This document shows positions 1-64,000 of a stretch of 64,000 bases of DNA, piece by piece. Source of the stretch: Desulfovibrio sp. UCD-KL4C (GTDB lineage: Bacteria > Desulfobacterota > Desulfovibrionia > Desulfovibrionales > Desulfovibrionaceae); assembly GCF_006210265.1 (NCBI RefSeq), contig NZ_VCNC01000002.1, positions 310,001-374,000 of the forward strand. Direction: 5' to 3'. Position numbers and translations under genes: made by a program. Each line of letters opens with the position of its first letter. The stretch's first letter is position 1. The notes beneath the pieces are model-generated. The model had not been told where the DNA came from, made no database searches, and worked only from the letters and a program-made list of their open reading frames with translations.

Positions 1-629
1 ATATGACCTGTATGGGTGATAATAAGCCCACATGATCTAGAACTTCTTGCCTTCTGTTCTTTCATGCTGAGATCCACAGCAGGCTCTATTTCTCCATCAA
101 GAAGAGTGCGGACCATTTTACCGATAAGGTGCATATTCTCGAGGTCAACACCGGATTCCGGTTCATCGAAAAGAAGCATATCCGGATTCTGCGCCATCAG
201 TTGGAGCAGCTCTGATCTTTTAATTTCACCACCGGAAAAACCAGCGTTGATATCGCGATCAAGAAAAGTCTGCATGTTCACTTTTTCGGCAAGCATTTCA
301 ACATCAACATTCGATCCATTTCCACACATTTTAACTAAATGTCTGGTTTTAAGACCGTGTATGGTCGGCGGACGTTGAAAAGACATGCCGACTCCAAGGC
401 GGGCGCGTTCATAAATAGGGGCATATGTAATATCTTTGCCCTTAAAAATAATTTTACCAGAAGTTACTTTATAATTACTAAAACCCATAAGAGTCATTAA
501 TAAAGAGGTCTTACCGGATCCGTTAGGGCCAAAAAGAATGAAGGTTTCCCCTTCTTTTATATGTAAGTCCAGGCCGTTGATGACCGTCTTGTCGCCAATT
601 TTGACGTGCAAGTCTTCTATCTTAAGCAT
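1..629 (-). CDS. sufC: SufC-type Fe-S cluster assembly ATPase (3' end outside window)
   Basis: This is an ABC-type ATPase that would power the SufBCD scaffold in cytoplasmic iron-sulfur cluster assembly. About 209 codons are visible and the frame stays open through the window edge. Walker A reads GPNGSGKT near residue 40. The signature is GFSGGEIKRSE, where the basic KR after SGGE is typical of SufC rather than of transport ATPases. Walker B is MLLFDEPESGVD, and the final visible residues contain the switch histidine (IITHTGH). The start is ATG at 629, preceded by GAGGG. SufB/D would be expected just beyond position 1. Another soluble ABC ATPase is possible but less likely. Confidence 0.85.
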   Translation of the reverse strand, partial: MLKIEDLHVKIGDKTVINGLDLHIKEGETFILFGPNGSGKTSLLMTLMGFSNYKVTSGKIIFKGKDITYAPIYERARLGVGMSFQRPPTIHGLKTRHLVKMCGNGSNVDVEMLAEKVNMQTFLDRDINAGFSGGEIKRSELLQLMAQNPDMLLFDEPESGVDLENMHLIGKMVRTLLDGEIEPAVDLSMKEQKARSSRSCGLIITHTGH

Positions 630-980
630 TGAGTTCCCTCACTTTACAAGCGATATGTCAAAAGCATTATCATTTAGTTAAATTAAAAACGCTTTCAAGA
701 GCTAATAAATTAAACTTTTCAAGTCCAGAATTAAAAAGCCTTTTTTTCACAATAAGAACAAACTGAGAAATTATATTTAAAAGACATATTTATCACATCG
801 GAAAGTTATAAAACCTAATAAAAAAGCTTCCATATTTGATTCGTTAACTTACAAAAAATGTACACGAGAATAAAAAAGTCAAGCAGACAGTGACTAAAAA
901 CTTATATTTTAGGCATTGATCGATTTACTTAACCTTAAATTATGACTAAGTTACAGCTTCTATTTTTCAGGAGAAACAAT
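630..980. other. Divergent AT-rich intergenic region
   Basis: This 351-base stretch separates the minus-strand sufC gene from the plus-strand Smr gene and should hold both promoters. It is rich in A and T runs. I see no clear -35/-10 pair, riboswitch or strong hairpin. The only assignable elements are the ribosome binding sites at its two ends. Confidence 0.5.
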
Positions 981-1739
981 ATGGCCGATAAAAGAATAAA
1001 ATCGTTTACAGACTTAAAATCTATGAAGTTTAAAGATAACGATAACAATAAAAAAAATGATTCCCAAATGCCTAAATCTGTTCAAAAGGTTCTTGAATCA
1101 CTAAATAAAAAAAAGAAACCCGTTAAGCCGGAAGAAAATAATTCTCAAGAAGAAGCACCTCTTGAAGATGAAATGACTTTTTTAAATGCCATGGCTGGTG
1201 TAAAGAAAATGGACAGCTCAACTATAAAAGTTGAGCGTGCTAAGCCGGATGTCTCAGTCATCCCCCCTAAAGATACAGACTCTGAAGATTTAAGCAATCT
1301 GGTTTCAGGTAATATTGATTTTGATTTGGAATATTCAGACGAATTCATGTTCGGACATGTTTGCGGAATTGATTCAAAAATATTTCAAAAACTGAAATCA
1401 GGCGCATACAGCTATGAGGCGCATATAGATCTTCATGGTATGACGGCCGAACAAGCTTTCGATAATCTCATGTTTTTTATCAGAGAGTCATTTCTTCAAG
1501 GCCACAGATGCCTGCTTGCAGTTACCGGTAAAGGCAAAAACTCTCCAGGCGGTTTCCCAATTTTAAAAAGAGAAATTTATGACTGGCTAACGCGTGATCC
1601 TTTCAGGAGAGTTGTTTTAGCTTTTTGTACGGCGCAGCCTAAAGACGGAGGTTCAGGAGCTATATATATTCTATTGCGGAAGCAAAAAAAAATTAAAGGA
1701 AAAGTAAAGTGGGATAAAGGAATCAATTGGAATGAATAG
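981..1739 (+). CDS. Smr-domain protein
   Basis: This is a 252-residue cytoplasmic protein with a C-terminal Smr domain, the small MutS-related fold found in DNA or RNA nicking enzymes. The first ~130 residues are lysine-rich and low in complexity, likely disordered. The Smr part has the usual DLHGMT motif near residue 150, TGKG about 35 residues later, and a GGSGAIYILLR stretch near the end. An ATG at 942 is in frame, but I chose 981 because AGGAG sits 7 bases upstream and the intervening residues do not look like family sequence. The next gene overlaps its 3' end by 8 bases, suggesting translational coupling. The substrate is not known. Confidence 0.85.
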   Translation: MADKRIKSFTDLKSMKFKDNDNNKKNDSQMPKSVQKVLESLNKKKKPVKPEENNSQEEAPLEDEMTFLNAMAGVKKMDSSTIKVERAKPDVSVIPPKDTDSEDLSNLVSGNIDFDLEYSDEFMFGHVCGIDSKIFQKLKSGAYSYEAHIDLHGMTAEQAFDNLMFFIRESFLQGHRCLLAVTGKGKNSPGGFPILKREIYDWLTRDPFRRVVLAFCTAQPKDGGSGAIYILLRKQKKIKGKVKWDKGINWNE

Positions 1740-2766
1740 CTTCTTCGAATCCAGTCAAATCAGGATTGCTTTTGGAATCCCCTTTGACAGCTTGGACTTC
1801 CATGAGCTTTTAGTTGCAGTTGGAGAGCTTGTTGCGTCCGGTAACAAACATTTTATTTTTGCTGCCTCTTTTCCATGGATTTTAGAATACGGACGAAATC
1901 CTCTTAATAGACTGAATGAAATCGATATCTTTATTGCTGCGGATTCAACGATAATCGGATTGGCCGAAAAAATTGGGCAAACAATCAAAATGCCCATTGA
2001 ATACTTCGAGTTTCCAGAACAAATTGCTCTTATTTGCGCTCATTACGGTTTTAGCCTTCTTCATGTTTCCAGCACAGCATTAAAAACCGACATACTTGTT
2101 CGCGATGGTTATGTGCCTTTATCGTGGGACTTGTTTAGCAATTTTAAAATTTCAGACTGCTTAGATAAAAAGCATAAAGATTCGATAATTTCCAGTGCAA
2201 TCAGTTTAAAGCCTGATGTTATTTTAATATCCGCATCACCTGATGATTTAAGGACATTTATCCCTGAAATCCATAAAAAAATTCCAAATTGTTTACTGGT
2301 ATGCACTCCGAAAGATGAAACAAAATCCACACTGAGTAGCAGAATTAGAAATATAATTTCACCGTTAGTTCTAGCCAGCCAAGAAAGCTGTTTACTAAAA
2401 CACACGAATGAAGCATGTGCAAATTCAATCCAAAGTTCCGTCAGCTATGATGACAAATCAGAACAGTCTGCTATCAGAATTTCAGGAGTTTTAAGTTCCA
2501 GAGTAGTATCAGATCTTCGAAGGATTGTTATAAACATCCTTAAAACAGGTAAGAATCTTGAGCTTGATTTATCCACAACGACGGCTATTTCTATCAAAGG
2601 ATTAGAAGAATTATTTTATCTGAATCGTCTGTTTAAAACAGCAGAGAAAAAGCCCGTAATTCGAGCAATCTCTCCCGAAGCCCTGACACTTTTTCATCAA
2701 TCTGGAATAGCTTCATTTTTTAAAAATATACCAGGAATAGTTGATGAGATGGAAACTGACACATAG
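1732..2766 (+). CDS. WecG/TagA-like N-terminal domain fused to a STAS domain
   Basis: I do not recognise a characterised protein of 344 residues with this layout. The N-terminal ~200 residues resemble the WecG/TagA/CpsF glycosyltransferase fold in outline: a stretch like 'NPLNRLNEIDIFIAAD', then a segment like 'YGFSLLHVSST' and 'KPDVILISASPDD'. The position where active enzymes carry an Asp-Gly acceptor-site motif reads ADST, so it may be inactive. The last ~100 residues look like a STAS domain of the anti-anti-sigma type (ISGVLSSRVVSDLRR, then LELDLSTTTAISIKGLEEL). The conserved phospho-serine position of STAS appears as the TTTAIS region. It overlaps the Smr gene, so the two are probably co-expressed. 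A regulatory role is inferred only. Confidence 0.6.
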   Translation: MNSFFESSQIRIAFGIPFDSLDFHELLVAVGELVASGNKHFIFAASFPWILEYGRNPLNRLNEIDIFIAADSTIIGLAEKIGQTIKMPIEYFEFPEQIALICAHYGFSLLHVSSTALKTDILVRDGYVPLSWDLFSNFKISDCLDKKHKDSIISSAISLKPDVILISASPDDLRTFIPEIHKKIPNCLLVCTPKDETKSTLSSRIRNIISPLVLASQESCLLKHTNEACANSIQSSVSYDDKSEQSAIRISGVLSSRVVSDLRRIVINILKTGKNLELDLSTTTAISIKGLEELFYLNRLFKTAEKKPVIRAISPEALTLFHQSGIASFFKNIPGIVDEMETDT

Positions 2767-2781
2767 ATCGTGAAAACAGCA

Positions 2782-5124
2782 CTAAAGCATATTAACAGGA
2801 TCAAGATCGAGTGTAATACGTATGTTTTTCGTATGCGGATTACTTCTCATCATTTCAGCATATAAATTGCGAGTTTTAACCCAATCTCCAGATTTAATAA
2901 GGCAGTTAAACCTCCTGCGACCTCTAAGCTGAGAAAGCGGTGCCGGAACCGGTCCCAAAGCCATCAATCCCATTTTCATAGCAGATTCTCTTATTTGCTT
3001 AAAAAATGGAGTACACAATTCATCTCCATCCCAGCTAAGGGGATAACTGATCCTAATCAATGCTAATTTAGTAAATGGCGGATATTTGAATTTACGGCGC
3101 TTCTCAATTTCATGTTCAAAAAAAGTTTTATAATCTGCAGAACTGACAGAACTCCAGATCGGATTTTCTGGATTTCTGGTTTGGATAATAACTTCACCGG
3201 GTTTATCCCCCCTTCCAGCCCTGCCGGAAACCTGAACCAAGAGCTGAAACGTCCGTTCCGCGGACCTATAATCCGGAAGATTTAGTCCCAAATCTCCTTC
3301 AGAAACCACAACAAGAGTAACTCCTGGGAAGTTATGGCCCTTCGATAACATCTGCGTTCCAACAAGAACCTGAGCATCTCCTCTGGCGAAACTCTTAAGT
3401 ATCTCTTCCAGCTTTTCCTGTCTGCGGGTACTATCCCTATCCATGCGTAAAATCTTTGTTTCAGCTGGCAACGCCTTTGCAACCTGTTCCTCCAGCCTTT
3501 CTGTTCCACCACCAAGCGGAAGCAGATGACTGCCCCCGCACATTGGGCAAGGAAGTGGAAAAGAATGTGCATTCCCGCAATAATGGCAAATAAGCCGTTC
3601 TCTACCTTTGTGATAAGTCATGCTGACATTACAATGCGGGCATTTAATCGGCTCTTCGCAATCGGTGCAATAAATTAATGGCGAGAAACCGCGACGATTC
3701 AGCATAATAATTGCCTGCTCGCCTCTCTCAATAACTTCCTTCAGTCTATCCTCAGTTTCAAAAGCAAATGGTTGTTCAGGATTTTTGATTTTACTTGTAT
3801 CAACTATCCGCACTTCCGGCAGCATACTTTTCCCGACACGATTCTCCATAGATATCATGCTGAAAGCCCCTTGCTGTGCGGCATAAAAAGTCTTTAAATC
3901 AGGTGTTGCAGAACCTAAAATCAATAAACTATTTGTTTTTTGAGCTAAAAAATATGCGACTTCTTTTGCTTGATACGGAAGACGTTCTTCTTGCTTATAT
4001 GATTCATCGTGTTCTTCATCCACAATAAACAGGCCTGGATTTTGAATCGGTAAAAAAAGCGCAGAGCGTGTTCCGATTATCAAAACAGGATTATTGGAGC
4101 CTGAAACAGCACGAAAAATAGCTTCCTTGCGCACAGGAGTCTGATAACCATGATATAAATATTTTTCTGAATCAGGAAAAAGTGGACAGATACTGTTCCA
4201 AAGAGAATATGCAAGAGCTATTTCCGGCACAAGAATTACAGCTGAACAGCCTCGTTCCAGACATTTTCGGGCAGCTGTCATGTACACAAGAGTCTTGCCG
4301 CTGCCAGTGATTCCATGCAGAAGTTTTACCTCCATATTATTACTGTCAAGCGCAGTTTCTATTTCTAAAAGAGCAGATTCCTGCTGCTTGGTAGGAACAA
4401 AATCCCAATCATCGGAGCTGACCATACATTTTTCAGCAGGATCCCGTTCTTCGGCAGGCGGGGGCCCTACTCTCAAAAGTAAATCCGAATGGAGCTTATT
4501 AATGATCCCGGTCGTCCAATCGCCCATTACTCTTTTCAAAAAACCTTTTTCACGTGGCCCGTTTTCATAGATATATTCTAAAACCTGCAACTGACGCGCA
4601 GCATTTGGACGAACAGGCCACGGAGGGTCACTCGTCAAACTTACATATTCTTCTTTTTCAATAGCTGTAGGCAAACAAACATTCATCCTGTCCTCATTAT
4701 AAATGTGAACAAGTTGCATTCTTGAATTAACCGGCATGCGCGCGAGATCAACACCTTTCAAACGTGTTGGAAAATCTTTATCTGCTATTTTAAATGATAG
4801 TTTAGCACTTCTAAATCGCTTCGGCACAACATTTTCCAGAACTTTACCAAGCGGTTGCAATTGTCTGGAAGCAATATTTCTATATAACTGGAAATGCGTA
4901 ACGTTGAGAAGTGGCTTCTTTTCGAGAGGCCAAATTATCGATTTTAACTCAACATTCTGTGGTGGTTCCAATTGAGTTTCAATTAAAAAGGCAACTCTGA
5001 TTGATTTGCCAAGCGGAACAAGCACACGCTGACCTTCCTGAAGCTCAGGAAGGTCAGCAGGAGCTGAATAAGTATATATTGAATAAGGAGGGCTGGCTAG
5101 GCAAGCCTGCCAGAGTATAGACAT
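2782..5124 (-). CDS. priA: Primosomal protein N' (replication restart helicase PriA)
   Basis: PriA binds abandoned replication forks and reloads the replicative helicase through the primosome; it is a 3'-5' superfamily 2 helicase. The 780-residue product has the family's full length. Walker A (GITGSGKT) lies near residue 275 and the DEEH box (VDEEHDESYKQ) about 100 residues later. A zinc-binding segment near residues 485-530 carries four CxxC pairs (CTDC, CPHC, CHYC, CPMC). The QVSGRAGRG motif VI follows. It is the last gene of the minus-strand run that starts with ftsH and begins 11 bases after the preceding stop. It converges with the STAS gene at a distance of 15 bases. Confidence 0.95.
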   Translation of the reverse strand: MSILWQACLASPPYSIYTYSAPADLPELQEGQRVLVPLGKSIRVAFLIETQLEPPQNVELKSIIWPLEKKPLLNVTHFQLYRNIASRQLQPLGKVLENVVPKRFRSAKLSFKIADKDFPTRLKGVDLARMPVNSRMQLVHIYNEDRMNVCLPTAIEKEEYVSLTSDPPWPVRPNAARQLQVLEYIYENGPREKGFLKRVMGDWTTGIINKLHSDLLLRVGPPPAEERDPAEKCMVSSDDWDFVPTKQQESALLEIETALDSNNMEVKLLHGITGSGKTLVYMTAARKCLERGCSAVILVPEIALAYSLWNSICPLFPDSEKYLYHGYQTPVRKEAIFRAVSGSNNPVLIIGTRSALFLPIQNPGLFIVDEEHDESYKQEERLPYQAKEVAYFLAQKTNSLLILGSATPDLKTFYAAQQGAFSMISMENRVGKSMLPEVRIVDTSKIKNPEQPFAFETEDRLKEVIERGEQAIIMLNRRGFSPLIYCTDCEEPIKCPHCNVSMTYHKGRERLICHYCGNAHSFPLPCPMCGGSHLLPLGGGTERLEEQVAKALPAETKILRMDRDSTRRQEKLEEILKSFARGDAQVLVGTQMLSKGHNFPGVTLVVVSEGDLGLNLPDYRSAERTFQLLVQVSGRAGRGDKPGEVIIQTRNPENPIWSSVSSADYKTFFEHEIEKRRKFKYPPFTKLALIRISYPLSWDGDELCTPFFKQIRESAMKMGLMALGPVPAPLSQLRGRRRFNCLIKSGDWVKTRNLYAEMMRSNPHTKNIRITLDLDPVNML

Positions 5125-5135
5125 TTTTATTCCGA

Positions 5136-5900
5136 CTAATGTTTAAGGCTAAGACATCTTTTCAAAATACTGAAAACAAAACTACTTGGGTCAACGCAAT
5201 CTGTTTCTTTTTTTAAAGCAGATTCTGAAAAAACTGATGAAGCTATTTTTTGCCTGACCCCGCGCCATTCAATTTTAAATTCAATAGAATCTTCACCAGC
5301 TTTTATAGTTCCTGAATGAGGAAGCATAAATCCGGCAAATTTCATATAAGTTCCAAACGTAATTACATTTGAGAAATTTAAAACAATTTTCAAGGGAGCA
5401 AAATTTTCATTATCAAGCCAGATTTGCGATGAAGAATCATCGCCTTGCTCTGCGCCATAAACAAATGACGGCATGTACTCATCAGTGAAACCAAAGCTCC
5501 GGGTAGAATTACTAACTCCAAGACTTTTCCAATCATTTGTAGGATTATCTGGGATCCAAAACTGTAGCAACGAAACTGGAAAATCCCCATCAACCGGACA
5601 TTGAGCTGTAGTCTTAAATTTTTGCCCAACAGACTTTGTAGTTGTAACTTCATTCGTAATAGAATTACATGTAAAAGTCTGCTGCCAATGATTATCTCCG
5701 CGAGTAATAGTTAACACAGTTCCCGGTTCAGATGGAAAAGTGATAACAGCTTTATAAGATGTTAACGCTCCATATTTTTGAAGCAAAGTAGCATCTATAG
5801 CTGCATCAGAAGGGAAAAAAGCCCTTGCCGATCTGCAACAAAGCAGACTTACGGCAAGGACCATTATAAATATTGAAATAGATTTATTTTTTACGAACAA
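5136..5900 (-). CDS. Conserved exported protein of unknown function
   Basis: I do not recognise a family. The 254-residue product starts with a basic, then hydrophobic segment ending in SARA, a plausible Sec signal peptide cut before FFPSDA near residue 28. The mature part is beta-rich in appearance, with many Thr, Ser and aromatic residues (for example TITRGDNHWQQTF). It has cysteines near residues 77, 99 and 235 and near the C-terminus that could form disulfides. This suggests an outer-membrane- or periplasm-facing protein, perhaps with a LolA-like or outer-membrane-associated beta fold, but that is a guess. Its start overlaps the galU stop by 10 bases and priA follows 11 bases later, so it belongs to this operon. 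Confidence 0.6.
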   Translation of the reverse strand: MFVKNKSISIFIMVLAVSLLCCRSARAFFPSDAAIDATLLQKYGALTSYKAVITFPSEPGTVLTITRGDNHWQQTFTCNSITNEVTTTKSVGQKFKTTAQCPVDGDFPVSLLQFWIPDNPTNDWKSLGVSNSTRSFGFTDEYMPSFVYGAEQGDDSSSQIWLDNENFAPLKIVLNFSNVITFGTYMKFAGFMLPHSGTIKAGEDSIEFKIEWRGVRQKIASSVFSESALKKETDCVDPSSFVFSILKRCLSLKH

Positions 5901-6760
5901 GACAAGAGCTCCCGCAATCTCTTTACTAAATCATCATGCAACTCTTCATCTTGAAGAGCAAAATAAATATTAGCTGTAAGGTACTCTACCCAGTCGCCGG
6001 CATCAAATCTTTGCCCACGCAATTTAACAGCAAGAAGCTTGTTATCCTGAGCAAGACATTGCAAAGCATCAGTAAGCTGAATTTCTCCTCCAACACCGGG
6101 TTCAAGATTTTCAAGATGGTCAAAAATCTCTGGCAGCAAGACATATCGTCCTACTATTGCAAGTCTGGAAGGAGCTTTACCAATAGCAGGCTTTTCAACA
6201 AGACTGCGTACTCTGTACATTCCTGGCGCAAATTCTTCACCCTGAATAATTCCGTAGCGATTAACCTTATTCTCAGGGACTTCAATTACCCCTACAACAG
6301 CCATATTTTCGGTTCTTGCCGCATCAATAAGCTGTTTAATACCGGGCTCACCACCGAACATAAGGTCGTCACCAACCATGACAGCGAAAGGATCATTTTT
6401 ACACACTTCTTTAGCACACAGAACCGCGTGGCCAAGACCAAGCTGTTTTTTCTGCCGAACTGAAATAATATTGACCATTTCAGCTACCTTTCGGACTTCT
6501 TCTAAAGTCTCATCTTTGCCGGCTCGTTCAAGAACATCTTCAAGATTCAAGTTATAGTCAAAATGATCTTCGATAATTTTTTTATTCTGATTGGTAATAA
6601 AAACAACATCTGTAAGCCCACTGGTCATAGCTTCTTCTACAACATGCTGTATTACTGGTTTTCTAAAAATGGGGAGCATTTCCTTAGGAATATTTTTAGT
6701 GGCAGGTAATGATCTTGTACCCCAACCCGCAACCGGAACAATAACTTTTTTGATGACCAT
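5891..6760 (-). CDS. galU: UTP-glucose-1-phosphate uridylyltransferase
   Basis: GalU makes UDP-glucose from UTP and glucose-1-phosphate, feeding polysaccharide and LPS synthesis. The 289-residue product opens with VIVPVAGWGTRSLPATKN, the nucleotide-binding loop of the family, followed by IPKEMLPI. The later GDDLMFGG and VEKP segments fit the uridylyltransferase active site, as does GDWVEYL near the end. An upstream in-frame ATG at 6799 would add 13 residues. I chose 6760 because AAGGAG precedes it by 7 bases and the added residues are unlike the family. It lies 50 bases downstream of glmM in the same operon. Confidence 0.92.
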   Translation of the reverse strand: MVIKKVIVPVAGWGTRSLPATKNIPKEMLPIFRKPVIQHVVEEAMTSGLTDVVFITNQNKKIIEDHFDYNLNLEDVLERAGKDETLEEVRKVAEMVNIISVRQKKQLGLGHAVLCAKEVCKNDPFAVMVGDDLMFGGEPGIKQLIDAARTENMAVVGVIEVPENKVNRYGIIQGEEFAPGMYRVRSLVEKPAIGKAPSRLAIVGRYVLLPEIFDHLENLEPGVGGEIQLTDALQCLAQDNKLLAVKLRGQRFDAGDWVEYLTANIYFALQDEELHDDLVKRLRELLSCS

Positions 6761-6810
6761 TGATCGGACTCCTTGAATATATTCAATGTTCTTACACACT
6801 GAATCATTAT

Positions 6811-8160
6811 TTAACGTAAATGCTTTTCCAAGACTTCTGCAAGTTCAGCAGTGTAAAGCTCTACTTTGGAATTATCTTCGGCTTCAACCATTACTCTGGC
6901 AACAGATTCAGTTCCAGAATATCTGAGCAGAACTCGCCCTTTATCTCCAAGATCTTTTTCAACTTTTTTCAAAGCTTTCTGGACAGCCGGTACATCCTCA
7001 AAAGGAATCTTACGCTTAACATGTACATTTTTTAAAGCTTGCGGATATAATTGTAATTGTCCCGAAAGCTCAGATAACGGCCTGTTCTTTTGACAGAGTA
7101 TACGTAATAACTGAAGAGCGGCAAGTAATCCGTCACCGGTTGTACTGTATTCTCTAAAAATAAGATGACCGGACTGTTCGCCGCCGAAAATTGCGCCTTC
7201 ACGCCGCATAGCTTCCATAACATAGCGATCACCAACCGGTGTTCTAAGAAGCGTTCCGCCATGCTCCTTCATGAAATTTTCAAGAGCCATATTGCTCATG
7301 ACAGTCGCAACAAGCATATTTTTAGGCAGTTTTCCACGTTCGAGCAGATCCGCTGCACATATTGCCATCAATTGATCACCATCCAAAATCTGCCCTTTTT
7401 CATCAACAACGATCAACCGATCTCCGTCACCATCAAGAGCTAGTCCAATATCAGCATTTTCTTCTATCACTCTTTGTCCGACTATTTCCGGATAAAGTGA
7501 CCCACATTTGTCATTAATATTAAGACCGTTAGGTTTATTACCAATAGTAACAACTTCGGCTCCAAGTTCTTCGAACATTTGACCAAGGCCATATGTCGCA
7601 CCATTGGCGCAATCAAGAACAAGCTTAACACCTTTAAGAGTCATCTCCTGAGGAAAACTATATTTTAAATATACAATATAACGTCCTTTTGCGTCATCAA
7701 TTTTAAAAGCTCTTCCAACTTTTTCAGACTGAGGATATGTCCACTGCGGATTATTAGAGAGAATCATTTCAGATATCTGGTCTTCAAGTTCATCAGGTAA
7801 TTTAAAACCATTTTTATCAAAAAGCTTAATCCCATTATCCATAAACGGATTATGAGATGCAGAGATAACAATACCCAAATCTGCACGCATGTTACGGGTC
7901 AAAAAAGATATTGCAGGAGTAGGCATTGGCCCTACTTGAAAAACATCCATCCCCATTGCACAAAGCCCTGCCGTCAAAGCAGATTCAAAAACATATCCTG
8001 AAAGCCTCGTATCTTTACCAATAATTACTTTGTGACGCTGATTGCCATTTCTAAAAAAATGTCCACATGCAAGTCCAAGCTTTAAGGCTATTTCAGGAGT
8101 CATAGGGAATATATTAACCTGACCTCGCAGGCCGTCAGTACCGAATAAACGTTTACTCAT
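6811..8160 (-). CDS. glmM: Phosphoglucosamine mutase
   Basis: GlmM converts glucosamine-6-phosphate to glucosamine-1-phosphate, the step before UDP-GlcNAc in peptidoglycan and LPS synthesis. The 449-residue length is typical. The phosphoserine loop VISASHNP lies near residue 100, the metal-binding loop DGDGDR near residue 240 and the sugar-specificity loop GGEQSGH near residue 325. A phosphate-binding RYSGTES follows in the C-terminal domain. It sits directly after cdaA-cdaR, an order also known in Firmicutes, where c-di-AMP synthesis and GlmM are physically linked. The sequence alone does not show that interaction here. Confidence 0.95.
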
Positions 8161-8192
8161 CCAAAATCTCCCAAGACAAACACGATCAGATG

Positions 8193-9113
8193 CTAATGAC
8201 CGACTGGATTCTGTCTCGATATAGTTACAGTTATTTTTTCAGGGTTTTTCTTAGTTACTATACACCCTGAGGGTACGCTTACATCGTAAGGTACAATGTT
8301 TTTACCAATTGGAATAGTTCCATTAATATCTATAGATGCCGTAATTTCATTCCTAAATCCGCTCTTTCTGAAGAAAGGTTTAGGCCCTTCAACATAAAGA
8401 CGGACAAAATTCTGACTGGCAGTAAATTCTACTTCTTCCGGTCCAAGTATATATAGCGGTACCTTGACCCACATTTTTGCATTTTTCACCGCAAAATCCA
8501 AAGAAACGGATACCGTTCCAGGCGTTGCTTCAACTTCATCAGGAAGTTTCAGCGGAACATCCCCTTTCCAATCCCGAGGAGTATCAGAATCGAGCGTTAT
8601 AGTCTGCGTACGCACTTGAGTAACCTTTTTAAGAATAGATGCTGGTCCACGTAAAGTGACTTCAGCAGGATCAGCTACTTTATTTTCAAGTGTGTAATCG
8701 CGGTCAAGCGCTCCTTTCCACTTAGGAACTACCTTAACCTGTTTTTTTACATACATATCAACATCAAGCTTGATAACAGAGGGGTTAACTTCTACAACTT
8801 CTAACGCACTACCAAGTGAAAGTTTATCAGCAGAAATCGCAATTGGATTAATGCCGACAGTTAACCCGCTAGTATCAAGTGAATAAGCCGTTTTTTTTGT
8901 ATCTAAATTGCGGATTAAACCTTTTGGCCCCCTGATCCGCGCAGACACTTTCGAAATCATACCACTTCGTATTATCATACCTTGCGGAGGATTAACTATT
9001 TCCAACGGAAACTCGACCCATGTTTCCACCAGATCACGCCCTGTGACTAAGTACCATGTCAAAAGCGACATTAATAATGCCAAAATAGCTATTTTCCAGC
9101 GCGTATTTACCAT
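8193..9113 (-). CDS. cdaR: YbbR-domain protein (CdaR-like)
   Basis: This 306-residue protein has one N-terminal transmembrane segment ([14 protein letters not shown]), followed by repeated YbbR domains predicted outside the membrane. YbbR modules are visible as repeats of a pattern like '[14 protein letters not shown]' and '[13 protein letters not shown]'. In Firmicutes CdaR binds and tunes the membrane diadenylate cyclase CdaA. Here it begins 3 bases after the cdaA stop, which supports the same partnership. The domain assignment is firm; the regulatory role is carried over from the family. Confidence 0.85.
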
Positions 9114-9116
9114 AAT

Positions 9117-9863
9117 CTAACTCAAAGTGTTTTTGAGTACACGTTTAAGCCTGACAATATCCAGACTTGTAGTAAGTTTACCACCTATTGCGACAGAAAT
9201 AGTGCCTTGTTCTTCGGAAACAATGATTACAACAACATCTGTCTCTTCACTTATTCCAAGAGCGGCTCTATGCCTTGTACCTATAGAACTCTGCTGAGTA
9301 GAGACCTGTGCCAATGGCAAAATGCATGATGCGGCAACAATCCTATTTGAGCTGATGATGACAGCTCCGTCATGGAGCGGAGTATCAGGCCAAAAAATAT
9401 TTATGAGAATTTGTTTTGTTATTTTCGAATCAATTTCTACGCCTTTTTCAATGATATCACCTAAAGGCACATTCTTTTGAATTACAACTAACGCACCTAT
9501 TTTACGGCGTGCCATTGAGTCCATAGCTGAACAAATTTCATCAATAACTGCAATTTTAAAATCATTTTTACGCCAAAAACGTCCGGCACCCATCTGGGCC
9601 AGACCTTTACGAATATCTCGTTGAAATAAAATAACAATGATAAGAAAAATAGAACTAAGGAAATTTGTAAGCAGCCAATTTAAAGTATAAAGACCAAAAA
9701 CATCAGAAAAGTAATAGACAAGTAAAAGGACTAGAAGACCCCAGACAATTGCTGCAGCGCGAGTTCCACGCACTAAAAGAATCACATAGAAATAGACAAC
9801 TGCAACGAGTGCTATATCAAGCAATTCCTTCCATGAGATCTGAAATCCTAAAAATCCAAACAT
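9117..9863 (-). CDS. cdaA: Membrane diadenylate cyclase CdaA
   Basis: CdaA makes cyclic di-AMP from two ATP. The 248-residue protein has three hydrophobic segments in its first ~85 residues, then the DAC domain. The two catalytic motifs are intact: DGA near residue 164 (LHDGAVIIS) and RHR near residue 198 (GTRHRAALG). Its ATG overlaps the folP stop by one base and cdaR follows immediately. A second DAC-domain protein is encoded at 27543-28973. Annotations often call this family DisA_N/DUF147, but the three membrane segments fit CdaA rather than DisA. Confidence 0.93.
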   Translation of the reverse strand: MFGFLGFQISWKELLDIALVAVVYFYVILLVRGTRAAAIVWGLLVLLLVYYFSDVFGLYTLNWLLTNFLSSIFLIIVILFQRDIRKGLAQMGAGRFWRKNDFKIAVIDEICSAMDSMARRKIGALVVIQKNVPLGDIIEKGVEIDSKITKQILINIFWPDTPLHDGAVIISSNRIVAASCILPLAQVSTQQSSIGTRHRAALGISEETDVVVIIVSEEQGTISVAIGGKLTTSLDIVRLKRVLKNTLS

Positions 9864-10705
9864 TAACGGCCCTCGGTTATAGCCTTCACAACCTTCAAAG
9901 TCTGACAGGTCAACTCAACTTCGTGAACCCTGTGTATCGGGACTCCACGAGCAGCAAGTACTGCAGTAGCTGCCTGAGTAGCATTTTGACGTTCATCAGA
10001 TTCAAGCCCCAATAGCTTCCCCCATAAAGACTTATTTGAAAGCCCCATGTAGACTGGAAAACCTAAATCCATCAGCTGATCAATATTCCTTAATATCTCA
10101 AGATTATGTCCAACAGTTTTACCAAACCCTATACCTGGATCAATTACTATGTTTTCCTTTGGTAAGCCAGCTTTTAAGAGTTTATCGAGACTTTTTTTAA
10201 AAAAAGACAAAAGATTTTCCATCACATCGTCATACTGCGGAGATAACTGCATTTTTTCAGGAGACCCCTGACTATGCATTAACACATATCCTGGTTTCTT
10301 ATCCGCTACAATTTCAAGCAATGCAGGATCAAAGCTAAACGCTGACACATCATTTATTATTGAAGCTCCAGCTTCAATTGCTTCAGAGGCAACCTGCGAT
10401 TTAACAGTATCTACTGAAATAATATAATCTTTAGATAACTCTTTAATCACGGGGATAACACGACTTAACTCATCTTCAATAGAAACCGATTCCGAAAAAG
10501 GTCTAGTGCTTTCCCCGCCAACATCTAAAATATCCGCCCCTTTTTCAGCGAGCATTCTTCCGTTAGCAATAGCATTTTGATGGTCATAGTTTTTGCCCCC
10601 ATCATAAAAAGAATCAGGAGTGACATTTACAATTCCAGCAATAAAAAAAGGGGCAGGGCCTAATACCCTGCCCCCTTCTATAGTCCATGTGTAAGTCCGG
10701 TTCAT
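9863..10705 (-). CDS. folP: Dihydropteroate synthase
   Basis: FolP condenses p-aminobenzoate with dihydropterin pyrophosphate in folate synthesis. The 280-residue product has the family motifs: IVNVTPDSFYDGG near residue 25, DVGGESTRP near residue 60, and DPGIGFGKT near residue 190. It starts 13 bases after the ftsH stop. Codons 10-21 also form a GC-rich hairpin followed by seven T residues, so a transcription terminator appears to be embedded in the coding sequence (separate entry). Transcription from ftsH into folP should therefore be partial or controlled. No alternative start lies downstream of the hairpin before the conserved motifs. Confidence 0.94.
   Translation of the reverse strand: MNRTYTWTIEGGRVLGPAPFFIAGIVNVTPDSFYDGGKNYDHQNAIANGRMLAEKGADILDVGGESTRPFSESVSIEDELSRVIPVIKELSKDYIISVDTVKSQVASEAIEAGASIINDVSAFSFDPALLEIVADKKPGYVLMHSQGSPEKMQLSPQYDDVMENLLSFFKKSLDKLLKAGLPKENIVIDPGIGFGKTVGHNLEILRNIDQLMDLGFPVYMGLSNKSLWGKLLGLESDERQNATQAATAVLAARGVPIHRVHEVELTCQTLKVVKAITEGR
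10643..10674 (-). terminator. Intrinsic-terminator-like hairpin inside folP
   Basis: On the minus strand a perfect 9-bp stem, GGGGCAGGG with CCCTGCCCC, encloses a 7-base loop and is followed directly by seven T residues. It lies 45-77 bases after the ftsH stop, within folP codons 11-21 (residues GGRVLGPAPFF). By structure it is as good as any classical intrinsic terminator in the window. Confidence 0.7.
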
Positions 10706-10718
10706 TTATCTCTTCTGG

Positions 10719-12767
10719 CTATTTAGAGTCTTTTTTATCTTCAGACGATTTTACATCTGAGGATTTTGTTTCTGAGTCATCATTATCAATTGATTCATCA
10801 AAGGAAAAGTCTACTTTTTCTTCTTCAGAATCATTTTTTGAAACAGTCGCATTATCTTCTGCTTTTTCTTCAACCGGAGTGTATCCAGTTTTTGCAGTAG
10901 AGGCATATGCCTTCGCAGCAGTAGAAGGTTTTGCAGTCGAAGCAACTTTTTCGAGTGGAGGCAAATCACCACCACTTATAAGTGTATCAATCTCATCTCC
11001 AGAGATTGTTTCACGCTCAAGCAATGCTGCAGCTAGCTTATGAAGAGAATCTTTGTTCTCGCTAAGCAGAGTCTTAGCCTGTTCATGAGCTGTATCAATA
11101 ATTCTTCTTACTTCGGAATCTATAAGACGTGAAGTATCTTCACTAAAGTCCTTACTGTGACCGAATTCTTTGCCAAGGAAGACCTGATCATTAGTTTCAC
11201 CAAAAGTCATAGGACCAAGTTTATCACTCATACCCCATTGACAAACCATACTGCGTGCCATTTTGGTAGCACGTTCAATATCATTGCTTGCTCCAGTTGT
11301 CATCTGATTAAGAATCAACTCCTCAGCGACGCGGCCGCCAAGTAACATAACCAATGTATCTTCAAGATATCTCTTAGAATAGTTATGACGGTCATCAACA
11401 GGAAGCTGCTGGGTTACACCAAGAGCTCTACCACGAGGAATGATCGTAACTTTATGAACAGGGTCTGTATCAACAAGAAGTTTTGCAATAAGAGCATGTC
11501 CTGCTTCATGGTAAGCGGTAGTTTCTTTTTCCTTCTCATTAAGGAGAAGACTACGACGTTCTCTACCCATCAAAACTTTATCTTTAGCTTCTTCAAAATC
11601 AATCATATTGACATAATCTTGATTATTCTTTGCTGCGTAAAGAGCAGCTTCGTTAACAAGGTTTTCTAGGTCTGCACCGGAAAATCCAGGGGTACCACGA
11701 GCGATAACATCAAGATCAACTTCTTCAGCAAGAGGTGTTTTGCGAGTATGAACATTAAGTATATGAGCACGCCCTCTTACATCTGGAGTCGGTACAACAA
11801 CCTGCCTATCGAAACGTCCAGGTCTAAGCAGAGCTGGATCCAAAACATCAGGTCTGTTTGTGGCGGCAATAAGAATAACACCTTCGTTAGACTCAAAACC
11901 ATCCATTTCAACTAGCAACTGATTAAGAGTTTGCTCACGTTCGTCATGTCCTCCGCCTAGTCCTGCTCCACGTTGACGCCCTACAGCATCTATTTCATCA
12001 ATAAAAATCAAGCAAGGTGCATTCTTTTTACCCTGAGCAAAAAGATCGCGAACACGTGAGGCACCGACACCGACAAACATTTCAACAAAGTCCGAACCGG
12101 AAATTGAAAAGAAAGGAACTCCGGCTTCACCCGCAACAGCTCGTGCAAGTAAAGTTTTACCAGTACCTGGAGAACCGATAAGAAGGACACCTTTAGGAAT
12201 ACGTCCACCAAGACGAGTAAACTTTTTAGGTTCACTCAAAAACTGAACTATTTCAGACAGTTCTTCTTTAGCCTCATCAACTCCAGCAACATCTTGAAAT
12301 GTAACTTTAGCTGTTTCTTCATTAAGCATACGAGCTTTAGAGCGACCGAAAGACATAGCTCCTCCACGGCCTCCGCTACCGCCCCCACCTTGCATTTGAC
12401 GCATGAAAAAGATCCATACACCAACTAATAGGAGCATCGGGAACCACGAAATAAACAGAGTCATATACCACGGAGAGTCTTCTTCCGGTTCAGCAACTAC
12501 TTCAATTTTATTCTTAATAAGCTTCTGAACAAGGGTTGGATCATTGGGACTGTAAGTTACAAACCGTTTTTCTCCAACCATTACTCCACTTATTTTATGT
12601 CCCTGAATCTTTACCTGTAAGATTTCTCCCTGATCAACTTTCATAAGAAAATCAGTATAGGAAACTTTGAGCTGGGGCGCTGCAGGTTGGTTAAAAAGAT
12701 TGAATAAAACAATCATCACCAACATAATGGTTACCCAGACCAAGAGATTCTTGGCAAAACTGTTCAA
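10719..12767 (-). CDS. ftsH: ATP-dependent membrane zinc metalloprotease FtsH
   Basis: FtsH is an inner-membrane AAA+ protease that removes misfolded and regulatory membrane proteins. The 682-residue product has two N-terminal membrane segments (near residues 8-24 and 105-125) around a periplasmic domain. Next come a glycine-rich linker, Walker A GSPGTGKT, Walker [12 protein letters not shown], and the second region of homology ending in RPGRFDR. The zinc-binding HEAGH lies near residue 422. The C-terminal ~60 residues are acidic, rich in Ser and Lys, and probably disordered. It is the first gene of the minus-strand run. The ATG is preceded by AAGGAG. Confidence 0.96.
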
Positions 12768-12960
12768 AATTAATCTCCTTCATATTTGTCCGGCTTATTT
12801 CTGCAAAATGCAAACTGTCAGCTTATGGACCAAAATCAGTTCTTAGTTTAGTTTCAATCAGTATTAGTAAGACTAATTCCAAAAAAGGCAAGTGGAATAA
12901 GAAAGATTATTAATGCTTGCCCTTACCTATTAAAATTGGTAGCTGATTTTCTTGATGAAC

Positions 12961-13054
12961 GGAAGTGTTTCGTCACCGGTGTGGCGCCTGGACTTCAAAT
13001 CCAGTGGGCGAGCTAATCCTCGTCGGTAGGTTCGACTCCTATACGCTTCCGCCA
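12961..13054 (+). tRNA. selC: tRNA-Sec (anticodon TCA)
   Basis: This 94-base gene includes an encoded 3' CCA. The acceptor stem has 8 base pairs (GGAAGTGT with ACGCTTCC), one more than ordinary tRNAs and typical of bacterial selenocysteine tRNA. The anticodon arm is CTGGA-CTTCAAA-TCCAG, giving anticodon TCA at 12995-12997, which reads UGA. A long variable arm follows, then the T arm GGTTCGACTCC. It shows that the organism can insert selenocysteine. No selenoprotein or sel gene was identified in this window. Confidence 0.96.
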
Positions 13055-13188
13055 TCTGTCATCTACCACAAATTTTCTTTTCATTTTACCTCCATCTATC
13101 ATTAATACACTTGCTGTTAGTTAATAAACATGTATTTTATAAAAAGTGTTTTTTTATTCTAGCACATCCTGACACAAGGAGACTATCC

Positions 13189-13602
13189 ATGGCTTCTAAA
13201 TGTATTAACGGAGAACTACTATGCACAGGCGTCGGCATTATAGACGGTCAACATAATAATTTTATTAAAATATTAGAAAAAATACGATTGCAAATTTCAA
13301 CATTAAGTCAGAACGAAATTAGCTCAGCTCTTGATGAACTTTTTTTATACAGCCTTTATCACTTTGAAACGGAAGAACAAATACTTAAAAAATATAATTT
13401 AGAAAGCTTTCCTGAACACTTGGAACAACACCGAGAATTTTCCGAAAAAATGGAACAATTTAAAATGGATTGCATGCTTGAAAAATTAGAACTTAATATT
13501 GAACTAATAGATTTTCTCGAACAATGGCTCATCAATCACATTAAAAATACTGATGTTATAGACTTCCAATCTGCCCAAAAAATTGATTCAGACCAACTGT
13601 AA
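13189..13602 (+). CDS. Bacteriohemerythrin
   Basis: This is a 137-residue four-helix, non-heme di-iron protein that binds O2 reversibly; in anaerobes it is thought to act in oxygen sensing or delivery. All seven expected ligands are visible: H in IIDGQHNNF, H and E in YHFETEEQ, two H in HLEQHREF, and H and D in NHIKNTD. An in-frame ATG at 13111 would add 26 residues unlike the family. I chose 13189 because AAGGAG lies 6 bases upstream. It stands alone between tRNA-Sec and the convergent argH. Confidence 0.88.
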   Translation: MASKCINGELLCTGVGIIDGQHNNFIKILEKIRLQISTLSQNEISSALDELFLYSLYHFETEEQILKKYNLESFPEHLEQHREFSEKMEQFKMDCMLEKLELNIELIDFLEQWLINHIKNTDVIDFQSAQKIDSDQL

Positions 13603-13643
13603 AAACCCCATTCAATTTCATTAATAGATCTTTTTACAGTTGG
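13593..13643. repeat. 13-bp inverted repeat at the hemerythrin/argH junction
   Basis: CCAACTGTAAAAA at 13593-13605 is exactly complementary to TTTTTACAGTTGG at 13631-13643, with a 25-base loop. It includes the hemerythrin stop codon and ends 16 bases from the argH stop. The T run is inside the stem rather than after it, so it may be a bidirectional terminator or a transcript-end stabiliser. Confidence 0.5.
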
Positions 13644-13659
13644 GACAAACATCTACAAT

Positions 13660-15042
13660 TTATTGTTTCAGCCAGTTCTTTAATTCTGAGATCTGAGAGC
13701 TGACTGACTCAGGTCCTGTCCCTCCGGGAGAAACTCTGCGCCTGACTGCGGCCTCGTATGCTAAAACCTCAAAAACATCTTCTTCTATTTTTTCAGAAAA
13801 AGACTTAAGCTCGGCAAGAGTCATATCCTCAAGTCCTTTGACTTCCTTTTCAGCATAAGCAACCGCCGATCCAGTAATGTGGTGAGCTTCACGGAAAGGA
13901 ATACCTTTACCGACAAGATAATCTGCAAGCTCAGTAGCATTTAAGAAGCCTTTTTTAAGTGCTTTTTCCATATTTTCTGCATTAAAACCCATTTCTTCCA
14001 TCATATCACCCATAATGGAGACAGATGCATAGACAGTTTTATGCGCATCAAAGAAAGGCTCTTTATCTTCCTGCATATCTCTATTGTAAGCCAGCGGAAG
14101 ACCTTTCACGATAGTAAGAAGTGACATTAAGTCACCATATACTCTCCCAGTTTTACCACGCATAAGCTCACAAACATCAGGGTTTTTCTTTTGCGGCATA
14201 ATAGATGAGCCAGTTGAGAAAGCGTCTGGTAATTTGATAAAACCAAAACAAGGATTAGCCCAAATAATAAGCTCTTCACAAATCCTGCTTAGGTGAGTCA
14301 TAACGAGGCTACCCGTAAAAATTGCTTCCAAAACAAAATCACGATCCGAAACAGCATCCAAACTGTTACGGAATGTATCATTCATACCGAGCTTTTCTGC
14401 AGAAGTCGCGGGGTTCAAAGGATAAGTTGTTCCTGCAAGAGCAGCAGCCCCGAGAGGGCAGACATTAACTCTTTTTATGCAATCACATACGCGACTATGA
14501 TCTCTTTTAAACATCCACGCGTAAGCGAGCATATGATGAGCAATACTTACAGGTTGAGCAGGCTGTAAATGAGTGTATCCGGGTAGCAGAACATCCATAT
14601 GATCTTCAGCTTTTTTGGTGAAAACGGAAATCAATTTTTCAAGAGCTGTTTTCCAAGCTTCTAAGCTATGAACAACATACAAACGAAAATCAAGAGCAAC
14701 CTGATCATTACGACTGCGTCCTGTATGCAGCTTTCCGCCAACAGCACCTACTATTTCAGTAAGCCTGCTTTCGATATTCATGTGGAGATCTTCCATCTCC
14801 TTTTTCCATTCAAACTTGCCGGATTCAATCTCTTCAAGAACTGTATCTAAACCTTTGACCAAAGTCTCGGCTTCCTGCTCTGTCAATACGCCCTGCTCTG
14901 CGAGCATTTGCGCATGCGCTTTCGAACCTTCAATATCTTCAAGATAAAGATCTTTATCAAAGCTTACTGACTGCGTGTAGTCTTCTACAGACGCAGCAGT
15001 TTTTTGAGCAAATCTACCACCCCATAATTTTGCTTCAGCCAT
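13660..15042 (-). CDS. argH: Argininosuccinate lyase
   Basis: ArgH splits argininosuccinate into arginine and fumarate, the last step of arginine synthesis. The 460-residue length is normal. The aspartase/fumarase-family signature [12 protein letters not shown] is near residue 278, with the catalytic serine in GSS. Other family segments are AKLWGGRF at the N-terminus, [12 protein letters not shown] near residue 110, and [11 protein letters not shown] near residue 155. The gene is third in argF-argG-argH, all on the minus strand. Two hairpins separate it from argG, so it may be partly uncoupled. Confidence 0.96.
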
Positions 15043-15091
15043 AAGTAATACCTCGTTATCTTAACTAAACCTTAAAATATTTTTAAATAAA

Positions 15092-15150
15092 AATCCTGCC
15101 ATGGATCAGATCAGTCCAAAATATTGAAATGAATCTACACCGGCAGGATT
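15092..15150 (-). terminator. Hairpin with T-rich tail between argG and argH
   Basis: On the minus strand AATCCTGCC and GGCAGGATT form a 9-bp stem around a 41-base loop, followed by TTTATTT. It lies 45 bases after the argG stop and may cause partial termination before argH. The large loop lowers confidence. Confidence 0.4.
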
Positions 15151-15155
15151 AAAAT

Positions 15156-15182
15156 GCTCAGGCAGAAAATATCTCCCTGAGC
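15156..15182 (-). terminator. Hairpin just after argG
   Basis: On the minus strand GCTCAGG pairs with CCTGAGC (7 bp) around a 13-base loop, followed by ATTTTAAT. It starts 13 bases after the argG stop. The T tail is poor, so it may be an RNA-stability hairpin rather than a terminator. Confidence 0.4.
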
Positions 15183-15194
15183 AATACTATTTAA

Positions 15195-16430
15195 CTATTT
15201 ATCACTCGATTCGCCGTCTTTCAGCCAGTTACTTCCAGATTCAGCAGTTTTACCCTTTAGTCTTAAACCAATGAGCTTAATGAACCCTTCTGCGTCATGC
15301 TGATTGTATACATCATCTTCTTCAAAGGTTGCAAGATCAGAACGATAAAGAGAATAAGGAGATTTACGTCCTTCTGGAATAGCATTACCTTTGTAGAGTT
15401 TAACTCTCACTGTTCCGGTAATTTTCTCCTGTGTTTTATCTATCATAGCCTGAAGGGCTATGCGTTCTGGAGCATACCAGTATCCATTATATACCATCTC
15501 AGCATACTTAGGAATAAGGCTGTCACGAAGATGCATAACTTCACGATCCATGCAAAGTCCTTCAAGATCACGATGAGCAACATGAATGATTGTTCCACCA
15601 GGAGTTTCATAAACGCCGCGGGATTTCATACCTACAAATCTATTCTCAACCATATCAACTCGTCCGATACCATGCTTTCCACCAAGTTCATTAAGTTTTT
15701 CAACTAAAGCAGCAGGAGAATGGCTGACTCCGTTAATTGCAACAGGATCCCCGCATTCAAAATCTATAGTGATAACTTCAGGTTCATCAGGAGCTTTTTC
15801 AATTGGTCTGCAATATCTGTACGATTCAGGAGATGGTGAATTCCATGGATCTTCAAGTTCGGAACCTTCAAAACTGACATGAAGAAGGTTGGCATCCATT
15901 GACCAAGGTTTACGGCGAGTTACAGGAACATCAATTCCATTCTCTTCAGCAAACTTCATAAGATCAGTACGAGATTTAAGATCCCACTCACGCCAAGGCG
16001 CGATTGTTATAAGTCTAGGATTCATGCCCATTGCGCCAAGTTCAAACCGCACCTGATCGTTTCCTTTGCCTGTAGCTCCGTGTGCAACAGCCTGTGCGCC
16101 TTCACTTTCAGCAATTTCAACCATTCTTTTAGCAATCAACGGACGGGCAATAGATGTCCCTAAAAGATAACGCCCTTCGTAAATTGCTCCGGCACGGAAA
16201 CAAGGAAAAATAAAATCACGCGCAAACTCTTCACGCAAATCTTCAACAAAGGCTTTGGTGGCCCCGGTTGAAAGAGCTTTTTCCTCAATACCATCAAGTT
16301 CTTCCCCCTGACCTAGATCAGCAGTAAGAGTAATAACTTCGCAATCGTACTCTTGTTTAATCCATTTTAATATAATGGAGGTATCGAGACCTCCTGAATA
16401 TGCCAATACTACTTTTTCAACTTTACTCAT
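15195..16430 (-). CDS. argG: Argininosuccinate synthase
   Basis: ArgG joins citrulline and aspartate at the cost of ATP to AMP. The 411-residue product begins with the PP-loop [12 protein letters not shown], the ATP-binding motif of the family. Further conserved stretches are [15 protein letters not shown] near residue 115 and [14 protein letters not shown] near residue 185. It follows argF by 51 bases and comes before argH, giving the three final steps of arginine synthesis in order. Confidence 0.96.
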
Positions 16431-16481
16431 TAATTTATACCTTCTAAATTTTTATTCTACTACATGAATATTTGGAAGAAC

Positions 16482-17429
16482 TTATGCAGATCCGAGAAGC
16501 TTCTCAACTGCTTTAAGATCCACTTCAATACCATTCACAGCCCATTCTAAGATAGCTTTCTGCATATGCAATCTGTTTTCAGCCTGATCAAAAATAATAG
16601 ATCTAGGGCCATCAAGAACATCAGCAGTAACTTCCTCCCCCCTATGTGCAGGGAGACAATGCATAACTTTACAATCGGGATCTGCATGAGCAAGAAGCTC
16701 TTCATTAACCTGATAAGGAAGAAAAGATTTCATACGTTCTTCCTGCTCCTCTTCCTGCCCCATGGAGGCAAAGACATCAGTATTAACATAATGAGCTCCT
16801 TTAACAGCTTCAATAGGATCATGACTCAATTTGATTTTTGCTCCCATAGCAAGAGCACGGGCAAGAACATCAGAATTCGGTTCATACCCTTCCGGAAAAG
16901 ATAAAGTAAGGTGAATCGGAAAATATATTGCAGCATTAATCCATGAATGAGCCATATTATTACCATCACCAATCCATGCAACATGCACATTCTCAAAATC
17001 TGGAGTTCTTTCATAGATAGTAAGCATATCACTCAAAACTTGGCACGGATGGTATTTGTCAGTCAAAGCATTAATAACCGGGATAGATGCGTTTTCTGAA
17101 AGAGTACGAACCTTCTGCTGTTCAAAAGTTCTTACAACAAGTGCATCAGCATAGCGGGACAATACATGAGCTGTATCTTCAAGGGGTTCACTTCTTCCAA
17201 GTTGCGATTCAGTAGGAGTCATAAAAATAGAATGACCGCCAAGCTGTTCTACTGCAACATCAAAAGAGACTCTGGTTCTTGTAGAAGCTTTTTCAAAAAT
17301 CAAAATAACTGTCTTACCTTTTAGGGAATTATTTCTGATTTTATTATCTTTAAGTTCTTTTGCCCTGAGTACAAGCTGTCCGAGTTCAGAACGCGGAACA
17401 TCATTTATTTTAAGCAGATGTCTGATCAT
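16482..17429 (-). CDS. argF: Ornithine carbamoyltransferase
   Basis: This enzyme makes citrulline from ornithine and carbamoyl phosphate. The 315-residue product has the carbamoyl-phosphate motif KASTRTRVSF near residue 52, HPCQVLSD near residue 128 and the ornithine-site HCLPAHRGEEV near residue 255. It is the first gene of the argFGH run. The 190 bases upstream probably carry the promoter, but I could not pick out a convincing -35/-10 pair or an ARG box. Confidence 0.95.
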   Translation of the reverse strand: MIRHLLKINDVPRSELGQLVLRAKELKDNKIRNNSLKGKTVILIFEKASTRTRVSFDVAVEQLGGHSIFMTPTESQLGRSEPLEDTAHVLSRYADALVVRTFEQQKVRTLSENASIPVINALTDKYHPCQVLSDMLTIYERTPDFENVHVAWIGDGNNMAHSWINAAIYFPIHLTLSFPEGYEPNSDVLARALAMGAKIKLSHDPIEAVKGAHYVNTDVFASMGQEEEQEERMKSFLPYQVNEELLAHADPDCKVMHCLPAHRGEEVTADVLDGPRSIIFDQAENRLHMQKAILEWAVNGIEVDLKAVEKLLGSA

Positions 17430-17620
17430 TTTTAAACTCCAAATAGTATGTGAATAGGCTCTGAAAACAATGACTGAAAATTATTGCTCACAAAGACTAC
17501 TATTGTAAACCATATTTTATAGTGAAATTTAAGCGGATAGCATTAAATCGGCGAAATAAACAAAAACAGATCAAGCTGAATTTATAAATAACTTAGCTAA
17601 AAAAACGGGCTGGCGCGCTA

Positions 17621-18076
17621 TCAATGCCAACCCACCATTCGCTGTCTGAAAATAGGAGCTACTGATTCAACGGCAACATCAGTAAGAGAATACATTTCTT
17701 GCCCATGATCATATCCTGCCAAGTGAAGTAAAGCATGAGCCAAAAGCCTAACCATGTGCTCTTCAGGCACTTGAGCATAAAGCTGTGTTTCACGTGCTAA
17801 TGTATCAACAGATAAAACAATTTCACCAAGATATTTATTCGTGGCAAGATCTGGTGTTTCTGAAAAAGGGAAACTCAAAACATTAGTAGGCCCGACACAT
17901 CCTAAAAAATCCTGATTAATCTCAGCAATCGCAGAATCATCAGTTATCTTTAAATCAAAATCGAATCCTTCAATATTTAAAGACTTGAGCAGAAGTTCAG
18001 CCATAAAGATCACTTCTCTTTTGCTCAAAGGAAAATTTGAATCCGGCCTGCATTCATATGTCAAAGCAAGTGTCAT
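17621..18076 (-). CDS. ybeY: Endoribonuclease YbeY (rRNA maturation factor)
   Basis: YbeY is a metal-dependent endoribonuclease needed for 16S rRNA 3' maturation and ribosome quality control. The 151-residue product carries the zinc motif HxxxHxxxxxH as HALLHLAGYDH near residue 114, with the family segment TNVLSFPF about 50 residues earlier. Its start overlaps the PhoH-like stop by 4 bases, and this phoH-ybeY pairing is common in bacteria. It is the last gene of the pair. Confidence 0.92.
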   Translation of the reverse strand: MTLALTYECRPDSNFPLSKREVIFMAELLLKSLNIEGFDFDLKITDDSAIAEINQDFLGCVGPTNVLSFPFSETPDLATNKYLGEIVLSVDTLARETQLYAQVPEEHMVRLLAHALLHLAGYDHGQEMYSLTDVAVESVAPIFRQRMVGWH

Positions 18077-19056
18077 ATTTTACCACCACTACATTCATAT
18101 GAATCATAAGCCTTTACTATTCTTGAAACAAGAGGATGCCTTACAACATCACTGTCCTCAAATTTCACAAAACTTATCCCTTCAACTTCTTTAAGAATAT
18201 TGCTCGCAACACTCAAACCGGATGCAATATTTATCGGCAGATCAATTTGAGTAATATCACCTGTAATTACAGCCTTAGATCCAAATCCAAGACGAGTAAT
18301 AAACATTTTCATTTGTTCAGGAGTGGTATTTTGTGCTTCATCAAGAATTACAAAAGCATTACTAAGAGTTCGTCCGCGCATAAAAGCTAAAGGAGCAATT
18401 TCAATGATATTTTCTTCAATCATATCCTGAACTTTTGCATAATCCAGCAAATCATAAAGCGCATCATAAAGTGGACGCATATATGGATTAACTTTATCCA
18501 CAAGATCACCAGGTAAAAAACCAAGTTTCTCTCCAGCTTCAACGGCAGGCCTAGTCAGGATAATTTTTTTAACTTCTTTACGTGTATAGGCATAAACAGC
18601 CATTGCAACGGCAAGATATGTCTTACCAGTTCCGGCTGGCCCAATTGAAAAGACCATGTCATTTTCACGAATAGCTGAAAAATAGGCACGCTGCGTAAGA
18701 GTTCGCGGTGAAATTACTTTTTTAGGTGAAACTGAAAACAATTCATCTCTAAATATTTTTACAAGGTCCGCAGCTGGATTACGGCATAGAATTTTATATG
18801 CAGCTTCAACATCTTCAGGAAAAACATTTTTACCGGATTTAAGGACTGAATAAAGTTGACTGAAAGACTTGGCGACAGGATCAATAAGCTCATGACTGTC
18901 AGCTATCAATTGCAGAGAGTTACCCCTGCTATTGATTTGCACACCGGAAAGTTTTGAAATTGCATCAAGATTTGAATTTTGAGCACCAAAAAGCGTACTC
19001 GACAACCTTGCATCATCAAATTCCAATTTTACACGTATTTTTTCTTGTTCTGACAT
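18073..19056 (-). CDS. PhoH-family ATPase (PhoL/YbeZ-like)
   Basis: This 327-residue protein contains the PhoH P-loop domain, predicted to act on RNA together with YbeY. Walker A is GPAGTGKTYL near residue 140, Walker B is AFVILDEAQNTT near residue 240, and the family segment RPAVEAGEKLGFLPGD lies between. The N-terminal ~110 residues match the KH-like part seen in PhoL proteins. Overlap with ybeY by 4 bases indicates translational coupling. I leave the symbol empty because phoH, phoL and ybeZ are all used for this family. Confidence 0.9.
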   Translation of the reverse strand: MSEQEKIRVKLEFDDARLSSTLFGAQNSNLDAISKLSGVQINSRGNSLQLIADSHELIDPVAKSFSQLYSVLKSGKNVFPEDVEAAYKILCRNPAADLVKIFRDELFSVSPKKVISPRTLTQRAYFSAIRENDMVFSIGPAGTGKTYLAVAMAVYAYTRKEVKKIILTRPAVEAGEKLGFLPGDLVDKVNPYMRPLYDALYDLLDYAKVQDMIEENIIEIAPLAFMRGRTLSNAFVILDEAQNTTPEQMKMFITRLGFGSKAVITGDITQIDLPINIASGLSVASNILKEVEGISFVKFEDSDVVRHPLVSRIVKAYDSYECSGGKI

Positions 19057-19150
19057 TTAAACACTACTCTTCTAAGATTTGTCAGGAAGAAATACGGCAG
19101 GTTTTAATAATATGCAACAGAATGCTTCAACAGGATCTGCCAAAGCAAAA

Positions 19151-19519
19151 TTATTCAGATAAAAGGTCATCGATTGCCGAGATTATTGCTTTTGAATTAA
19201 ATGGTTTAGTAAAGGTATACTTCACTCCGAACATCTTTATCCAATCCAGCGAATCATAGTTAGCAGATGAACTACCACCAGACACTGCAATAATTTTTAC
19301 TTCAGGATTCTCTTTAATAAGTTCCCTGACAGTTTGAACACCTTCTTTTTCAGGCATAAATATATCAGTTATGACAAGATCTACAGAACCTTTATCATAG
19401 TTATTAACTGCCTTAACACCGTCTTCAGCCTCTGAAATAACGTGCCCTTCTTTCTCCAGCATTGCGCGAAGAATTTGACGTGATATAGGATCATCATCAA
19501 CTACGAGAATCCGCGACAT
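19151..19519 (-). CDS. Single-domain response regulator (CheY-like receiver)
   Basis: This 122-residue protein consists of one receiver domain. The acidic pocket is VVDDDP near residue 7, the phosphoacceptor Asp is in LVITDIFMP near residue 51, and the conserved Lys lies in TFTKPFN near residue 105. There is no output domain, so it should signal by protein contact. An upstream start at 19537 would add six residues; 19519 is preferred because GAGGTGG lies just upstream of it. No kinase is adjacent. The nearest HPt protein is at 54991-55299, and a link is only speculation. Confidence 0.85.
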   Translation of the reverse strand: MSRILVVDDDPISRQILRAMLEKEGHVISEAEDGVKAVNNYDKGSVDLVITDIFMPEKEGVQTVRELIKENPEVKIIAVSGGSSSANYDSLDWIKMFGVKYTFTKPFNSKAIISAIDDLLSE

Positions 19520-19608
19520 AACCCCACCTCTTAACAATTATAATGTAGCTACTTAGACCTAATAAACATCGAGAAAAATAAGTAGCATATCTGAAAAATA
19601 AAATCCAA

Positions 19609-20775
19609 TTAATATCTTCTCTTAGCGCTGCCGGCAAAGATTTCATATTCTAGCAGTCTACATTCAATTTTTGCATTATAAAAAAGAAGTCTGCGCGAAG
19701 TCTTAAGACCTATAAACTTTGCCAAATTTGAATTACCAGTAAAAACATATCCTTTATAGCCTTGGCATTTATTCTTCAAAAAATCGCCAATAGCCGTATA
19801 AATTTTTTCTAACAGGGTAGAATTTCCGAGTCTTTCGCCATATTCAGGATTAAAAAAGATAACTCCCTTCCCTTCAGGAATTTCTGTATCACGAAAATCA
19901 CAAACTTCAAACTCTATGTGATGCTCAACACCGGCAGCACGAGCATTTTTGCGGGCAGCGTCTACAGCTTCAGGGTCAAGGTCAGTTGCTATAATTTTCC
20001 CGTCAATAGAATTACGTTCTCTGTCTTCAGCCTCAATACATAAATTATCCCAATATGCTTCATTATACCCCGGTAGATTCATAAAAGCATATGTATCACG
20101 AATCAAACCCGGAGCTCCTGAAAGAGCGATTAATGCAGCTTCAATAGCGAGAGTTCCACTACCGCACATAGGAGAAATAAAATTTCCACGACCATTCCAC
20201 CCTGAAGCTTTAATTAAAGTTGCAGCCAGAGTTTCTTGCAATGGGGCTTTGTGCGGAAGCTTTCTATATCCTCTTTTAGAAAGAGGTACGCCGGAAGTAT
20301 CAAGATAAATAGTACAATCATCATCTCTCCAATGAAGAAAAACAATAATCCCAGTCATATCCGGACCGGACGAAGGACGGCGGCCTAATTTTTCACGAAT
20401 TTTATCAACAATAGCGTCTTTAACCTTCACATTTGCAAAACGAGTATCATTGATAGTTTCAGTGATAACTGAAGATGTAATGGTCAAATAATCATCTGGA
20501 GAAAGGATTCGTTCCCATTCCATTTCTCTGACTTCATCATACATCTGATCAGGAGTTGCAGCCTTAAACTTTTTAAGCTGATACAATACGCGATGACCGC
20601 AACGAGTCCATAGATTAAGCCGCATACACTCATTAAGAGAAGCTTTAGTTTCGACCCCTGCATAAAATTCATTTCTTACTTTAAATCCCATCTTCGAAAT
20701 TTCTTCCGCTAGATAAGGTGAAAAACCTTTAGGACAAGTGACCATAACTACACTTTTGCGTTCAAAATCGAGCAT
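19609..20775 (-). CDS. THUMP-domain rRNA methyltransferase (RlmL-like)
   Basis: This 388-residue protein joins an N-terminal THUMP RNA-binding region to an RlmL/UPF0020-type S-adenosylmethionine-dependent methyltransferase domain. The likely target is guanine N2 in 23S rRNA. Conserved elements are SPMCGSGTLAIEAALIA near residue 200 and ATDLDPEAVDAARKNA near residue 265. Motif IV reads NPEYGERLG, where the usual sequence is NPPYGERLG. It lacks the RlmK half of the E. coli fusion. GAGGATATA precedes the ATG. Confidence 0.85.
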   Translation of the reverse strand: MLDFERKSVVMVTCPKGFSPYLAEEISKMGFKVRNEFYAGVETKASLNECMRLNLWTRCGHRVLYQLKKFKAATPDQMYDEVREMEWERILSPDDYLTITSSVITETINDTRFANVKVKDAIVDKIREKLGRRPSSGPDMTGIIVFLHWRDDDCTIYLDTSGVPLSKRGYRKLPHKAPLQETLAATLIKASGWNGRGNFISPMCGSGTLAIEAALIALSGAPGLIRDTYAFMNLPGYNEAYWDNLCIEAEDRERNSIDGKIIATDLDPEAVDAARKNARAAGVEHHIEFEVCDFRDTEIPEGKGVIFFNPEYGERLGNSTLLEKIYTAIGDFLKNKCQGYKGYVFTGNSNLAKFIGLKTSRRLLFYNAKIECRLLEYEIFAGSAKRRY

Positions 20776-21150
20776 TATATCCTCACTGAGCGTGATTTTT
20801 GTAATTGACTATTTGAAATTGTTTGTAACGGATATACATAAAAATTGAAATTCACAAATATTTTGTGGAACAGATAAAAAATCTCAAAAGATATTTGATT
20901 AATCTATCGATCCCCCCTTTCATATCCTTTTCCCGTAAGACTTCAAAATTACGTCTGAAAACAACTTAAAAATATAATATAACGAAGATACATATATTTT
21001 TATAACACTATAACCTTTTAAATTTTATGAGTATTGAATGAAAGTTTTTAAAATTCTATTAATTTCTTGTTTTATGCTGGTTGTATCAAAGGAGGCGGGC
21101 AAAAAGGGAAAACGTGTTAGTAGAGAATTTTTATTCGCAGAATCAATTAT
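20776..21150. other. AT-rich intergenic region without a recognisable gene
   Basis: This 375-base region separates the RlmL-like gene start from the TPR gene stop. It includes the promoter side of the methyltransferase gene. A 48-codon open frame at 21038-21184 starts inside it, but it has no good support. No RNA gene or strong terminator was seen. Confidence 0.45.
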
Positions 21151-22710
21151 CTATTTAGAAAAAAGATTACTTAAGAAGCCTTGAACTTGTTCAATCATCG
21201 TGGGAACTCCAACCTCTTTATAAAGACCTAAAGACTCAATCAACAATTCCTCTGCGCCATCAAAGTCACCCTGAATTTGCCGGATTAAGCCGAGGCGACA
21301 GTATTGGATGGCCATTCCTTCTTTGCGCCCCAATTCCTTGTCAGTTTCCAGAGCCTTACGACAAAAGTACTCAGCGGCAACACAGTCACCCTGAGTTTGG
21401 CGAATAGTTCCGAGGTGGCCGTATCGAATGGCCATACCTTCTTTGCAACACAGTTCCTTATCAATTTCCAGAGCCTTAAGACAAAAATACTCAGCTGCAA
21501 CGTAGTCACCTTGAGCTTGGCGGATAGCACCGAGGTTGCCATAATCAGCAGCCATACCTTCTTTACGTCCAAATTCTTTGTTAATTTCAAGAGCCTTTAG
21601 ATAAAGAATTTCTGCGCCATCAAGATCACCCTGAATTGTAAGGATAACACCAAGGTTGGCGTAATCCACAGCCATACCTTCTTTACATCCGAGTTCTTTG
21701 TTAATTTCAAAAGCCTTTAGATAAAAGGCCCCTGCTCCATCAAGGTCACCCTTAGTTTTACGGATAACGCCAAGACTGCCATAATCAGCAGCCATACTTG
21801 CTTTACATCCGATTTTTTTGTCAATTTTAAGAGCCTTTATATAAAATGCCTCTGCGCCATCAAGGTCACCCTTAATTTTATGGATAACGCCAAGGTGGTA
21901 GTAATTCCCTGCAATGCCATCTTTGAACCCGAGCTCTTTGTTAATTTTAAGAGCCTTTAGATAAAAAGCTTCTCCTCCATCAAGATCACCCTTAATTTGG
22001 CGAATAATTCCAAGATGACTGTAAGCTACAGCCTTCAATTTTATATCACTAGTAGATTCGCCAATTTTCAAAACTTCGTTATAAGCTTTTGAAGCATCAC
22101 TTAGCTGCCCAAGTATACTTAGCAAATGGCCCAGCTGGTTCCAGCCATTAGCATTATTAGGATCAAGTTCTACAGAATTTTGATAGGCTTCAAGTGCCTC
22201 TTGTGTATCATTTCTAAATGCTAAGGCTCCTAAACGTCTATAAGCTTGAGCCGACTCTATTTTCTCTACCTGCGCTTTTGCATCAGTTTCTTTTGATTTG
22301 ATTAATTTGTATTCAGCAATCTTACGAAAAATCTCTTTTGCTTTGTCAGAATTACCTGCAACAAATTCACGCTCTGCTTCTTGCGCTAATTCAGCTGTTT
22401 CGTCATGCTTTTCTAATTCTCGCAACCCTTCAACAACATCTTCCAAAGCGCGTATTTCTTCATCTTTGGACTGGAGGGATTGAGTTGCATCGAGAAGGCG
22501 ATCTCGATTATCATTTGAGCTGCTAGCTAGTTTTATAGCGACTTCTTCTGGAGTGCTTTTAATTAAATCATGAGTCTTATTCTTAGAAAATGATTTGAAT
22601 AAAAAATAGATGCCAGCACAGGCCATTCCTAAACCTGTAAGAAATAAACCGCCGAAAGCAATTTTATTTATGTCACTCAAATTTATAAACCAATCCCACA
22701 ACCCAATCAT
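21151..22710 (-). CDS. Membrane-anchored tetratricopeptide repeat protein
   Basis: This 519-residue protein has one N-terminal membrane segment near residues 14-36, a short coiled-coil-like region, and about eight to nine TPR units. From residue ~240 on, seven units of exactly 40 residues share the core GDLDGAEAFYLKALKINKEL, as in kinesin-light-chain-type repeats. Such repeats usually mediate protein contacts. I chose ATG at 22710 with TTGGAG upstream; the longer frame would need a TTG. The partner is unknown, and its neighbours (AT-rich gaps, a truncated gene, tRNA-Leu) suggest accessory DNA. Confidence 0.75.
   Translation of the reverse strand: MIGLWDWFINLSDINKIAFGGLFLTGLGMACAGIYFLFKSFSKNKTHDLIKSTPEEVAIKLASSSNDNRDRLLDATQSLQSKDEEIRALEDVVEGLRELEKHDETAELAQEAEREFVAGNSDKAKEIFRKIAEYKLIKSKETDAKAQVEKIESAQAYRRLGALAFRNDTQEALEAYQNSVELDPNNANGWNQLGHLLSILGQLSDASKAYNEVLKIGESTSDIKLKAVAYSHLGIIRQIKGDLDGGEAFYLKALKINKELGFKDGIAGNYYHLGVIHKIKGDLDGAEAFYIKALKIDKKIGCKASMAADYGSLGVIRKTKGDLDGAGAFYLKAFEINKELGCKEGMAVDYANLGVILTIQGDLDGAEILYLKALEINKEFGRKEGMAADYGNLGAIRQAQGDYVAAEYFCLKALEIDKELCCKEGMAIRYGHLGTIRQTQGDCVAAEYFCRKALETDKELGRKEGMAIQYCRLGLIRQIQGDFDGAEELLIESLGLYKEVGVPTMIEQVQGFLSNLFSK
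21265..21999 (-). repeat. Tandem 120-bp coding repeats in the TPR gene
   Basis: About six to seven copies of a 120-bp unit, each encoding one 40-residue TPR, follow one another. Several phrases such as the complement of 'catcaaggtcaccctta' recur nearly unchanged, so similarity is visible in the DNA as well as in the protein. Confidence 0.7.
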
Positions 22711-23217
22711 GCTATTTACTCCAATCAAAGACTATCTATATTAATTATCAACAGCAATTTTATTTATAATATAAGCGCACATAGAACATTACCTACTTAA
22801 CCACAACAAGATTTTATTGATAATACTCTCAAAAACTAGACGTCTATAAACGAAAGTTGTTGTCTTAGGAATAATTAAGTAGGAGATTTTATTATTTTTT
22901 GGGGTAACTATTTTATTTACTTACGAGGATTTATCAAATAAATTTTAACAACAATGAGAAGTACTACATTATGACAAACAAATATAAATACCAAAAAAGT
23001 TAATTTTAAAATAAAACAGAGAAAAATTTGAATCTAATATAGATAAATCAAATTTGATACAAATGACATAGCGGCTTTAGCGCTCTTTACAACAACGATC
23101 TATACATTTATTTTTTACAATTAACTCAACTATATAAAGATATATTTGCAGAGTGTCCTGCTGAAGTAGCATTGCTGATAATCCCATCAAGCCTCATTTT
23201 ATGGAAAGAGGGGTAAC
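22711..23217. other. Long AT-rich intergenic region
   Basis: These 507 bases between the TPR gene start and a truncated exported-protein gene contain no recognisable gene. A 9-bp inverted repeat, CCTACTTAA at 22792-22800 and TTAAGTAGG at 22875-22883, has an inner ACAACAA/TTGTTGT pairing. It could fold as an imperfect hairpin. The remainder is very AT-rich. A ribosome-binding-like GAGGGG precedes the ATG at 23218. Confidence 0.45.
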
Positions 23218-23484
23218 ATGTCTTTCAATTCTAAATCTTCGCTGATCAGTGCCGTAGTGGTATTTTTTTTAGTGCTCACTGTTGCCGACAGTTTTGCAGA
23301 AGATCTCTACGTAGTGGACAGGGGGATTATTTATCTGACAACGTATGGACAACCGAATAAAATCACGACATATTCAGCATCAGGAACATCTCCTTCTCCC
23401 ATCACAGAAACCGAAATAATTGGTGCCAGTACTAATATAGAGGAATATCCATATTCACTATTCGTTAAAAACGGTGAGATTTAA
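23218..23484 (+). pseudogene. Truncated exported protein fragment
   Basis: The frame encodes 88 residues: a good signal peptide (hydrophobic core AVVVFFLVLTVADSFA, cut after SFA), then about 60 residues beginning EDLYVVDRG. That start, with repeated Tyr/Thr strands, reminds me of the first blade of a secreted beta-propeller or NHL-type protein. The frame stops at a TAA just as a second repeat seems to begin (YPYSLFVKNGEI), and no continuation is visible in the other frames downstream. It is probably the 5' remnant of a longer gene. A short functional secreted peptide cannot be excluded. Confidence 0.5.
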
Positions 23485-23599
23485 ATTCCCATAACTAACC
23501 AACACTACTTCCCTTACTCCTTTAACCCCTCGCACCGTGTCCGTTATCTATAATGATGTTAAATTGTATTCTATAAAACATTATAAAGACTGTTTAAAT

Positions 23600-23646
23600 A
23601 AAAAAAGCTCCCAAGACCGATGTGCTAAACATCTATCTAAGGAGCT
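23600..23646 (-). terminator. Terminator downstream of tRNA-Leu
   Basis: On the minus strand AGCTCC pairs with GGAGCT around an inner stem GATGT/ACATC, followed by seven T residues. It begins 15 bases past the tRNA CCA end. Confidence 0.75.
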
Positions 23647-23660
23647 GTTTTTATTCAGGT

Positions 23661-23744
23661 TGGTGCGAAAGGAGAGACTCGAACTCTCACGGATTAACCG
23701 CTGGATCCTAAATCCAGTGCGTCTACCAATTCCGCCACTCTCGC
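23661..23744 (-). tRNA. tRNA-Leu (anticodon TAG)
   Basis: This 84-base gene includes an encoded CCA. The acceptor stem is GCGAGAG with CTTTCGC (one G-T pair). The anticodon arm is CTGGA-TTTAGGA-TCCAG, giving anticodon TAG, which reads CUA and other CUN leucine codons. A class II variable arm and a GTTCGAGTC T loop are present. A consensus promoter and a terminator frame the gene. Confidence 0.95.
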
Positions 23745-23823
23745 AACCAGTTTTGCCTGTTGCTATACGGCAATTACACTTAATCAATACGATTTAGTCT
23801 AGAACCGCTGCAACAGAAGATGG

Positions 23824-23852
23824 TTTATATAGAGGTCGTTAAACATTGTCAA
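23824..23852 (-). promoter_or_regulatory. Sigma-70 promoter of tRNA-Leu
   Basis: On the minus strand TTGACA, a 17-base spacer and TATAAA match the housekeeping consensus almost perfectly. The predicted start lies about 70 bases before the tRNA. Confidence 0.75.
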
Positions 23853-23894
23853 CAAAAATTACACTTTATATTAACATTCCCTACATTTTTGTAT

Positions 23895-25256
23895 TTAACT
23901 TTTCAAAAAACTGATTACACGGATAAGTTTTTCTTCAAGATCTTGAAAGTCCTTACCTAAAATTCTCACAAAAGGCTCAACCCCAATATCTCCTGGATCG
24001 CAGACAACATCCACTTTGGTTACATCATCATGATTAGCAAGAGCCTCACAGGTTCCCCATTCAAGAGAACTTCCGATCTCTCTATTCAAACCGTTAGGCT
24101 TATCTGCAAGATCAAACCATGCTTCAACAAAGCCGCATTTTGCAATTGCGGTTATAATTTGATCATTATATTTAATGCCGACCGCACAGTTAATGTCAGG
24201 GTTATGTTTTCTAGCACAAAGGATAACCTTTGCCATATGTATCGATGCTCCGAAGGCAGGATAACCGCCAACAAGAATTTCCCCCTTACGGGTACAACTA
24301 ACACGCCCGGTAAATGCTGCGACTCCGTCTATCTCCGTTGCGCAAGGAAGGGCCGCGACAACATTCATCCGGCTTTCTGGGATTAACTTATTAAGTCCGA
24401 CCATTTTAGTCAGTCGTAATCCGCATTCATGCAGATCTGACAGAAGCCCTTCTTTCATATCCGTAATCAACATAGGTGCAAGATGGTTTGGAGGACCACC
24501 ACCTTCCCCAAGAGCAAATCCGGCACGCAGGGCAAGATTAAGATATTTTTGAGCACCTAAAATTGCAGTAACAAGATTCTCCCCTTTTGCCAGACCGGAA
24601 GCTATCGCTGCGGAAAGAGTACATCCTGTGCCATGAGTATTTTTAGTTTTCACACGCTGTTGCATAAGTGGAATCGGTTTTTGACCTTTAACACCAAGCC
24701 AGTCAGTTGCAGCAACAGAATCAAAATGCCCTCCTTTAACCAAAACAGCTTTAGGTCCCATTTCAAGGAGAATTTCAATTGCTTTGAATACGTCTTCACG
24801 GGTTTTAATCTTCATACCTGCAAAAAGCTCTGCTTCTGGAATGTTAGGAGTAATTAGGTCAGCTAATGGAAACAACTCTTTCATTGCTTCCACGGCATCT
24901 TCCTTAAGAAGTCTTGCTCCACTGGTTGCAACACAAACAGGATCAACAACAAGTGGAAAAGATTTTCCGACTAAAGCCGCTGCGACAGATTTTATTATAG
25001 CAGCAGAAAACAGCATACCTGTCTTTGCACCCTTTACATTAACATCTGCACAAACCGTTTCAATCTGTAATGCAACAAATTCAGGTGTAACAGGCTCAAT
25101 ACCGGAAACGGTAACGGTATTCTGAGCAGTAATGGCTGTAATAACACTTGCTGCATAACACCCTAAAATAGATATTGTTTTAATGTCAGCTTGAATCCCG
25201 GCGCCACCGCCTGAGTCCGACCCGGCTATCGTTAATACGCATGGAAGCGAATTCAT
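23895..25256 (-). CDS. thiDN: Bifunctional HMP(-P) kinase / thiamine-phosphate synthase (ThiD-ThiN fusion)
   Basis: The 453-residue product joins two thiamine enzymes. Residues ~1-265 are a ThiD kinase: LTIAGSDSGGGAGIQADIK at the start, VDPVCVATSGARLL near residue 108 and the HGTGCTLSAAIA catalytic loop near residue 205. They phosphorylate hydroxymethylpyrimidine twice. Residues ~285-450 match ThiN, the archaeal-type thiamine-phosphate synthase that replaces ThiE (CDPGDIGVEPFVRILG near the end). The fusion would carry out consecutive steps up to thiamine monophosphate. No TPP riboswitch was recognised upstream. The gene stands alone. Confidence 0.85.
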   Translation of the reverse strand: MNSLPCVLTIAGSDSGGGAGIQADIKTISILGCYAASVITAITAQNTVTVSGIEPVTPEFVALQIETVCADVNVKGAKTGMLFSAAIIKSVAAALVGKSFPLVVDPVCVATSGARLLKEDAVEAMKELFPLADLITPNIPEAELFAGMKIKTREDVFKAIEILLEMGPKAVLVKGGHFDSVAATDWLGVKGQKPIPLMQQRVKTKNTHGTGCTLSAAIASGLAKGENLVTAILGAQKYLNLALRAGFALGEGGGPPNHLAPMLITDMKEGLLSDLHECGLRLTKMVGLNKLIPESRMNVVAALPCATEIDGVAAFTGRVSCTRKGEILVGGYPAFGASIHMAKVILCARKHNPDINCAVGIKYNDQIITAIAKCGFVEAWFDLADKPNGLNREIGSSLEWGTCEALANHDDVTKVDVVCDPGDIGVEPFVRILGKDFQDLEEKLIRVISFLKS

Positions 25257-25585
25257 TTTGCCTCCTTAGGCAACATATATATTTTTCTAGAATTTTTCGT
25301 ACTTTTGTACTGCCGATTAAATTTTAATTATCTTTTAGCTGTCGACCTTACTCTGGTCAACTACAGTGACCTACTATTTCTATATTAGTATGTTCATCAG
25401 GCTTATGCACAATGACTAGACATAAATATTGTGGTTTGTAGCATGAGTTAATATTAACTAACTATAAATTTCAAATTAACAAAATGCATTGCAAGCTTTA
25501 CTGAGCGGAAATAGACAGGAATTATAAACCTATTACATAATGCTCTGCTCTTGCCAGCCTCACATCTCCTCTATATGAACAGCGG
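25257..25585. other. Divergent intergenic region between thiDN and the YgiQ-type gene
   Basis: These 329 bases should hold promoters for both flanking genes. I looked for TPP-riboswitch core sequences on the minus strand and found none. A GGAGG lies directly before the thiDN ATG. No hairpin or conserved RNA was recognised. Confidence 0.45.
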
Positions 25586-27460
25586 ATGACAAAAACAATT
25601 ATCACTTCAAAAACAAAGCAACCTAATTTTCTGCCCATGACAAGAAAGGAAATGGACAGGCTCGGATGGGATGAGCCTGATATTCTTCTAGTGTCAGGAG
25701 ATAGCTATATAGATCACCCAAGTTTCGGAATCCCGCTCTTAGGCAGAGTACTAACTGCTCATGGATATAAAGTTGCGCTTATCTGTCAACCTGACTGGAA
25801 TGACACAAAACAGATTGAAGCCCTCGGACGCCCACGTTTATATGCCGGAGTCTCTGCCGGAGCACTTGATTCTATGGTTTCGCACTACACATCATTTCGT
25901 AAAAAAAGAAGTGATGATGCTTACACGCCCGGTGGAAAGGCCGGAGCCAGACCAAACCGTGCATGTATAATTTATACAAATCTTTTAAAAAAAGCGTTCA
26001 AAGGACTGCCTGTAATCTTAGGCGGGATCGAATCGTCACTGCGCCGAGTTTCGCATTTCGATTTTTGGACTGATAAAGTCCGCAAAACAATTCTTATGGA
26101 CAGCAAAGCTGACCTTTTGATTTACGGCATGGGCGAACGTGCTATGCTTGAAGCGGCAGACAGACTTTCACAAGCAGCTGAACCTTCAAACAAAGTACTG
26201 CGAAATATCAGCGGTACAGCATTTATGGGAAACATTGAAGATGTTCCTGCGGATGCGGAAGTAATAAACCTACCTTCCCATCAGGATATTATTGACGAGC
26301 CACAAATGTTAATGAAAGCAACTCTTTTGTTAGAAGAACAAGTTCACTATGGCAAGTCATGGGCAATTCAAAAAACAGACAACAGACATGTAGTAATAAC
26401 ACCACCATCACCTTACCTCACCACTGCTGAACTAGATTGGCTATATACATTGCCATTTGCAAGACTGCCCCACCCTTCTTATGAAGGAAAAGGCAGAATA
26501 CCTGCCGCTGATATGATTGAATTCAGCATAACATCTCACCGAGGATGCGGCGGAGGATGTTCTTTCTGCTCAATTGCTATGCATCAGGGAAGGCACATCC
26601 GTTCCCGCAGTAGAAAGTCCATTTTGAATGAAGCTGCTGAAATGAATTCACATGTTGATTTCAGAGGTTCTATCTCAGACATTGGTGGCCCAAGTGCTAA
26701 TATGTGGAATGCAAAATGCTCACTCGAAAGAAACATCTGCAAGCGTAAAAGCTGCCTTGTACCAAATGTCTGTCCTAACTTTAAATATGACCAGAAAGCG
26801 AACCTTGATCTATTAAAACAGACAAAGAATTTAAATGGGATAAAACATGTCCGTGTTGCCAGCGGAGTAAGGTTCGATCTAGGGCTCAAAGATCGCACAA
26901 GCTTGCGTGAAATATTTAAAGAATTTGTCGGTGGACAGTTGAAAGTAGCACCTGAGCATATCGCGCCTGTCGTTCTAAAACATATGCGCAAACCGGATCT
27001 TCCTGTATTCGAAAGCTTTCTTGAACTTTTTAAGGCTGAATCGAGCAAAGCAGGCAAAGATCAATATGTCATTCCTTACTTGATGAGTGCATTTCCTGGC
27101 TGCACTGATGCAGATATGCGCATGCTCGCTGACTGGCTTAAATCAAAAGGCTGGTCACCTAAACAGGTACAATGCTTTATCCCAACCCCTGGAACGATAG
27201 CCACTGCTATGTATTATACAGGCACATCACCGGACGGAGAACAAATCTTTGTTGCAAGGACAGATGCCCAACGTTTGAAACAGCATGGCATCCTTATTCC
27301 AGACTCAGGACGTGACCCGCGAAGTTTCCGCAATAAAGATAAACAGAGTAAACCGAAAAACAAAGATTCAAAAACTAAACAAAAAGATTTTAGAGGAAAC
27401 AAAAAATTTAAAGGAAAAGGCAAAACAGAACCATTCTTTAAAAAAAGTAAAAAAAAATAA
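25586..27460 (+). CDS. YgiQ-family radical SAM protein
   Basis: This is a 624-residue radical S-adenosylmethionine enzyme of the YgiQ family; the reaction is unknown. The N-terminal part has the family opening FLPMTRKEMDRLGWDEPD and DSYIDHPSFG. The Fe-S motif GCGGGCSFCSIAMHQGR (CxxxCxxC) lies near residue 315. More cysteines in CKRKSCLVPNVCPNF could bind an extra cluster. PEHIAPVVLKHMRKP and the C-terminal lysine-rich tail are also family traits. No strong ribosome binding site precedes the ATG. It is followed 82 bases later by the diadenylate-cyclase-domain gene. Confidence 0.9.
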   Translation: MTKTIITSKTKQPNFLPMTRKEMDRLGWDEPDILLVSGDSYIDHPSFGIPLLGRVLTAHGYKVALICQPDWNDTKQIEALGRPRLYAGVSAGALDSMVSHYTSFRKKRSDDAYTPGGKAGARPNRACIIYTNLLKKAFKGLPVILGGIESSLRRVSHFDFWTDKVRKTILMDSKADLLIYGMGERAMLEAADRLSQAAEPSNKVLRNISGTAFMGNIEDVPADAEVINLPSHQDIIDEPQMLMKATLLLEEQVHYGKSWAIQKTDNRHVVITPPSPYLTTAELDWLYTLPFARLPHPSYEGKGRIPAADMIEFSITSHRGCGGGCSFCSIAMHQGRHIRSRSRKSILNEAAEMNSHVDFRGSISDIGGPSANMWNAKCSLERNICKRKSCLVPNVCPNFKYDQKANLDLLKQTKNLNGIKHVRVASGVRFDLGLKDRTSLREIFKEFVGGQLKVAPEHIAPVVLKHMRKPDLPVFESFLELFKAESSKAGKDQYVIPYLMSAFPGCTDADMRMLADWLKSKGWSPKQVQCFIPTPGTIATAMYYTGTSPDGEQIFVARTDAQRLKQHGILIPDSGRDPRSFRNKDKQSKPKNKDSKTKQKDFRGNKKFKGKGKTEPFFKKSKKK

Positions 27461-27542
27461 TCATTACCATTGGAAATGATTAATAATTAATATAATAAAT
27501 AAGAAAAGGATTTAGCAAAACTATTACTACAGGTATTATCCA

Positions 27543-28973
27543 ATGAGCTCAAACTCTTTCGCTAATCTGTGCATCTTCCATATAATGGATGGATTGCGTG
27601 ACGGACTTTCACACTTCTCACAGATAAGTCGAGTAGCTTTGCTATACGCAATAAAGCCCGGTGATCCTTTGCGTATTTATGATCCACAAGATTTATTAAG
27701 AGACCACGAACCAAAGCTAAAAGAAATTTATATTGACTCAGATAAATGGAAGTCTGGGAGCAGACATGACGACACAACGCGGCTGATTGAACTAATCAAA
27801 ACAAAGGATCTGGCACTAGCAGGATTAATTTCATGCAGTGCCCGCTCCAGCAGCCTTTTTTACCAATGCTGGTTTACAGAACAACATCCCAACATGTGTT
27901 CAATCGGTCCAACTCAAAGTTGGATGGAATATGCGGCAATGATTCTTTCTCAAGATTATGCTGCGCAGAACATTTTGCGTCTTGATAGTTCAGGGCATCT
28001 TTTGCGTGAATATTCAACCCATGCTGTAAGAGATTACATTGTTGATCAACGTAATAGAATCATGGGTTGGGATACACAACTAAGAATTTACCCGATTCTT
28101 GATGCAATTCTAGGAATATCCAAAACAAAAGAAGAAGGCGCATGGGCTCGCGGTGATCTAATTTTTATTGAACCGTCAGAACTTGAATCATTAAATTATC
28201 TGGCAAAATTCCCAGAAAATGAAAGACCGGCGCTAAAAAACCATAAGCACGTTAGAAAACTTCTACAATCTGTAGAGAATTCCAGCAGAAAACTGGTATC
28301 TGATGGAAAATGTGTCGTCGGAATTTCATCATGCACACCTTCAAACACCTCTATTTCCGCTAATTTCAAAGGAGAAAGAGGCATTCTACAACTAGGACCG
28401 GAATCTATTTGCAGCTTTGCTGATGCAACCTTTTCATCAACAAATTTCAAGCCGAATTTAGTCCAACTTGAAGAAACACTTCTTGAAATTCCACTTGATG
28501 GCAATGACAGACACGGTTTATTTCAATTTGCAAATAAAATGGTTGCCAGCGCAACGAATCAAAGCCACGGATGCACACTGGTTTTAGATTTTAACGAAAC
28601 TCCTGTTAAAATAGCAGGCCAGACTTTAGAAATTCCTCTTGATTTGAAAGATCCTGAAATTCGAGGCCTAGCCAGAGCCCTGACCAAGTTAGACGGGGCT
28701 GTACATATCGGAAAAGATGTAAAAGTTTATGGTTTTGCATGCCTGCTGGACGGAAAAACTGTTTCAGGTGAAAATAGAGGAAGAGGAGCCAGATTTAATT
28801 CTGCCCTTCGCTTTACTGCGGAACATCCCAACATCATTGTCATTGTAGTTTCTTCCGACAAACCTGTCTCAATTATTCAACGCGGCGCAGAACTGACAGC
28901 TAGTTGTGACTGGACGCAGCACTTTGCATGTGTCAGCACTCCGCCCACTTTAGAAGAATGGATTGAACAATAA
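27543..28973 (+). CDS. Soluble diadenylate-cyclase-domain protein (variant motif)
   Basis: The 476-residue protein has a C-terminal DAC (DisA_N) domain from about residue 350. Motif one is DGAVHIG near residue 383. Motif two reads RGARFNSALRF near residue 412, where classical cyclases have (G)TRHRAA. The N-terminal ~330 residues have no membrane segment and resemble no domain I can name; it may be one of the sensor domains known to precede DAC domains. If active, it would be a second c-di-AMP source beside CdaA at 9117-9863. Replacement of RHR by RFN leaves activity open. Confidence 0.75.
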   Translation: MSSNSFANLCIFHIMDGLRDGLSHFSQISRVALLYAIKPGDPLRIYDPQDLLRDHEPKLKEIYIDSDKWKSGSRHDDTTRLIELIKTKDLALAGLISCSARSSSLFYQCWFTEQHPNMCSIGPTQSWMEYAAMILSQDYAAQNILRLDSSGHLLREYSTHAVRDYIVDQRNRIMGWDTQLRIYPILDAILGISKTKEEGAWARGDLIFIEPSELESLNYLAKFPENERPALKNHKHVRKLLQSVENSSRKLVSDGKCVVGISSCTPSNTSISANFKGERGILQLGPESICSFADATFSSTNFKPNLVQLEETLLEIPLDGNDRHGLFQFANKMVASATNQSHGCTLVLDFNETPVKIAGQTLEIPLDLKDPEIRGLARALTKLDGAVHIGKDVKVYGFACLLDGKTVSGENRGRGARFNSALRFTAEHPNIIVIVVSSDKPVSIIQRGAELTASCDWTQHFACVSTPPTLEEWIEQ

Positions 28974-29194
28974 CGTTAGGGAGATATTATGAATAAGCTG
29001 CTAAATTATTTTCTGTAACAGTTATTCCCCTACTGGGTTTCACCACTTTCATTCACAATTGACAGCTCAATGATTTTAAACAGGGAACTTAAACTTAAAA
29101 TTAAAAGGTTCCTTAACAAGCCGTAAAACAGAATTCTGAGCTTTAAATAACGCTAAAGTTTTTATCAACTGAATTTTTCAAAATCACGTTTTGT

Positions 29195-29238
29195 AAAGCC
29201 TGTAAATTGTCATATCACAACAAATTTACAGGCTTTTT
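29195..29238. terminator. Bidirectional terminator between the DAC-domain gene and ilvN
   Basis: AAAGCCTGTAAATTG and CAAATTTACAGGCTTT form a long stem around an ~11-base loop. There is a T run on the plus-strand side and an A run (T on the minus strand) on the other. It lies 12 bases from the ilvN stop and serves that gene and possibly the plus-strand transcript. Confidence 0.75.
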
Positions 29239-29249
29239 ATATCATTTAT

Positions 29250-29516
29250 TTAAAGCTGCTCTAATATCTTAGTAAACTGATGATCTTCAACCCTTTTAAC
29301 CTTGAGAACATCATATAGTTTTTCAAGTTGCAAAACTATCTGTTCAAGTTTGCTATCATCTTTAACAGTCAAGACCATACGGCTCTCCTCTCCAGTTCCG
29401 ACCGGACCGCAAACAATTCCCTCAAGGTTAAAATTTCTTCGAGCAAAAAGTCCGGTAATCTGGCTCATAACTCCGGCGTGATTTCTGACAAGTAAATCTA
29501 AACCATATTTACACAT
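29250..29516 (-). CDS. ilvN: Acetolactate synthase small (regulatory) subunit
   Basis: This 88-residue protein is a single ACT domain, the valine-sensing part of acetohydroxyacid synthase. Key stretches are VRNHAGVMSQITGLFARRNFN and GIVCGPVGTG, typical of IlvN/IlvH. It lacks the C-terminal domain of IlvH and is closer in length to E. coli IlvN or IlvM. It starts 3 bases after the ilvB stop. I use ilvN by length and context. Confidence 0.85.
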   Translation of the reverse strand: MCKYGLDLLVRNHAGVMSQITGLFARRNFNLEGIVCGPVGTGEESRMVLTVKDDSKLEQIVLQLEKLYDVLKVKRVEDHQFTKILEQL

Positions 29517-29519
29517 ATC

Positions 29520-31181
29520 TCAGCCTCCTATCATCTGTATATTGGAGCATTCTGGTGGAACCATGGGGAGAACTTTATTTTCATTTTCTATAGGAATGTT
29601 TATGACACAAGGCCCATCATGACCAAGTATTTTACGTAAAAATAATGAAGGATTCTCCTCTTCTCCAAGATCAAAAGCAGGAATACCGAAACCTTTTACA
29701 ATGGCTGTAAAATCTGGGCTACTTTCAAAGGTGGAAGCAATATACCTTTCACCGAAGAAAAGTTCCTGCTGCTGCCGTACAAGCCCAAGCCTATTGTTAT
29801 TCATAATCAAGACTTTAACATTCAGGTGATGTTCAGCAAGCGTTGCAAGCTCCTGTATATTCATTAAAAAAGAACCATCGCCACTTACGCATACAATTCT
29901 CCTTTCAGGATTAGATAATGCCGCTCCAATTGCTGTAGGTAATCCGAACCCCATTGTGCCGAGTCCGCCTGATGTCAGCAAAGTACGCGGTTTTCTAAAT
30001 GGATAACCTTTGGCAACCCACATCTGATGCTGCCCTACATCTGTAGTGATAATAGAGTTTTTAGAAAGTGACTCCCCGACAACTTTAAGCAGATTCATAG
30101 GGTGAAAAGAGTCATCTCTATCCGGCAATATTTCTGGATTCATCAACTTTAAAGACGCAATTCGTGAGCTCCATTCCATACGAATTGCAGATTCCGCGCT
30201 CTCGGAAAAAAACTTAAGAACGTGTCCGACATCACCTACAATTGCAAGATTTGAAGGCTTAATCTTATCAATTTCAGATTTATCTATATCTACATGCAAT
30301 ATATCAGCATGTTTACAGAACTCACATGTTTTACCGATAGCTCTATCATCAAAGCGCACCCCGAGAGCTATAATCAAATCGGCTTCATCCATTATCATAT
30401 TCGTTGCACGCTCTCCGTGCATACCTAGCATTCCAAGGTAGTGAGGATCACCATGCGGATAAACACCAAGTCCCATTAAAGAAGTAACAACTGGGATTGA
30501 GTTTTTATGTGCAAAACGAATTAAATCTTTTGAACCGTCAGCAGCAACAACTCCCCCGCCAGCATAGATTACAGGTCTGCGTGAACTGTTGATCATTTCA
30601 ACAGCCCGACTCAACAAATTTTCATCACATAATGAAGGATTACTTTTAACTCCGACTTCTGGAAAATCATCCAGCTCAAGAATCTCACTCTGAACATTTT
30701 TTGGAATATCAATGACGACAGGACCCGGACGACCAGATTCAGCAAGCCGGTATGCCTCAGGAATAATACGAAGTAGATCTTTAGCGGATTGAACTAAAAA
30801 ATTATGCTTGGTTATAGGAATTGTAAGGCCATAAGTATCAACTTCCTGAAAAGCATCAGTACCGATTAATGAACTTGAAACCTGTCCGGTTATGGCAACA
30901 ATCGGGATTGAATCAAGGCTCGCATCAGCTATTGCTGTCAGCATATTAGTAACTCCCGGACCTGAAGTTGCCATACAGACAGCTGCTTTCCCCGTTGTTC
31001 TGGCCATCCCCTGGGACATAAAGCCAGCTCCTTGCTCATGTCTTGCCAGAATATGCTTGATAGAGCTGTTTCTGAGTGCATCATAGATAGGTAGATTAGA
31101 CCCGCCAGGTATTCCGCATATAATCTCTGTGCCCTGTCGCTCCAAAAGCCTGATAAGCAATTGTGCCCCACTGATTTCCAT
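29520..31181 (-). CDS. ilvB: Acetolactate synthase large subunit
   Basis: This is the catalytic subunit of acetohydroxyacid synthase, which makes acetolactate or acetohydroxybutyrate for valine, leucine and isoleucine. The 553-residue product has the ThDP-enzyme opening GIPGGSNLPIYDAL, the catalytic Glu in RHEQGAGFMSQG near residue 47, and the ThDP/Mg motif GDGSFLMNIQEL near residue 430. MNNNRLG supplies the Asn of the same motif. It is the first structural gene of the operon and is preceded by a full attenuator. Expression should therefore follow branched-chain aminoacyl-tRNA supply. Confidence 0.95.
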   Translation of the reverse strand: MEISGAQLLIRLLERQGTEIICGIPGGSNLPIYDALRNSSIKHILARHEQGAGFMSQGMARTTGKAAVCMATSGPGVTNMLTAIADASLDSIPIVAITGQVSSSLIGTDAFQEVDTYGLTIPITKHNFLVQSAKDLLRIIPEAYRLAESGRPGPVVIDIPKNVQSEILELDDFPEVGVKSNPSLCDENLLSRAVEMINSSRRPVIYAGGGVVAADGSKDLIRFAHKNSIPVVTSLMGLGVYPHGDPHYLGMLGMHGERATNMIMDEADLIIALGVRFDDRAIGKTCEFCKHADILHVDIDKSEIDKIKPSNLAIVGDVGHVLKFFSESAESAIRMEWSSRIASLKLMNPEILPDRDDSFHPMNLLKVVGESLSKNSIITTDVGQHQMWVAKGYPFRKPRTLLTSGGLGTMGFGLPTAIGAALSNPERRIVCVSGDGSFLMNIQELATLAEHHLNVKVLIMNNNRLGLVRQQQELFFGERYIASTFESSPDFTAIVKGFGIPAFDLGEEENPSLFLRKILGHDGPCVINIPIENENKVLPMVPPECSNIQMIGG

Positions 31182-31209
31182 TTACTCACCCTCACCTTGT
31201 CATAATGTC

Positions 31210-31245
31210 AAAAAAAAACCCCTGCTGGCAAAGCCGGCAGGGGTT
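31210..31245 (-). terminator. ilvB attenuator terminator
   Basis: On the minus strand AACCCCTGC pairs with GCAGGGGTT, extended inward to about 13 pairs with a 3-base loop, and is followed by nine T residues. It lies 28 bases after the leader peptide stop and 28 bases before the ilvB start. Combined with the leader, it is a classical transcription attenuator. Confidence 0.9.
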
Positions 31246-31273
31246 AGAACAACATGTGTGCGTAAACTGAAAT

Positions 31274-31393
31274 TTACAGCATTCCCTCCGGCTTAATTAT
31301 GCCTGTCACTAGGACCACAGAAATCACCACCATCACCACTAGGGCGAAGGTTGCAACGACTGATAGGTTGTGATCTAGGGAAAATAAATTCAT
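31274..31393 (-). CDS. ilv operon leader peptide
   Basis: A 39-residue peptide is encoded upstream of ilvB: its middle reads VVATFALVVMVVISVVLV. By my count it contains nine valines, six leucines and three isoleucines, the end products of the pathway. When charged Val/Leu/Ile tRNAs are scarce, ribosomes should stall here and change folding of the downstream RNA, preventing the terminator at 31210-31245. This logic is known from E. coli ilvB and ilvGMEDA. The alternative antiterminator stem was not resolved by eye. The ribosome binding site is weak (GAG 10 bases upstream). Confidence 0.85.
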   Translation of the reverse strand: MNLFSLDHNLSVVATFALVVMVVISVVLVTGIIKPEGML

Positions 31394-31437
31394 TTCAGTT
31401 TTTCTCAAATTTTCTTTAATTTATAAGAACTGTGAGG

Positions 31438-31466
31438 AATATATGACAGCAGATTGTCATAAGCAA
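31438..31466 (-). promoter_or_regulatory. Predicted promoter of the ilv leader
   Basis: On the minus strand TTGCTT, a 17-base spacer and TATATT form a plausible sigma-70 promoter about 45 bases before the leader ATG. The spacer holds a TGACA/TGTCA inverted repeat (31444-31459, minus the last base), which could be an operator. Confidence 0.55.
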
Positions 31467-31490
31467 GTCTTTTTTATAAAAAGATACAAA

Positions 31491-32204
31491 CTATGACTTT
31501 AACTTAAATAACCCCACCCACCCAGACTTATAACCAATTACATTACACGAAAACTTAAACAAACCTGCGCAAAATAAATTAAACAGAAGCATTGGAATAT
31601 CATTATTCTTAAGAAGAAGGTTTCGGTCATTTTTGACTTTAAAAGGACTTTTCCGGAACCTGATATCCTGTAACTTCAATTTATATTCTGAACTGAAACC
31701 AACCTGTTCTGAACTCCCACTGTAAAAATTCTTAATACCTTGAGGGTAATAAGGTTTCTCATGATCCAAATCTAGCCAGAAATGAGGGTGAACCATAGGA
31801 GTTGCAATAAGCACCAATCCATCCGGTTTTAAATATTTCAGATATCCATCGATAAATTTGATTAAATCTTCAAACTTAAAGTGCTCAATAATATGGGATA
31901 AAACTAAAAAATCAAATTTCTTTTCCGCGTACCCTGTATCAAAATCTTCTAAAGAAACTACGTTCAATCCTCGTTTATTGCACTCATCAACCTGATAAAG
32001 ATTCTTTTCAACTCCAAGAATATTTTTAAAACCTTGCGATCTTAAAAAATCAGTTTTACCGCCTCGGCCACACCCGATCTCAAGAATACTCATTTCGCGA
32101 TCAAGACCTGATAAAAGCAACTTCCATTGTGACATCTCATGACGAGCAAGGTCTTTGGTAATTTCCCGAATAGTTTTACGCAACTCTTTACTAGCCGTTA
32201 GCAT
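31491..32204 (-). CDS. Class I SAM-dependent methyltransferase
   Basis: This is a 237-residue methyltransferase. Motif I is ILEIGCGRGGKTDFL near residue 45, motif II ends in GVEKN, and VLSHIIEHF near residue 105 is typical of UbiE/Coq-type small-molecule methyltransferases. A longer frame begins at 32282 but overlaps the upstream gene by 92 bases. I chose ATG 32204, which has GGAG 6 bases upstream and leaves a 14-base overlap. Coupling to the glycosyltransferase gene suggests that it modifies a sugar or glycan, though this is inferred from context. Confidence 0.75.
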   Translation of the reverse strand: MLTASKELRKTIREITKDLARHEMSQWKLLLSGLDREMSILEIGCGRGGKTDFLRSQGFKNILGVEKNLYQVDECNKRGLNVVSLEDFDTGYAEKKFDFLVLSHIIEHFKFEDLIKFIDGYLKYLKPDGLVLIATPMVHPHFWLDLDHEKPYYPQGIKNFYSGSSEQVGFSSEYKLKLQDIRFRKSPFKVKNDRNLLLKNNDIPMLLFNLFCAGLFKFSCNVIGYKSGWVGLFKLKS

Positions 32205-33360
32205 TTCGAACTCCAGCAAGCTCAGCCAAATATCTGGCAGCATTCGGAGCGCCTTCAAGCGATATCGCAAACGGATCAACATTCATTTTGAAGCACTTTT
32301 CAAGAGAACTGCGGAGCCCCTCAACAGTAACATCATCTTCAGGGAATATATCCACGACAGCCGATAAAGACTTACTTAAAGCAGCAGCATGCTCTTCCTG
32401 TTCACCGTCTTTCATTCCACGAAGCAGCACAACAGAAGGAACACAGGCCCCCATTACATCCGTCAGGCTGTTATATCCACCATAAACAATGGCAGATCGT
32501 GAGTTTGCTAAATCTGTTAAAAAAGACGGCCCCAGCTGTTCCAGATAAATATTGGAATAACGCTCAAAAAACTTTTTCACTTCACAAACTCTTGGTTCAC
32601 GATGATTCATATAAACTTTCCATATCCCTTCTGATATATCGAAACCTCCCAAAGTTTCTGCAACCTTTTCAAGAAGAGCAAAAGTCCCGTCCCCTGACCA
32701 CGGAATAGATATAACTCCAGCAAGTTTCTTATCTGCACAGCCATCAGTTACAGTCTTTCGCAATTCTTTGAACCTCGAAACATATCCTGTTTCAAAAGGA
32801 GTTTTCTGAAAATGGTTTGAAAGTTTATCAAGTTCTAAACGACCTGTTACGGCAGAATCTCCATACCACAATATCTCTGAATATTTTTTAATAAAAATAC
32901 TTGCTGAAAGTTCAGACCAGACTTTATCAACATCTCCGACTACAGCCCGCACTCCAAGCACCCATTTGCTGTAAGTTGAGCATTCTACTGCCGGAAGCAG
33001 CTCTCTATGCTTCCCCTGAGGGGTATGATCGGCTAAAATAACTTTTGGTCTATAAACATCTACCAGATTACTAATACTTTCTGATCTGATACTACCTAAA
33101 ACTTTGTCATCGATATTTGAAGGACCAAGATCTCCACAGGATTTTCCGCATATAATTTTAGTTTTATACGACGGCAATTTAATCCAATCCAGTTCTCCGT
33201 CACCTATAAGTTCAGCTGTAGAGCCACATCCGGTTACCAGCAAGACTGACAAATGTGGAAAAAGCCTGCGCACAGCAAGACCAATTGCAACACTGCGGCT
33301 GACATGTCCAAGACCTCTTCCGTCATGCGCATAAATCAGTATATCTATTATAGAACTCAT
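32191..33360 (-). CDS. MurG-like glycosyltransferase
   Basis: The 389-residue protein resembles the MurG/GT28-type GT-B fold. Near the start, IYAHDGRGLGHVSRSVAIG is the glycine/histidine acceptor-site motif also found in two nearby genes (33610-34776 and 37803-38966). VYGGYNSLTDVMGACVPSVV near residue 305 is the donor-site loop. It seems to be cytoplasmic or membrane-associated without membrane segments. It is transcribed away from the main plus-strand cluster and followed by the methyltransferase gene. The substrate cannot be read from sequence. Confidence 0.75.
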   Translation of the reverse strand: MSSIIDILIYAHDGRGLGHVSRSVAIGLAVRRLFPHLSVLLVTGCGSTAELIGDGELDWIKLPSYKTKIICGKSCGDLGPSNIDDKVLGSIRSESISNLVDVYRPKVILADHTPQGKHRELLPAVECSTYSKWVLGVRAVVGDVDKVWSELSASIFIKKYSEILWYGDSAVTGRLELDKLSNHFQKTPFETGYVSRFKELRKTVTDGCADKKLAGVISIPWSGDGTFALLEKVAETLGGFDISEGIWKVYMNHREPRVCEVKKFFERYSNIYLEQLGPSFLTDLANSRSAIVYGGYNSLTDVMGACVPSVVLLRGMKDGEQEEHAAALSKSLSAVVDIFPEDDVTVEGLRSSLEKCFKMNVDPFAISLEGAPNAARYLAELAGVRNANG

Positions 33361-33609
33361 CTTTGCCCCTTTGAGTCAACATGTCCAATTGAACTAACAA
33401 CCTTTAATATATATAGAAATCATAAACAACAAAAGACATGAAAATGGATTGCATCCAACCGGAAAACATACTAGAAAACATCAAAGACTTGGTTGAACAA
33501 CTTTAAGAAGTTACAGAGCAACCTTTTTAGTTAGATATTCCAACGATCATGGATATGCAACGGCAAATCAACTTATCAGCTTATAAACCATGTACATTCG
33601 GTATAATTA
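33361..33609. other. Divergent promoter region of the glycan cluster
   Basis: This 249-base gap separates two divergent glycosyltransferase genes. TATAAT occurs at 33601-33606, but only 4 bases before the plus-strand start and without a matching -35, so I do not call it a promoter. The plus-strand gene also has no clear Shine-Dalgarno sequence. Confidence 0.4.
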
Positions 33610-34776
33610 ATGAGTAAGACCTACAATATTTTGATGTATTCCCATGACACTTACGGTCTTGGACACATCCGTCGTACAATGGCAATCGCCTCACAACTTA
33701 AATGTCATGGGGTAAACATCCTGATAATCACAGGATCTCCAATAGTCGGAAGATTTGAATTCCCGGAACAGATCGATTTTGTCCGTGTTCCAGGAATGAT
33801 CAAACAATCAAACGATAATTACATACCTCATTCAATAAAAATAGACCCCATTCACGCCATGTCTATTCGCCAGTCAATAATTGATGCCACTGCAAAAAGT
33901 TTTCAACCGGATCTTTTTATAGTTGATAAAGCTCCCCGCGGCCTAAAGCACGAAATAATGCCGACTCTGGAATGGATGAAGCAATACGGTAAAACCCGTA
34001 CCATCCTGGGCCTTAGAGACATCATGGATGACTCGAAAAGCACTACAACGGACTGGGAGGATAAAGGCATCTATGATGTTCTTGACAATCTCTATTCTGA
34101 GATATGGGTTTACGGACACCGTGAATATTACGACCCGATTCAAGAATACAGCATTCCAGAGTCTATCAGTAAAAAAATGATATTTACAGGTTATATTCCA
34201 CGTGAAATTCACGCTAGAACCTGCCCTGACATTCGAAAAAATGGCAAAAAACTCGTTGTCATAACAGCCGGTGGCGGAGGTGACGGATATCCTATGATGG
34301 ACTCTTATTTAAAAGCACTTGAAAAATATGGACCGCAGAATTTCAGGACAGTTATGGTTACAGGTCCTTTCATGCCGGCAGACATGCGACATGACCTTGC
34401 TGAACGTGCAAAAAAACTTTCAGTTACATTTTACCACTTTTATAGAAAAATGGAAAAATTATTCAGTAATGCAGATCTTGTTGTAAGCATGGGCGGATAC
34501 AATACTATTTGCGAAATTCTTTCACATAAACAAGTCAGTTTGATCGTTCCCCGTGAGACTCCGAGACTTGAGCAAACCATCAGAGCCGAAGTCCTTAAAG
34601 AGCAAAACCTTGCAGACTTTATCCCTTGGCACGATTTAGGTCCGGACACAATGATGGAAAAAGTTAATAATTTACTTAACAATTCCAAAATTATCAGAGA
34701 AGCTGTATCAAATTTTAAATTCACAGGCCTTGATGTTATGCATCAACGCGTAAACGCATTCAAAGATATTTGCTAA
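33610..34776 (+). CDS. MurG-like glycosyltransferase
   Basis: This 388-residue protein is a GT-B fold glycosyltransferase related to the products at 32191-33360 and 37803-38966. The N-terminal MYSHDTYGLGHIRRTMAI is the shared motif. TAGGGGDGYPMMDS near residue 220 and SMGGYNTICEILSHKQ near residue 295 are the donor-nucleotide loops. It is the first gene of the plus-strand glycan run; the stop overlaps the next start as TAATG. Confidence 0.78.
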   Translation: MSKTYNILMYSHDTYGLGHIRRTMAIASQLKCHGVNILIITGSPIVGRFEFPEQIDFVRVPGMIKQSNDNYIPHSIKIDPIHAMSIRQSIIDATAKSFQPDLFIVDKAPRGLKHEIMPTLEWMKQYGKTRTILGLRDIMDDSKSTTTDWEDKGIYDVLDNLYSEIWVYGHREYYDPIQEYSIPESISKKMIFTGYIPREIHARTCPDIRKNGKKLVVITAGGGGDGYPMMDSYLKALEKYGPQNFRTVMVTGPFMPADMRHDLAERAKKLSVTFYHFYRKMEKLFSNADLVVSMGGYNTICEILSHKQVSLIVPRETPRLEQTIRAEVLKEQNLADFIPWHDLGPDTMMEKVNNLLNNSKIIREAVSNFKFTGLDVMHQRVNAFKDIC

Positions 34777-36044
34777 TGAAAAATACAACTCAACCAGTTC
34801 TGGCTATGATCCTGAAAGGATACCCGCGTATTTCTGAAACATTCATATCAAATGAGATACGATTACTCGAAAAACGGGGCGTTAAAATTCATATTATCTC
34901 CATGCGTAAACCGCGTGAAGATTTCACACATAAATCTATTTCAGAGATTAAAGCTGAAGTATCTTACCTGCCGTCAACACTTGAGGGATGCCTTGAAGAA
35001 CTTTTCGGGTCATCAGATCATGACGCAGGTTTAAAAGACACACGTTATAAAGTAGATCCTGATTTTACGATTAGAGTTGATAAAATATGGGACAACTTTC
35101 GCAAGACAGGCAATGAAGCTTCTTTTAAACATATGCTGCAAGCTGAGTATATCGTTGAAAAAATTCTACCCGGGTCTAATATTTTCCATATCCACGCTCA
35201 CTTTGCCCATTCTCCGACTTCCGTCGCGAGAAATACAAGCAGGCTTTCAGGGATTCCGTTCAGTTTTACAGCTCATGCCAAAGACATCTATACGCAAGCT
35301 CCTGAAAAAATAACCGCTAAGATTTCCGAAGCTAAATTTGCAGTAACTTGCACTGGATACAACTGCAAATATCTTGAAGAGATAGCTCCTAAGGGTAAGC
35401 CCATACATAAAGTCTATCATGGCATTGATCTGCGGCTTTTTACTTCAGATAAAGATTATTCATCATCTGCGCCTTACGAGATTTTCACTGTAGCAAGGTT
35501 CACTCCTAAAAAAGGGCTCCCGACTGTATTTAAGGCATTAAAAGTTCTTGCGGATAAAGGAATAGATTTTTCTTATAAAATTGTCGGTGACGGCGATGAT
35601 AGAGAATCCACACTGGCAATGATTGAAGATCTTGGTCTATCTAAGCAATGCACATGGCTAGGGACAAAGCCACACGAAGAAGTGCTTGAACTATACCGTT
35701 CAGCAGACCTATTTGCACTGGGATGCGAAATAGCAGCGAACGGAGACAGGGATGGAATACCAAATGTTTTGGCAGAAAGTATGGCCATGTCTGTTCCTGT
35801 AATAGCAACCACTATATCCGGTATACCTGAGCTAATTGATAATGGCATAACAGGTATGCTTGTTGAACCTGGTGATTACGTGGCAATGGCTGAAGCCATG
35901 GAGAAGATATTAACAGATCAAGCACTCAGGCACTCTATGATTCCGGCAGCTAAACAAAAAGTTCATGATATTTTTGATAACAGATACTGGATAAATATCT
36001 TGGCTGACGTGTATGAATTATATGGGATAAAGGCCAGCGACTAG
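34776..36044 (+). CDS. GT4-family glycosyltransferase
   Basis: The 422-residue product is a GT-B glycosyltransferase of the GT4 type. The acceptor half has AHFAHSPTSVARNTSRL near residue 145. The donor half has FTVARFTPKKGLPTVF near residue 228, GDGDDRESTL, and DGIPNVLAESMAMSVPVIAT near residue 328, where the usual EX7E begins with Asp instead of Glu. I chose ATG 34776, overlapping the previous stop, rather than the TTG six bases earlier. It probably extends an exopolysaccharide or envelope glycan. Confidence 0.85.
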   Translation: MKNTTQPVLAMILKGYPRISETFISNEIRLLEKRGVKIHIISMRKPREDFTHKSISEIKAEVSYLPSTLEGCLEELFGSSDHDAGLKDTRYKVDPDFTIRVDKIWDNFRKTGNEASFKHMLQAEYIVEKILPGSNIFHIHAHFAHSPTSVARNTSRLSGIPFSFTAHAKDIYTQAPEKITAKISEAKFAVTCTGYNCKYLEEIAPKGKPIHKVYHGIDLRLFTSDKDYSSSAPYEIFTVARFTPKKGLPTVFKALKVLADKGIDFSYKIVGDGDDRESTLAMIEDLGLSKQCTWLGTKPHEEVLELYRSADLFALGCEIAANGDRDGIPNVLAESMAMSVPVIATTISGIPELIDNGITGMLVEPGDYVAMAEAMEKILTDQALRHSMIPAAKQKVHDIFDNRYWINILADVYELYGIKASD

Positions 36045-36070
36045 CTTCTGCATTATAAGGACATGACAAT

Positions 36071-37192
36071 ATGCGAATCGCCTTTTTTGCCCCGCATAAA
36101 CCTATTGATGACAAAACTCCTTCTGGAGATTTAATGATAGGTAAAAGCGTGCATGACTATCTATGCACGCATGGGCATGAAGTTCTGATTGCAAGTCGTA
36201 TGCGACTTAGAAACATAACGACATCGCCATCTAAGTGGCCAAAGCTCTACTTTGAATATAATAAAACTTTAAAAAAAGTTAAAAATTTCAACCCTGAGAT
36301 ATGGCTTACATACCATAGTTATTATAAATCTCCTGACTTATTCGGCCCGGAAATTTCTAAAAAGTTAGGTATCAAATACCTGATATATCAAGGAGTATTC
36401 TCCACAAAACATAGACGGGACTTTAGATCGTGGTTAGGTTTTATGGCAAATAAAAAAGCTTTGCTTTATGCAGATCATGTTTTTGCCAACAAAAAAATAG
36501 ATTTTGAAAACCTTTCACGCATAATTCTTCCTGAGAAATTAACTAAAACACGCCCAGGGATAAATCCTGAAAAATTTACATTCTGCCTAAATAGCAGAAC
36601 CGCAATCAGAAAAGCACTTAACATAGAAAAAAAACCGGTACTGATAAGCACAGCAATGTTTCGCAGCGGTGTAAAAGAACAAAGTTTAAAAGATTTAATC
36701 CTTGCTTTTGCAAATGTTTTAAAAATAATCCCCGAAGCCATACTTCTTATCGCTGGAGACGGCGAAGCCCGCAATAGACTGATCTCTTTGGCGAAGCAAA
36801 AAGCCGGAGATCAAGTACTTTTTTTAGGCAAAATAAACCGCGAAGACCTTTTTAAATACTACAGTACCGCTGATATATTCGTGTACCCAGGATACAATGA
36901 AGCTCTGGGGATGGTTTACCTGGAGGCTCAAAGCGTAGGATTACCAGTTGTAGCCTATTCTACACGTGGTCCAAAAGAAGCTGTGGACCATGATAAAACC
37001 GGACTCTTATCTCCAGAGGGAGATATCAACTCACTGGCGAATAATATTATTAGTCTTTTTCAAGACAAAACAAAACTGCAAAAAATTAATAAGTTAGCCC
37101 CCATACGCATTAAAGAACTTTTTGATCAGAACTTAAATCTGAGGCATATAGAAGAAAAAATCCGACACTCAATAGTTAAGAGGTCCAAATGA
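36071..37192 (+). CDS. GT4-family glycosyltransferase
   Basis: The 373-residue product is a GT4-type glycosyltransferase. It opens with MRIAFFAPHKP, has GDGEARNRL near residue 230, and shows the donor-site EX7E motif as NEALGMVYLE near residue 277. RPGINPEKF near the middle is the usual domain hinge. It lies 26 bases after the previous gene, and its last four bases overlap the phosphatase gene start (ATGA). The sugar donor and acceptor are unknown. Confidence 0.85.
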   Translation: MRIAFFAPHKPIDDKTPSGDLMIGKSVHDYLCTHGHEVLIASRMRLRNITTSPSKWPKLYFEYNKTLKKVKNFNPEIWLTYHSYYKSPDLFGPEISKKLGIKYLIYQGVFSTKHRRDFRSWLGFMANKKALLYADHVFANKKIDFENLSRIILPEKLTKTRPGINPEKFTFCLNSRTAIRKALNIEKKPVLISTAMFRSGVKEQSLKDLILAFANVLKIIPEAILLIAGDGEARNRLISLAKQKAGDQVLFLGKINREDLFKYYSTADIFVYPGYNEALGMVYLEAQSVGLPVVAYSTRGPKEAVDHDKTGLLSPEGDINSLANNIISLFQDKTKLQKINKLAPIRIKELFDQNLNLRHIEEKIRHSIVKRSK

Positions 37193-37806
37193 AACAGGTA
37201 CGAATTGCGTTAATCAGACATTCAGTTACTGTCTGGAATGAAGAAAATAGAATTCAAGGCCACATGGACTCTCCACTTACAAGGCATGGCAGAAAATTAG
37301 CAGAAAAATGGAAAAAACCGCTATCTCCTGAATCTTTTAATGCAGTAATAACAAGTGATCTGGGACGGGCAATTGAAACTGCCGAAATAATTACTCAAGG
37401 ACTTAACATACCGATTATAAAACTTTCTGGACTACGCGAACAGGACTGGGGTGACTGGTCCGGTTTAACATACAAAGAGCTTGATCAAAAATGGCCAGGT
37501 ATACTTTCAGCTGAAGAAGCTAAGGGATGGGACTTCCGCCCTATCGGTGGAGAGAGCCGTGATGAGACCTCAAAAAGAGCCATGAAAGCTCTCGAACAAG
37601 GCATTTCAAAGATAATTGATATAATTGACAATGAAGCTCCCAAAGTGCTTGCTGTTATTCATGAAGGAACACTAAAATCAATCACATATAAACTGGCAAA
37701 CCATGATTACATGCCCGGAACTCCCAAACTGATCAAACGCCGAAGATTGCACTGGATAAAATGGGACGGAACATTATCTATAGATAGGCTGAACGATATT
37801 TTATGA
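37189..37806 (+). CDS. Histidine phosphatase family protein
   Basis: This 205-residue protein belongs to the phosphoglycerate-mutase-like histidine phosphatases. The catalytic His is in LIRHSVTVWNEE near residue 9 (RHS in place of the usual RHG). The second acid is in LREQDWGDWSG and the second His in VIHEGTLKS near residue 155. In the glycan cluster it could remove phosphate from a sugar intermediate. Its start and stop each overlap neighbouring genes by 4 bases. Confidence 0.85.
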   Translation: MKQVRIALIRHSVTVWNEENRIQGHMDSPLTRHGRKLAEKWKKPLSPESFNAVITSDLGRAIETAEIITQGLNIPIIKLSGLREQDWGDWSGLTYKELDQKWPGILSAEEAKGWDFRPIGGESRDETSKRAMKALEQGISKIIDIIDNEAPKVLAVIHEGTLKSITYKLANHDYMPGTPKLIKRRRLHWIKWDGTLSIDRLNDIL

Positions 37807-38966
37807 AAATAATACATTACTGCCAACATGTCTTAGGCATGGGGCACTTCTTTCGTAGCCTTGAAATATCACGGGCTCTTGAAAATGAACAAGTAATTTT
37901 TATTTCCGGCGGGACAAAACCTGCAGAACAATTACCTGCTCATGTTGAATACTTTCAACTTCCCGGACTTTGTATGGATGAGGATTTTGGAGGATTAACT
38001 CCGACTGATGCAGGGCTAACGTTAGACGAAGTTAAAGCTGAACGATCAGAAAAAATTAAAATTATCTTTGAACAGGAACAGCCTGATATTTTTTTAATTG
38101 AGCTATTCCCGTTCGGACGAAAAGCATTCAGATTTGAGCTTTTACCAATTTTAGATTCAATTAAAGCTGGTCATTATGGTAATATAAAAGTCATCTGTTC
38201 TCTTAGAGATATTCTTGTAGAAAAAAATGACGGTGGAAAACACGAAAAGCGTTGTGTAGACACTCTGAATAAATACTTTGATCTTCTACTTATTCATTCT
38301 GACCCACAGATAGCAAAATTGGATGAAACTTTTCAGGCAATAAACGATATAGCTATCCCTTATTCATACACAGGATTTGTTGCCCGCAAACCTCATCAAA
38401 ATATACGAGGTACAATTAGAAAACAATTTAGAATCAGCAATGATGAAAAATTATTAATTGTAAGCGCTGGCGGTGGTAAAGTTGGGATCTCACTATTAAG
38501 AGAAGTATTTAATAGTTTTGCAGAACTTAATCTTCCAAAAACAAAAATGTTAATGCTGACAGGACCATTTTTGGACTCCACCAAATATGATCTTATGAAA
38601 ACAGCCTCTTTATCTTTGCCGAATATAACTGTAGAAAAATTTGCACAAGACTTCCCAGACCTGTTGACTGGAGCAGATGCCATGATCTCTATGGCAGGCT
38701 ATAATACCTGTATGGATATACTTACTACAAACATACCAAGCGCAGTTCTTCCATTTGCTCAAAACAGAGAACAACGGATGAGAGCTGAAAAATTGGCTGA
38801 ACATATTTCTCTAAAAATTATGAATGTTAACGATCTCAGCAATACAAATATGAAAAAGATAATCACCAATCTTCTTAGCTCTGAACACTCATCTTCAACC
38901 CATAGTATCAACCTAGACGGAGCACTCAATTCTGCCAAGGATATACAAATGGCTGGTACAAGATAA
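37803..38966 (+). CDS. MurG-like glycosyltransferase
   Basis: The 387-residue protein is the third MurG-like glycosyltransferase in this cluster. It starts with IIHYCQHVLGMGHFFRSLEIS, the shared GxGH motif. VSAGGGKVGISLL near residue 220 and SMAGYNTCMDILTTNIPS near residue 298 are the donor loops. It is probably cytoplasmic. The first and last bases overlap neighbouring genes, indicating one transcript. Confidence 0.78.
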   Translation: MKIIHYCQHVLGMGHFFRSLEISRALENEQVIFISGGTKPAEQLPAHVEYFQLPGLCMDEDFGGLTPTDAGLTLDEVKAERSEKIKIIFEQEQPDIFLIELFPFGRKAFRFELLPILDSIKAGHYGNIKVICSLRDILVEKNDGGKHEKRCVDTLNKYFDLLLIHSDPQIAKLDETFQAINDIAIPYSYTGFVARKPHQNIRGTIRKQFRISNDEKLLIVSAGGGKVGISLLREVFNSFAELNLPKTKMLMLTGPFLDSTKYDLMKTASLSLPNITVEKFAQDFPDLLTGADAMISMAGYNTCMDILTTNIPSAVLPFAQNREQRMRAEKLAEHISLKIMNVNDLSNTNMKKIITNLLSSEHSSSTHSINLDGALNSAKDIQMAGTR

Positions 38967-39757
38967 TGTCATACCGCCCAATATCCTCTATCTGGAAAAA
39001 CGATATTTCGGACCTAGTTGATGAGTTTGAATCATGGTGGGAAAAACTGGAGACACTGATTCCGGAAAATGGATGTGATGTTTTCTTCAGGGCGGATGAT
39101 ATCGGTTATCCTGGAAAACAGTTTTCAATGATGATTGATATTTTCAAAAAAAACAAAGTTCCATTAGCACTGGCGATTGTTCCTACATGGCTTAATCAAG
39201 ACAGAGTACAAAAAATATATGAAAAACTCGGCCCGGACTTATCTCTCTGGTGTATGCATCAACATGGCTACCGCCATACTAACCGTGAAAAAATAGGTAA
39301 AAAATTTGAATTCGGACCTTCTCGAGATTACGATAAGCTGACTGCTGAAATTACCAAAGGAAAACACAAACTTAATAAACTACTCGGTAACAATATGTGC
39401 CCGATATTCACTCCACCATGGAACCGCTGTACAAGTGAAACTATGACATGTCTGGTAGAATTAGGGTTCATCGCAATCTCACGCTGCATTAACGTCGCTC
39501 CATACCCAGTAGAAGGACTCCCTGACCTTCCTATTAATATAGATCTCCACACTATTAAAGAAAAAGACCCTAAACGGGCTATTAATAATTTAATGAATCA
39601 AATCGAACATGCAGTGCAATCAGATTATGCAGGTTTTATGTTGCATCATCAGCGGATGAATAAAACATCAATTAAATTTTTAGATTTTATTTTAGCTAGA
39701 ATTGCCGAAACACCTAGACTTCGCATCCAAGATATACGTGATATACTTCATAAATAA
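38966..39757 (+). CDS. Polysaccharide-deacetylase-like protein
   Basis: The 263-residue protein resembles NodB/polysaccharide deacetylases. FFRADDIGYP near residue 41 supplies the metal and catalytic aspartates. MHQHGYRHTNRE near residue 90 fits the HxxxH metal-binding motif, and FTPPWNRCT near residue 152 matches the family arginine segment. There is no signal peptide, so it may deacetylate a cytoplasmic glycan precursor. It is the last gene of the plus-strand glycan run; its start overlaps the preceding stop by 1 base. Confidence 0.8.
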   Translation: MSYRPISSIWKNDISDLVDEFESWWEKLETLIPENGCDVFFRADDIGYPGKQFSMMIDIFKKNKVPLALAIVPTWLNQDRVQKIYEKLGPDLSLWCMHQHGYRHTNREKIGKKFEFGPSRDYDKLTAEITKGKHKLNKLLGNNMCPIFTPPWNRCTSETMTCLVELGFIAISRCINVAPYPVEGLPDLPINIDLHTIKEKDPKRAINNLMNQIEHAVQSDYAGFMLHHQRMNKTSIKFLDFILARIAETPRLRIQDIRDILHK

Positions 39758-40070
39758 TTTTTATCTGTATTACTAGCATCTATATTACTACGCTACGATT
39801 GTTATTAATTCGCACAGTATTAAAATCTTAATATCATGCTATAATCAGACATCAATAATTGTTACTCATTTCCTTATCCCCAATCTCATGCCAAACAACA
39901 TCTCTAAAAAGTATTTTTGCTTTGCATTTAATAGAGTTTAAGGTATTAATTAAATGCATAAAACCTTAAAAAGATAACTAGAAAAATTATAAGAAATATT
40001 GATAAAAGTATCAATTTTCAAAGTTCACAATGACAATATCTAATATAACAAATTCACTTGAGACTGAAAA
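39758..40070. other. AT-rich upstream region of the seven-gene transport cluster
   Basis: This 313-base gap holds an 8-bp inverted repeat (TTTAAGGT at 39937-39944, ACCTTAAA at 39963-39970) and a shorter palindrome at 39998-40015. I could not assign a -35/-10 pair with confidence. No gene was found. Confidence 0.45.
39998..40015. promoter_or_regulatory. Palindromic operator candidate
   Basis: ATTGATA-AAAG-TATCAAT is a perfect 7-bp inverted repeat with a 4-base spacer, 55 bases before the permease start. It could bind a dimeric regulator or form a small hairpin in the leader RNA. Confidence 0.35.
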
Positions 40071-40748
40071 ATGGCAAAAAAAAGAATCCCCTTCCAGCTT
40101 CATGACGAAACAACTGATATTCAGTCTCAGGTGGTGCTACCTTTCAAGAAATCTCTGGAAATAAGCCTCAAAAGCATAAAATCCAGATTTTTGCGAAATA
40201 TGGTAACTGTTACCAGTCTTATCCTTGCAGTCTCTTTCCTCGCATACGTTCTCATAGGTAGCGATATTTCAAACGGAATCTACAATTCCGGCCAACTCCA
40301 CCTTGTTAAAATTCTTGATAAAGCAGGTTATCAGCCAGGCGGAAGTGCGAAAGAACGCTGGATTATAATTCTTTCACTTCTAGTATGTACGGTTGGGATT
40401 ATAAATGCTCAGCTTATGGCTGTCACCGAACGGTTTCGTGAAATAGGGACAATGAAATGCCTCGGAGCTCTTGATAGTTTTGTTTTAAGATTATTCATAC
40501 TTGAAGCTTCAATGCAAGGAATTGTAGGATCCATTCTCGGTGCATTTTTTGGAGCAATCATAGCAATATTGCTCACAATGCCCACTTATGGATGGAACGC
40601 TATTAAATATTTACCCACAGCAGACGTTGGGCTATCAATACTGTATTCAGTTGGAGTAGGCTTCGCGCTTAGCCTTATAGGTGTTTTATACCCTGCTTTG
40701 ATCGCTGCACACATGCGCCCCATTGAAGCGATGAGAGTTGAAGAATAA
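40071..40748 (+). CDS. Short FtsX/MacB-like ABC transporter permease
   Basis: The 225-residue membrane protein has a single N-terminal membrane segment (near residues 44-63), a short extracytoplasmic stretch of about 35 residues, then three membrane segments with the FtsX-type core (VTERFREIGTMKCLGAL near residue 124). MacB-like permeases normally have a ~200-residue periplasmic domain between these parts; here it is missing. The C-terminal ALIAAHMRPIEAMRVEE is typical for MacB/LolC-type permeases. The ATPase gene follows 52 bases later. Confidence 0.8.
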   Translation: MAKKRIPFQLHDETTDIQSQVVLPFKKSLEISLKSIKSRFLRNMVTVTSLILAVSFLAYVLIGSDISNGIYNSGQLHLVKILDKAGYQPGGSAKERWIIILSLLVCTVGIINAQLMAVTERFREIGTMKCLGALDSFVLRLFILEASMQGIVGSILGAFFGAIIAILLTMPTYGWNAIKYLPTADVGLSILYSVGVGFALSLIGVLYPALIAAHMRPIEAMRVEE

Positions 40749-40800
40749 ACCAATTTGGATTTGACTTTAGAAATCGAATAAAGACAAAGGCGAAACAATA

Positions 40801-41535
40801 ATGCCCGAATCACATACCATAGTCAGAGTTACCGGAGTTACTAAAAAATTTAAACTCGGAACCGTTGACGTGCAGGCTCTTAAAGGTATTGATCTAGAAA
40901 TATTTTCCGGAGAATACCTTTCGATTATGGGGCCATCAGGATCAGGAAAATCCACCCTTTTTAATATGATAGGAGGACTTGATAAACCTACAGAAGGAAA
41001 AGTTTTTATTGATGAAGTTGATATTGCACAACTTGATGCTTTTGAACTTGCATGGCTCCGCAACCGCAAGATAGGATATATATTCCAGACATTTAACCTT
41101 ATCCAAGTAATGACTGCTTTAGAAAACATAACCTTACCTATGATTTTCGCAGGTGTTCATAACGATGCGGCTGTCAAAAAAGGTATCGAATTACTCGATT
41201 TGGTAGGACTACATAAAAGATATAATCACAAACCGCAGGAGCTTTCCGGCGGACAACAACAGCGCGTTGCAATAGCAAGATCTCTTGCCAACGACCCTGC
41301 TATTATTCTTGCAGATGAACCTACAGGAAACCTTGACCTTTCAACGGGTGAAGAAATTATTAAATTGATGAGCGGCTTAAGCAAAGAACGCGGGGTAACC
41401 ATCATAACTGCAACTCACGATTATAAAATGCTTAATGCTTCCGACAGAGTAGTCTGGATTGAGGACGGACTGATTAAAAAAATTGAAAATAGAGACCAAC
41501 TTAATATTGAGATTGGCCGTATCAGCACGGTATAA
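40801..41535 (+). CDS. MacB/LolD-type ABC transporter ATPase
   Basis: This 244-residue ATPase probably energises the neighbouring FtsX-like permeases. Walker A is GPSGSGKST near residue 43, the Q-loop is in [10 protein letters not shown], the signature [15 protein letters not shown] is near residue 145, and Walker B is [12 protein letters not shown]. The arrangement of the [12 protein letters not shown] segment is that of the MacB/LolD/FtsE group, which works by mechanotransmission rather than by moving the substrate through the membrane. Confidence 0.9.
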
Positions 41536-41554
41536 TTTTCGGAGACCGCAATTA

Positions 41555-44500
41555 ATGCCCACTATCAGAATCAAAAAAAATCTCACACTTCGGTCAGCTA
41601 GAAAATTACTAGGTGTTCTTGCTATATTATTTACTATTTCAGTTCTGATAATCCCCGCTACTGCATACAGTGCATCTTCCCCCTTAAAGCAGACTGTTAC
41701 TGAATTATCTTCTTTGGGTGACCGCTCCTTCGGCTCTGATGGTGAAAAAAAAGCCTCAGATTATATCGCTGCAAAATTTAAAGAACTGAGTAAAGTAAAA
41801 GTTGGTAAGCAGGTTTTTATTGCTCCCACTATGGTTAATTCAACAGCAGAATTAACCATTGATAAAACCGGAAGAAAAATACAGATACGTCCTGCTAAGT
41901 TTAATGCTGTTTCACCACCCGCAACGCCCCAAAAAGGTCTTTCAGGTCCTATACTCTATGTAGGTAAAGGACGACTCGTTGATTTCACGGGGCTTCCCGT
42001 TAAGAAAGCCATAGTTATCATGGACATTGATTCTGGTAAAAACTGGCTGAATGCCGCAAGTTTAGGGGCATCTGCGCTCATTTACATAGATTCAGGACCA
42101 ACAATAAAAGGTTTTTTTGAAGAAAAGCTGGAACTGTCACCTCTTGATTTTCCGCGTTATTATATGAGCGCAACTGACGCTGAAAAGAAACTTGGCGTAA
42201 TCAAAGGTGGCCCGCAGACGGTTATCGCGGAGTCTGCTACTGTAAAATCCTCGGCTAAATGGAAACGTATTACAGCTGAAAACCTCTACTGCATAATTGA
42301 AGGAACTGATTCTAAACTTTCTGAAGAACTAGTCATTATTGAATCCTTCTACGACAGCTCATCTTACATAATGGGAAACTCCCCTGGCGCAGGCGAGGCT
42401 ATCTCAATCGCATCACTTCTAAAAATCGGTAAATATTTTGCTGCCAATCCTCCCAAACGTTCCATATTGCTTCTCGCTACAAGCGGACATGGTCAATCTC
42501 TGCGAGGCATGCGTGAATTTTTCAAAGCAATCTCCGGTAAAAGCATAAGCCTCAAAAAAATTAAAGCACAGCTTACTACCAAGAAAAACAATGCTGTGAA
42601 GGTTTTGAAAGGCCTTGATATGGATAATCCACTTGCAACTGAAGTGGCGGCAAGTAATCCAGAGCTTTTCAAATTAATGTATCATGCTTTAAAAAATCAG
42701 ATTAAAGACGAAGTTGATATTCTTAATAAAAACCTAATGCTTATGCGCATGCAACAAGGTATTAAAAAAGAAGATATCGAAAAAGTTGACCGAAAACGCA
42801 AATTACTGCGCCGTATATCATGGAAAACAGATTATTCAACTTTACCTGCTGATGAACTTGCGGCTTTGCATAATTTATTTCCAAAAGTTAAAGAGAATAT
42901 TCAAGCATTAAAAAATGATATTAAACAGCAACTTGATTCAGCCAAAAGCGCAAGAAAACTTCGTACAACAGTCAGGTCAAAAGACCCTGTGTGTTTCATA
43001 TCCCTTCACCTATCAAGCCACGGTCAAGGTGTAGGTGCGTTTGGGCGTGGGTGGTTTTATGATCTCAGACCTAGAGTAAATCTTTCCAGAACATTCTCTC
43101 AGGTTAACGAGATTTTAAATGATACGGCTCCTGCTGTTGAAAAAGAAATAGGAACACATGGATTGTTTGCGGATACACTCCGCCCTAACAGCTCAAAGCC
43201 TTGGCAAACATGGTTGCTTGATAAGCCTCAATTCGGAAGCGAAATCGCAACTATGGCAGGTATGTTAGGATTTACCTTTGCGACAGTTAATGATGATCGT
43301 GCGTACTGGAAAACGCCTTTTGATACTATCCAAAATATCAATTGGGATGGACTCGAAAAACAGGCTAAACTTGTTGAAGGTCTTATCAAAGGCATTTCAA
43401 ATTCACCTAAAGTTTTGACAACAAAACCTCCGCGCAAAGGATTTGCTCTTGTAAACGGTAAAGCCCGTTTTGTACGACAAGGTGAACTGTTTGCTGACCA
43501 GCCAGCTCCAAATACTATTTTTATGGCATTTCAAGGTAATACGAGATTTTATTCTCTTGCTGACACTGAAGGTGACTTTAAATTTACTGGAGTTGCATCA
43601 AAAAAACTGGTTCAACCCAAACTCATTATCGAAGGGTATAAATACAATCCAGACGGTAGAATTATATGGGCTATCGACAAGAAAAAGACAGGTATAAGCG
43701 CATATAGACTCAAAATGATTCGTCTGGATATGGAAACTAAAGTTATTATGTTCGGTTGCAGGCAAACAACCTTGTTCGACCTGCTGACTCCACGTACATT
43801 CAGATATATGACCAAAGTTGAAGTGCTTGACGGAGCGCGTGACGCTGCCCCAATGCATTTTTGGTATAGCCGAATTGACACCCGCTCCTCAACAATCACC
43901 AGTGTTTTTCTTGAGCCGAATGTTCCGTTAAAAATGACTCTGTCCGACTCTGTACTCAACAGAAAAATGATTCTTATCCACTCAACTCCTACAGATCCAG
44001 CCGGTAATGGGTATAACCTGAAAGAATGGCCTATTATTCCTGCAACCGACTATAGAGCTGCGGAAGATATGTGGAACCTTCTGAAACCGAGAATTGAAAA
44101 TCTTGAATCACATGGCATCATAAACCAAAGAATCAGAACACTGGAACAGAAGGGAACAGAAGCACTTTTAAAAGCCAAAACTGCTTGGAAAGAACGCCAC
44201 TATAATGATTTCATGGAAAACTCACGCACGTCTTGGGCTTTAGCATCAAGAGTTTATCTTGATGTAGATCAGACTCAGAAAGATGTTCTGGTCGGAGTTC
44301 TTTTCTACATAGCTTTGTTCATACCATTTGCATATTGTATGGAACGGGTGATCTTTTGTTTTGCCGATATACATAAAAGAATTTTAGGTTTTCTGGCAAT
44401 TCTTATGGCTGTCATTGCTGTCATATATATGGTCCATCCAGCATTTCAGCTTACGTATAGTCCGGTTGTCGTTATTTTAGCATTTTTCATTCTTGCTCTA

Positions 44501-46429
44501 TCCATAATGGTATCTTTAATTATCTTTTTCCGTTTTGAAAAAGAGATGATACTACTTCAGCAACGAGCACACAAGACCAGCACTTCCGAGATCAGTAAAT
44601 GGAAAGCTTTTACGGCCGCATTTGTAATTGGCGTCAGTAACTTACGACGTAGAAAAATCAGAACATTTCTTACATGCCTTACGCTTACAATTCTAACGTT
44701 CACTATCATGAGTTTTACAGCTGTAAAATCTCTCAGAGAGCATACTTATGTGCTTTTCAGTGATAGCAATCCTTATTCCGGTATTTTTATGAAAAATATC
44801 GGCTGGACAGACCTGCCCAGAGAAACTCTTGGAATTGTCAGAAATGACTTTGAAGCAAATGGTATTGTCGCTCCGCGGGGATGGCTTGAGCTAGAAGATA
44901 AAACAATTTCTGCATCAACCCCAGTAAGCTTTGGAAAAAAGAATGAAGAAGTTAAAGGTCTGATAGGGTTAAGTTCTATTGAACCGCAAGTCAGTGGAAT
45001 CAATAAAATTTTAGTATCCGGCAATTGGTTGGAACCTAATAAATCTAGGCAAATTATTTTGTCTAAAAAAATGGCTGACAGACTCGGAGCAAAAAGCGGT
45101 GATAAACTTAATGTATGGGGAAGTCCTTTCACATTAGTAGGTATTTTTGACAGCAAGAAATTTACTGAACACACAGATCTAGACGGCGAACCTATGACTC
45201 CGGTAATTTTCCCTTCCGCTACTGCACAGGAATTAAGCGAAGTTGAAGCTGACGCAATTGAAGCAGGCGAAGATATTGATACCTTCCAAGGACGATATTC
45301 TCACATTCCAAGAGAAGTAACTGCTATTATTCCCTACGGGACTTTGATGGCAATGGGCGGTAAATTAAAAGCTGTAGCTATTGCACCTGTCGCAGGTGTT
45401 TTCTCCACAAAAGTCATAAATAATCTTGTTGACCGCTACGGCCTGCCAATTTTCAGTTGTGATAAAACCGGGACGTATATTTGTCAGGCTTCTGACAGTA
45501 TAAACTATTCAGGGGTCTCCAACATCCTAATTCCACTAATAATTTCAGCTCTAATCGTACTGAATACTATGATTACCAGTGTATACGAACGTAAAAAAGA
45601 AATAGCTGTATATACATCGATAGGAATGGCCCCAACCCATGTATCGTTTTTATTTATTGCTGAAGCTATTGCTTTTGCAGTAATCAGCGTTGTTGCTGGT
45701 TATCTTATAGCTCAAACAGCCTCTGGTCTTTTTGCCGGAACACCTTTATGGGCAGGTATGACTGCAAATTATTCTTCCATGGCAGGGGTTGCTGCAATGG
45801 TTATGGTTATTGCTGTTACATTGATCTCGGTTATTTATCCCTCAAGAGTTGCTGCAAATATTGCTATTCCTGACGTTAATAGATCATGGAAAATACCTGA
45901 TTCAGGAACAGATTCAATTAAAACAACACTTCCTTTCCTTCTCAAACATGCAGAGCAAAAAGATGCAGGTGGATTTCTGCTTGAATATCTCGAAGCTCAT
46001 ACAGATGTGTCGCATGGACTGTTTTCAACTTCAGAAATTGAAGTTAACTTCAGCAAGCAGACACTACCGGAATCGCTAAAAGAAATATCACCAGATTTTC
46101 CTGATCATATAACGTGTTTTCAATTTGATGTTCGAATCTGGCTTGCACCATTTGATTTCGGGGTAAAACAAATGATCAAGCTAGAGTTCAGACCATCTAA
46201 AGAATATCCACAATTTCTCGAAACCGCGCTCATTATCAACAGAGAGTCAGGTGAATCAGGGGCATGGAAAAGATTAAATAAAGACTTCATTAACGCGATA
46301 AGAAAACAATTCCTTGTCTGGCGTTCTCTTGATCCTGAAAGGCAAAAAACATTTCGTGAGAAAATTCCAGAGTTGATGGCTTATGGATTTACAGGGCTCA
46401 ACTTGAAAAAAACTCTTGAAGATATTTAA
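41555..46429 (+). CDS. Giant M28-peptidase-like/FtsX permease fusion
   Basis: This 1624-residue protein starts with a signal-anchor-like segment near residues 17-40. Residues ~45-600 look like an M28/PA-type extracellular peptidase region. The metal-ligand positions appear changed: IIESFYDSSSY where M28 has an HxD motif, GNSPGAGEA for the GAxDN motif, and TSGHGQSL for the EExGL segment. A beta-rich region follows (about 650-850). Next come three membrane segments (~910-1000) and an FtsX-type permease core with further membrane segments up to ~1440. The C-terminal ~180 residues are a soluble extension. ATG 41555 is chosen (GGAG upstream); the frame is open from 41483. Confidence 0.7.
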   Translation: MPTIRIKKNLTLRSARKLLGVLAILFTISVLIIPATAYSASSPLKQTVTELSSLGDRSFGSDGEKKASDYIAAKFKELSKVKVGKQVFIAPTMVNSTAELTIDKTGRKIQIRPAKFNAVSPPATPQKGLSGPILYVGKGRLVDFTGLPVKKAIVIMDIDSGKNWLNAASLGASALIYIDSGPTIKGFFEEKLELSPLDFPRYYMSATDAEKKLGVIKGGPQTVIAESATVKSSAKWKRITAENLYCIIEGTDSKLSEELVIIESFYDSSSYIMGNSPGAGEAISIASLLKIGKYFAANPPKRSILLLATSGHGQSLRGMREFFKAISGKSISLKKIKAQLTTKKNNAVKVLKGLDMDNPLATEVAASNPELFKLMYHALKNQIKDEVDILNKNLMLMRMQQGIKKEDIEKVDRKRKLLRRISWKTDYSTLPADELAALHNLFPKVKENIQALKNDIKQQLDSAKSARKLRTTVRSKDPVCFISLHLSSHGQGVGAFGRGWFYDLRPRVNLSRTFSQVNEILNDTAPAVEKEIGTHGLFADTLRPNSSKPWQTWLLDKPQFGSEIATMAGMLGFTFATVNDDRAYWKTPFDTIQNINWDGLEKQAKLVEGLIKGISNSPKVLTTKPPRKGFALVNGKARFVRQGELFADQPAPNTIFMAFQGNTRFYSLADTEGDFKFTGVASKKLVQPKLIIEGYKYNPDGRIIWAIDKKKTGISAYRLKMIRLDMETKVIMFGCRQTTLFDLLTPRTFRYMTKVEVLDGARDAAPMHFWYSRIDTRSSTITSVFLEPNVPLKMTLSDSVLNRKMILIHSTPTDPAGNGYNLKEWPIIPATDYRAAEDMWNLLKPRIENLESHGIINQRIRTLEQKGTEALLKAKTAWKERHYNDFMENSRTSWALASRVYLDVDQTQKDVLVGVLFYIALFIPFAYCMERVIFCFADIHKRILGFLAILMAVIAVIYMVHPAFQLTYSPVVVILAFFILALSIMVSLIIFFRFEKEMILLQQRAHKTSTSEISKWKAFTAAFVIGVSNLRRRKIRTFLTCLTLTILTFTIMSFTAVKSLREHTYVLFSDSNPYSGIFMKNIGWTDLPRETLGIVRNDFEANGIVAPRGWLELEDKTISASTPVSFGKKNEEVKGLIGLSSIEPQVSGINKILVSGNWLEPNKSRQIILSKKMADRLGAKSGDKLNVWGSPFTLVGIFDSKKFTEHTDLDGEPMTPVIFPSATAQELSEVEADAIEAGEDIDTFQGRYSHIPREVTAIIPYGTLMAMGGKLKAVAIAPVAGVFSTKVINNLVDRYGLPIFSCDKTGTYICQASDSINYSGVSNILIPLIISALIVLNTMITSVYERKKEIAVYTSIGMAPTHVSFLFIAEAIAFAVISVVAGYLIAQTASGLFAGTPLWAGMTANYSSMAGVAAMVMVIAVTLISVIYPSRVAANIAIPDVNRSWKIPDSGTDSIKTTLPFLLKHAEQKDAGGFLLEYLEAHTDVSHGLFSTSEIEVNFSKQTLPESLKEISPDFPDHITCFQFDVRIWLAPFDFGVKQMIKLEFRPSKEYPQFLETALIINRESGESGAWKRLNKDFINAIRKQFLVWRSLDPERQKTFREKIPELMAYGFTGLNLKKTLEDI

Positions 46430-46449
46430 ATTATTTAGGGAATTATCTT

Positions 46450-48423
46450 ATGCATGGAAACATACGGAAGCGAGCTATAGCACTTGGGATCATATTCGGA
46501 TTATTAATTTGTGCCTTTACCCCCTTTAATAATGCTTATTTAAATGCAACTCCACTGGCTGGAGGACATTTTCCACTGGCTCCGTTCTTTATACTGGCAT
46601 GGCTCACAGCAATCTCGGCATTACACCACAAAATATTCCGATCAGCTCCGCTTTTAACAGGATTGGACTTGATGACCATGTGGATCCTGACAGTTATTGT
46701 TTCCGGCATAGCTTTTACAGGTCTAGCTAGAACTTTTTTCATCAACCTTACAGCACCTATCCATTTTGCAACTATCGGCAACAGGTGGAAAGAACTGCTA
46801 CAGCCGATACTCCCCCCTTCACTGCACCCGACAGATCCGAAAGTAGTAGAGAGCCTATATAACGGCATTAAAGGCGGTTCTTTCATGGATACAACAGACC
46901 TTATCAGGACTATTCCCTGGTCTGCATGGATTACTCCGCTTTTATGGTGGGCAGCTTTTATACTGCTCTGCTATTTCATGATGCTCTGCCTGACTAATAT
47001 TTTCAGCAGGCAATGGGTAGAAAACGAGCGCATTAACTTCCCTCTTCTTCAGCTACCTAAATTTATGGAAGAAGCTCTTGATCAAGGACTATATGGTTCA
47101 TTTTTAACCAATAAATTTTTCCTAATAGGATTGTTTTTCTGCATTGCGTTGCACACAATGAACGGACTCCATTTTTATATTCCGGCAGTGCCTGAAATAC
47201 CTACACTAATACTTGCAGGTAAATATTTCGCCAAAACAGGCTTGTTTTCAGGCTTTACCAAAATGAAAATTTATTTCTACCCAGCTTTTGTAGGGTTTGC
47301 TTTCCTTGCATCACGCCAGATCTCTTTCAGCTTTTGGTTTTTCTTTCTGATTGGAAGTCTTTTCTATGGGATCCTGAATATCGCAGGATTGAATATCCCA
47401 ACATCATCACTTGGCGTAACTTTTGGTCCCACTTTGACCCGTCCAGAAGAAACCCAAATGATCGGAGCGTATCTGGTTTTCTTTTTATTTATCATATGGC
47501 TTGCCAGACAACATCTTATACAAGTTCTACGTGAAGCATTCGGTAGCAAACAAACTAAAGGTGACTCCGAATGGATGTCCCTGCGTTTTTCATTCTGGGG
47601 ACTTATGATTTCGGGCTTTCTATTGGTCACATGGTGTGTTTATTTCGGTATACCGATGTTTACGGCACTATTAGTCCTTGCAGCCTTCTTTATCTTCACC
47701 GTGGTAGCTTCAAAAGCTATATGCCAAGGTGGGATTGCGTATTTTACACTGACTGCCGCCCCTATTGACGGCATCACCGCTATATTTGGAACTAAGTTTT
47801 TCGGAGCGGTAGGAATTGCAGTTACTGCCATGTGCCAAAAAATTCTTTTTGTCGACCTTAGAGAATCGTTAATGCCATCACTCGTTCATGGGGCAAAAAT
47901 TAATGAATGGATTAAGAATAAGAGACTTTTCCTTTCAGGAATAATAGTGATTCTGCTCGCCGGAGTTGCTGTATCTTTCGCAGCTATGCTCTTTATATGC
48001 TATAAATATGGAATTCGTGAACTTCAGCTTGATTGGGCAACAAGCACATCAATAACTGTTTATGACAATATTGTAAGGGTTATTCAAGAGCCTGCGGCTG
48101 CTTCCGAATGGATAACAACCTTCGCAACAATCGGTGCAATTGTAATGTTTATATTGGTTCTTGCCTACAACAGGCTCCCATGGTGGCCTCTTCACCCAAT
48201 CGGATATCTTACAGCGTACAGTTCAGCCATGAAAATTCTCTGGTTCAGTTTTTTTCTAGGATGGATGTTTAATCAACTCACCTTGCGCTACGGTGGAGTC
48301 GGACTATTTAAAAAAGTCCGCTACTTATTTTTCGGATTAATAATGGGTGATTTTTTAATGGGCGGAGCATGGGCATTATATGGACTATGGGCGGGACAAA
48401 GCTATCAGGTACTTCCGGGTTAA
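46450..48423 (+). CDS. Polytopic membrane protein (DUF6785/DUF6784-like)
   Basis: This 657-residue protein has about 12-14 hydrophobic segments and no signal peptide. The opening AFTPFNNAYLNATPLAGGHFP and the final block PWWPLHPIGYL and GVGLFKKVRYLFFG remind me of families annotated as DUF6785 and DUF6784, which are rare, OPT-like membrane proteins. I am recalling this, not testing it. A conserved-looking VENERINFPLLQLP follows the fifth or sixth segment. The start lies 20 bases after the previous stop with AGGGA upstream. Transport of a small peptide is possible. Confidence 0.6.
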   Translation: MHGNIRKRAIALGIIFGLLICAFTPFNNAYLNATPLAGGHFPLAPFFILAWLTAISALHHKIFRSAPLLTGLDLMTMWILTVIVSGIAFTGLARTFFINLTAPIHFATIGNRWKELLQPILPPSLHPTDPKVVESLYNGIKGGSFMDTTDLIRTIPWSAWITPLLWWAAFILLCYFMMLCLTNIFSRQWVENERINFPLLQLPKFMEEALDQGLYGSFLTNKFFLIGLFFCIALHTMNGLHFYIPAVPEIPTLILAGKYFAKTGLFSGFTKMKIYFYPAFVGFAFLASRQISFSFWFFFLIGSLFYGILNIAGLNIPTSSLGVTFGPTLTRPEETQMIGAYLVFFLFIIWLARQHLIQVLREAFGSKQTKGDSEWMSLRFSFWGLMISGFLLVTWCVYFGIPMFTALLVLAAFFIFTVVASKAICQGGIAYFTLTAAPIDGITAIFGTKFFGAVGIAVTAMCQKILFVDLRESLMPSLVHGAKINEWIKNKRLFLSGIIVILLAGVAVSFAAMLFICYKYGIRELQLDWATSTSITVYDNIVRVIQEPAAASEWITTFATIGAIVMFILVLAYNRLPWWPLHPIGYLTAYSSAMKILWFSFFLGWMFNQLTLRYGGVGLFKKVRYLFFGLIMGDFLMGGAWALYGLWAGQSYQVLPG

Positions 48424-48468
48424 AACTATTGCCTAATTTTATGCCAATAAAAGTAGCGGAATTAAAAA

Positions 48469-50430
48469 ATGAATAACGACAAAGAATTACAAGAATATCG
48501 AGATCTACTCAAAGCCCCTGACCATTTTGAAGAAGGTTTTGATTGGAAAACGGTTGTCGGCGCGGTTTTCATCGGCTTTCTGATGATGCCGGGCAGTATG
48601 TATTTACAACTTGTCATCGGTCAGGGAATCGGTCCCGCTGCCAGATGGGTTACAATTATTCTTTTTGCCGAAATCGCTAAACGCTCATACACAGAACTCA
48701 AGCAGCAGGAAATTTTTCTGCTCTACTATATGGCGGGTGCGGCATTAGCCTCGCCTTTCTCTGGATTGCTATGGCAACAGTACCTTGTACAATCAGATGC
48801 AGCCCGAATGTTAGGGCTGACAGAGTTTATTCCTACATGGGTTGCTCCGCAGCCCGGTTCTGAATCATTACTGCAAAGAACTTTTTTCCATCGCGACTGG
48901 CTGATCCCGATTTTGTTATTAGTCGGTTCGCAAATAATACAACGAATCGATCATTTCGGACTTGGTTACGCCTTGTACCGTATAACATCAGATGTTGAGA
49001 AACTGCCTTTCCCTATGGCTCCTGTCGGAGCTTTAGGAACAATGGCTCTTGCAGAATCAACAGAAGAAAAAGAAGCCAGTTGGAAATGGCGCGTATTCTC
49101 AATAGGAGGAGTCATAGGACTGACTTTCGGATCAATCTATGTACTCTTGCCAGCAGTATCCGGACTTATTTTTACCGAACCGATAAGATTAATTCCGATT
49201 CCATGGATTGAGCTTACGCCATACACAGAAAAAATTCTTCCAGCAGTTGCAACCGGTATTCAATTTGATCTTGGGTTGTTTTTCATAGGAATGGTTTTAC
49301 CATTCTGGGCTGTAATCGGCGGATTAATCGGGATTGTAATTACCTTTGCCGCAAACCCTATTCTTTTTGAGCATGGAATTCTACATAGATGGCATCCGGG
49401 TATGGAAACGGTTGAAACTGTTTTTGCCAATAACTTTGATTTTTATATGAGCTTTTCCATAGGTCTTGGACTTGCCATCGGATTAATAGGAATATGGTCG
49501 GTAGTGCAATCCTTCAGAGGTGAACACGCCAAAAGCCGTTCTTCGTGGAGCAATCTCTTTAAACCTCCAGAAGGTAGAGGCGACATTAATTTCTGGTTCT
49601 CAATTGCAATTTATCTTTTTTCAACACTTGCTTATGTCGGCATGTGTTTATTTCTAGTTCCTAATTTTCCGTGGATATTCTTCCTGCTGTACGGGTTTAT
49701 TTATACACCGATAATTTCGTATATTTCAGCTAGAATGGAAGGAATAGCCGGACAGTTTGTCAGTCTACCACTGGTTAGAGAGGCAAGCTTCATTGCTGGT
49801 GCAAAGTTTTTCGGATATCAAGGAATTGAAATATGGTATGCTCCTATACCTATCCACAATTACGGAGAAGCAACTGTTCATTTTCGTGAGATTGAACTTA
49901 CAGGAACATCAATCCGTGGAATAATCAAAGCAGAACTGGTTGTATTCCCTGTAGTTATGATTGCCAGCTTATTATTTTCCCAGTTTATATGGCAGTTAGC
50001 TCCTATTCCTTCATCCAACTACCCTTACGCTCAAGAATTATGGCATCTGCAAGCTTTAAACAGTCTGCTAATGCAGACCTCAACATTAGACGGGAACTCA
50101 TTGTTTTTCCAAGCCTTAAGCGGAACAGTTATATTCTCAGGAATTGGACTTGGTTTGATTCTTTATGGTATTTTAAATATCCTTGGACTTCCAATCATGC
50201 TTATTTACGGTGTTGTTCGAGGCCTTGGACAAAGCACTCCGCACGCATTCATTCTGGAAGTAATCGGAGCACTTATTGGCCGGTACTTCTTCCAAAAAAA
50301 GTATGGGACCATGTGGAAACAATATGCACCTGTATTACTGGCTGGTTTTTCATGCGGCATGGGATTAACAGGAATGTTTGCAATGGGATGCACCTTAATT
50401 TTAAAATCTCTTGGTAAAATGGCCTATTGA
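48469..50430 (+). CDS. Polytopic OPT-like membrane protein
   Basis: This 653-residue protein has about 13-15 hydrophobic segments, with a soluble N-terminus of about 28 residues. It resembles, in my recollection, proteins labelled 'peptide transporter' that accompany DUF6785 proteins, distantly related to oligopeptide transporters. Conserved-looking patches include KLPFPMAPVGALGTMALAES near residue 182 and AGAKFFGYQGIEIWYAPIPI near residue 445. It lies 45 bases after the gene above and matches it in size, so the two may form a heterodimer. Substrate unknown. Confidence 0.6.
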   Translation: MNNDKELQEYRDLLKAPDHFEEGFDWKTVVGAVFIGFLMMPGSMYLQLVIGQGIGPAARWVTIILFAEIAKRSYTELKQQEIFLLYYMAGAALASPFSGLLWQQYLVQSDAARMLGLTEFIPTWVAPQPGSESLLQRTFFHRDWLIPILLLVGSQIIQRIDHFGLGYALYRITSDVEKLPFPMAPVGALGTMALAESTEEKEASWKWRVFSIGGVIGLTFGSIYVLLPAVSGLIFTEPIRLIPIPWIELTPYTEKILPAVATGIQFDLGLFFIGMVLPFWAVIGGLIGIVITFAANPILFEHGILHRWHPGMETVETVFANNFDFYMSFSIGLGLAIGLIGIWSVVQSFRGEHAKSRSSWSNLFKPPEGRGDINFWFSIAIYLFSTLAYVGMCLFLVPNFPWIFFLLYGFIYTPIISYISARMEGIAGQFVSLPLVREASFIAGAKFFGYQGIEIWYAPIPIHNYGEATVHFREIELTGTSIRGIIKAELVVFPVVMIASLLFSQFIWQLAPIPSSNYPYAQELWHLQALNSLLMQTSTLDGNSLFFQALSGTVIFSGIGLGLILYGILNILGLPIMLIYGVVRGLGQSTPHAFILEVIGALIGRYFFQKKYGTMWKQYAPVLLAGFSCGMGLTGMFAMGCTLILKSLGKMAY

Positions 50431-50558
50431 CGAAAAGTTAAAGCTATGATGTTTTGTCATCCCAACGTTACAAGACTCGAATACTTAAAATAATTTTTAA
50501 TAAGTTAAATAGTATAAATTGACTTCACACGCCTTTCTATCCTCAAAAGGAAAATTTA

Positions 50559-51455
50559 ATGGTTAAGAAAAATATTGCATGGGACGGTATAAGCTTTGAA
50601 ATATCGTCTAAATTTGAAGTTAGCGGTATAGATAAAAAGTTTATACAGCTCGATAACGGTGAACATCCCTGCATTGAAATCAGATGGTATAATTCAGGTA
50701 AATCATATAAAGAACAAAATTATTTTAGACAATTAGCAAAAAAAATTGAAAGTTCTTCCGGAATCAAAATTGAATCATCAGTTTTACCTTCTTCTTGGAA
50801 AAAACCACTAGATAGATTCAATTCAACTGCTTTCTATTGGCAATCAGACCTTTCCACAGGACGCGGTGTGATGTTCTACTGCCAGAAATCAGCTAAAGTT
50901 ATGCTGATTCAATTCATAGGCAAGGCTGGCGAAGAATTGGAAGATGCTGCTATTTCAATATTTAACAGTGTCAGATTTTATAATACTGAAGAATTTACTC
51001 CTTGGCGCATCTACGACATGGAAGCAACTCTTCCGGCATCTTACAAGCTTGATTCGTTTGAATTCAAACCCGGGCGATTTAAAATAAGCCTATGTGATGA
51101 CACTGAGTGCATTTCTCTTTACAGAGTCAGCCCAGCAGACACTATTTTAAAAGAACGATCTCTTGGAAGTTTTTCAAAAGAGTTTTTCAAAAAAGAAATA
51201 GCAAAACTAAACCTTTGCATTGCAGAACTTGAATTTGGCGAAGGCGCAACCTGCATGTTCGGCCAAGAAAAAAAACCATCTACTGCAAAAATAACCTTGT
51301 CCAAATTAAGCTCTAAACAGCGCCCGTTCGGACGAATTGAAGCAAGGTATACAAAAGACGCTAATCGCATTCAAGCGGTACTAATAAACTCTCGCACAAG
51401 TATCCCTGAAAGCAGAATGCAAAACATTTTCGAGAATTACTCAATTGTTCGGTAG
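50559..51455 (+). CDS. Unknown soluble protein with possible internal duplication
   Basis: I do not recognise a family. The 298-residue product has no signal peptide or membrane segment. Two halves look alike: 'WDGISFEISSKFEVSGI' near residue 8 and 'WRIYDMEATLPASYKLD' near residue 151, each followed by beta-strand-like segments and an 'IR/SL' turn. This suggests duplication of an ~145-residue domain. AAGGA precedes the ATG. Its last bases overlap the start of the PqqD-like gene, so both are likely to act together. Confidence 0.55.
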   Translation: MVKKNIAWDGISFEISSKFEVSGIDKKFIQLDNGEHPCIEIRWYNSGKSYKEQNYFRQLAKKIESSSGIKIESSVLPSSWKKPLDRFNSTAFYWQSDLSTGRGVMFYCQKSAKVMLIQFIGKAGEELEDAAISIFNSVRFYNTEEFTPWRIYDMEATLPASYKLDSFEFKPGRFKISLCDDTECISLYRVSPADTILKERSLGSFSKEFFKKEIAKLNLCIAELEFGEGATCMFGQEKKPSTAKITLSKLSSKQRPFGRIEARYTKDANRIQAVLINSRTSIPESRMQNIFENYSIVR

Positions 51456-51837
51456 AAAAAAGAAAAAACTTATTCCAGAGATGACCAGAGGGGAAGCTCT
51501 TGCTTGCAAGCCTGTCAAAAATCTCGATATTGAAGAGACTAGGACAGACCATAATAAAGTAATTCTAGCCTACCCCTTACGGTTAAAACCTATTTTTTCA
51601 GGTATCGCAAAAAAATACGGATTATGGAAAGAAGGCCGCCCCCCAATGAAAAGGCTTGAGCTGGATGATATGGGTACGATGGTATGGGATATGATTGACG
51701 GTAAAAACAGCGTAAAAAAAATATCCGCTGCTTTTGCTGAAAAATATACTGTCCTCCCGCGCGAAGCAGAAGTAGCAACAGCTTCTTTCTTGAAAGACTT
51801 AGGTAAGCGTGGGCTTATCGCATTCGATACCAAATAA
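51445..51837 (+). CDS. PqqD-like protein
   Basis: This 130-residue protein has a PqqD-type domain at residues ~70-128 (LELDDMGTMVWDMIDGK, then a REAEVATASFLKDLGKRGLI helix). PqqD and related RiPP recognition elements bind leader peptides for modifying enzymes. The first ~20 residues are basic. I use the TTG at 51445, which overlaps the previous gene by 11 bases and keeps the FGRKKKK start; an ATG at 51481 is the alternative. No radical SAM enzyme or precursor-like gene is next to it. Confidence 0.7.
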   Translation: MFGRKKKKLIPEMTRGEALACKPVKNLDIEETRTDHNKVILAYPLRLKPIFSGIAKKYGLWKEGRPPMKRLELDDMGTMVWDMIDGKNSVKKISAAFAEKYTVLPREAEVATASFLKDLGKRGLIAFDTK

Positions 51838-51912
51838 CATATTTAAGACAAACCCCAGAACAAACTAAAAAACTCGATTTATCAAGTTATCATAAATTTA
51901 AAAAATACAGAT

Positions 51913-52341
51913 TTAGTTACAGGTTAGCTTTATATATTCCTCAAAACTGACGCCATTCCATACTTTACTAACCCAATAAGCAGTGGCCCAAATCATAAGA
52001 GCAGTACATTGCACATCTGATAACCGTCTCAACTTAGCCTCTAGATTAGCCTTACTGACTCCATGAGTCACATGCACATTATCAACCTCACATGCTTCCT
52101 CAATTCGCAAAAAAAGATAAGCACCTTTGCATTGATTAGGCAGAATTTTTACACCGCTATACGCTTCTAAAACAGTCTTAAGCTCTGCGACATTAAGCTC
52201 CGTAGCTGTTTCACGCATAGATTTAAAAAACATATCAACGGCCCATGGAAGAATAAACTCAGCACCGGCACTTTTGGTTTTGAAATAATTCTTAAGCCAT
52301 TGCTCATGGTCATGTGTAATTCTTGCAGCGACTTGCGGCAT
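51913..52341 (-). CDS. Conserved hypothetical protein
   Basis: I do not recognise a function. The 142-residue soluble protein opens with MPQVAARITHDHEQWL and KTKSAGAEFILPWAVDMFF, wording I recall from unnamed proteins in Desulfovibrio, so it seems lineage-specific. The second half is helical (SKANLEAKLRRLSDVQCTALMIWATAYWVS). The N-terminal strand followed by helices could be a DNA-binding fold, but this is not shown. The ATG is preceded by AGGAGG. It sits alone between the PqqD-like gene and the merR-type gene. Confidence 0.55.
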   Translation of the reverse strand: MPQVAARITHDHEQWLKNYFKTKSAGAEFILPWAVDMFFKSMRETATELNVAELKTVLEAYSGVKILPNQCKGAYLFLRIEEACEVDNVHVTHGVSKANLEAKLRRLSDVQCTALMIWATAYWVSKVWNGVSFEEYIKLTCN

Positions 52342-52435
52342 TTAGTCCTCCTGATACCCACATTATAATTATTATCTAAATACCTTTATTCAACGTGAAT
52401 ATCAAGACTTTTTCTAGATTTTTTCAAATAAATTA

Positions 52436-53377
52436 TTATCTAACAAAACTGTCCCTTATCTGTTTAAAAAGACTGAATAAAAGAGCATCAGGAACGTTTT
52501 TATCATTAATACTCATAGTTACAATGCGAACAACGGTATTATTATTTGGAGTTATGTTCTCTTCAGTGACCAAAACAATCGCCTTTTCATCATCGGAAAC
52601 ATCTTCATTAGCAGTAATAACTAAAACCCAACCTAAATCTTTCTTTTCCCATTTTAAATCCACACTGCGATGAGAATTAACACTATTCTCAAGAAGTTTA
52701 ACAAAATCTTCTAAAGAAAAATGCTTCCGCCCTTTCCCTGCCACGCCTAAATATTCCCCCTCTGAATTTTGAATAACAAGTGGACGCTCAAGATATGCAG
52801 TAGAAGGAAATGAGGATTCATCAGGGCCTGAAGAAGCACCACCCTTTCGCAGCAATCTGAAAAGCTCTACTCTATCACGTTTTAGCTGACCAACTTCCAT
52901 AGCAAGATCTAGGACGCGTTCATTAAGCTGTGCTTCGAGCTTATGCTTCTCACTTCGTAGGCTGGCAACCTCGTCACGCAATTCTCTAATTTCAGACTGA
53001 AACAACATCTGACTGGACAAAAGGTCTGAAACCTTTTCTATAACAGAAGCAAGCCCATGAACAACTGACTGCATATCACTACTGGCATCAAGACCAGCAT
53101 CATTGATCACCTGTTGTTCATTTTTAATATGATCTATTAATACACCAAATTTAATAGATAATTCGTTTTCAATTTGTTCAGTTGACCAATTCATTCCATA
53201 CATTTCGCGTATCCTCCTAAAAATTTCTAAAACATTTTCAGAATATTTTTGCCGACGAGAACCACTACCAATCGAAGGTATAAACTTAGAATACTTATCT
53301 TTATAATATACAATAGTAGATGGAGGGATTCCAAGCCTCCTACTAACTTCCCTAAGACTTAAACTTTGATTAGACAT
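52436..53377 (-). CDS. MerR-family transcriptional regulator
   Basis: The 313-residue product starts with a MerR helix-turn-helix: LSLREVSRRLGIPPSTIVYYKDKY. The wing region contains RRQKYSENVLEIFRRIREM. A coiled coil follows (LREL/LRSEKHKLEAQLNERV, about residues 125-175). The C-terminal ~110 residues form an unknown, possibly sensing domain. There are no cysteine ligands typical of metal-sensing MerR proteins. Repeats of AATAAACAAC lie just upstream (separate entry), suggesting autoregulation. Confidence 0.75.
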   Translation of the reverse strand: MSNQSLSLREVSRRLGIPPSTIVYYKDKYSKFIPSIGSGSRRQKYSENVLEIFRRIREMYGMNWSTEQIENELSIKFGVLIDHIKNEQQVINDAGLDASSDMQSVVHGLASVIEKVSDLLSSQMLFQSEIRELRDEVASLRSEKHKLEAQLNERVLDLAMEVGQLKRDRVELFRLLRKGGASSGPDESSFPSTAYLERPLVIQNSEGEYLGVAGKGRKHFSLEDFVKLLENSVNSHRSVDLKWEKKDLGWVLVITANEDVSDDEKAIVLVTEENITPNNNTVVRIVTMSINDKNVPDALLFSLFKQIRDSFVR

Positions 53378-53392
53378 AACACATACACACCT

Positions 53393-53478
53393 GTTGTTTA
53401 TTTTATTTTAAACATATAATAAACAACTATAAAAACTATGTCAATACACTTTGACCAACGAATAAACAACTAAACAAC
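53393..53478. promoter_or_regulatory. Repeated operator-like motif upstream of the merR-type gene
   Basis: GTTGTTTATT (53393-53402) and AATAAACAAC (53418-53427) are perfect inverted copies, 15 bases apart. An exact direct copy occurs at 53461-53470, followed at once by TAAACAAC (53471-53478). The first arm starts 16 bases before the gene. Confidence 0.55.
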
Positions 53479-53644
53479 AATATATAATTCAAAGAACAAA
53501 TAAAAAAACGCTCAAAGTGGACAATTAGTAATTAATGACTAATTTATAATTAGAAGGGATTTAAAAAACCTTAACAGAGGGTAATAAAAAATAGAATTTA
53601 ATATAAAAAATATATGCGAATTGAGTCGCTACAATAAAAATTAG

Positions 53645-53700
53645 GTGCGTAAACAAGGGGAGTATTCTCACAGCCACACAATGTGGCAATACGCACTTTT
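53645..53700 (+). ncRNA. Candidate nested-hairpin RNA element
   Basis: Outer stem GTGCGTA/TACGCAC (7 bp) encloses an inner hairpin GCCACA-CAA-TGTGGC. Four T residues and TCTT follow. It lies about 140 bases before the HD-GYP gene on the same strand. It could be a terminator, a leader element or a small RNA. No known riboswitch consensus was recognised. Confidence 0.35.
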
Positions 53701-53838
53701 CTCTTGCCTTATCACATCGGCAGAGCTTATAAAATAATGTAACTAATACATGATACCCAATTAATGTATTGCCTTTTTTAAATAACATTGCACCCTGTTC
53801 AGAAGGGGGTATTTCAATACTAAAAGATTACCAATAAA

Positions 53839-54984
53839 ATGTTAGAAAAGATTCAAACTGAAAATATTCAAAAAGGGATGTATATTGTTTGTTCTGCAAA
53901 CAACTACCCTACACTTTCGCCCCAAATTGCAAACAACTATGTCACGACAAAAGATGTAATTCTGAAACTTCTGCATTGTGACATTAAAGAAGTGTTAATT
54001 GACTCTTATAAAAGCTCTATACGTGAATCAATTCAACAAACTCTTTATTCTGAAGAAATACTCTTTGCACGCGAAGCATATACACAACTCATACAACTAG
54101 TTCAAAATATATTCAAAACAGTTGAAAAAGGAAGAGATATTGATATAGACGATTACAAACACAAAGTAACTCCTTTGCTTGGCTCAATTGAGCGTAATAG
54201 CAACGCAGCAGTAAGTCTGACGATTCTGCATCAAAGTGATCAATATAGATTTACACACAGCCTGAACACTGCGATTTTAAGTGCTGTCCTAGGTAGATTT
54301 CTAGGACACCCTGATGAATCACTGAAAGAACTGATTCTTTCTGCTATGTTGATGAATATAGGTGAAATATGGATTTCCGATAACATCTTAGACAAAAGAG
54401 GAAACCTTACACAGAAAGAATTTTCGATTATTAAACAACATCCTGAACTAGCCTGCGAATACTTAAATACACAAAATGATATTCCTCAAAAGATAACAAA
54501 AGCTATCTACTCCCACCATGAACGAGATGATGGTTCAGGATACCCTGAAGGATCATCCAGAAATAAAATACCTAAATTTGCACGGATTATTTCAATCTGC
54601 GATACATATGATGCAATGACCTCTAAACGCCCGTACAAAGAGGCCATGACTCCAAACATGGCAATAAAACACTTATACTCTATGAAGGACTCATCTTTCC
54701 ATACGGCTTACTTAGAAAATTTTATCAAATGTATTGGGATTTACCCGACAGGAAGCTTCATTAAATTATCGGATGGACGGTATGGTGTTGTTATGAAAAA
54801 CATACCACTAGCCCCTCTTCTGCCAGAAATAAAAGTAGTATTCGACAGTAGACTTAGGGCTGTTTCACCCGAGTACATTGACCTTCTACAATCTTCTAAC
54901 GAGAATGCTGGATCAAACCTAGAGATAATAGAATGTATTCATCCTAAAACGTTTAAACTGGAACTGAACCGCTTTTTGTGGTGA
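53839..54984 (+). CDS. HD-GYP cyclic-di-GMP phosphodiesterase
   Basis: The 381-residue protein has an N-terminal ~100-residue DUF3391-like domain (IQKGMYIVCSA) and an HD-GYP domain. The HD residues are less obvious than in canonical enzymes: YRFTHSLNTAILS near residue 137 supplies the first His, and the expected HD pair appears as 'LMNIGEIWI'. HHERDDGSGYPEG near residue 229 matches the HHExxDGSGYP motif, with D where G is also common. The enzyme would break down c-di-GMP, but the altered HD pair makes activity uncertain. Confidence 0.8.
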   Translation: MLEKIQTENIQKGMYIVCSANNYPTLSPQIANNYVTTKDVILKLLHCDIKEVLIDSYKSSIRESIQQTLYSEEILFAREAYTQLIQLVQNIFKTVEKGRDIDIDDYKHKVTPLLGSIERNSNAAVSLTILHQSDQYRFTHSLNTAILSAVLGRFLGHPDESLKELILSAMLMNIGEIWISDNILDKRGNLTQKEFSIIKQHPELACEYLNTQNDIPQKITKAIYSHHERDDGSGYPEGSSRNKIPKFARIISICDTYDAMTSKRPYKEAMTPNMAIKHLYSMKDSSFHTAYLENFIKCIGIYPTGSFIKLSDGRYGVVMKNIPLAPLLPEIKVVFDSRLRAVSPEYIDLLQSSNENAGSNLEIIECIHPKTFKLELNRFLW

Positions 54985-54990
54985 TATAAT

Positions 54991-55299
54991 TTAATTTCTT
55001 TCAAATTTAATCTCAACACGCGCAACATAATCTTTAAGGCTTATAAGTAACTGCTTAATATTTTCTACGTCCTCATTAGCTCCAGCCTTTTCTATACTTC
55101 TGCCAAGATCTGCAAGATGTTTGAATCCATAATTTAACGCAGAACCTTTCATGTTATGACCAATCCTGTTTATGGTTAAAAAATCTGACTTTTTAGAAGC
55201 TTCAATTAGCGTAGCTACTTCCAAATTAGTATTTTCCATAAAACGCTCTACAAGCATTTTCAGCTCGTTATCAATAGTCTCTATAATTTTTTGCGACAT
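54991..55299 (-). CDS. HPt (histidine phosphotransfer) domain protein
   Basis: This 102-residue protein is a single HPt domain. The phospho-accepting His lies in RIGHNMKGSALNYGF near residue 49, the usual HxxKG pattern. It has no other domain and would shuttle phosphate in a phosphorelay. It converges with the HD-GYP gene at a distance of 6 bases. No hybrid kinase is encoded nearby. Confidence 0.85.
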   Translation of the reverse strand: MSQKIIETIDNELKMLVERFMENTNLEVATLIEASKKSDFLTINRIGHNMKGSALNYGFKHLADLGRSIEKAGANEDVENIKQLLISLKDYVARVEIKFERN

Positions 55300-55383
55300 G
55301 AAACGCTCCCATTTTAATTAAAGTAACTTTAATTCTATAAACTACATAATTTATTTTAAATGAAAGCTATTGCCTGACTCAAT

Positions 55384-55417
55384 AAAAAAAAGGGCATTTT
55401 CTAAACGAAAATACCCT
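55384..55417 (-). terminator. Terminator of the Tim44-like gene
   Basis: On the minus strand AGGGTATTTTC pairs with GAAAATGCCCT (11 pairs, one G-T) around a 5-base loop, followed by T7. It lies 21 bases after the stop. Confidence 0.85.
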
Positions 55418-55438
55418 GATAATTAAACAAGTTAGTTC

Positions 55439-56374
55439 TTAATCTTCAAGTTGCTGCAATCCATCAAGCTTCCACATTGCAGAGTCTGTGTTTTCTTTAG
55501 TAAAAGTCCAAACCTCACGCACCTGAGTAGGCTGTGATTGATTAGCATCTTCCCTTAGAAGCACATCATAATACACTGTTGCCGAAGTACTTGAACCTTC
55601 TTCTTTAACTTCAAGAAGTCTGGCATTAACCAGCATAATATCAGTTTTTGAAGGTTCAGGATCTTCAACCGCCTGTCGTTTTATTTCATCAACAACACCT
55701 TTAGTCGCAAAGTATTCAATATCGGCAATATTACGGACATCCCAAGATTTTTGAAGTCTTGTGTACATCGCTTTTGCACCTTCAAGAAAATCTTCCGAAT
55801 CAAAACCTGCAGGCACCCCAATCTCAGGGCGAACTTGGTCATGATTAACAGGTTCTACCCGCGACGCTGAGTCAGGTTTTGAAGAGAGATGATCCCATGC
55901 ACTTTTTGAATTCTGCTCCCTGCGTGCAAACGGATCAACATTATATGACTGATTTGGAGGGGTCTGCTGCTGTGAGCTATTCTGCCCAAAAACAGAGCTT
56001 GAGCCTCCACCGCGCGACCTCAAGAATTTAAATCCAAAATAAATCAACGCACCAATAATTAAAATATTAAAAAGGCCACCGCCTCCCCCTCCCATGCCAC
56101 CACCAAACATTGACCCGAGAAAGGTTCCTGCAAGCAATCCCCCCATAAGGCCCATTCCTGGGCGCGCAAAGCCTCCCCGCTGGCGTGATGTACCGGCAAC
56201 GGAGCTCTTCTTTGAAAACGAAGAGGTAGTCGGTTTACTAAAGCTACGCGAAAAAGAAGATTTACTGCCAAACGATCTACCACCACCTAATCTCCTTGCA
56301 TTTGCATCACCAGCCATAGAAACAAGTAGGAAAATTGTTATTAGCGGAAGAACCACGTATCCGAGTAATTTCAT
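55439..56374 (-). CDS. Tim44-like-domain membrane protein
   Basis: The 311-residue protein has a signal-like hydrophobic start (residues ~5-24), a Ser/Arg-rich then Gly/Met-rich stretch up to residue ~100 (GGGMGGGGGG), a membrane segment (ILIIGALIYFGFKFL), and a C-terminal Tim44-like/TimA domain (residues ~195-310; FLEGAKAMYTRLQKSWD). This architecture is common in proteobacteria, where it is usually annotated as a Tim44-family preprotein translocase-related protein. Actual function is unclear. A hairpin near 56405-56424 lies upstream. Confidence 0.75.
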   Translation of the reverse strand: MKLLGYVVLPLITIFLLVSMAGDANARRLGGGRSFGSKSSFSRSFSKPTTSSFSKKSSVAGTSRQRGGFARPGMGLMGGLLAGTFLGSMFGGGMGGGGGGLFNILIIGALIYFGFKFLRSRGGGSSSVFGQNSSQQQTPPNQSYNVDPFARREQNSKSAWDHLSSKPDSASRVEPVNHDQVRPEIGVPAGFDSEDFLEGAKAMYTRLQKSWDVRNIADIEYFATKGVVDEIKRQAVEDPEPSKTDIMLVNARLLEVKEEGSSTSATVYYDVLLREDANQSQPTQVREVWTFTKENTDSAMWKLDGLQQLED

Positions 56375-56635
56375 CTAAAACCTCATAGTATTTAAATTAA
56401 AAAATCTGCGGCAAAAGCCACAGACTATATACTAATACTCAATTCACATCTGTCCAGCACAACTAAACGTCTATTTGTCAAATTACAATAAAAACTAAAA
56501 AGCTTTGCAAGCTCATATAATCAAATTTAATAGCGACATGCATTATTTATTGCCCAAAACTTAACAGACTTTAATCATCTTGCAGAGAGTCGAAATGAAA
56601 GGTACTTACACAACAAAACTTAATAGGAACCCAGC

Positions 56636-56959
56636 ATGATCAAAACTATTTTATCCATACCCTCTTCGGCAACTGAGCTATTCGGCACCGGTCCTCAGTG
56701 GGACCATTGGCCATTCGGACCTGGTTACGGCAATTTAAATGCGGCACTTTTAAAACTGGCGTTTGTCGGGTTAATTTTAGGGTTTATATGCCTCTTCTTA
56801 AGAGTTTTATTCGGTCCCAAAGGGATATTTAGAGATAAAGATCTTGATAGAGAAGCCGCAGAAATGCGTGAAAAAGCACTAAAAGATCTTGAAGAAGAAC
56901 TGGCTTCAGGTGAAATTTCAGAACTGGATTACAAATTTAAGAAAAAAAGATTACTTTAG
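56636..56959 (+). CDS. Small membrane protein with SHOCT-like C-terminus
   Basis: The 107-residue protein has one strong membrane segment (LLKLAFVGLILGFICLFLRV, about residues 38-58). The last ~27 residues (KDLEEELASGEISELDYKFKKKRL) resemble a SHOCT domain, a short C-terminal module of bacterial membrane and oligomerising proteins. AGGAA precedes the ATG. It is followed by the HD-hydrolase gene 11 bases later. Function unknown. Confidence 0.65.
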   Translation: MIKTILSIPSSATELFGTGPQWDHWPFGPGYGNLNAALLKLAFVGLILGFICLFLRVLFGPKGIFRDKDLDREAAEMREKALKDLEEELASGEISELDYKFKKKRLL

Positions 56960-56970
56960 CCCTACAGATT

Positions 56971-57732
56971 ATGAATAATTTCAAAATAATATTCACTGAT
57001 TTCAGCACCACTTATATCCAAAATGCTGATGAAAATGAACGACAAAACTACCTTTTAAAATATGATCACTCCTTACGGGTACTAGAAAATTGCCAAGGAA
57101 TTTGTACATCTTTAAATTTAAATAAAAATTTAACTTCAACCGCTAATATTGCTGCTCTTTTTCATGATACAGGAAGATTTCCGCAATATTTAAAGTACAA
57201 AACATTTAAAGATGCAAACTCTTGTAATCATGCTATATTAGGTGTGAAATATATTCTACGCAAAAAATTACTTGCAAACTTGCCTAAATCACAACTTCGA
57301 ACAATACTGGGATCTGTTGCCTTGCATAACAGAAATAAACTCCCCGAAAACTTACCGGAACACCTTAAAATTACTACCAAGATTGTACGGGACTCTGACA
57401 AAATAGATATTATGGGAATCCTTCTTTCCCATATGAAAAACGTAGCAACTTCAAACTCAGTTCCTCTTATGGATTTAAAAGAAATTCCAGAGAAACTGAC
57501 AGAATCTATTTTATTATCTCTTGAAGAATGTAAGCAAGCCTCATATCAAGAAATGCAATGTTTAAATGATTTTCGCATGCTACTTCTGAGCTGGGCATAT
57601 GACCTTAATTTCAAATGGTCCAAAAAACAGATGATAAACCGAGGATTTGTTGAAACTCTTTTTTATGGGCTTCCTAAAACACCAAGAGTAGAAAAACTCT
57701 ATCTTCCGATAATGAACCAGCTAAAATCTTGA
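56971..57732 (+). CDS. HD-domain phosphohydrolase
   Basis: The 253-residue protein contains an HD domain. The first His is in YDHSLRV near residue 31, the HD pair is in ALFHDTGRFPQY near residue 66, and VALHNRNKL near residue 117 and VRDSDKIDIMG near residue 140 supply the other ligands. This group includes nucleotidases and metal-dependent phosphohydrolases; the substrate is not known. It follows the SHOCT-like gene by 11 bases. Confidence 0.8.
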   Translation: MNNFKIIFTDFSTTYIQNADENERQNYLLKYDHSLRVLENCQGICTSLNLNKNLTSTANIAALFHDTGRFPQYLKYKTFKDANSCNHAILGVKYILRKKLLANLPKSQLRTILGSVALHNRNKLPENLPEHLKITTKIVRDSDKIDIMGILLSHMKNVATSNSVPLMDLKEIPEKLTESILLSLEECKQASYQEMQCLNDFRMLLLSWAYDLNFKWSKKQMINRGFVETLFYGLPKTPRVEKLYLPIMNQLKS

Positions 57733-57733
57733 T

Positions 57734-57776
57734 AAGCAATAATTTTTGATAAATGAATAGCACTTATTGCTTTTTG
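57734..57776 (+). terminator. Terminator after the HD-domain gene
   Basis: AAGCAATAA and TTATTGCTT form a perfect 9-bp stem around a 21-base loop, followed by TTTG. It lies 2 bases after the stop codon. Confidence 0.65.
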
Positions 57777-57849
57777 ATATTTGATACTTATTTTTTATGG
57801 ATAGATTAGTCGACACACAGTTAACCCAATAATAAATGGACATAAGCAC

Positions 57850-58761
57850 ATGAGCGAAACGATTCAAGATATCGTCATATTAGGAGCCGGCCCAGCGGGC
57901 CTGCAGGCAGCAATTCATTCTGCACGAAAAGGGCTTAAAGTCCTCGTTCTCGGTAAAAATGACAAAAGCAATCTTTGGTGGGCACATATTGAAAACTTCT
58001 GCTGTACACTTGAGATTTCAGGTGAACAGATTTTAAAAACAGGAAAACAACAAGCAGAAAGCTTCGGAGCTATTTTTGTAAATGAAGATGTTCTCAGCAT
58101 AGTTCCACCAGACCTTATGACCCCTGACGGAAGTGTTTATTCAATCAACACTGAAACAAAAGTATTTAAAACAAAATCAATAATTATATGCACAGGAACA
58201 ACCCGCAACAAGCTAGGTGTTCCCGGTGAAAAAGAGCTTTTTGGAAAAGGTGTCAGCTACTGCGTTGAGTGCGACGGAAACTTTTTCAGAGGTGAAGAAG
58301 TTGTAGTTGTAGGCGGCGAAAGTGCAGCAGCAGGCGGAGCACTCCACCTGACTCATCTTGCTTCTAAAACACATCTGGTTGCAAAAGAATTCTCATTTGC
58401 GCCTGAACTGATGATACGTCTCAAAGACGCAGGAATTATCATTCATGAAGGTGTTGAAGTTAAAGAAATAACTGGTGAAAGCGGCGTAGACGGGTTGGTC
58501 CTCGACGATGGAAGCAAACTTGATGTTACCGGCGTATTTATCGAGCTTGGAGCAAAGGGAGTTATGTCACTAGCCGCAGAACTCGGAATCACGCTTGATG
58601 AATCCATGAAGTTTATTGAAACAGATAAGCAGCAGCGTACCAATGTTCCGGGACTTTTTGCAGCCGGAGATATATGCGGACCTCCACTCCAAATGGCAAA
58701 AGCTGTAGGTGAAGGATGTGTTGCAGGTCTTGCCGCAGCAAAATTTGTTAAAAAGATCTAA
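57850..58761 (+). CDS. Thioredoxin-reductase-like FAD/NAD(P) oxidoreductase
   Basis: The 303-residue protein has the FAD motif ILGAGPAGLQAAIHSARKG near residue 10 and the redox CxxC as YCVECDGNFF near residue 137, where TrxB normally has CATCDG. The NAD(P) motif reads VVGGESAAAGGALHL near residue 155 rather than GGGDSA. FAAGDICGPPLQM near residue 272 closes the FAD site. It may reduce a thioredoxin- or glutaredoxin-like partner. No thioredoxin gene is adjacent. Confidence 0.85.
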   Translation: MSETIQDIVILGAGPAGLQAAIHSARKGLKVLVLGKNDKSNLWWAHIENFCCTLEISGEQILKTGKQQAESFGAIFVNEDVLSIVPPDLMTPDGSVYSINTETKVFKTKSIIICTGTTRNKLGVPGEKELFGKGVSYCVECDGNFFRGEEVVVVGGESAAAGGALHLTHLASKTHLVAKEFSFAPELMIRLKDAGIIIHEGVEVKEITGESGVDGLVLDDGSKLDVTGVFIELGAKGVMSLAAELGITLDESMKFIETDKQQRTNVPGLFAAGDICGPPLQMAKAVGEGCVAGLAAAKFVKKI

Positions 58762-58812
58762 CTGTATTACTAAAACATATAGAATTTAAATACCTACCGA
58801 CTTATATACCCC

Positions 58813-58864
58813 AAAAAGCCCGCTTTTTTAAGGTCTAAACAGACTTTATAAATGTGGGCTTTTA
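58813..58864. terminator. Bidirectional terminator between converging genes
   Basis: AAAGCCC(GC) at 58815 pairs with (GT)GGGCTTT at 58854-58862, with an inner AGGTCT-AAAC-AGACTT hairpin. T runs follow on both strands. It serves the flavoprotein gene and the convergent lipoprotein gene. Confidence 0.75.
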
Positions 58865-58874
58865 AATGTTTAAA

Positions 58875-59552
58875 TTAATGAGCAGAATAAATATAATTTG
58901 GGTACAAAATAGGAGTTCCTGTCTGTTCTCCAGCTACTTCAAAAGGCAGAGCTCCAATTGTTGCTACAATATTATATCCGGTCCTATGAAGCCCTTTGCG
59001 TACTTCCTCATAAAAATATTTTGATTCAGCATGCTGATTAGGTGAGACCAGGTAAAGACCTTTCCAACCCGAATATCCTTCTCCGGCAAGATTTTCTAAA
59101 ACAGAAACTCTTAAGCTTTCCGGCCTGTGTGAAACTAAAAAAATTGTAACTTTGCGGGACAAAAGATATTCATACATATTCAATGACGATCTAATTACAG
59201 GTAAAATCCCTAGAATCACATTTGAGTACAAATCCTTATGAGCGCAGCTATTATCCGCAAACATCTGTTTTTTCCTAACATCATAAGTTGATATTAAGAC
59301 ATCTTCCACAGAGATAACAACAGCTGGATATTTAACTCCTGCGGCGATAGCTTGATCCACTGCCGCCATTACTTCACGAGCTTTGCCTTCAACGTCCCTG
59401 CGATATTTTCCACTTTCATGATAGTCAATAATGCGTTGCTGAGCAGCCGGAATTGATATCAACTGAACGGATTCATTAATATGCTTAGCAGATGACGACA
59501 CACAACCTGCTAAGCTACAAAGAAATAAAAGAATAAAAAAACGTGCAAGCAA
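58875..59552 (-). CDS. HAD-like acid-phosphatase lipoprotein with altered catalytic residues
   Basis: The 225-residue product has a lipoprotein signal (LLFLCSLAGCVSS, lipid on Cys 17). The rest aligns with class-B/HAD acid phosphatases. Motif I reads AVVISVEDVLISTYD near residue 79, where active enzymes have DxDET. Motif II is VSHRPESL instead of a T/S-G-R version, and the motif IV region reads ATIGALPFEVAG, lacking the usual GDxxxD. It therefore seems catalytically impaired. The start is a TTG at 59552 with AGAGG upstream. Confidence 0.75.
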   Translation of the reverse strand: MLARFFILLFLCSLAGCVSSSAKHINESVQLISIPAAQQRIIDYHESGKYRRDVEGKAREVMAAVDQAIAAGVKYPAVVISVEDVLISTYDVRKKQMFADNSCAHKDLYSNVILGILPVIRSSLNMYEYLLSRKVTIFLVSHRPESLRVSVLENLAGEGYSGWKGLYLVSPNQHAESKYFYEEVRKGLHRTGYNIVATIGALPFEVAGEQTGTPILYPNYIYSAH

Positions 59553-59654
59553 AATAATAACCTCTAAAACAAGTTGAATATTTAATAAACATTTACAACA
59601 TGTTTGATGATTATCATAAGAAACTTACGTACCACAAGCGCTTCACGCTTCGGT

Positions 59655-60782
59655 TTATTTTTTAAATTTTGTAAAAACAAATGATCCGACAATTGCAGTA
59701 AACGGGGCAACTGTAACAAGACCGAAACTACCTACGATTGTTTTTAATACTTCTGCTGAAACATAAACAAAGTTAAAAGTATTAATGAGTGGTACACCCT
59801 GTGCCATAAAAGCCATTAAAAGAGTTATGAACCCTCCTGAATAAGCAAGAAGTAAAGTTGTTGTCATGGTTCCGACAACTGCCCTTCCCACCCTCAGACC
59901 GGATGCTAAAGCTTCTAAGCGGGTTATGTCTGGATGAATCCTTACAACCTCATCCAAACTGGCAGATACGTCCATAGCCAGGTCCATAACAGCTCCAGAA
60001 CAAGCAAGAAAAACAGCTGCAATATAAATCTTTGTTAAATCAAGATGCCCAAATCCTGAATAGAGCAAAGTTTCTGCAAACGGCATCACCGCTCCTTGCA
60101 AATGCAAATCCCCAGTGTAATATACTGCCAAAAGACAACTGGTAAGTACTCCTAAAAATGATCCTATAAATGCGACAATCCCTTTTTTATTAAGCCCTGC
60201 AACCATGAAAATTATTACCGCACATAAAGCTGTAACGATTGCAAGTGTCAGAATAACAGGATCAAATCCTAGAAGCAGCCCCGGGACAAGAAGTTTCCAA
60301 ATAGCCAGAGCTGTAAAAAGAAAAGAGAACAGAGCCTTAGCTCCGGTCCACCCACCAAAAACAAGCAAAAGAAAAGTAAATAGTCCGATCAAAACAAGCT
60401 CTGTACCAATCCTGTAATGATCCTGAGGGTTTACAAATACAACATCACCTTCTGGACTTAATGATAAAACAACCAGAGCTGAATCTCCGACTTTAAAAAT
60501 TTTATCTTTATCCATCTGTCCAAGCAGTTCATTTGTTCCCTTCATAACCTGATCTTTAAATTTACCTTCAACCATTTTCAGAGAAACTAACTGTGTTCCG
60601 GTTTTAACCATACCGAACTGATGAATTTCAGAATTATTAACTGCAACAACTTCTGCTTTGCAACGCACAGCATTATCAGCAATACGGTCATCAAATTTTG
60701 TAGGAATTATGCAGAGTATCGCTGTAAGTATGGCAAATACCAGAACCAGAACAAACTCATGATTTTTAAATAATTTTAACAT
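59655..60782 (-). CDS. YibE/F-like membrane protein
   Basis: The 375-residue product has about eight membrane segments and belongs to the YibE/F family by its layout: an N-terminal membrane segment, a soluble extracytoplasmic part (~30-125), then a block of membrane segments. Characteristic-looking stretches are SASLDEVVRIHPDITRLEAL near residue 281 and ACSGAVMDLAMD just before it. The family function is not settled. There are 107 bases to the next gene start upstream and no clear operon partner. Confidence 0.8.
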   Translation of the reverse strand: MLKLFKNHEFVLVLVFAILTAILCIIPTKFDDRIADNAVRCKAEVVAVNNSEIHQFGMVKTGTQLVSLKMVEGKFKDQVMKGTNELLGQMDKDKIFKVGDSALVVLSLSPEGDVVFVNPQDHYRIGTELVLIGLFTFLLLVFGGWTGAKALFSFLFTALAIWKLLVPGLLLGFDPVILTLAIVTALCAVIIFMVAGLNKKGIVAFIGSFLGVLTSCLLAVYYTGDLHLQGAVMPFAETLLYSGFGHLDLTKIYIAAVFLACSGAVMDLAMDVSASLDEVVRIHPDITRLEALASGLRVGRAVVGTMTTTLLLAYSGGFITLLMAFMAQGVPLINTFNFVYVSAEVLKTIVGSFGLVTVAPFTAIVGSFVFTKFKK

Positions 60783-60832
60783 ATTACGACCGATTATTAA
60801 ATGTGATGTTATCCCTGACTACTAAGTATTAA

Positions 60833-60860
60833 GGCGGAGCGATTAATACACCGCTCCGCC
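60833..60860. repeat. Strong inverted repeat between alkaline phosphatase and YibE/F genes
   Basis: GGCGGAGCG and CGCTCCGCC form a perfect 9-bp stem around a 10-base loop. On the minus strand it follows the alkaline phosphatase stop by 29 bases but has no good T run after it. It is probably a weak terminator or mRNA-end hairpin. Confidence 0.6.
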
Positions 60861-60889
60861 CTCTAGTTTTTCTAAATAATCAATCTTAA

Positions 60890-62401
60890 TTATTTAGCAG
60901 CAATCTTGATGTGTTCATTTCTTGAATAAACGCGTGGAGAAACGCCCATTACTGACATAATTTTTAGAGCAATATCAGTATTGTCATAGTAACCGTTGAA
61001 TGAAGTTGATCCTAAGCCCATTGCAGAAGTAGCAATCGGAACTCCGGTATGTTTAAAGGAAGTCCATCCAAGTCCTGCATTATTATCCAGAACATGGGTG
61101 ATTGTGGTGGTCAATGGATCATAACCGCCATACATATTATATAACTCAGGAGTCTTACATTTATCATCTTTCATAGTACGAACGTAAGCATCTTTAAGCA
61201 TTGCAAGCTGGTAAGGTTTAACAACCATAGGATCTTTTTTGTAATCACCTTCAAACTTAAGTCCGAAGTAATTAGTAATGGTAGGTTTAATATCATCAAA
61301 GTTTACGTCGCCCTTATGCTCACTCTTCCAAAGTTTAACGACTTCATCAGTAAACTTCTGAAAGGATACATCCTGCGGGTTAAGAGCATCGTAGTAAGAA
61401 CCGTACTTTGTTCCGGCAAATCCAAGAGTCAGGCCACCACATTCGTGGTCACCGGTGATAACAATGAGAGTCTCAGAAGGATGTTTTTTCGCAAATGCAA
61501 CAGCTTTTGCGATTGAATCATCAAAAGAAACAGTGTTACGAATAAATGCAGCAGCATCGTTAGCGTGACATGCCCAGTCAATTTTTCCACCTTCAACCAT
61601 CAGGAAAAAGCCTTTAGAATTGTCGAGCATCTCAATTGCTTTCTGAGTAAACTCAGGAAGAGTAATATCCTGTGGACGCATATCCATTACATAAGGAAGA
61701 GCTTTTGCATCCTGCAACCATGCATTCCATGCAACTACTTTTCCATCTGAAGGCTTAAGAGCCATAAAGTCTTTTTTATCAGTTACAACTTTATATCCGG
61801 CATCTTTGATCAAATTAAGAGCATTTCCCTTGAAATTTTTAGAATTATCTTTTTTGTTAGATGGATCTTTAAGTCCGCCACCTGCGAAAAAGTCAAAATT
61901 ACTCTGAGAAAGAGCTACATCAATATCATAATACTGTCCGCGAGTAGGAACATGAGCATAAAATGCTGCAGGTGTAGCATGGTCAATTGAGACACTTGAA
62001 ACAATACCAACTTTCATTCCTTTATCTCGAGCAACTTCTGCAATGGATTTAACATCTTTCTGGCGTGGAGTCATACCGAGCATTCCGATGTTAGTTTTCT
62101 GTCCACTCGCAATAGCAGTTCCGGCTGCAGCGGAACCTGTGATAAACCTGTCAGCAGCATAAGTTGTTGTCATCCCCTGTGAAGGAAAACTGTTCATAAC
62201 TAACTGCTTACCTAAAAAGGCTTCGGCAGCAGCTCTCTGCGGTATTCCCATTCCATCACCGATAAAGAGAAATACATATTTAGCAGGAGTTCCTTTATAA
62301 ACCTTCACGGATTTGGTTTTAGCATGGGCCGGAATTGCTGTAAGAAGAACAGCACAGACGAACAACAATATTAAATGTTTACCTTTACGATAAAAAGTCA
62401 T
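60890..62401 (-). CDS. Periplasmic alkaline phosphatase
   Basis: The 503-residue protein has a Sec signal peptide (LLFVCAVLLTAIPAHA, cut after residue 27). Metal and catalytic residues of the alkaline phosphatase superfamily are seen: IGDGMGIPQ near residue 46, the nucleophile serine in RFITGSAAAGTAI near residue 86 (family usually TDSA), and ITGDHECGGL near residue 315. SIDHATPAAFYAH near residue 140 is also typical. It would release phosphate from phosphomonoesters in the periplasm. Divergently transcribed from the cytochrome gene. Confidence 0.9.
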   Translation of the reverse strand: MTFYRKGKHLILLFVCAVLLTAIPAHAKTKSVKVYKGTPAKYVFLFIGDGMGIPQRAAAEAFLGKQLVMNSFPSQGMTTTYAADRFITGSAAAGTAIASGQKTNIGMLGMTPRQKDVKSIAEVARDKGMKVGIVSSVSIDHATPAAFYAHVPTRGQYYDIDVALSQSNFDFFAGGGLKDPSNKKDNSKNFKGNALNLIKDAGYKVVTDKKDFMALKPSDGKVVAWNAWLQDAKALPYVMDMRPQDITLPEFTQKAIEMLDNSKGFFLMVEGGKIDWACHANDAAAFIRNTVSFDDSIAKAVAFAKKHPSETLIVITGDHECGGLTLGFAGTKYGSYYDALNPQDVSFQKFTDEVVKLWKSEHKGDVNFDDIKPTITNYFGLKFEGDYKKDPMVVKPYQLAMLKDAYVRTMKDDKCKTPELYNMYGGYDPLTTTITHVLDNNAGLGWTSFKHTGVPIATSAMGLGSTSFNGYYDNTDIALKIMSVMGVSPRVYSRNEHIKIAAK

Positions 62402-62483
62402 TAGAGCCTCCGAATTTAAAGAAATTAATAGTTAAAAATAAATTCATCTTAAGCAGAGACTCATCTACCAATCTCAAATGACT

Positions 62484-62496
62484 GTTGTGTCACAAC
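62484..62496. promoter_or_regulatory. Short perfect palindrome in divergent region
   Basis: GTTGTG-T-CACAAC is a 13-base perfect palindrome in the alkaline phosphatase/cytochrome intergenic region. It resembles FNR/CRP-type half-sites but lacks the usual spacer, so the regulator is unknown. Confidence 0.35.
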
Positions 62497-62574
62497 CTAG
62501 CAACAATCTGATAACTAATGTGATTATCTTTCTTTTTTGATCATACAAAAGTTAAACTAGACAAAACCGTAGCG

Positions 62575-62599
62575 TTTACCTATATAATTTATAGGTAAA
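62575..62599. promoter_or_regulatory. 25-bp palindrome before the rnf-type operon
   Basis: TTTACCTATA, TAATT, TATAGGTAAA is a perfect 10-bp inverted repeat, ending 26 bases before the cytochrome GTG start. It is either an operator or a hairpin in the 5' leader. Confidence 0.55.
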
Positions 62600-62625
62600 T
62601 TCCCTTTTAAAACGAGGAACAGTCG

Positions 62626-63372
62626 GTGCAAAAAAAGTTCTTTCCAATCATAATTATAACTGTACTGTTACTTGGATTAGCTGTTACCGGATATATACTT
62701 CCAACACAGAAACAAAAAGTTCCGGTTAGAATTTTATTCCAAAACAGTGGCGGTAAGGTAATTTTCAAACATTTAAAGCACCACCAGATTTACGAGATTT
62801 CATGCGATAAATGTCACCACGAGCGCAAAACAGCTAATAACGATCCTCTTCCATGCGGATCATGCCACCCGGAATCTTTTGACAAAGACTTTGTTCGCAA
62901 TCACATAAATTCTTTTCCAGACAATACTTACTGCATAAAATGTCATCATGCAGAGCTTGGCAAACTCAATTTTAATCACGAAGCTCATGAAGAGCATGCT
63001 GACGACGATTGTCAGACTTGCCACCATGGGGAGGACATTGAAGAAGAACTTCAGAAATGTTCAAACTGCCATACCAGTGCCGGAACAAAAGAAATTCCAA
63101 GTATCAGAGATGCAGCACATGATCGCTGCGTAAAATGTCACGAAGGTCAGTTCAAAGACGGACTCAAAGGCTGTAATCCATGTCACAAAATGAAAGACAT
63201 GACCCATTACAAAGGCGACACAACTCCATGTGCACAATGCCACCAAAAGCCAAGTAAAGATCTAGTGCTGAATCGTATGAGTGCATTCCATGATCAATGT
63301 ATGATATGCCACAGAGAACTTAAAAAAGGGCCGTATAAAGATAATGATTGTGACAAGTGTCATTTAAGATAA
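62626..63372 (+). CDS. Decaheme cytochrome c associated with Rnf
   Basis: The 248-residue protein has an N-terminal membrane anchor or signal (residues 5-25) and ten CXXCH motifs, at Cys 60, 77, 103, 129, 145, 168, 183, 202, 225 and 242. All should bind c-type heme in the periplasm. In Desulfovibrio a multiheme cytochrome gene of this kind precedes the rnf genes, and the next gene is rnfC. It probably passes electrons between periplasmic cytochromes and the Rnf complex. The start is GTG with CGAGGAA upstream. Confidence 0.9.
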   Translation: MQKKFFPIIIITVLLLGLAVTGYILPTQKQKVPVRILFQNSGGKVIFKHLKHHQIYEISCDKCHHERKTANNDPLPCGSCHPESFDKDFVRNHINSFPDNTYCIKCHHAELGKLNFNHEAHEEHADDDCQTCHHGEDIEEELQKCSNCHTSAGTKEIPSIRDAAHDRCVKCHEGQFKDGLKGCNPCHKMKDMTHYKGDTTPCAQCHQKPSKDLVLNRMSAFHDQCMICHRELKKGPYKDNDCDKCHLR

Positions 63373-63389
63373 AGGCGGATACTTCCATT

Positions 63390-64000
63390 ATGAATCCTAT
63401 TTTTTCACTTATTCCATCAGAGCGCGGTCCGGTGCTGAAAATAAGAGATCAACATTTAAGTTCAGCGCTGTTGATATCTCTGGAAATTACTGGACTAAAA
63501 CCACTTACCGCAGTTGGTGAACTTGTCGCAAAAGGACAAAAAATTGCTTTTGATCATGAGAGCACACGTTCATCAGTTCACTCTTCAGTGTCAGGAAAAG
63601 TCCTAAACGTAAAAAAAGACTTTATTCTCATTGAAGAGCAAGGAGAGCTTGTTGCGGAGCCATTAACATTTAACACCACCGACAGTTCTTCCATGCTCGC
63701 AGACCTTAGAGACGCGGGGATTGACGTTAGCCGTTTTAAACAAGGATGTACTCTAATCATCAACACAGTTCCGGCAGAAGCTGGAATAGACGGACATAGA
63801 TTCTTAATCGAAGGATTTAATCATATAATGTGTGAAGGGTTGAATTTTCTAAAGAAAGCCCTTTCACCGAAAGCTTCAGCTATCGCCGTACCACAAGGCA
63901 TGGCATGGACTCTTCCGGGCTGCACCGCTCATGAAATAAAGCCGATCTATCCAAACGGATTATCTGCAATGATCATTAAGACTGTCACCGGAAAAGAAAT
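63390..64000 (+). CDS. rnfC: RnfC-like electron transport complex subunit (5' part)
   Basis: The frame starts at ATG 63390, 17 bases after the cytochrome stop, with GGCGGA upstream, and is open to the window end (about 203 residues). The N-terminus has an RnfC barrel-like pattern (LKPLTAVGELVAKGQKI, then SSVSGKVLNVKKD). 'VPAEAGIDGHRFLIEGF' lies where RnfC has its conserved NxxEP-type segment. The 4Fe-4S cysteines would be beyond the window. RnfC is the NADH- or ferredoxin-side subunit of the ion-pumping Rnf complex. Confidence 0.8.
   Translation, partial: MNPIFSLIPSERGPVLKIRDQHLSSALLISLEITGLKPLTAVGELVAKGQKIAFDHESTRSSVHSSVSGKVLNVKKDFILIEEQGELVAEPLTFNTTDSSSMLADLRDAGIDVSRFKQGCTLIINTVPAEAGIDGHRFLIEGFNHIMCEGLNFLKKALSPKASAIAVPQGMAWTLPGCTAHEIKPIYPNGLSAMIIKTVTGKE

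Follow-up and report, generated by a model that had tools for sequence, protein, structure and literature searches.

Our analyses concern a 64,000-nucleotide stretch of contig NZ_VCNC01000002.1 of Desulfovibrio sp. UCD-KL4C (the window), in which the first-pass annotation had reported seven plus-strand genes between positions 40071 and 51837; inspection of the sequence found all seven open reading frames in place. G1 (40071..40748, +) encodes a small permease of the FtsX type that lacks a large periplasmic domain (FtsX 61.1 bits, residues 98–216 of 225), G2 (40801..41535, +) a LolD/MacB-type ABC ATPase (ABC_tran 121.9 bits) and G3 (41555..46429, +) a large permease subunit in which a degenerate M28-like stretch and hydrophobic segments are combined with MacB_PCD and FtsX domains. 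These are followed by G4 (46450..48423, +), a DUF6785/DUF6784 membrane protein (DUF6785 550.5 bits) with an OPT/YSL fold predicted by AlphaFold2, and by G5 (48469..50430, +), a polytopic protein of 653 residues that is the most conserved member of the set and, from its sub-threshold OPT matches, possibly a divergent OPT relative. The last two genes are G6 (50559..51455, +), an apparently accessory protein of no recognised family, and G7 (51445..51837, +), a likewise apparently accessory PqqD-domain protein (PqqD 39.7 bits, cut-off 23.4). The Pfam searches gave FtsX for G1, an ABC ATPase for G2, M28, MacB_PCD and FtsX for G3, DUF6785/DUF6784 for G4 and PqqD for G7, in agreement with the first-pass annotation, and found no family at E ≤ 0.1 for G5 or G6. 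The raw reading frame of G3 begins with TTG at 41483 and overlaps G2; an alternative start read from the sequence, ATG at 41555 with GGAG before it, leaves a 19-base gap. With this start the successive gaps from G1 to G7 are 52, 19, 20, 45, 128 and −11 bases, in agreement with the annotated spacing of 20–130 bases and overlap of the last two genes. Within 33000–52600 no Rfam family was found at its gathering score, and promoter-like (59 vs. 52.5 expected) and terminator-like (14 vs. 15.4 expected) matches occur at chance level.

The borders first given to the cluster are too narrow, as six further plus-strand genes (33610–39757) lie directly upstream of G1, from which they are separated by 313 bases. 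They encode two GT28-like glycosyltransferases, viz. A (33610..34776, +; Glyco_tran_28_C 48.3 bits) and E (37803..38966, +; Glyco_tran_28_C 43.9 bits), two GT4 glycosyltransferases, viz. B (34770..36044, +; Glycos_transf_1 E 4.9e-36) and C (36071..37192, +; Glycos_transf_1 E 1.8e-35), a member of the histidine phosphatase superfamily, D (37189..37806, +; His_Phos_1 E 4.2e-42), and a DUF2334 protein, F (38966..39757, +; DUF2334 44 bits), which we take to be deacetylase-like. Among the 19 records with at least 9 kb of room before G2, four of which are genomes of the same genus, gene E is the upstream gene most often kept within 9 kb of G2 (14/19), followed by B and C (8/19 each), A (7/19; genomes G093, G094, G290 and the four same-genus genomes), F (7/19, and 27 of the 65 records with at least 1.8 kb of room) and D (6/19). 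The cluster reaches further upstream and the glycosyltransferase block accompanies it in several relatives, some of them distant; the block is absent or more distant in many module-bearing genomes, as the counts for A and D indicate, and is not obligate.

Conservation of the gene set in relatives

Adjacency was counted over 102 records, in which some organisms are represented twice, using for each pair only the records with both genes and leaving parts on separate contigs out of view. Within this scope, G1 and G2 are adjacent in 69/69 records, G2 and G3 in 73/74, G3 and G4 in 84/86 and G4 and G5 in 97/98, and G6 adjoins G7 in 44 of the 45 records that contain G5, G6 and G7. The order of G1 to G5 is almost always kept where neighbours share a record, and the earlier concern that the genes might prove unlinked in relatives is not borne out; adjacency that is near-complete across 102 records is not due to chance. 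Exceptions are provided by at least three genomes (G130, G311 and G352), in which parts of the module lie on different contigs far from the contig ends, and by one locus (L048) in which G5 stands alone despite about 10 kb on each side. No relative of G4 or G5 was found by tblastn in plasmid records.

The co-occurrence of the genes was examined in a phylum sample of 297 genomes, with G3 called at E ≤ 1e-60 and G4 above its cut-off. The genes G3, G4 and G5 share an identical set of 20 genomes in this sample, including genomes that carry the parts on separate contigs. All 20 possess dsrA, which is found in 143 of the 297 genomes, and 123 of the 143 dsrA-bearing genomes are without the module. Pairwise protein distances over the 20 genomes are strongly correlated among G3, G4 and G5 (r 0.935–0.967), whereas the correlations of these three with DsrA reach only 0.498–0.626; the distances of G2 correlate with those of G3, G4 and G5 at r 0.77–0.83 (66 records). 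The presence in the same 20 genomes, together with co-variation far above the DsrA background, indicates that G3, G4 and G5 represent one inherited module. The presence and conservation of the seven genes are confirmed, and the proposal that they form a single transport or envelope unit is supported. Our literature search found no description of this gene set, in keeping with the initial remark that no system with all seven genes was on record.

Domains and predicted folds of the module proteins

Together, G1, G2 and G3 resemble a type VII ABC complex of the MacB/LolCDE kind, as the ABC_tran match of G2, the FtsX matches of G1 and G3 (47.3 bits in the latter) and the MacB_PCD match of G3 (33.3 bits) all exceed their Pfam cut-offs. 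The best NCBIfam match of G2 is LolD (228.4 bits, below the cut-off of 307.75) and, the scores for MacB and LolCE being far below, the LolCDE and MacB equivalog cut-offs are missed. The M28 match in G3 (34.4 bits, cut-off 21.3) spans only positions 1–89 of the 193 in the profile. At the positions presumptively assigned to the metal ligands and catalytic Glu of M28, the first ligand His (HxD-type) is Phe in 64 of 75 G3 sequences, the Glu-Glu region is replaced, and the DD-type Asp is kept in 70/75 and is Gly in the window's own G3. From this alignment the M28-like domain of G3 looks to have lost its metal ligands, and what had been termed a giant degenerate-peptidase fusion is better described as a large ABC permease subunit.

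For G4, an AlphaFold2 model built from 71 copies (effective depth 45 for 74 copies) reached a pLDDT of 82.4 and a pTM of 0.86. This model matches the transporter YS1, in its apo form and in complex with Fe(III)-DMA, much better than any other entry compared (Foldseek against 7wsr: E 1.8e-7, TM 0.63/0.68; VIA-align against OPT/YSL: Z 21.4 over 549 residues, the next entry having 4.8), and G4 is accordingly predicted to have an OPT/YSL fold. A second structural search found no other family above background, a result that by the tool's own account does not exclude other families. In sequence searches, 30 G4 members gave no match to OPT (PF03169) at E ≤ 10, and hhalign of G4 against OPT gave a P of 0.21. 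Pfam records no function for DUF6785 and DUF6784 (PF20581 and PF20580), which would thus gain a predicted structural assignment and, by occurrence and co-variation, are tied to a type VII ABC complex.

The protein G5 is 80–95% identical across the 80 loci kept, and its median pairwise distance over the 20 genomes is smaller than that of DsrA (0.257 vs. 0.344); the conservation of this sulfate-reducer membrane protein, which has no assigned function, exceeds that of DsrA over these genomes. In the 12 loci compared, the closest one having been set aside, fourfold sites are identical at a proportion of only 0.18–0.29 while the protein remains 80–83% identical, and the conservation of G5 is therefore attributable to selection rather than to recent transfer. 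Sub-threshold matches to OPT (PF03169) were found in the G5 of 4 out of 19 genomes (E 7.9e-4, 0.004, 0.008 and 0.18), all to profile region 489–621 and in the C-terminal half of the protein; the best, in genome G130, scores 18.7 bits under a cut-off of 25.8. The G5 proteins of the 15 other genomes searched gave no OPT match, nor did that of the window, and one of 30 aligned members matches at E 0.0035. Of the ten places with weak OPT similarity in the 19 genomes, six fall outside G5, and one of these (in G094, E 0.005) is as strong as those in G5. Comparison of G5 with five OPT proteins by hhalign gave a P of 0.0014 over 254 columns (0.22 for the column-reversed OPT set) and 0.62 in global alignment, values that are unsafe at face value because G5 against its own reversed profile reaches 0.0006 over 16 columns and 1.6e-5 in global mode. 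The matches outside G5 and this control both make it less likely that G5 is an OPT protein. Pairwise identity among 78 G5 copies is nowhere below 75%, which gives an effective depth of 1.2 at the 80% level, and the AlphaFold2 model from a very shallow alignment of 30 sequences has a pLDDT of only 37.6; with model confidence so low, OPT membership depends on the sub-threshold matches, from which G5 is possibly an OPT-fold relative. No mutual similarity between G4 and G5 was detectable by profile comparison. A possible lead, which we do not equate with G5, is Dde_0728, a gene labelled "oligopeptide transporter OPT superfamily" in a different sulfate reducer, which is listed with an increase of 7.8 without copper and a decrease of 5.2 on one copper surface (PMC10533852).

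The genes G6 and G7 look accessory rather than core, since an alignment-based search of the phylum sample found G6 in 10 of 297 genomes, all carrying G5, vs. 20 for G3, G4 and G5. In a sample of relatives, G6-like matches occur in 25 and G5 in 24 of 58 genomes, two genomes (G018 and G020) having G6-like matches (E ~1e-11) without G5 and one (G024) having G5 without a G6 match. The G6 profile has no match among PDB profiles at E ≤ 1, and its members show only scattered weak matches to Pfam. One CxxC motif is present in 33 of 38 G6 members, and we do not claim a zinc site because the G6 of the window lacks it. The PqqD domain of G7, the single PqqD match found in the genome, reaches 21 of the 46 bits that the PqqD equivalog cut-off requires. 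In a motif scan of the 47 records with G7, one (G083) had a radical-SAM-like gene within 5 kb, beside G7; four further motif matches correspond to G6 or, on visual inspection, to another cysteine-rich protein. Among the 13 cluster genes no radical-SAM family occurs, and no small ORF with a ribosome-binding site in the cluster gaps satisfied the scan.

Possible functions and comparison with known systems

The module probably moves a small molecule through the cell envelope of some sulfate reducers, with at least one carrier that is predicted to be shaped like the plant iron-chelate carriers. On the gene order, co-occurrence, co-variation, domains and changed M28 ligand positions observed here, and on the predicted fold of G4, we tentatively favour, with somewhat less than even confidence, an envelope module in which a type VII ABC complex serves a pair of OPT-fold carriers whose small solute may be glycan-linked or chelate-like. 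The complex of G1, G2 and G3 would work by mechanotransmission: ATP hydrolysis by G2 would set the large periplasmic portion of G3 in motion, and the apparently inactive M28-like domain of G3 may bind its ligand instead of cutting it. G4 and G5 would form an OPT/YSL-fold elevator carrier pair that takes the solute through the inner membrane, probably coupled to protons. Physical coupling of the two parts, and a direction of movement, are what we infer beyond this: on the periplasmic side, the ABC part may hand the ligand to the carriers or strip it off them. The products of the upstream genes (glycosyltransferases, phosphatase and DUF2334 protein) would probably build or trim the glycan part of the ligand or its anchor, and G6 and G7 may be adaptors, probably cytosolic as they show by eye no signal peptide. 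The confinement of the module to dsrA-bearing genomes in this sample may reflect the handling of a solute that others do not need.

It is possible, if on the doubtful side, that the unit serves envelope biogenesis by exporting or extracting a lipid-linked glycan, or a glycolipid, assembled by the upstream glycosyltransferases; the ABC part would pull it out of the membrane in the manner of LolCDE or YbbAP, and the OPT-fold pair would flip it or provide ion energy. Such a role would suit the four glycosyltransferases and the DUF2334 gene immediately upstream and the TamB/Omp85 pair that precedes G4 and G5 in locus L063 (apparently the same contig as in genome G352; the gene layout of L101 is identical), and type VII ABC relatives handle lipoproteins or extract hydrophobic molecules (PMC12646458). 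However, the glycosyltransferase block is not obligate, and no undecaprenyl sugar transferase, flippase or polymerase family is found among the 13 cluster genes. In addition, the OPT/YSL proteins of known substrate carry water-soluble peptides or metal chelates.

Another possibility is uptake of a metal chelate or peptide, in which the carriers would bring a chelator or peptide back into the cell after its secretion, much as YS1 takes up Fe(III)-phytosiderophore, to the benefit of sulfidogens whose sulfide precipitates metals, and the MacB-like part would serve release or recycling. The match of the G4 model to YS1, the restriction of the module to dsrA-bearing genomes and the extreme conservation of G5, which suggests an invariant ligand, all favour this explanation, which we nevertheless hold to be quite unlikely, as no outer-membrane receptor, periplasmic binding protein or known chelator synthetase family is present among the 13 cluster genes and the link to dsrA, a gene also found in many genomes without the module, may reflect no more than shared ancestry. 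That the ABC complex and two carriers have no joint role and are neighbours through inheritance alone is very unlikely: taken singly, the domains of the ABC part belong to common families, and the parts are unlinked in three genomes, but G3, G4 and G5 occupy the same genomes even where unlinked and co-vary well above the DsrA background. Most improbable is the modified-peptide reading of the first-pass annotation, with G7 as recognition element of a ribosomal-peptide pathway, for which the PqqD domain above its Pfam cut-off, the adjacency to G6 and the single radical-SAM-like neighbour speak, and against which stand the rarity of that neighbour, the lack of a small ORF in the cluster gaps, the missed equivalog cut-off and the presence of G6 in only 10 of the 20 module genomes. 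PqqD-based maturation is on these grounds unsupported; the broader idea of peptide handling fares better, since the OPT/YSL fold of G4 makes transport of small solutes, peptide-like ones included, more likely.

Extending the favoured envelope module, we put forward, as an unlikely proposal, a hybrid transporter in which a type VII ABC complex, its hydrolase domain degenerate, is physically coupled to a heteromeric pair of OPT-fold elevator carriers, ATP-driven mechanotransmission in the periplasm loading or unloading a carrier that is itself driven by ions. Its ligand in sulfidogens may bear a chelate or glycan and so keep metals available despite sulfide. If the ABC and OPT parts do form one machine, the arrangement would be one that we do not know from other transporters. 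With the PqqD-type systems the cluster shares the recognition domain carried by G7, and differs in that no maturase or precursor was found in it. The type VII ABC systems (MacAB-TolC, LolCDE, FtsEX and YbbAP-TesA) share with it the LolD/MacB-like ATPase and the FtsX and MacB_PCD permease domains; the cluster differs from them in that one permease, G1, is a mini-FtsX, that G3 has about 1000 residues before MacB_PCD, including the degenerate M28-like stretch, and that no MacA, TolC, LolA or TesA-like family is present among the 13 genes. Within the DUF6785/DUF6784 family (PF20581 and PF20580) G4 is a full-length member, for which the OPT/YSL fold is a new proposal. The predicted fold of G4 is like that of the OPT/YSL transporters (HvYS1, PDB 7wsr and 7wst), with an identity of just 9–10% in structural alignment, and the cluster differs from these transporters in having two dissimilar carriers side by side that are tied to an ABC complex.

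Gene content and conserved order of the cluster

Our analyses have confirmed the presence of all seven plus-strand genes (40071-51837) reported by the first-pass annotation, and the domains that it had assigned to them match those found by Pfam search, viz. FtsX in G1, an ABC ATPase in G2, M28, MacB_PCD and FtsX in G3, DUF6785/DUF6784 in G4, and PqqD in G7, with G5 and G6 lacking a Pfam family. The start of G3 is more likely the ATG at 41555, which has GGAG in front of it, than the raw ORF start at 41483, and with this start the successive intervals from G1 to G7 are 52, 19, 20, 45, 128, and -11 bases. A gap of 313 bases separates G1 from six close-packed plus-strand genes upstream of it (A-F, 33610-39757) for GT28-like, GT4, GT4, histidine phosphatase, GT28-like, and DUF2334 proteins, in that order. 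Other features of the window include a tRNA gene for selenocysteine (12961-13054) and, from translation only, a probable multihaem cytochrome with several CxxCH motifs (62626-63372).

A scan with G5 of the genome_contigs collection (one genome per species, 84,980 species) yielded 189 confirmed relatives, the best 80 of which have 80-95% identity and are labelled as Deltaproteobacteria or Desulfobacterota lineages, two being labelled only Pseudomonadota or Proteobacteria. Gene order was determined by tblastn in 102 records (the best 80 of the 189 loci and 22 stretches, some organisms being counted twice), with gaps of -200 to 900 bases taken as adjacency. Where both genes of a pair were found, G1 and G2 were adjacent in 69/69 records, G2 and G3 in 73/74 (the exception, L061, being an unrelated ATPase), G3 and G4 in 84/86 (the others being G218, with a gap of 2.8 kb, and G163, with one of 12.4 kb), and G4 and G5 in 97/98 (exception L091, 923 bases). 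The outcome that the first-pass annotation named as refuting, loss of linkage in relatives, is not seen, the neighbouring pairs from G1 to G5 being adjacent in nearly all records in which both members were found.

The accessory genes G6 and G7 are adjacent to each other in 44 of 45 records, and one or other was found in 35 of the 59 records that extend 9 kb or more beyond G5. G6 begins no more than 1.2 kb after G5 in 29/45 records; in others the interval holds an ABC exporter, a cyclic-nucleotide-binding protein, and a protein of 206 residues that has no Pfam family. The family of about 206 residues (e.g., L077:11618-12241; signal peptide by eye, no Pfam match) occurs in 38 loci of a set comprising the 80 loci and the window, mostly directly 5' of G6, and is absent from the window itself. 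Several loci (L097:14129-19546; also L074, L077, and L081, 3' of G7) have further genes adjoining the module (G3, G4, and G5 with their linked genes). These encode the ABC exporter, about 850 residues long, which matches ABC_tran in two stretches and whose nucleotide-binding domain seems to carry a long insert; the cyclic-nucleotide-binding protein; and a partner-switch set made up of STAS, HATPase, and SpoIIE proteins. In L063 (1-7845), genes for TamB, an Omp85/POTRA protein, and an arginase-family protein precede G4-G5 in place of G1-G3; L101 shows the same arrangement, and G352, apparently the same contig as L063, has its G3 on another contig.

Distribution and co-variation of the module

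In an evenly drawn sample of 297 genomes of the phylum, G3 (E<=1e-60), G4 (above its cut-off), and G5 were each found in 20 genomes, and the three sets are identical; one more DUF6785 match, in G058, is weak (E 5.8e-4) and below the cut-off. The parts are all retained on separate contigs, far from contig ends, in G130, G311, and G352, and likewise lie on separate contigs in G192 and G270, where assembly breaks are possible. All 20 module genomes bear dsrA above its cut-off, vs. 143/297 overall (Fisher p 2e-7, kinship between genomes being ignored). G6, searched with a 38-row alignment, was present in 10/297, all within these 20, and in a closer sample of 58 genomes it is imperfectly nested in the genomes with G5. 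In this closer sample G5 occurs in 17/17 genomes of the genus, 4/17 of the rest of the family, and 3/24 from other families of the order. Within one genus it is found in G037 and G046 and not in G042, G050, or G054; gain or loss of G5 has been frequent.

Pairwise protein distances over the 20 genomes correlate at r 0.967 (G3-G4), 0.946 (G3-G5), and 0.935 (G4-G5), vs. 0.515, 0.498, and 0.626 with DsrA; distances of G2 correlate with those of G3, G4, and G5 at 0.77-0.83 (66 records). The median distance of G5 (0.257) is lower than that of DsrA (0.344). Since identity at fourfold sites of G5 between the window and 12 loci is only 0.18-0.29 outside the closest locus, similar to G3 and G4, its conservation is attributed to selection on the protein and not to recent spread.

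Predicted relationship of G4 and G5 to the OPT/YSL superfamily

G4 shows no significant sequence match to OPT. Its model, built from 71 sequences (pLDDT 82.4, pTM 0.86), matched barley Yellow stripe 1 in a Foldseek search of the PDB (E 1.8e-7 and 3.9e-7; next 0.06) and by VIA-align (Z 21.4 over 549 residues and Z 21.0 over 548, against 4.8 for the next row). This match makes G4, and by extension DUF6785/DUF6784, a probable member of the OPT/YSL superfamily.

G5 is a probable but unproven OPT relative. Its profile, compared with that of five OPT proteins drawn from three genomes, gave P 0.0014 over 254 colinear columns, vs. 0.22 for reversed OPT and 0.27 for a TRAP transporter family; the global alignment, however, gave P 0.62, and a control in which the G5 profile was matched to its own reverse reached P 0.0006 over 16 columns. 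OPT matched G5 in 4/19 genomes in a single profile region (E 7.9e-4 to 0.18), the genomes searched having six more weak OPT places outside G5 (one at E 0.005), and 1/30 aligned G5 members matched OPT (E 0.0035). A pattern resembling the 'LPFPEG' region, which we take to be an OPT motif, reads NERINFPLL in G4 and EKLPFPMA in G5.

Proposed role and comparison with known systems

Judged by domain content, G1-G2-G3 carry the set of a type VII ABC complex. In the M28-like stretch of G3, the position presumed to be an M28 ligand His is Phe in 64/75 sequences and the Glu-Glu pair is lost; because of these losses, this stretch probably functions in binding. In the reading with the best support, the ABC complex would act on the periplasmic side and serve G4 and G5, as paired OPT-fold carriers of the inner membrane. 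The module, the families of its proteins, the predicted fold of G4, and the altered M28 site are shown by these analyses; we infer the fold of G5, contact between the ABC and carrier parts, direction, proton coupling, and ligand.

As to the ligand, a metal chelate is worth testing, because the module occurs only in dsrA-bearing genomes of this sample and G4 has the predicted Yellow stripe 1 fold. The presence of sugar genes upstream suggests that the ligand, or an anchor for it, bears a glycan. Nineteen records extend 9 kb or more upstream of G2 (four of same-genus genomes; two, L061 and G130, anchored on unrelated ATPases). Within this distance, gene E (GT28-like) was found in 14 of them, A in 7, B and C in 8 each, D in 6, and F in 7. 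All six occur in order in G093, A, B, C, and E in G094 and G290, and B to F in G145, and in G162 the block lies beyond an insertion of several kilobases. Gene F (DUF2334) was found in 27 of 65 records with 1.8 kb or more of available sequence, a few of the 65 being likewise anchored on unrelated ATPases. The sugar genes are not obligate for the module. A 389-residue protein without a Pfam match (32191-33360, minus strand), which clusters with glycosyltransferases, adjoins the module in four same-genus genomes. Peptide maturation with G7 (PqqD) as a part, in line with the modified-peptide handling suggested by the first-pass annotation, finds little favour, a radical-SAM-like gene being near G7 in 1/47 records and the cluster gaps containing no small ORF that has a ribosome-binding site.

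Our search of mostly open-access literature (with few subscription papers and no bioRxiv preprints) found no work on DUF6785 or on FtsX together with M28 and OPT, and by title and abstract the module is undescribed in work on OPT in sulfate reducers or prokaryotes, essential or signature genes, and sulfate-reducer metallophores. Yellow stripe 1 is a proton-coupled, elevator-like dimer for whose domains a DALI search at publication gave no significant structural homologue (PMC9691689). A recent precedent for the ABC part is YbbAP-TesA, in which a type VII ABC complex is paired with a periplasmic hydrolase (PMC12646458).
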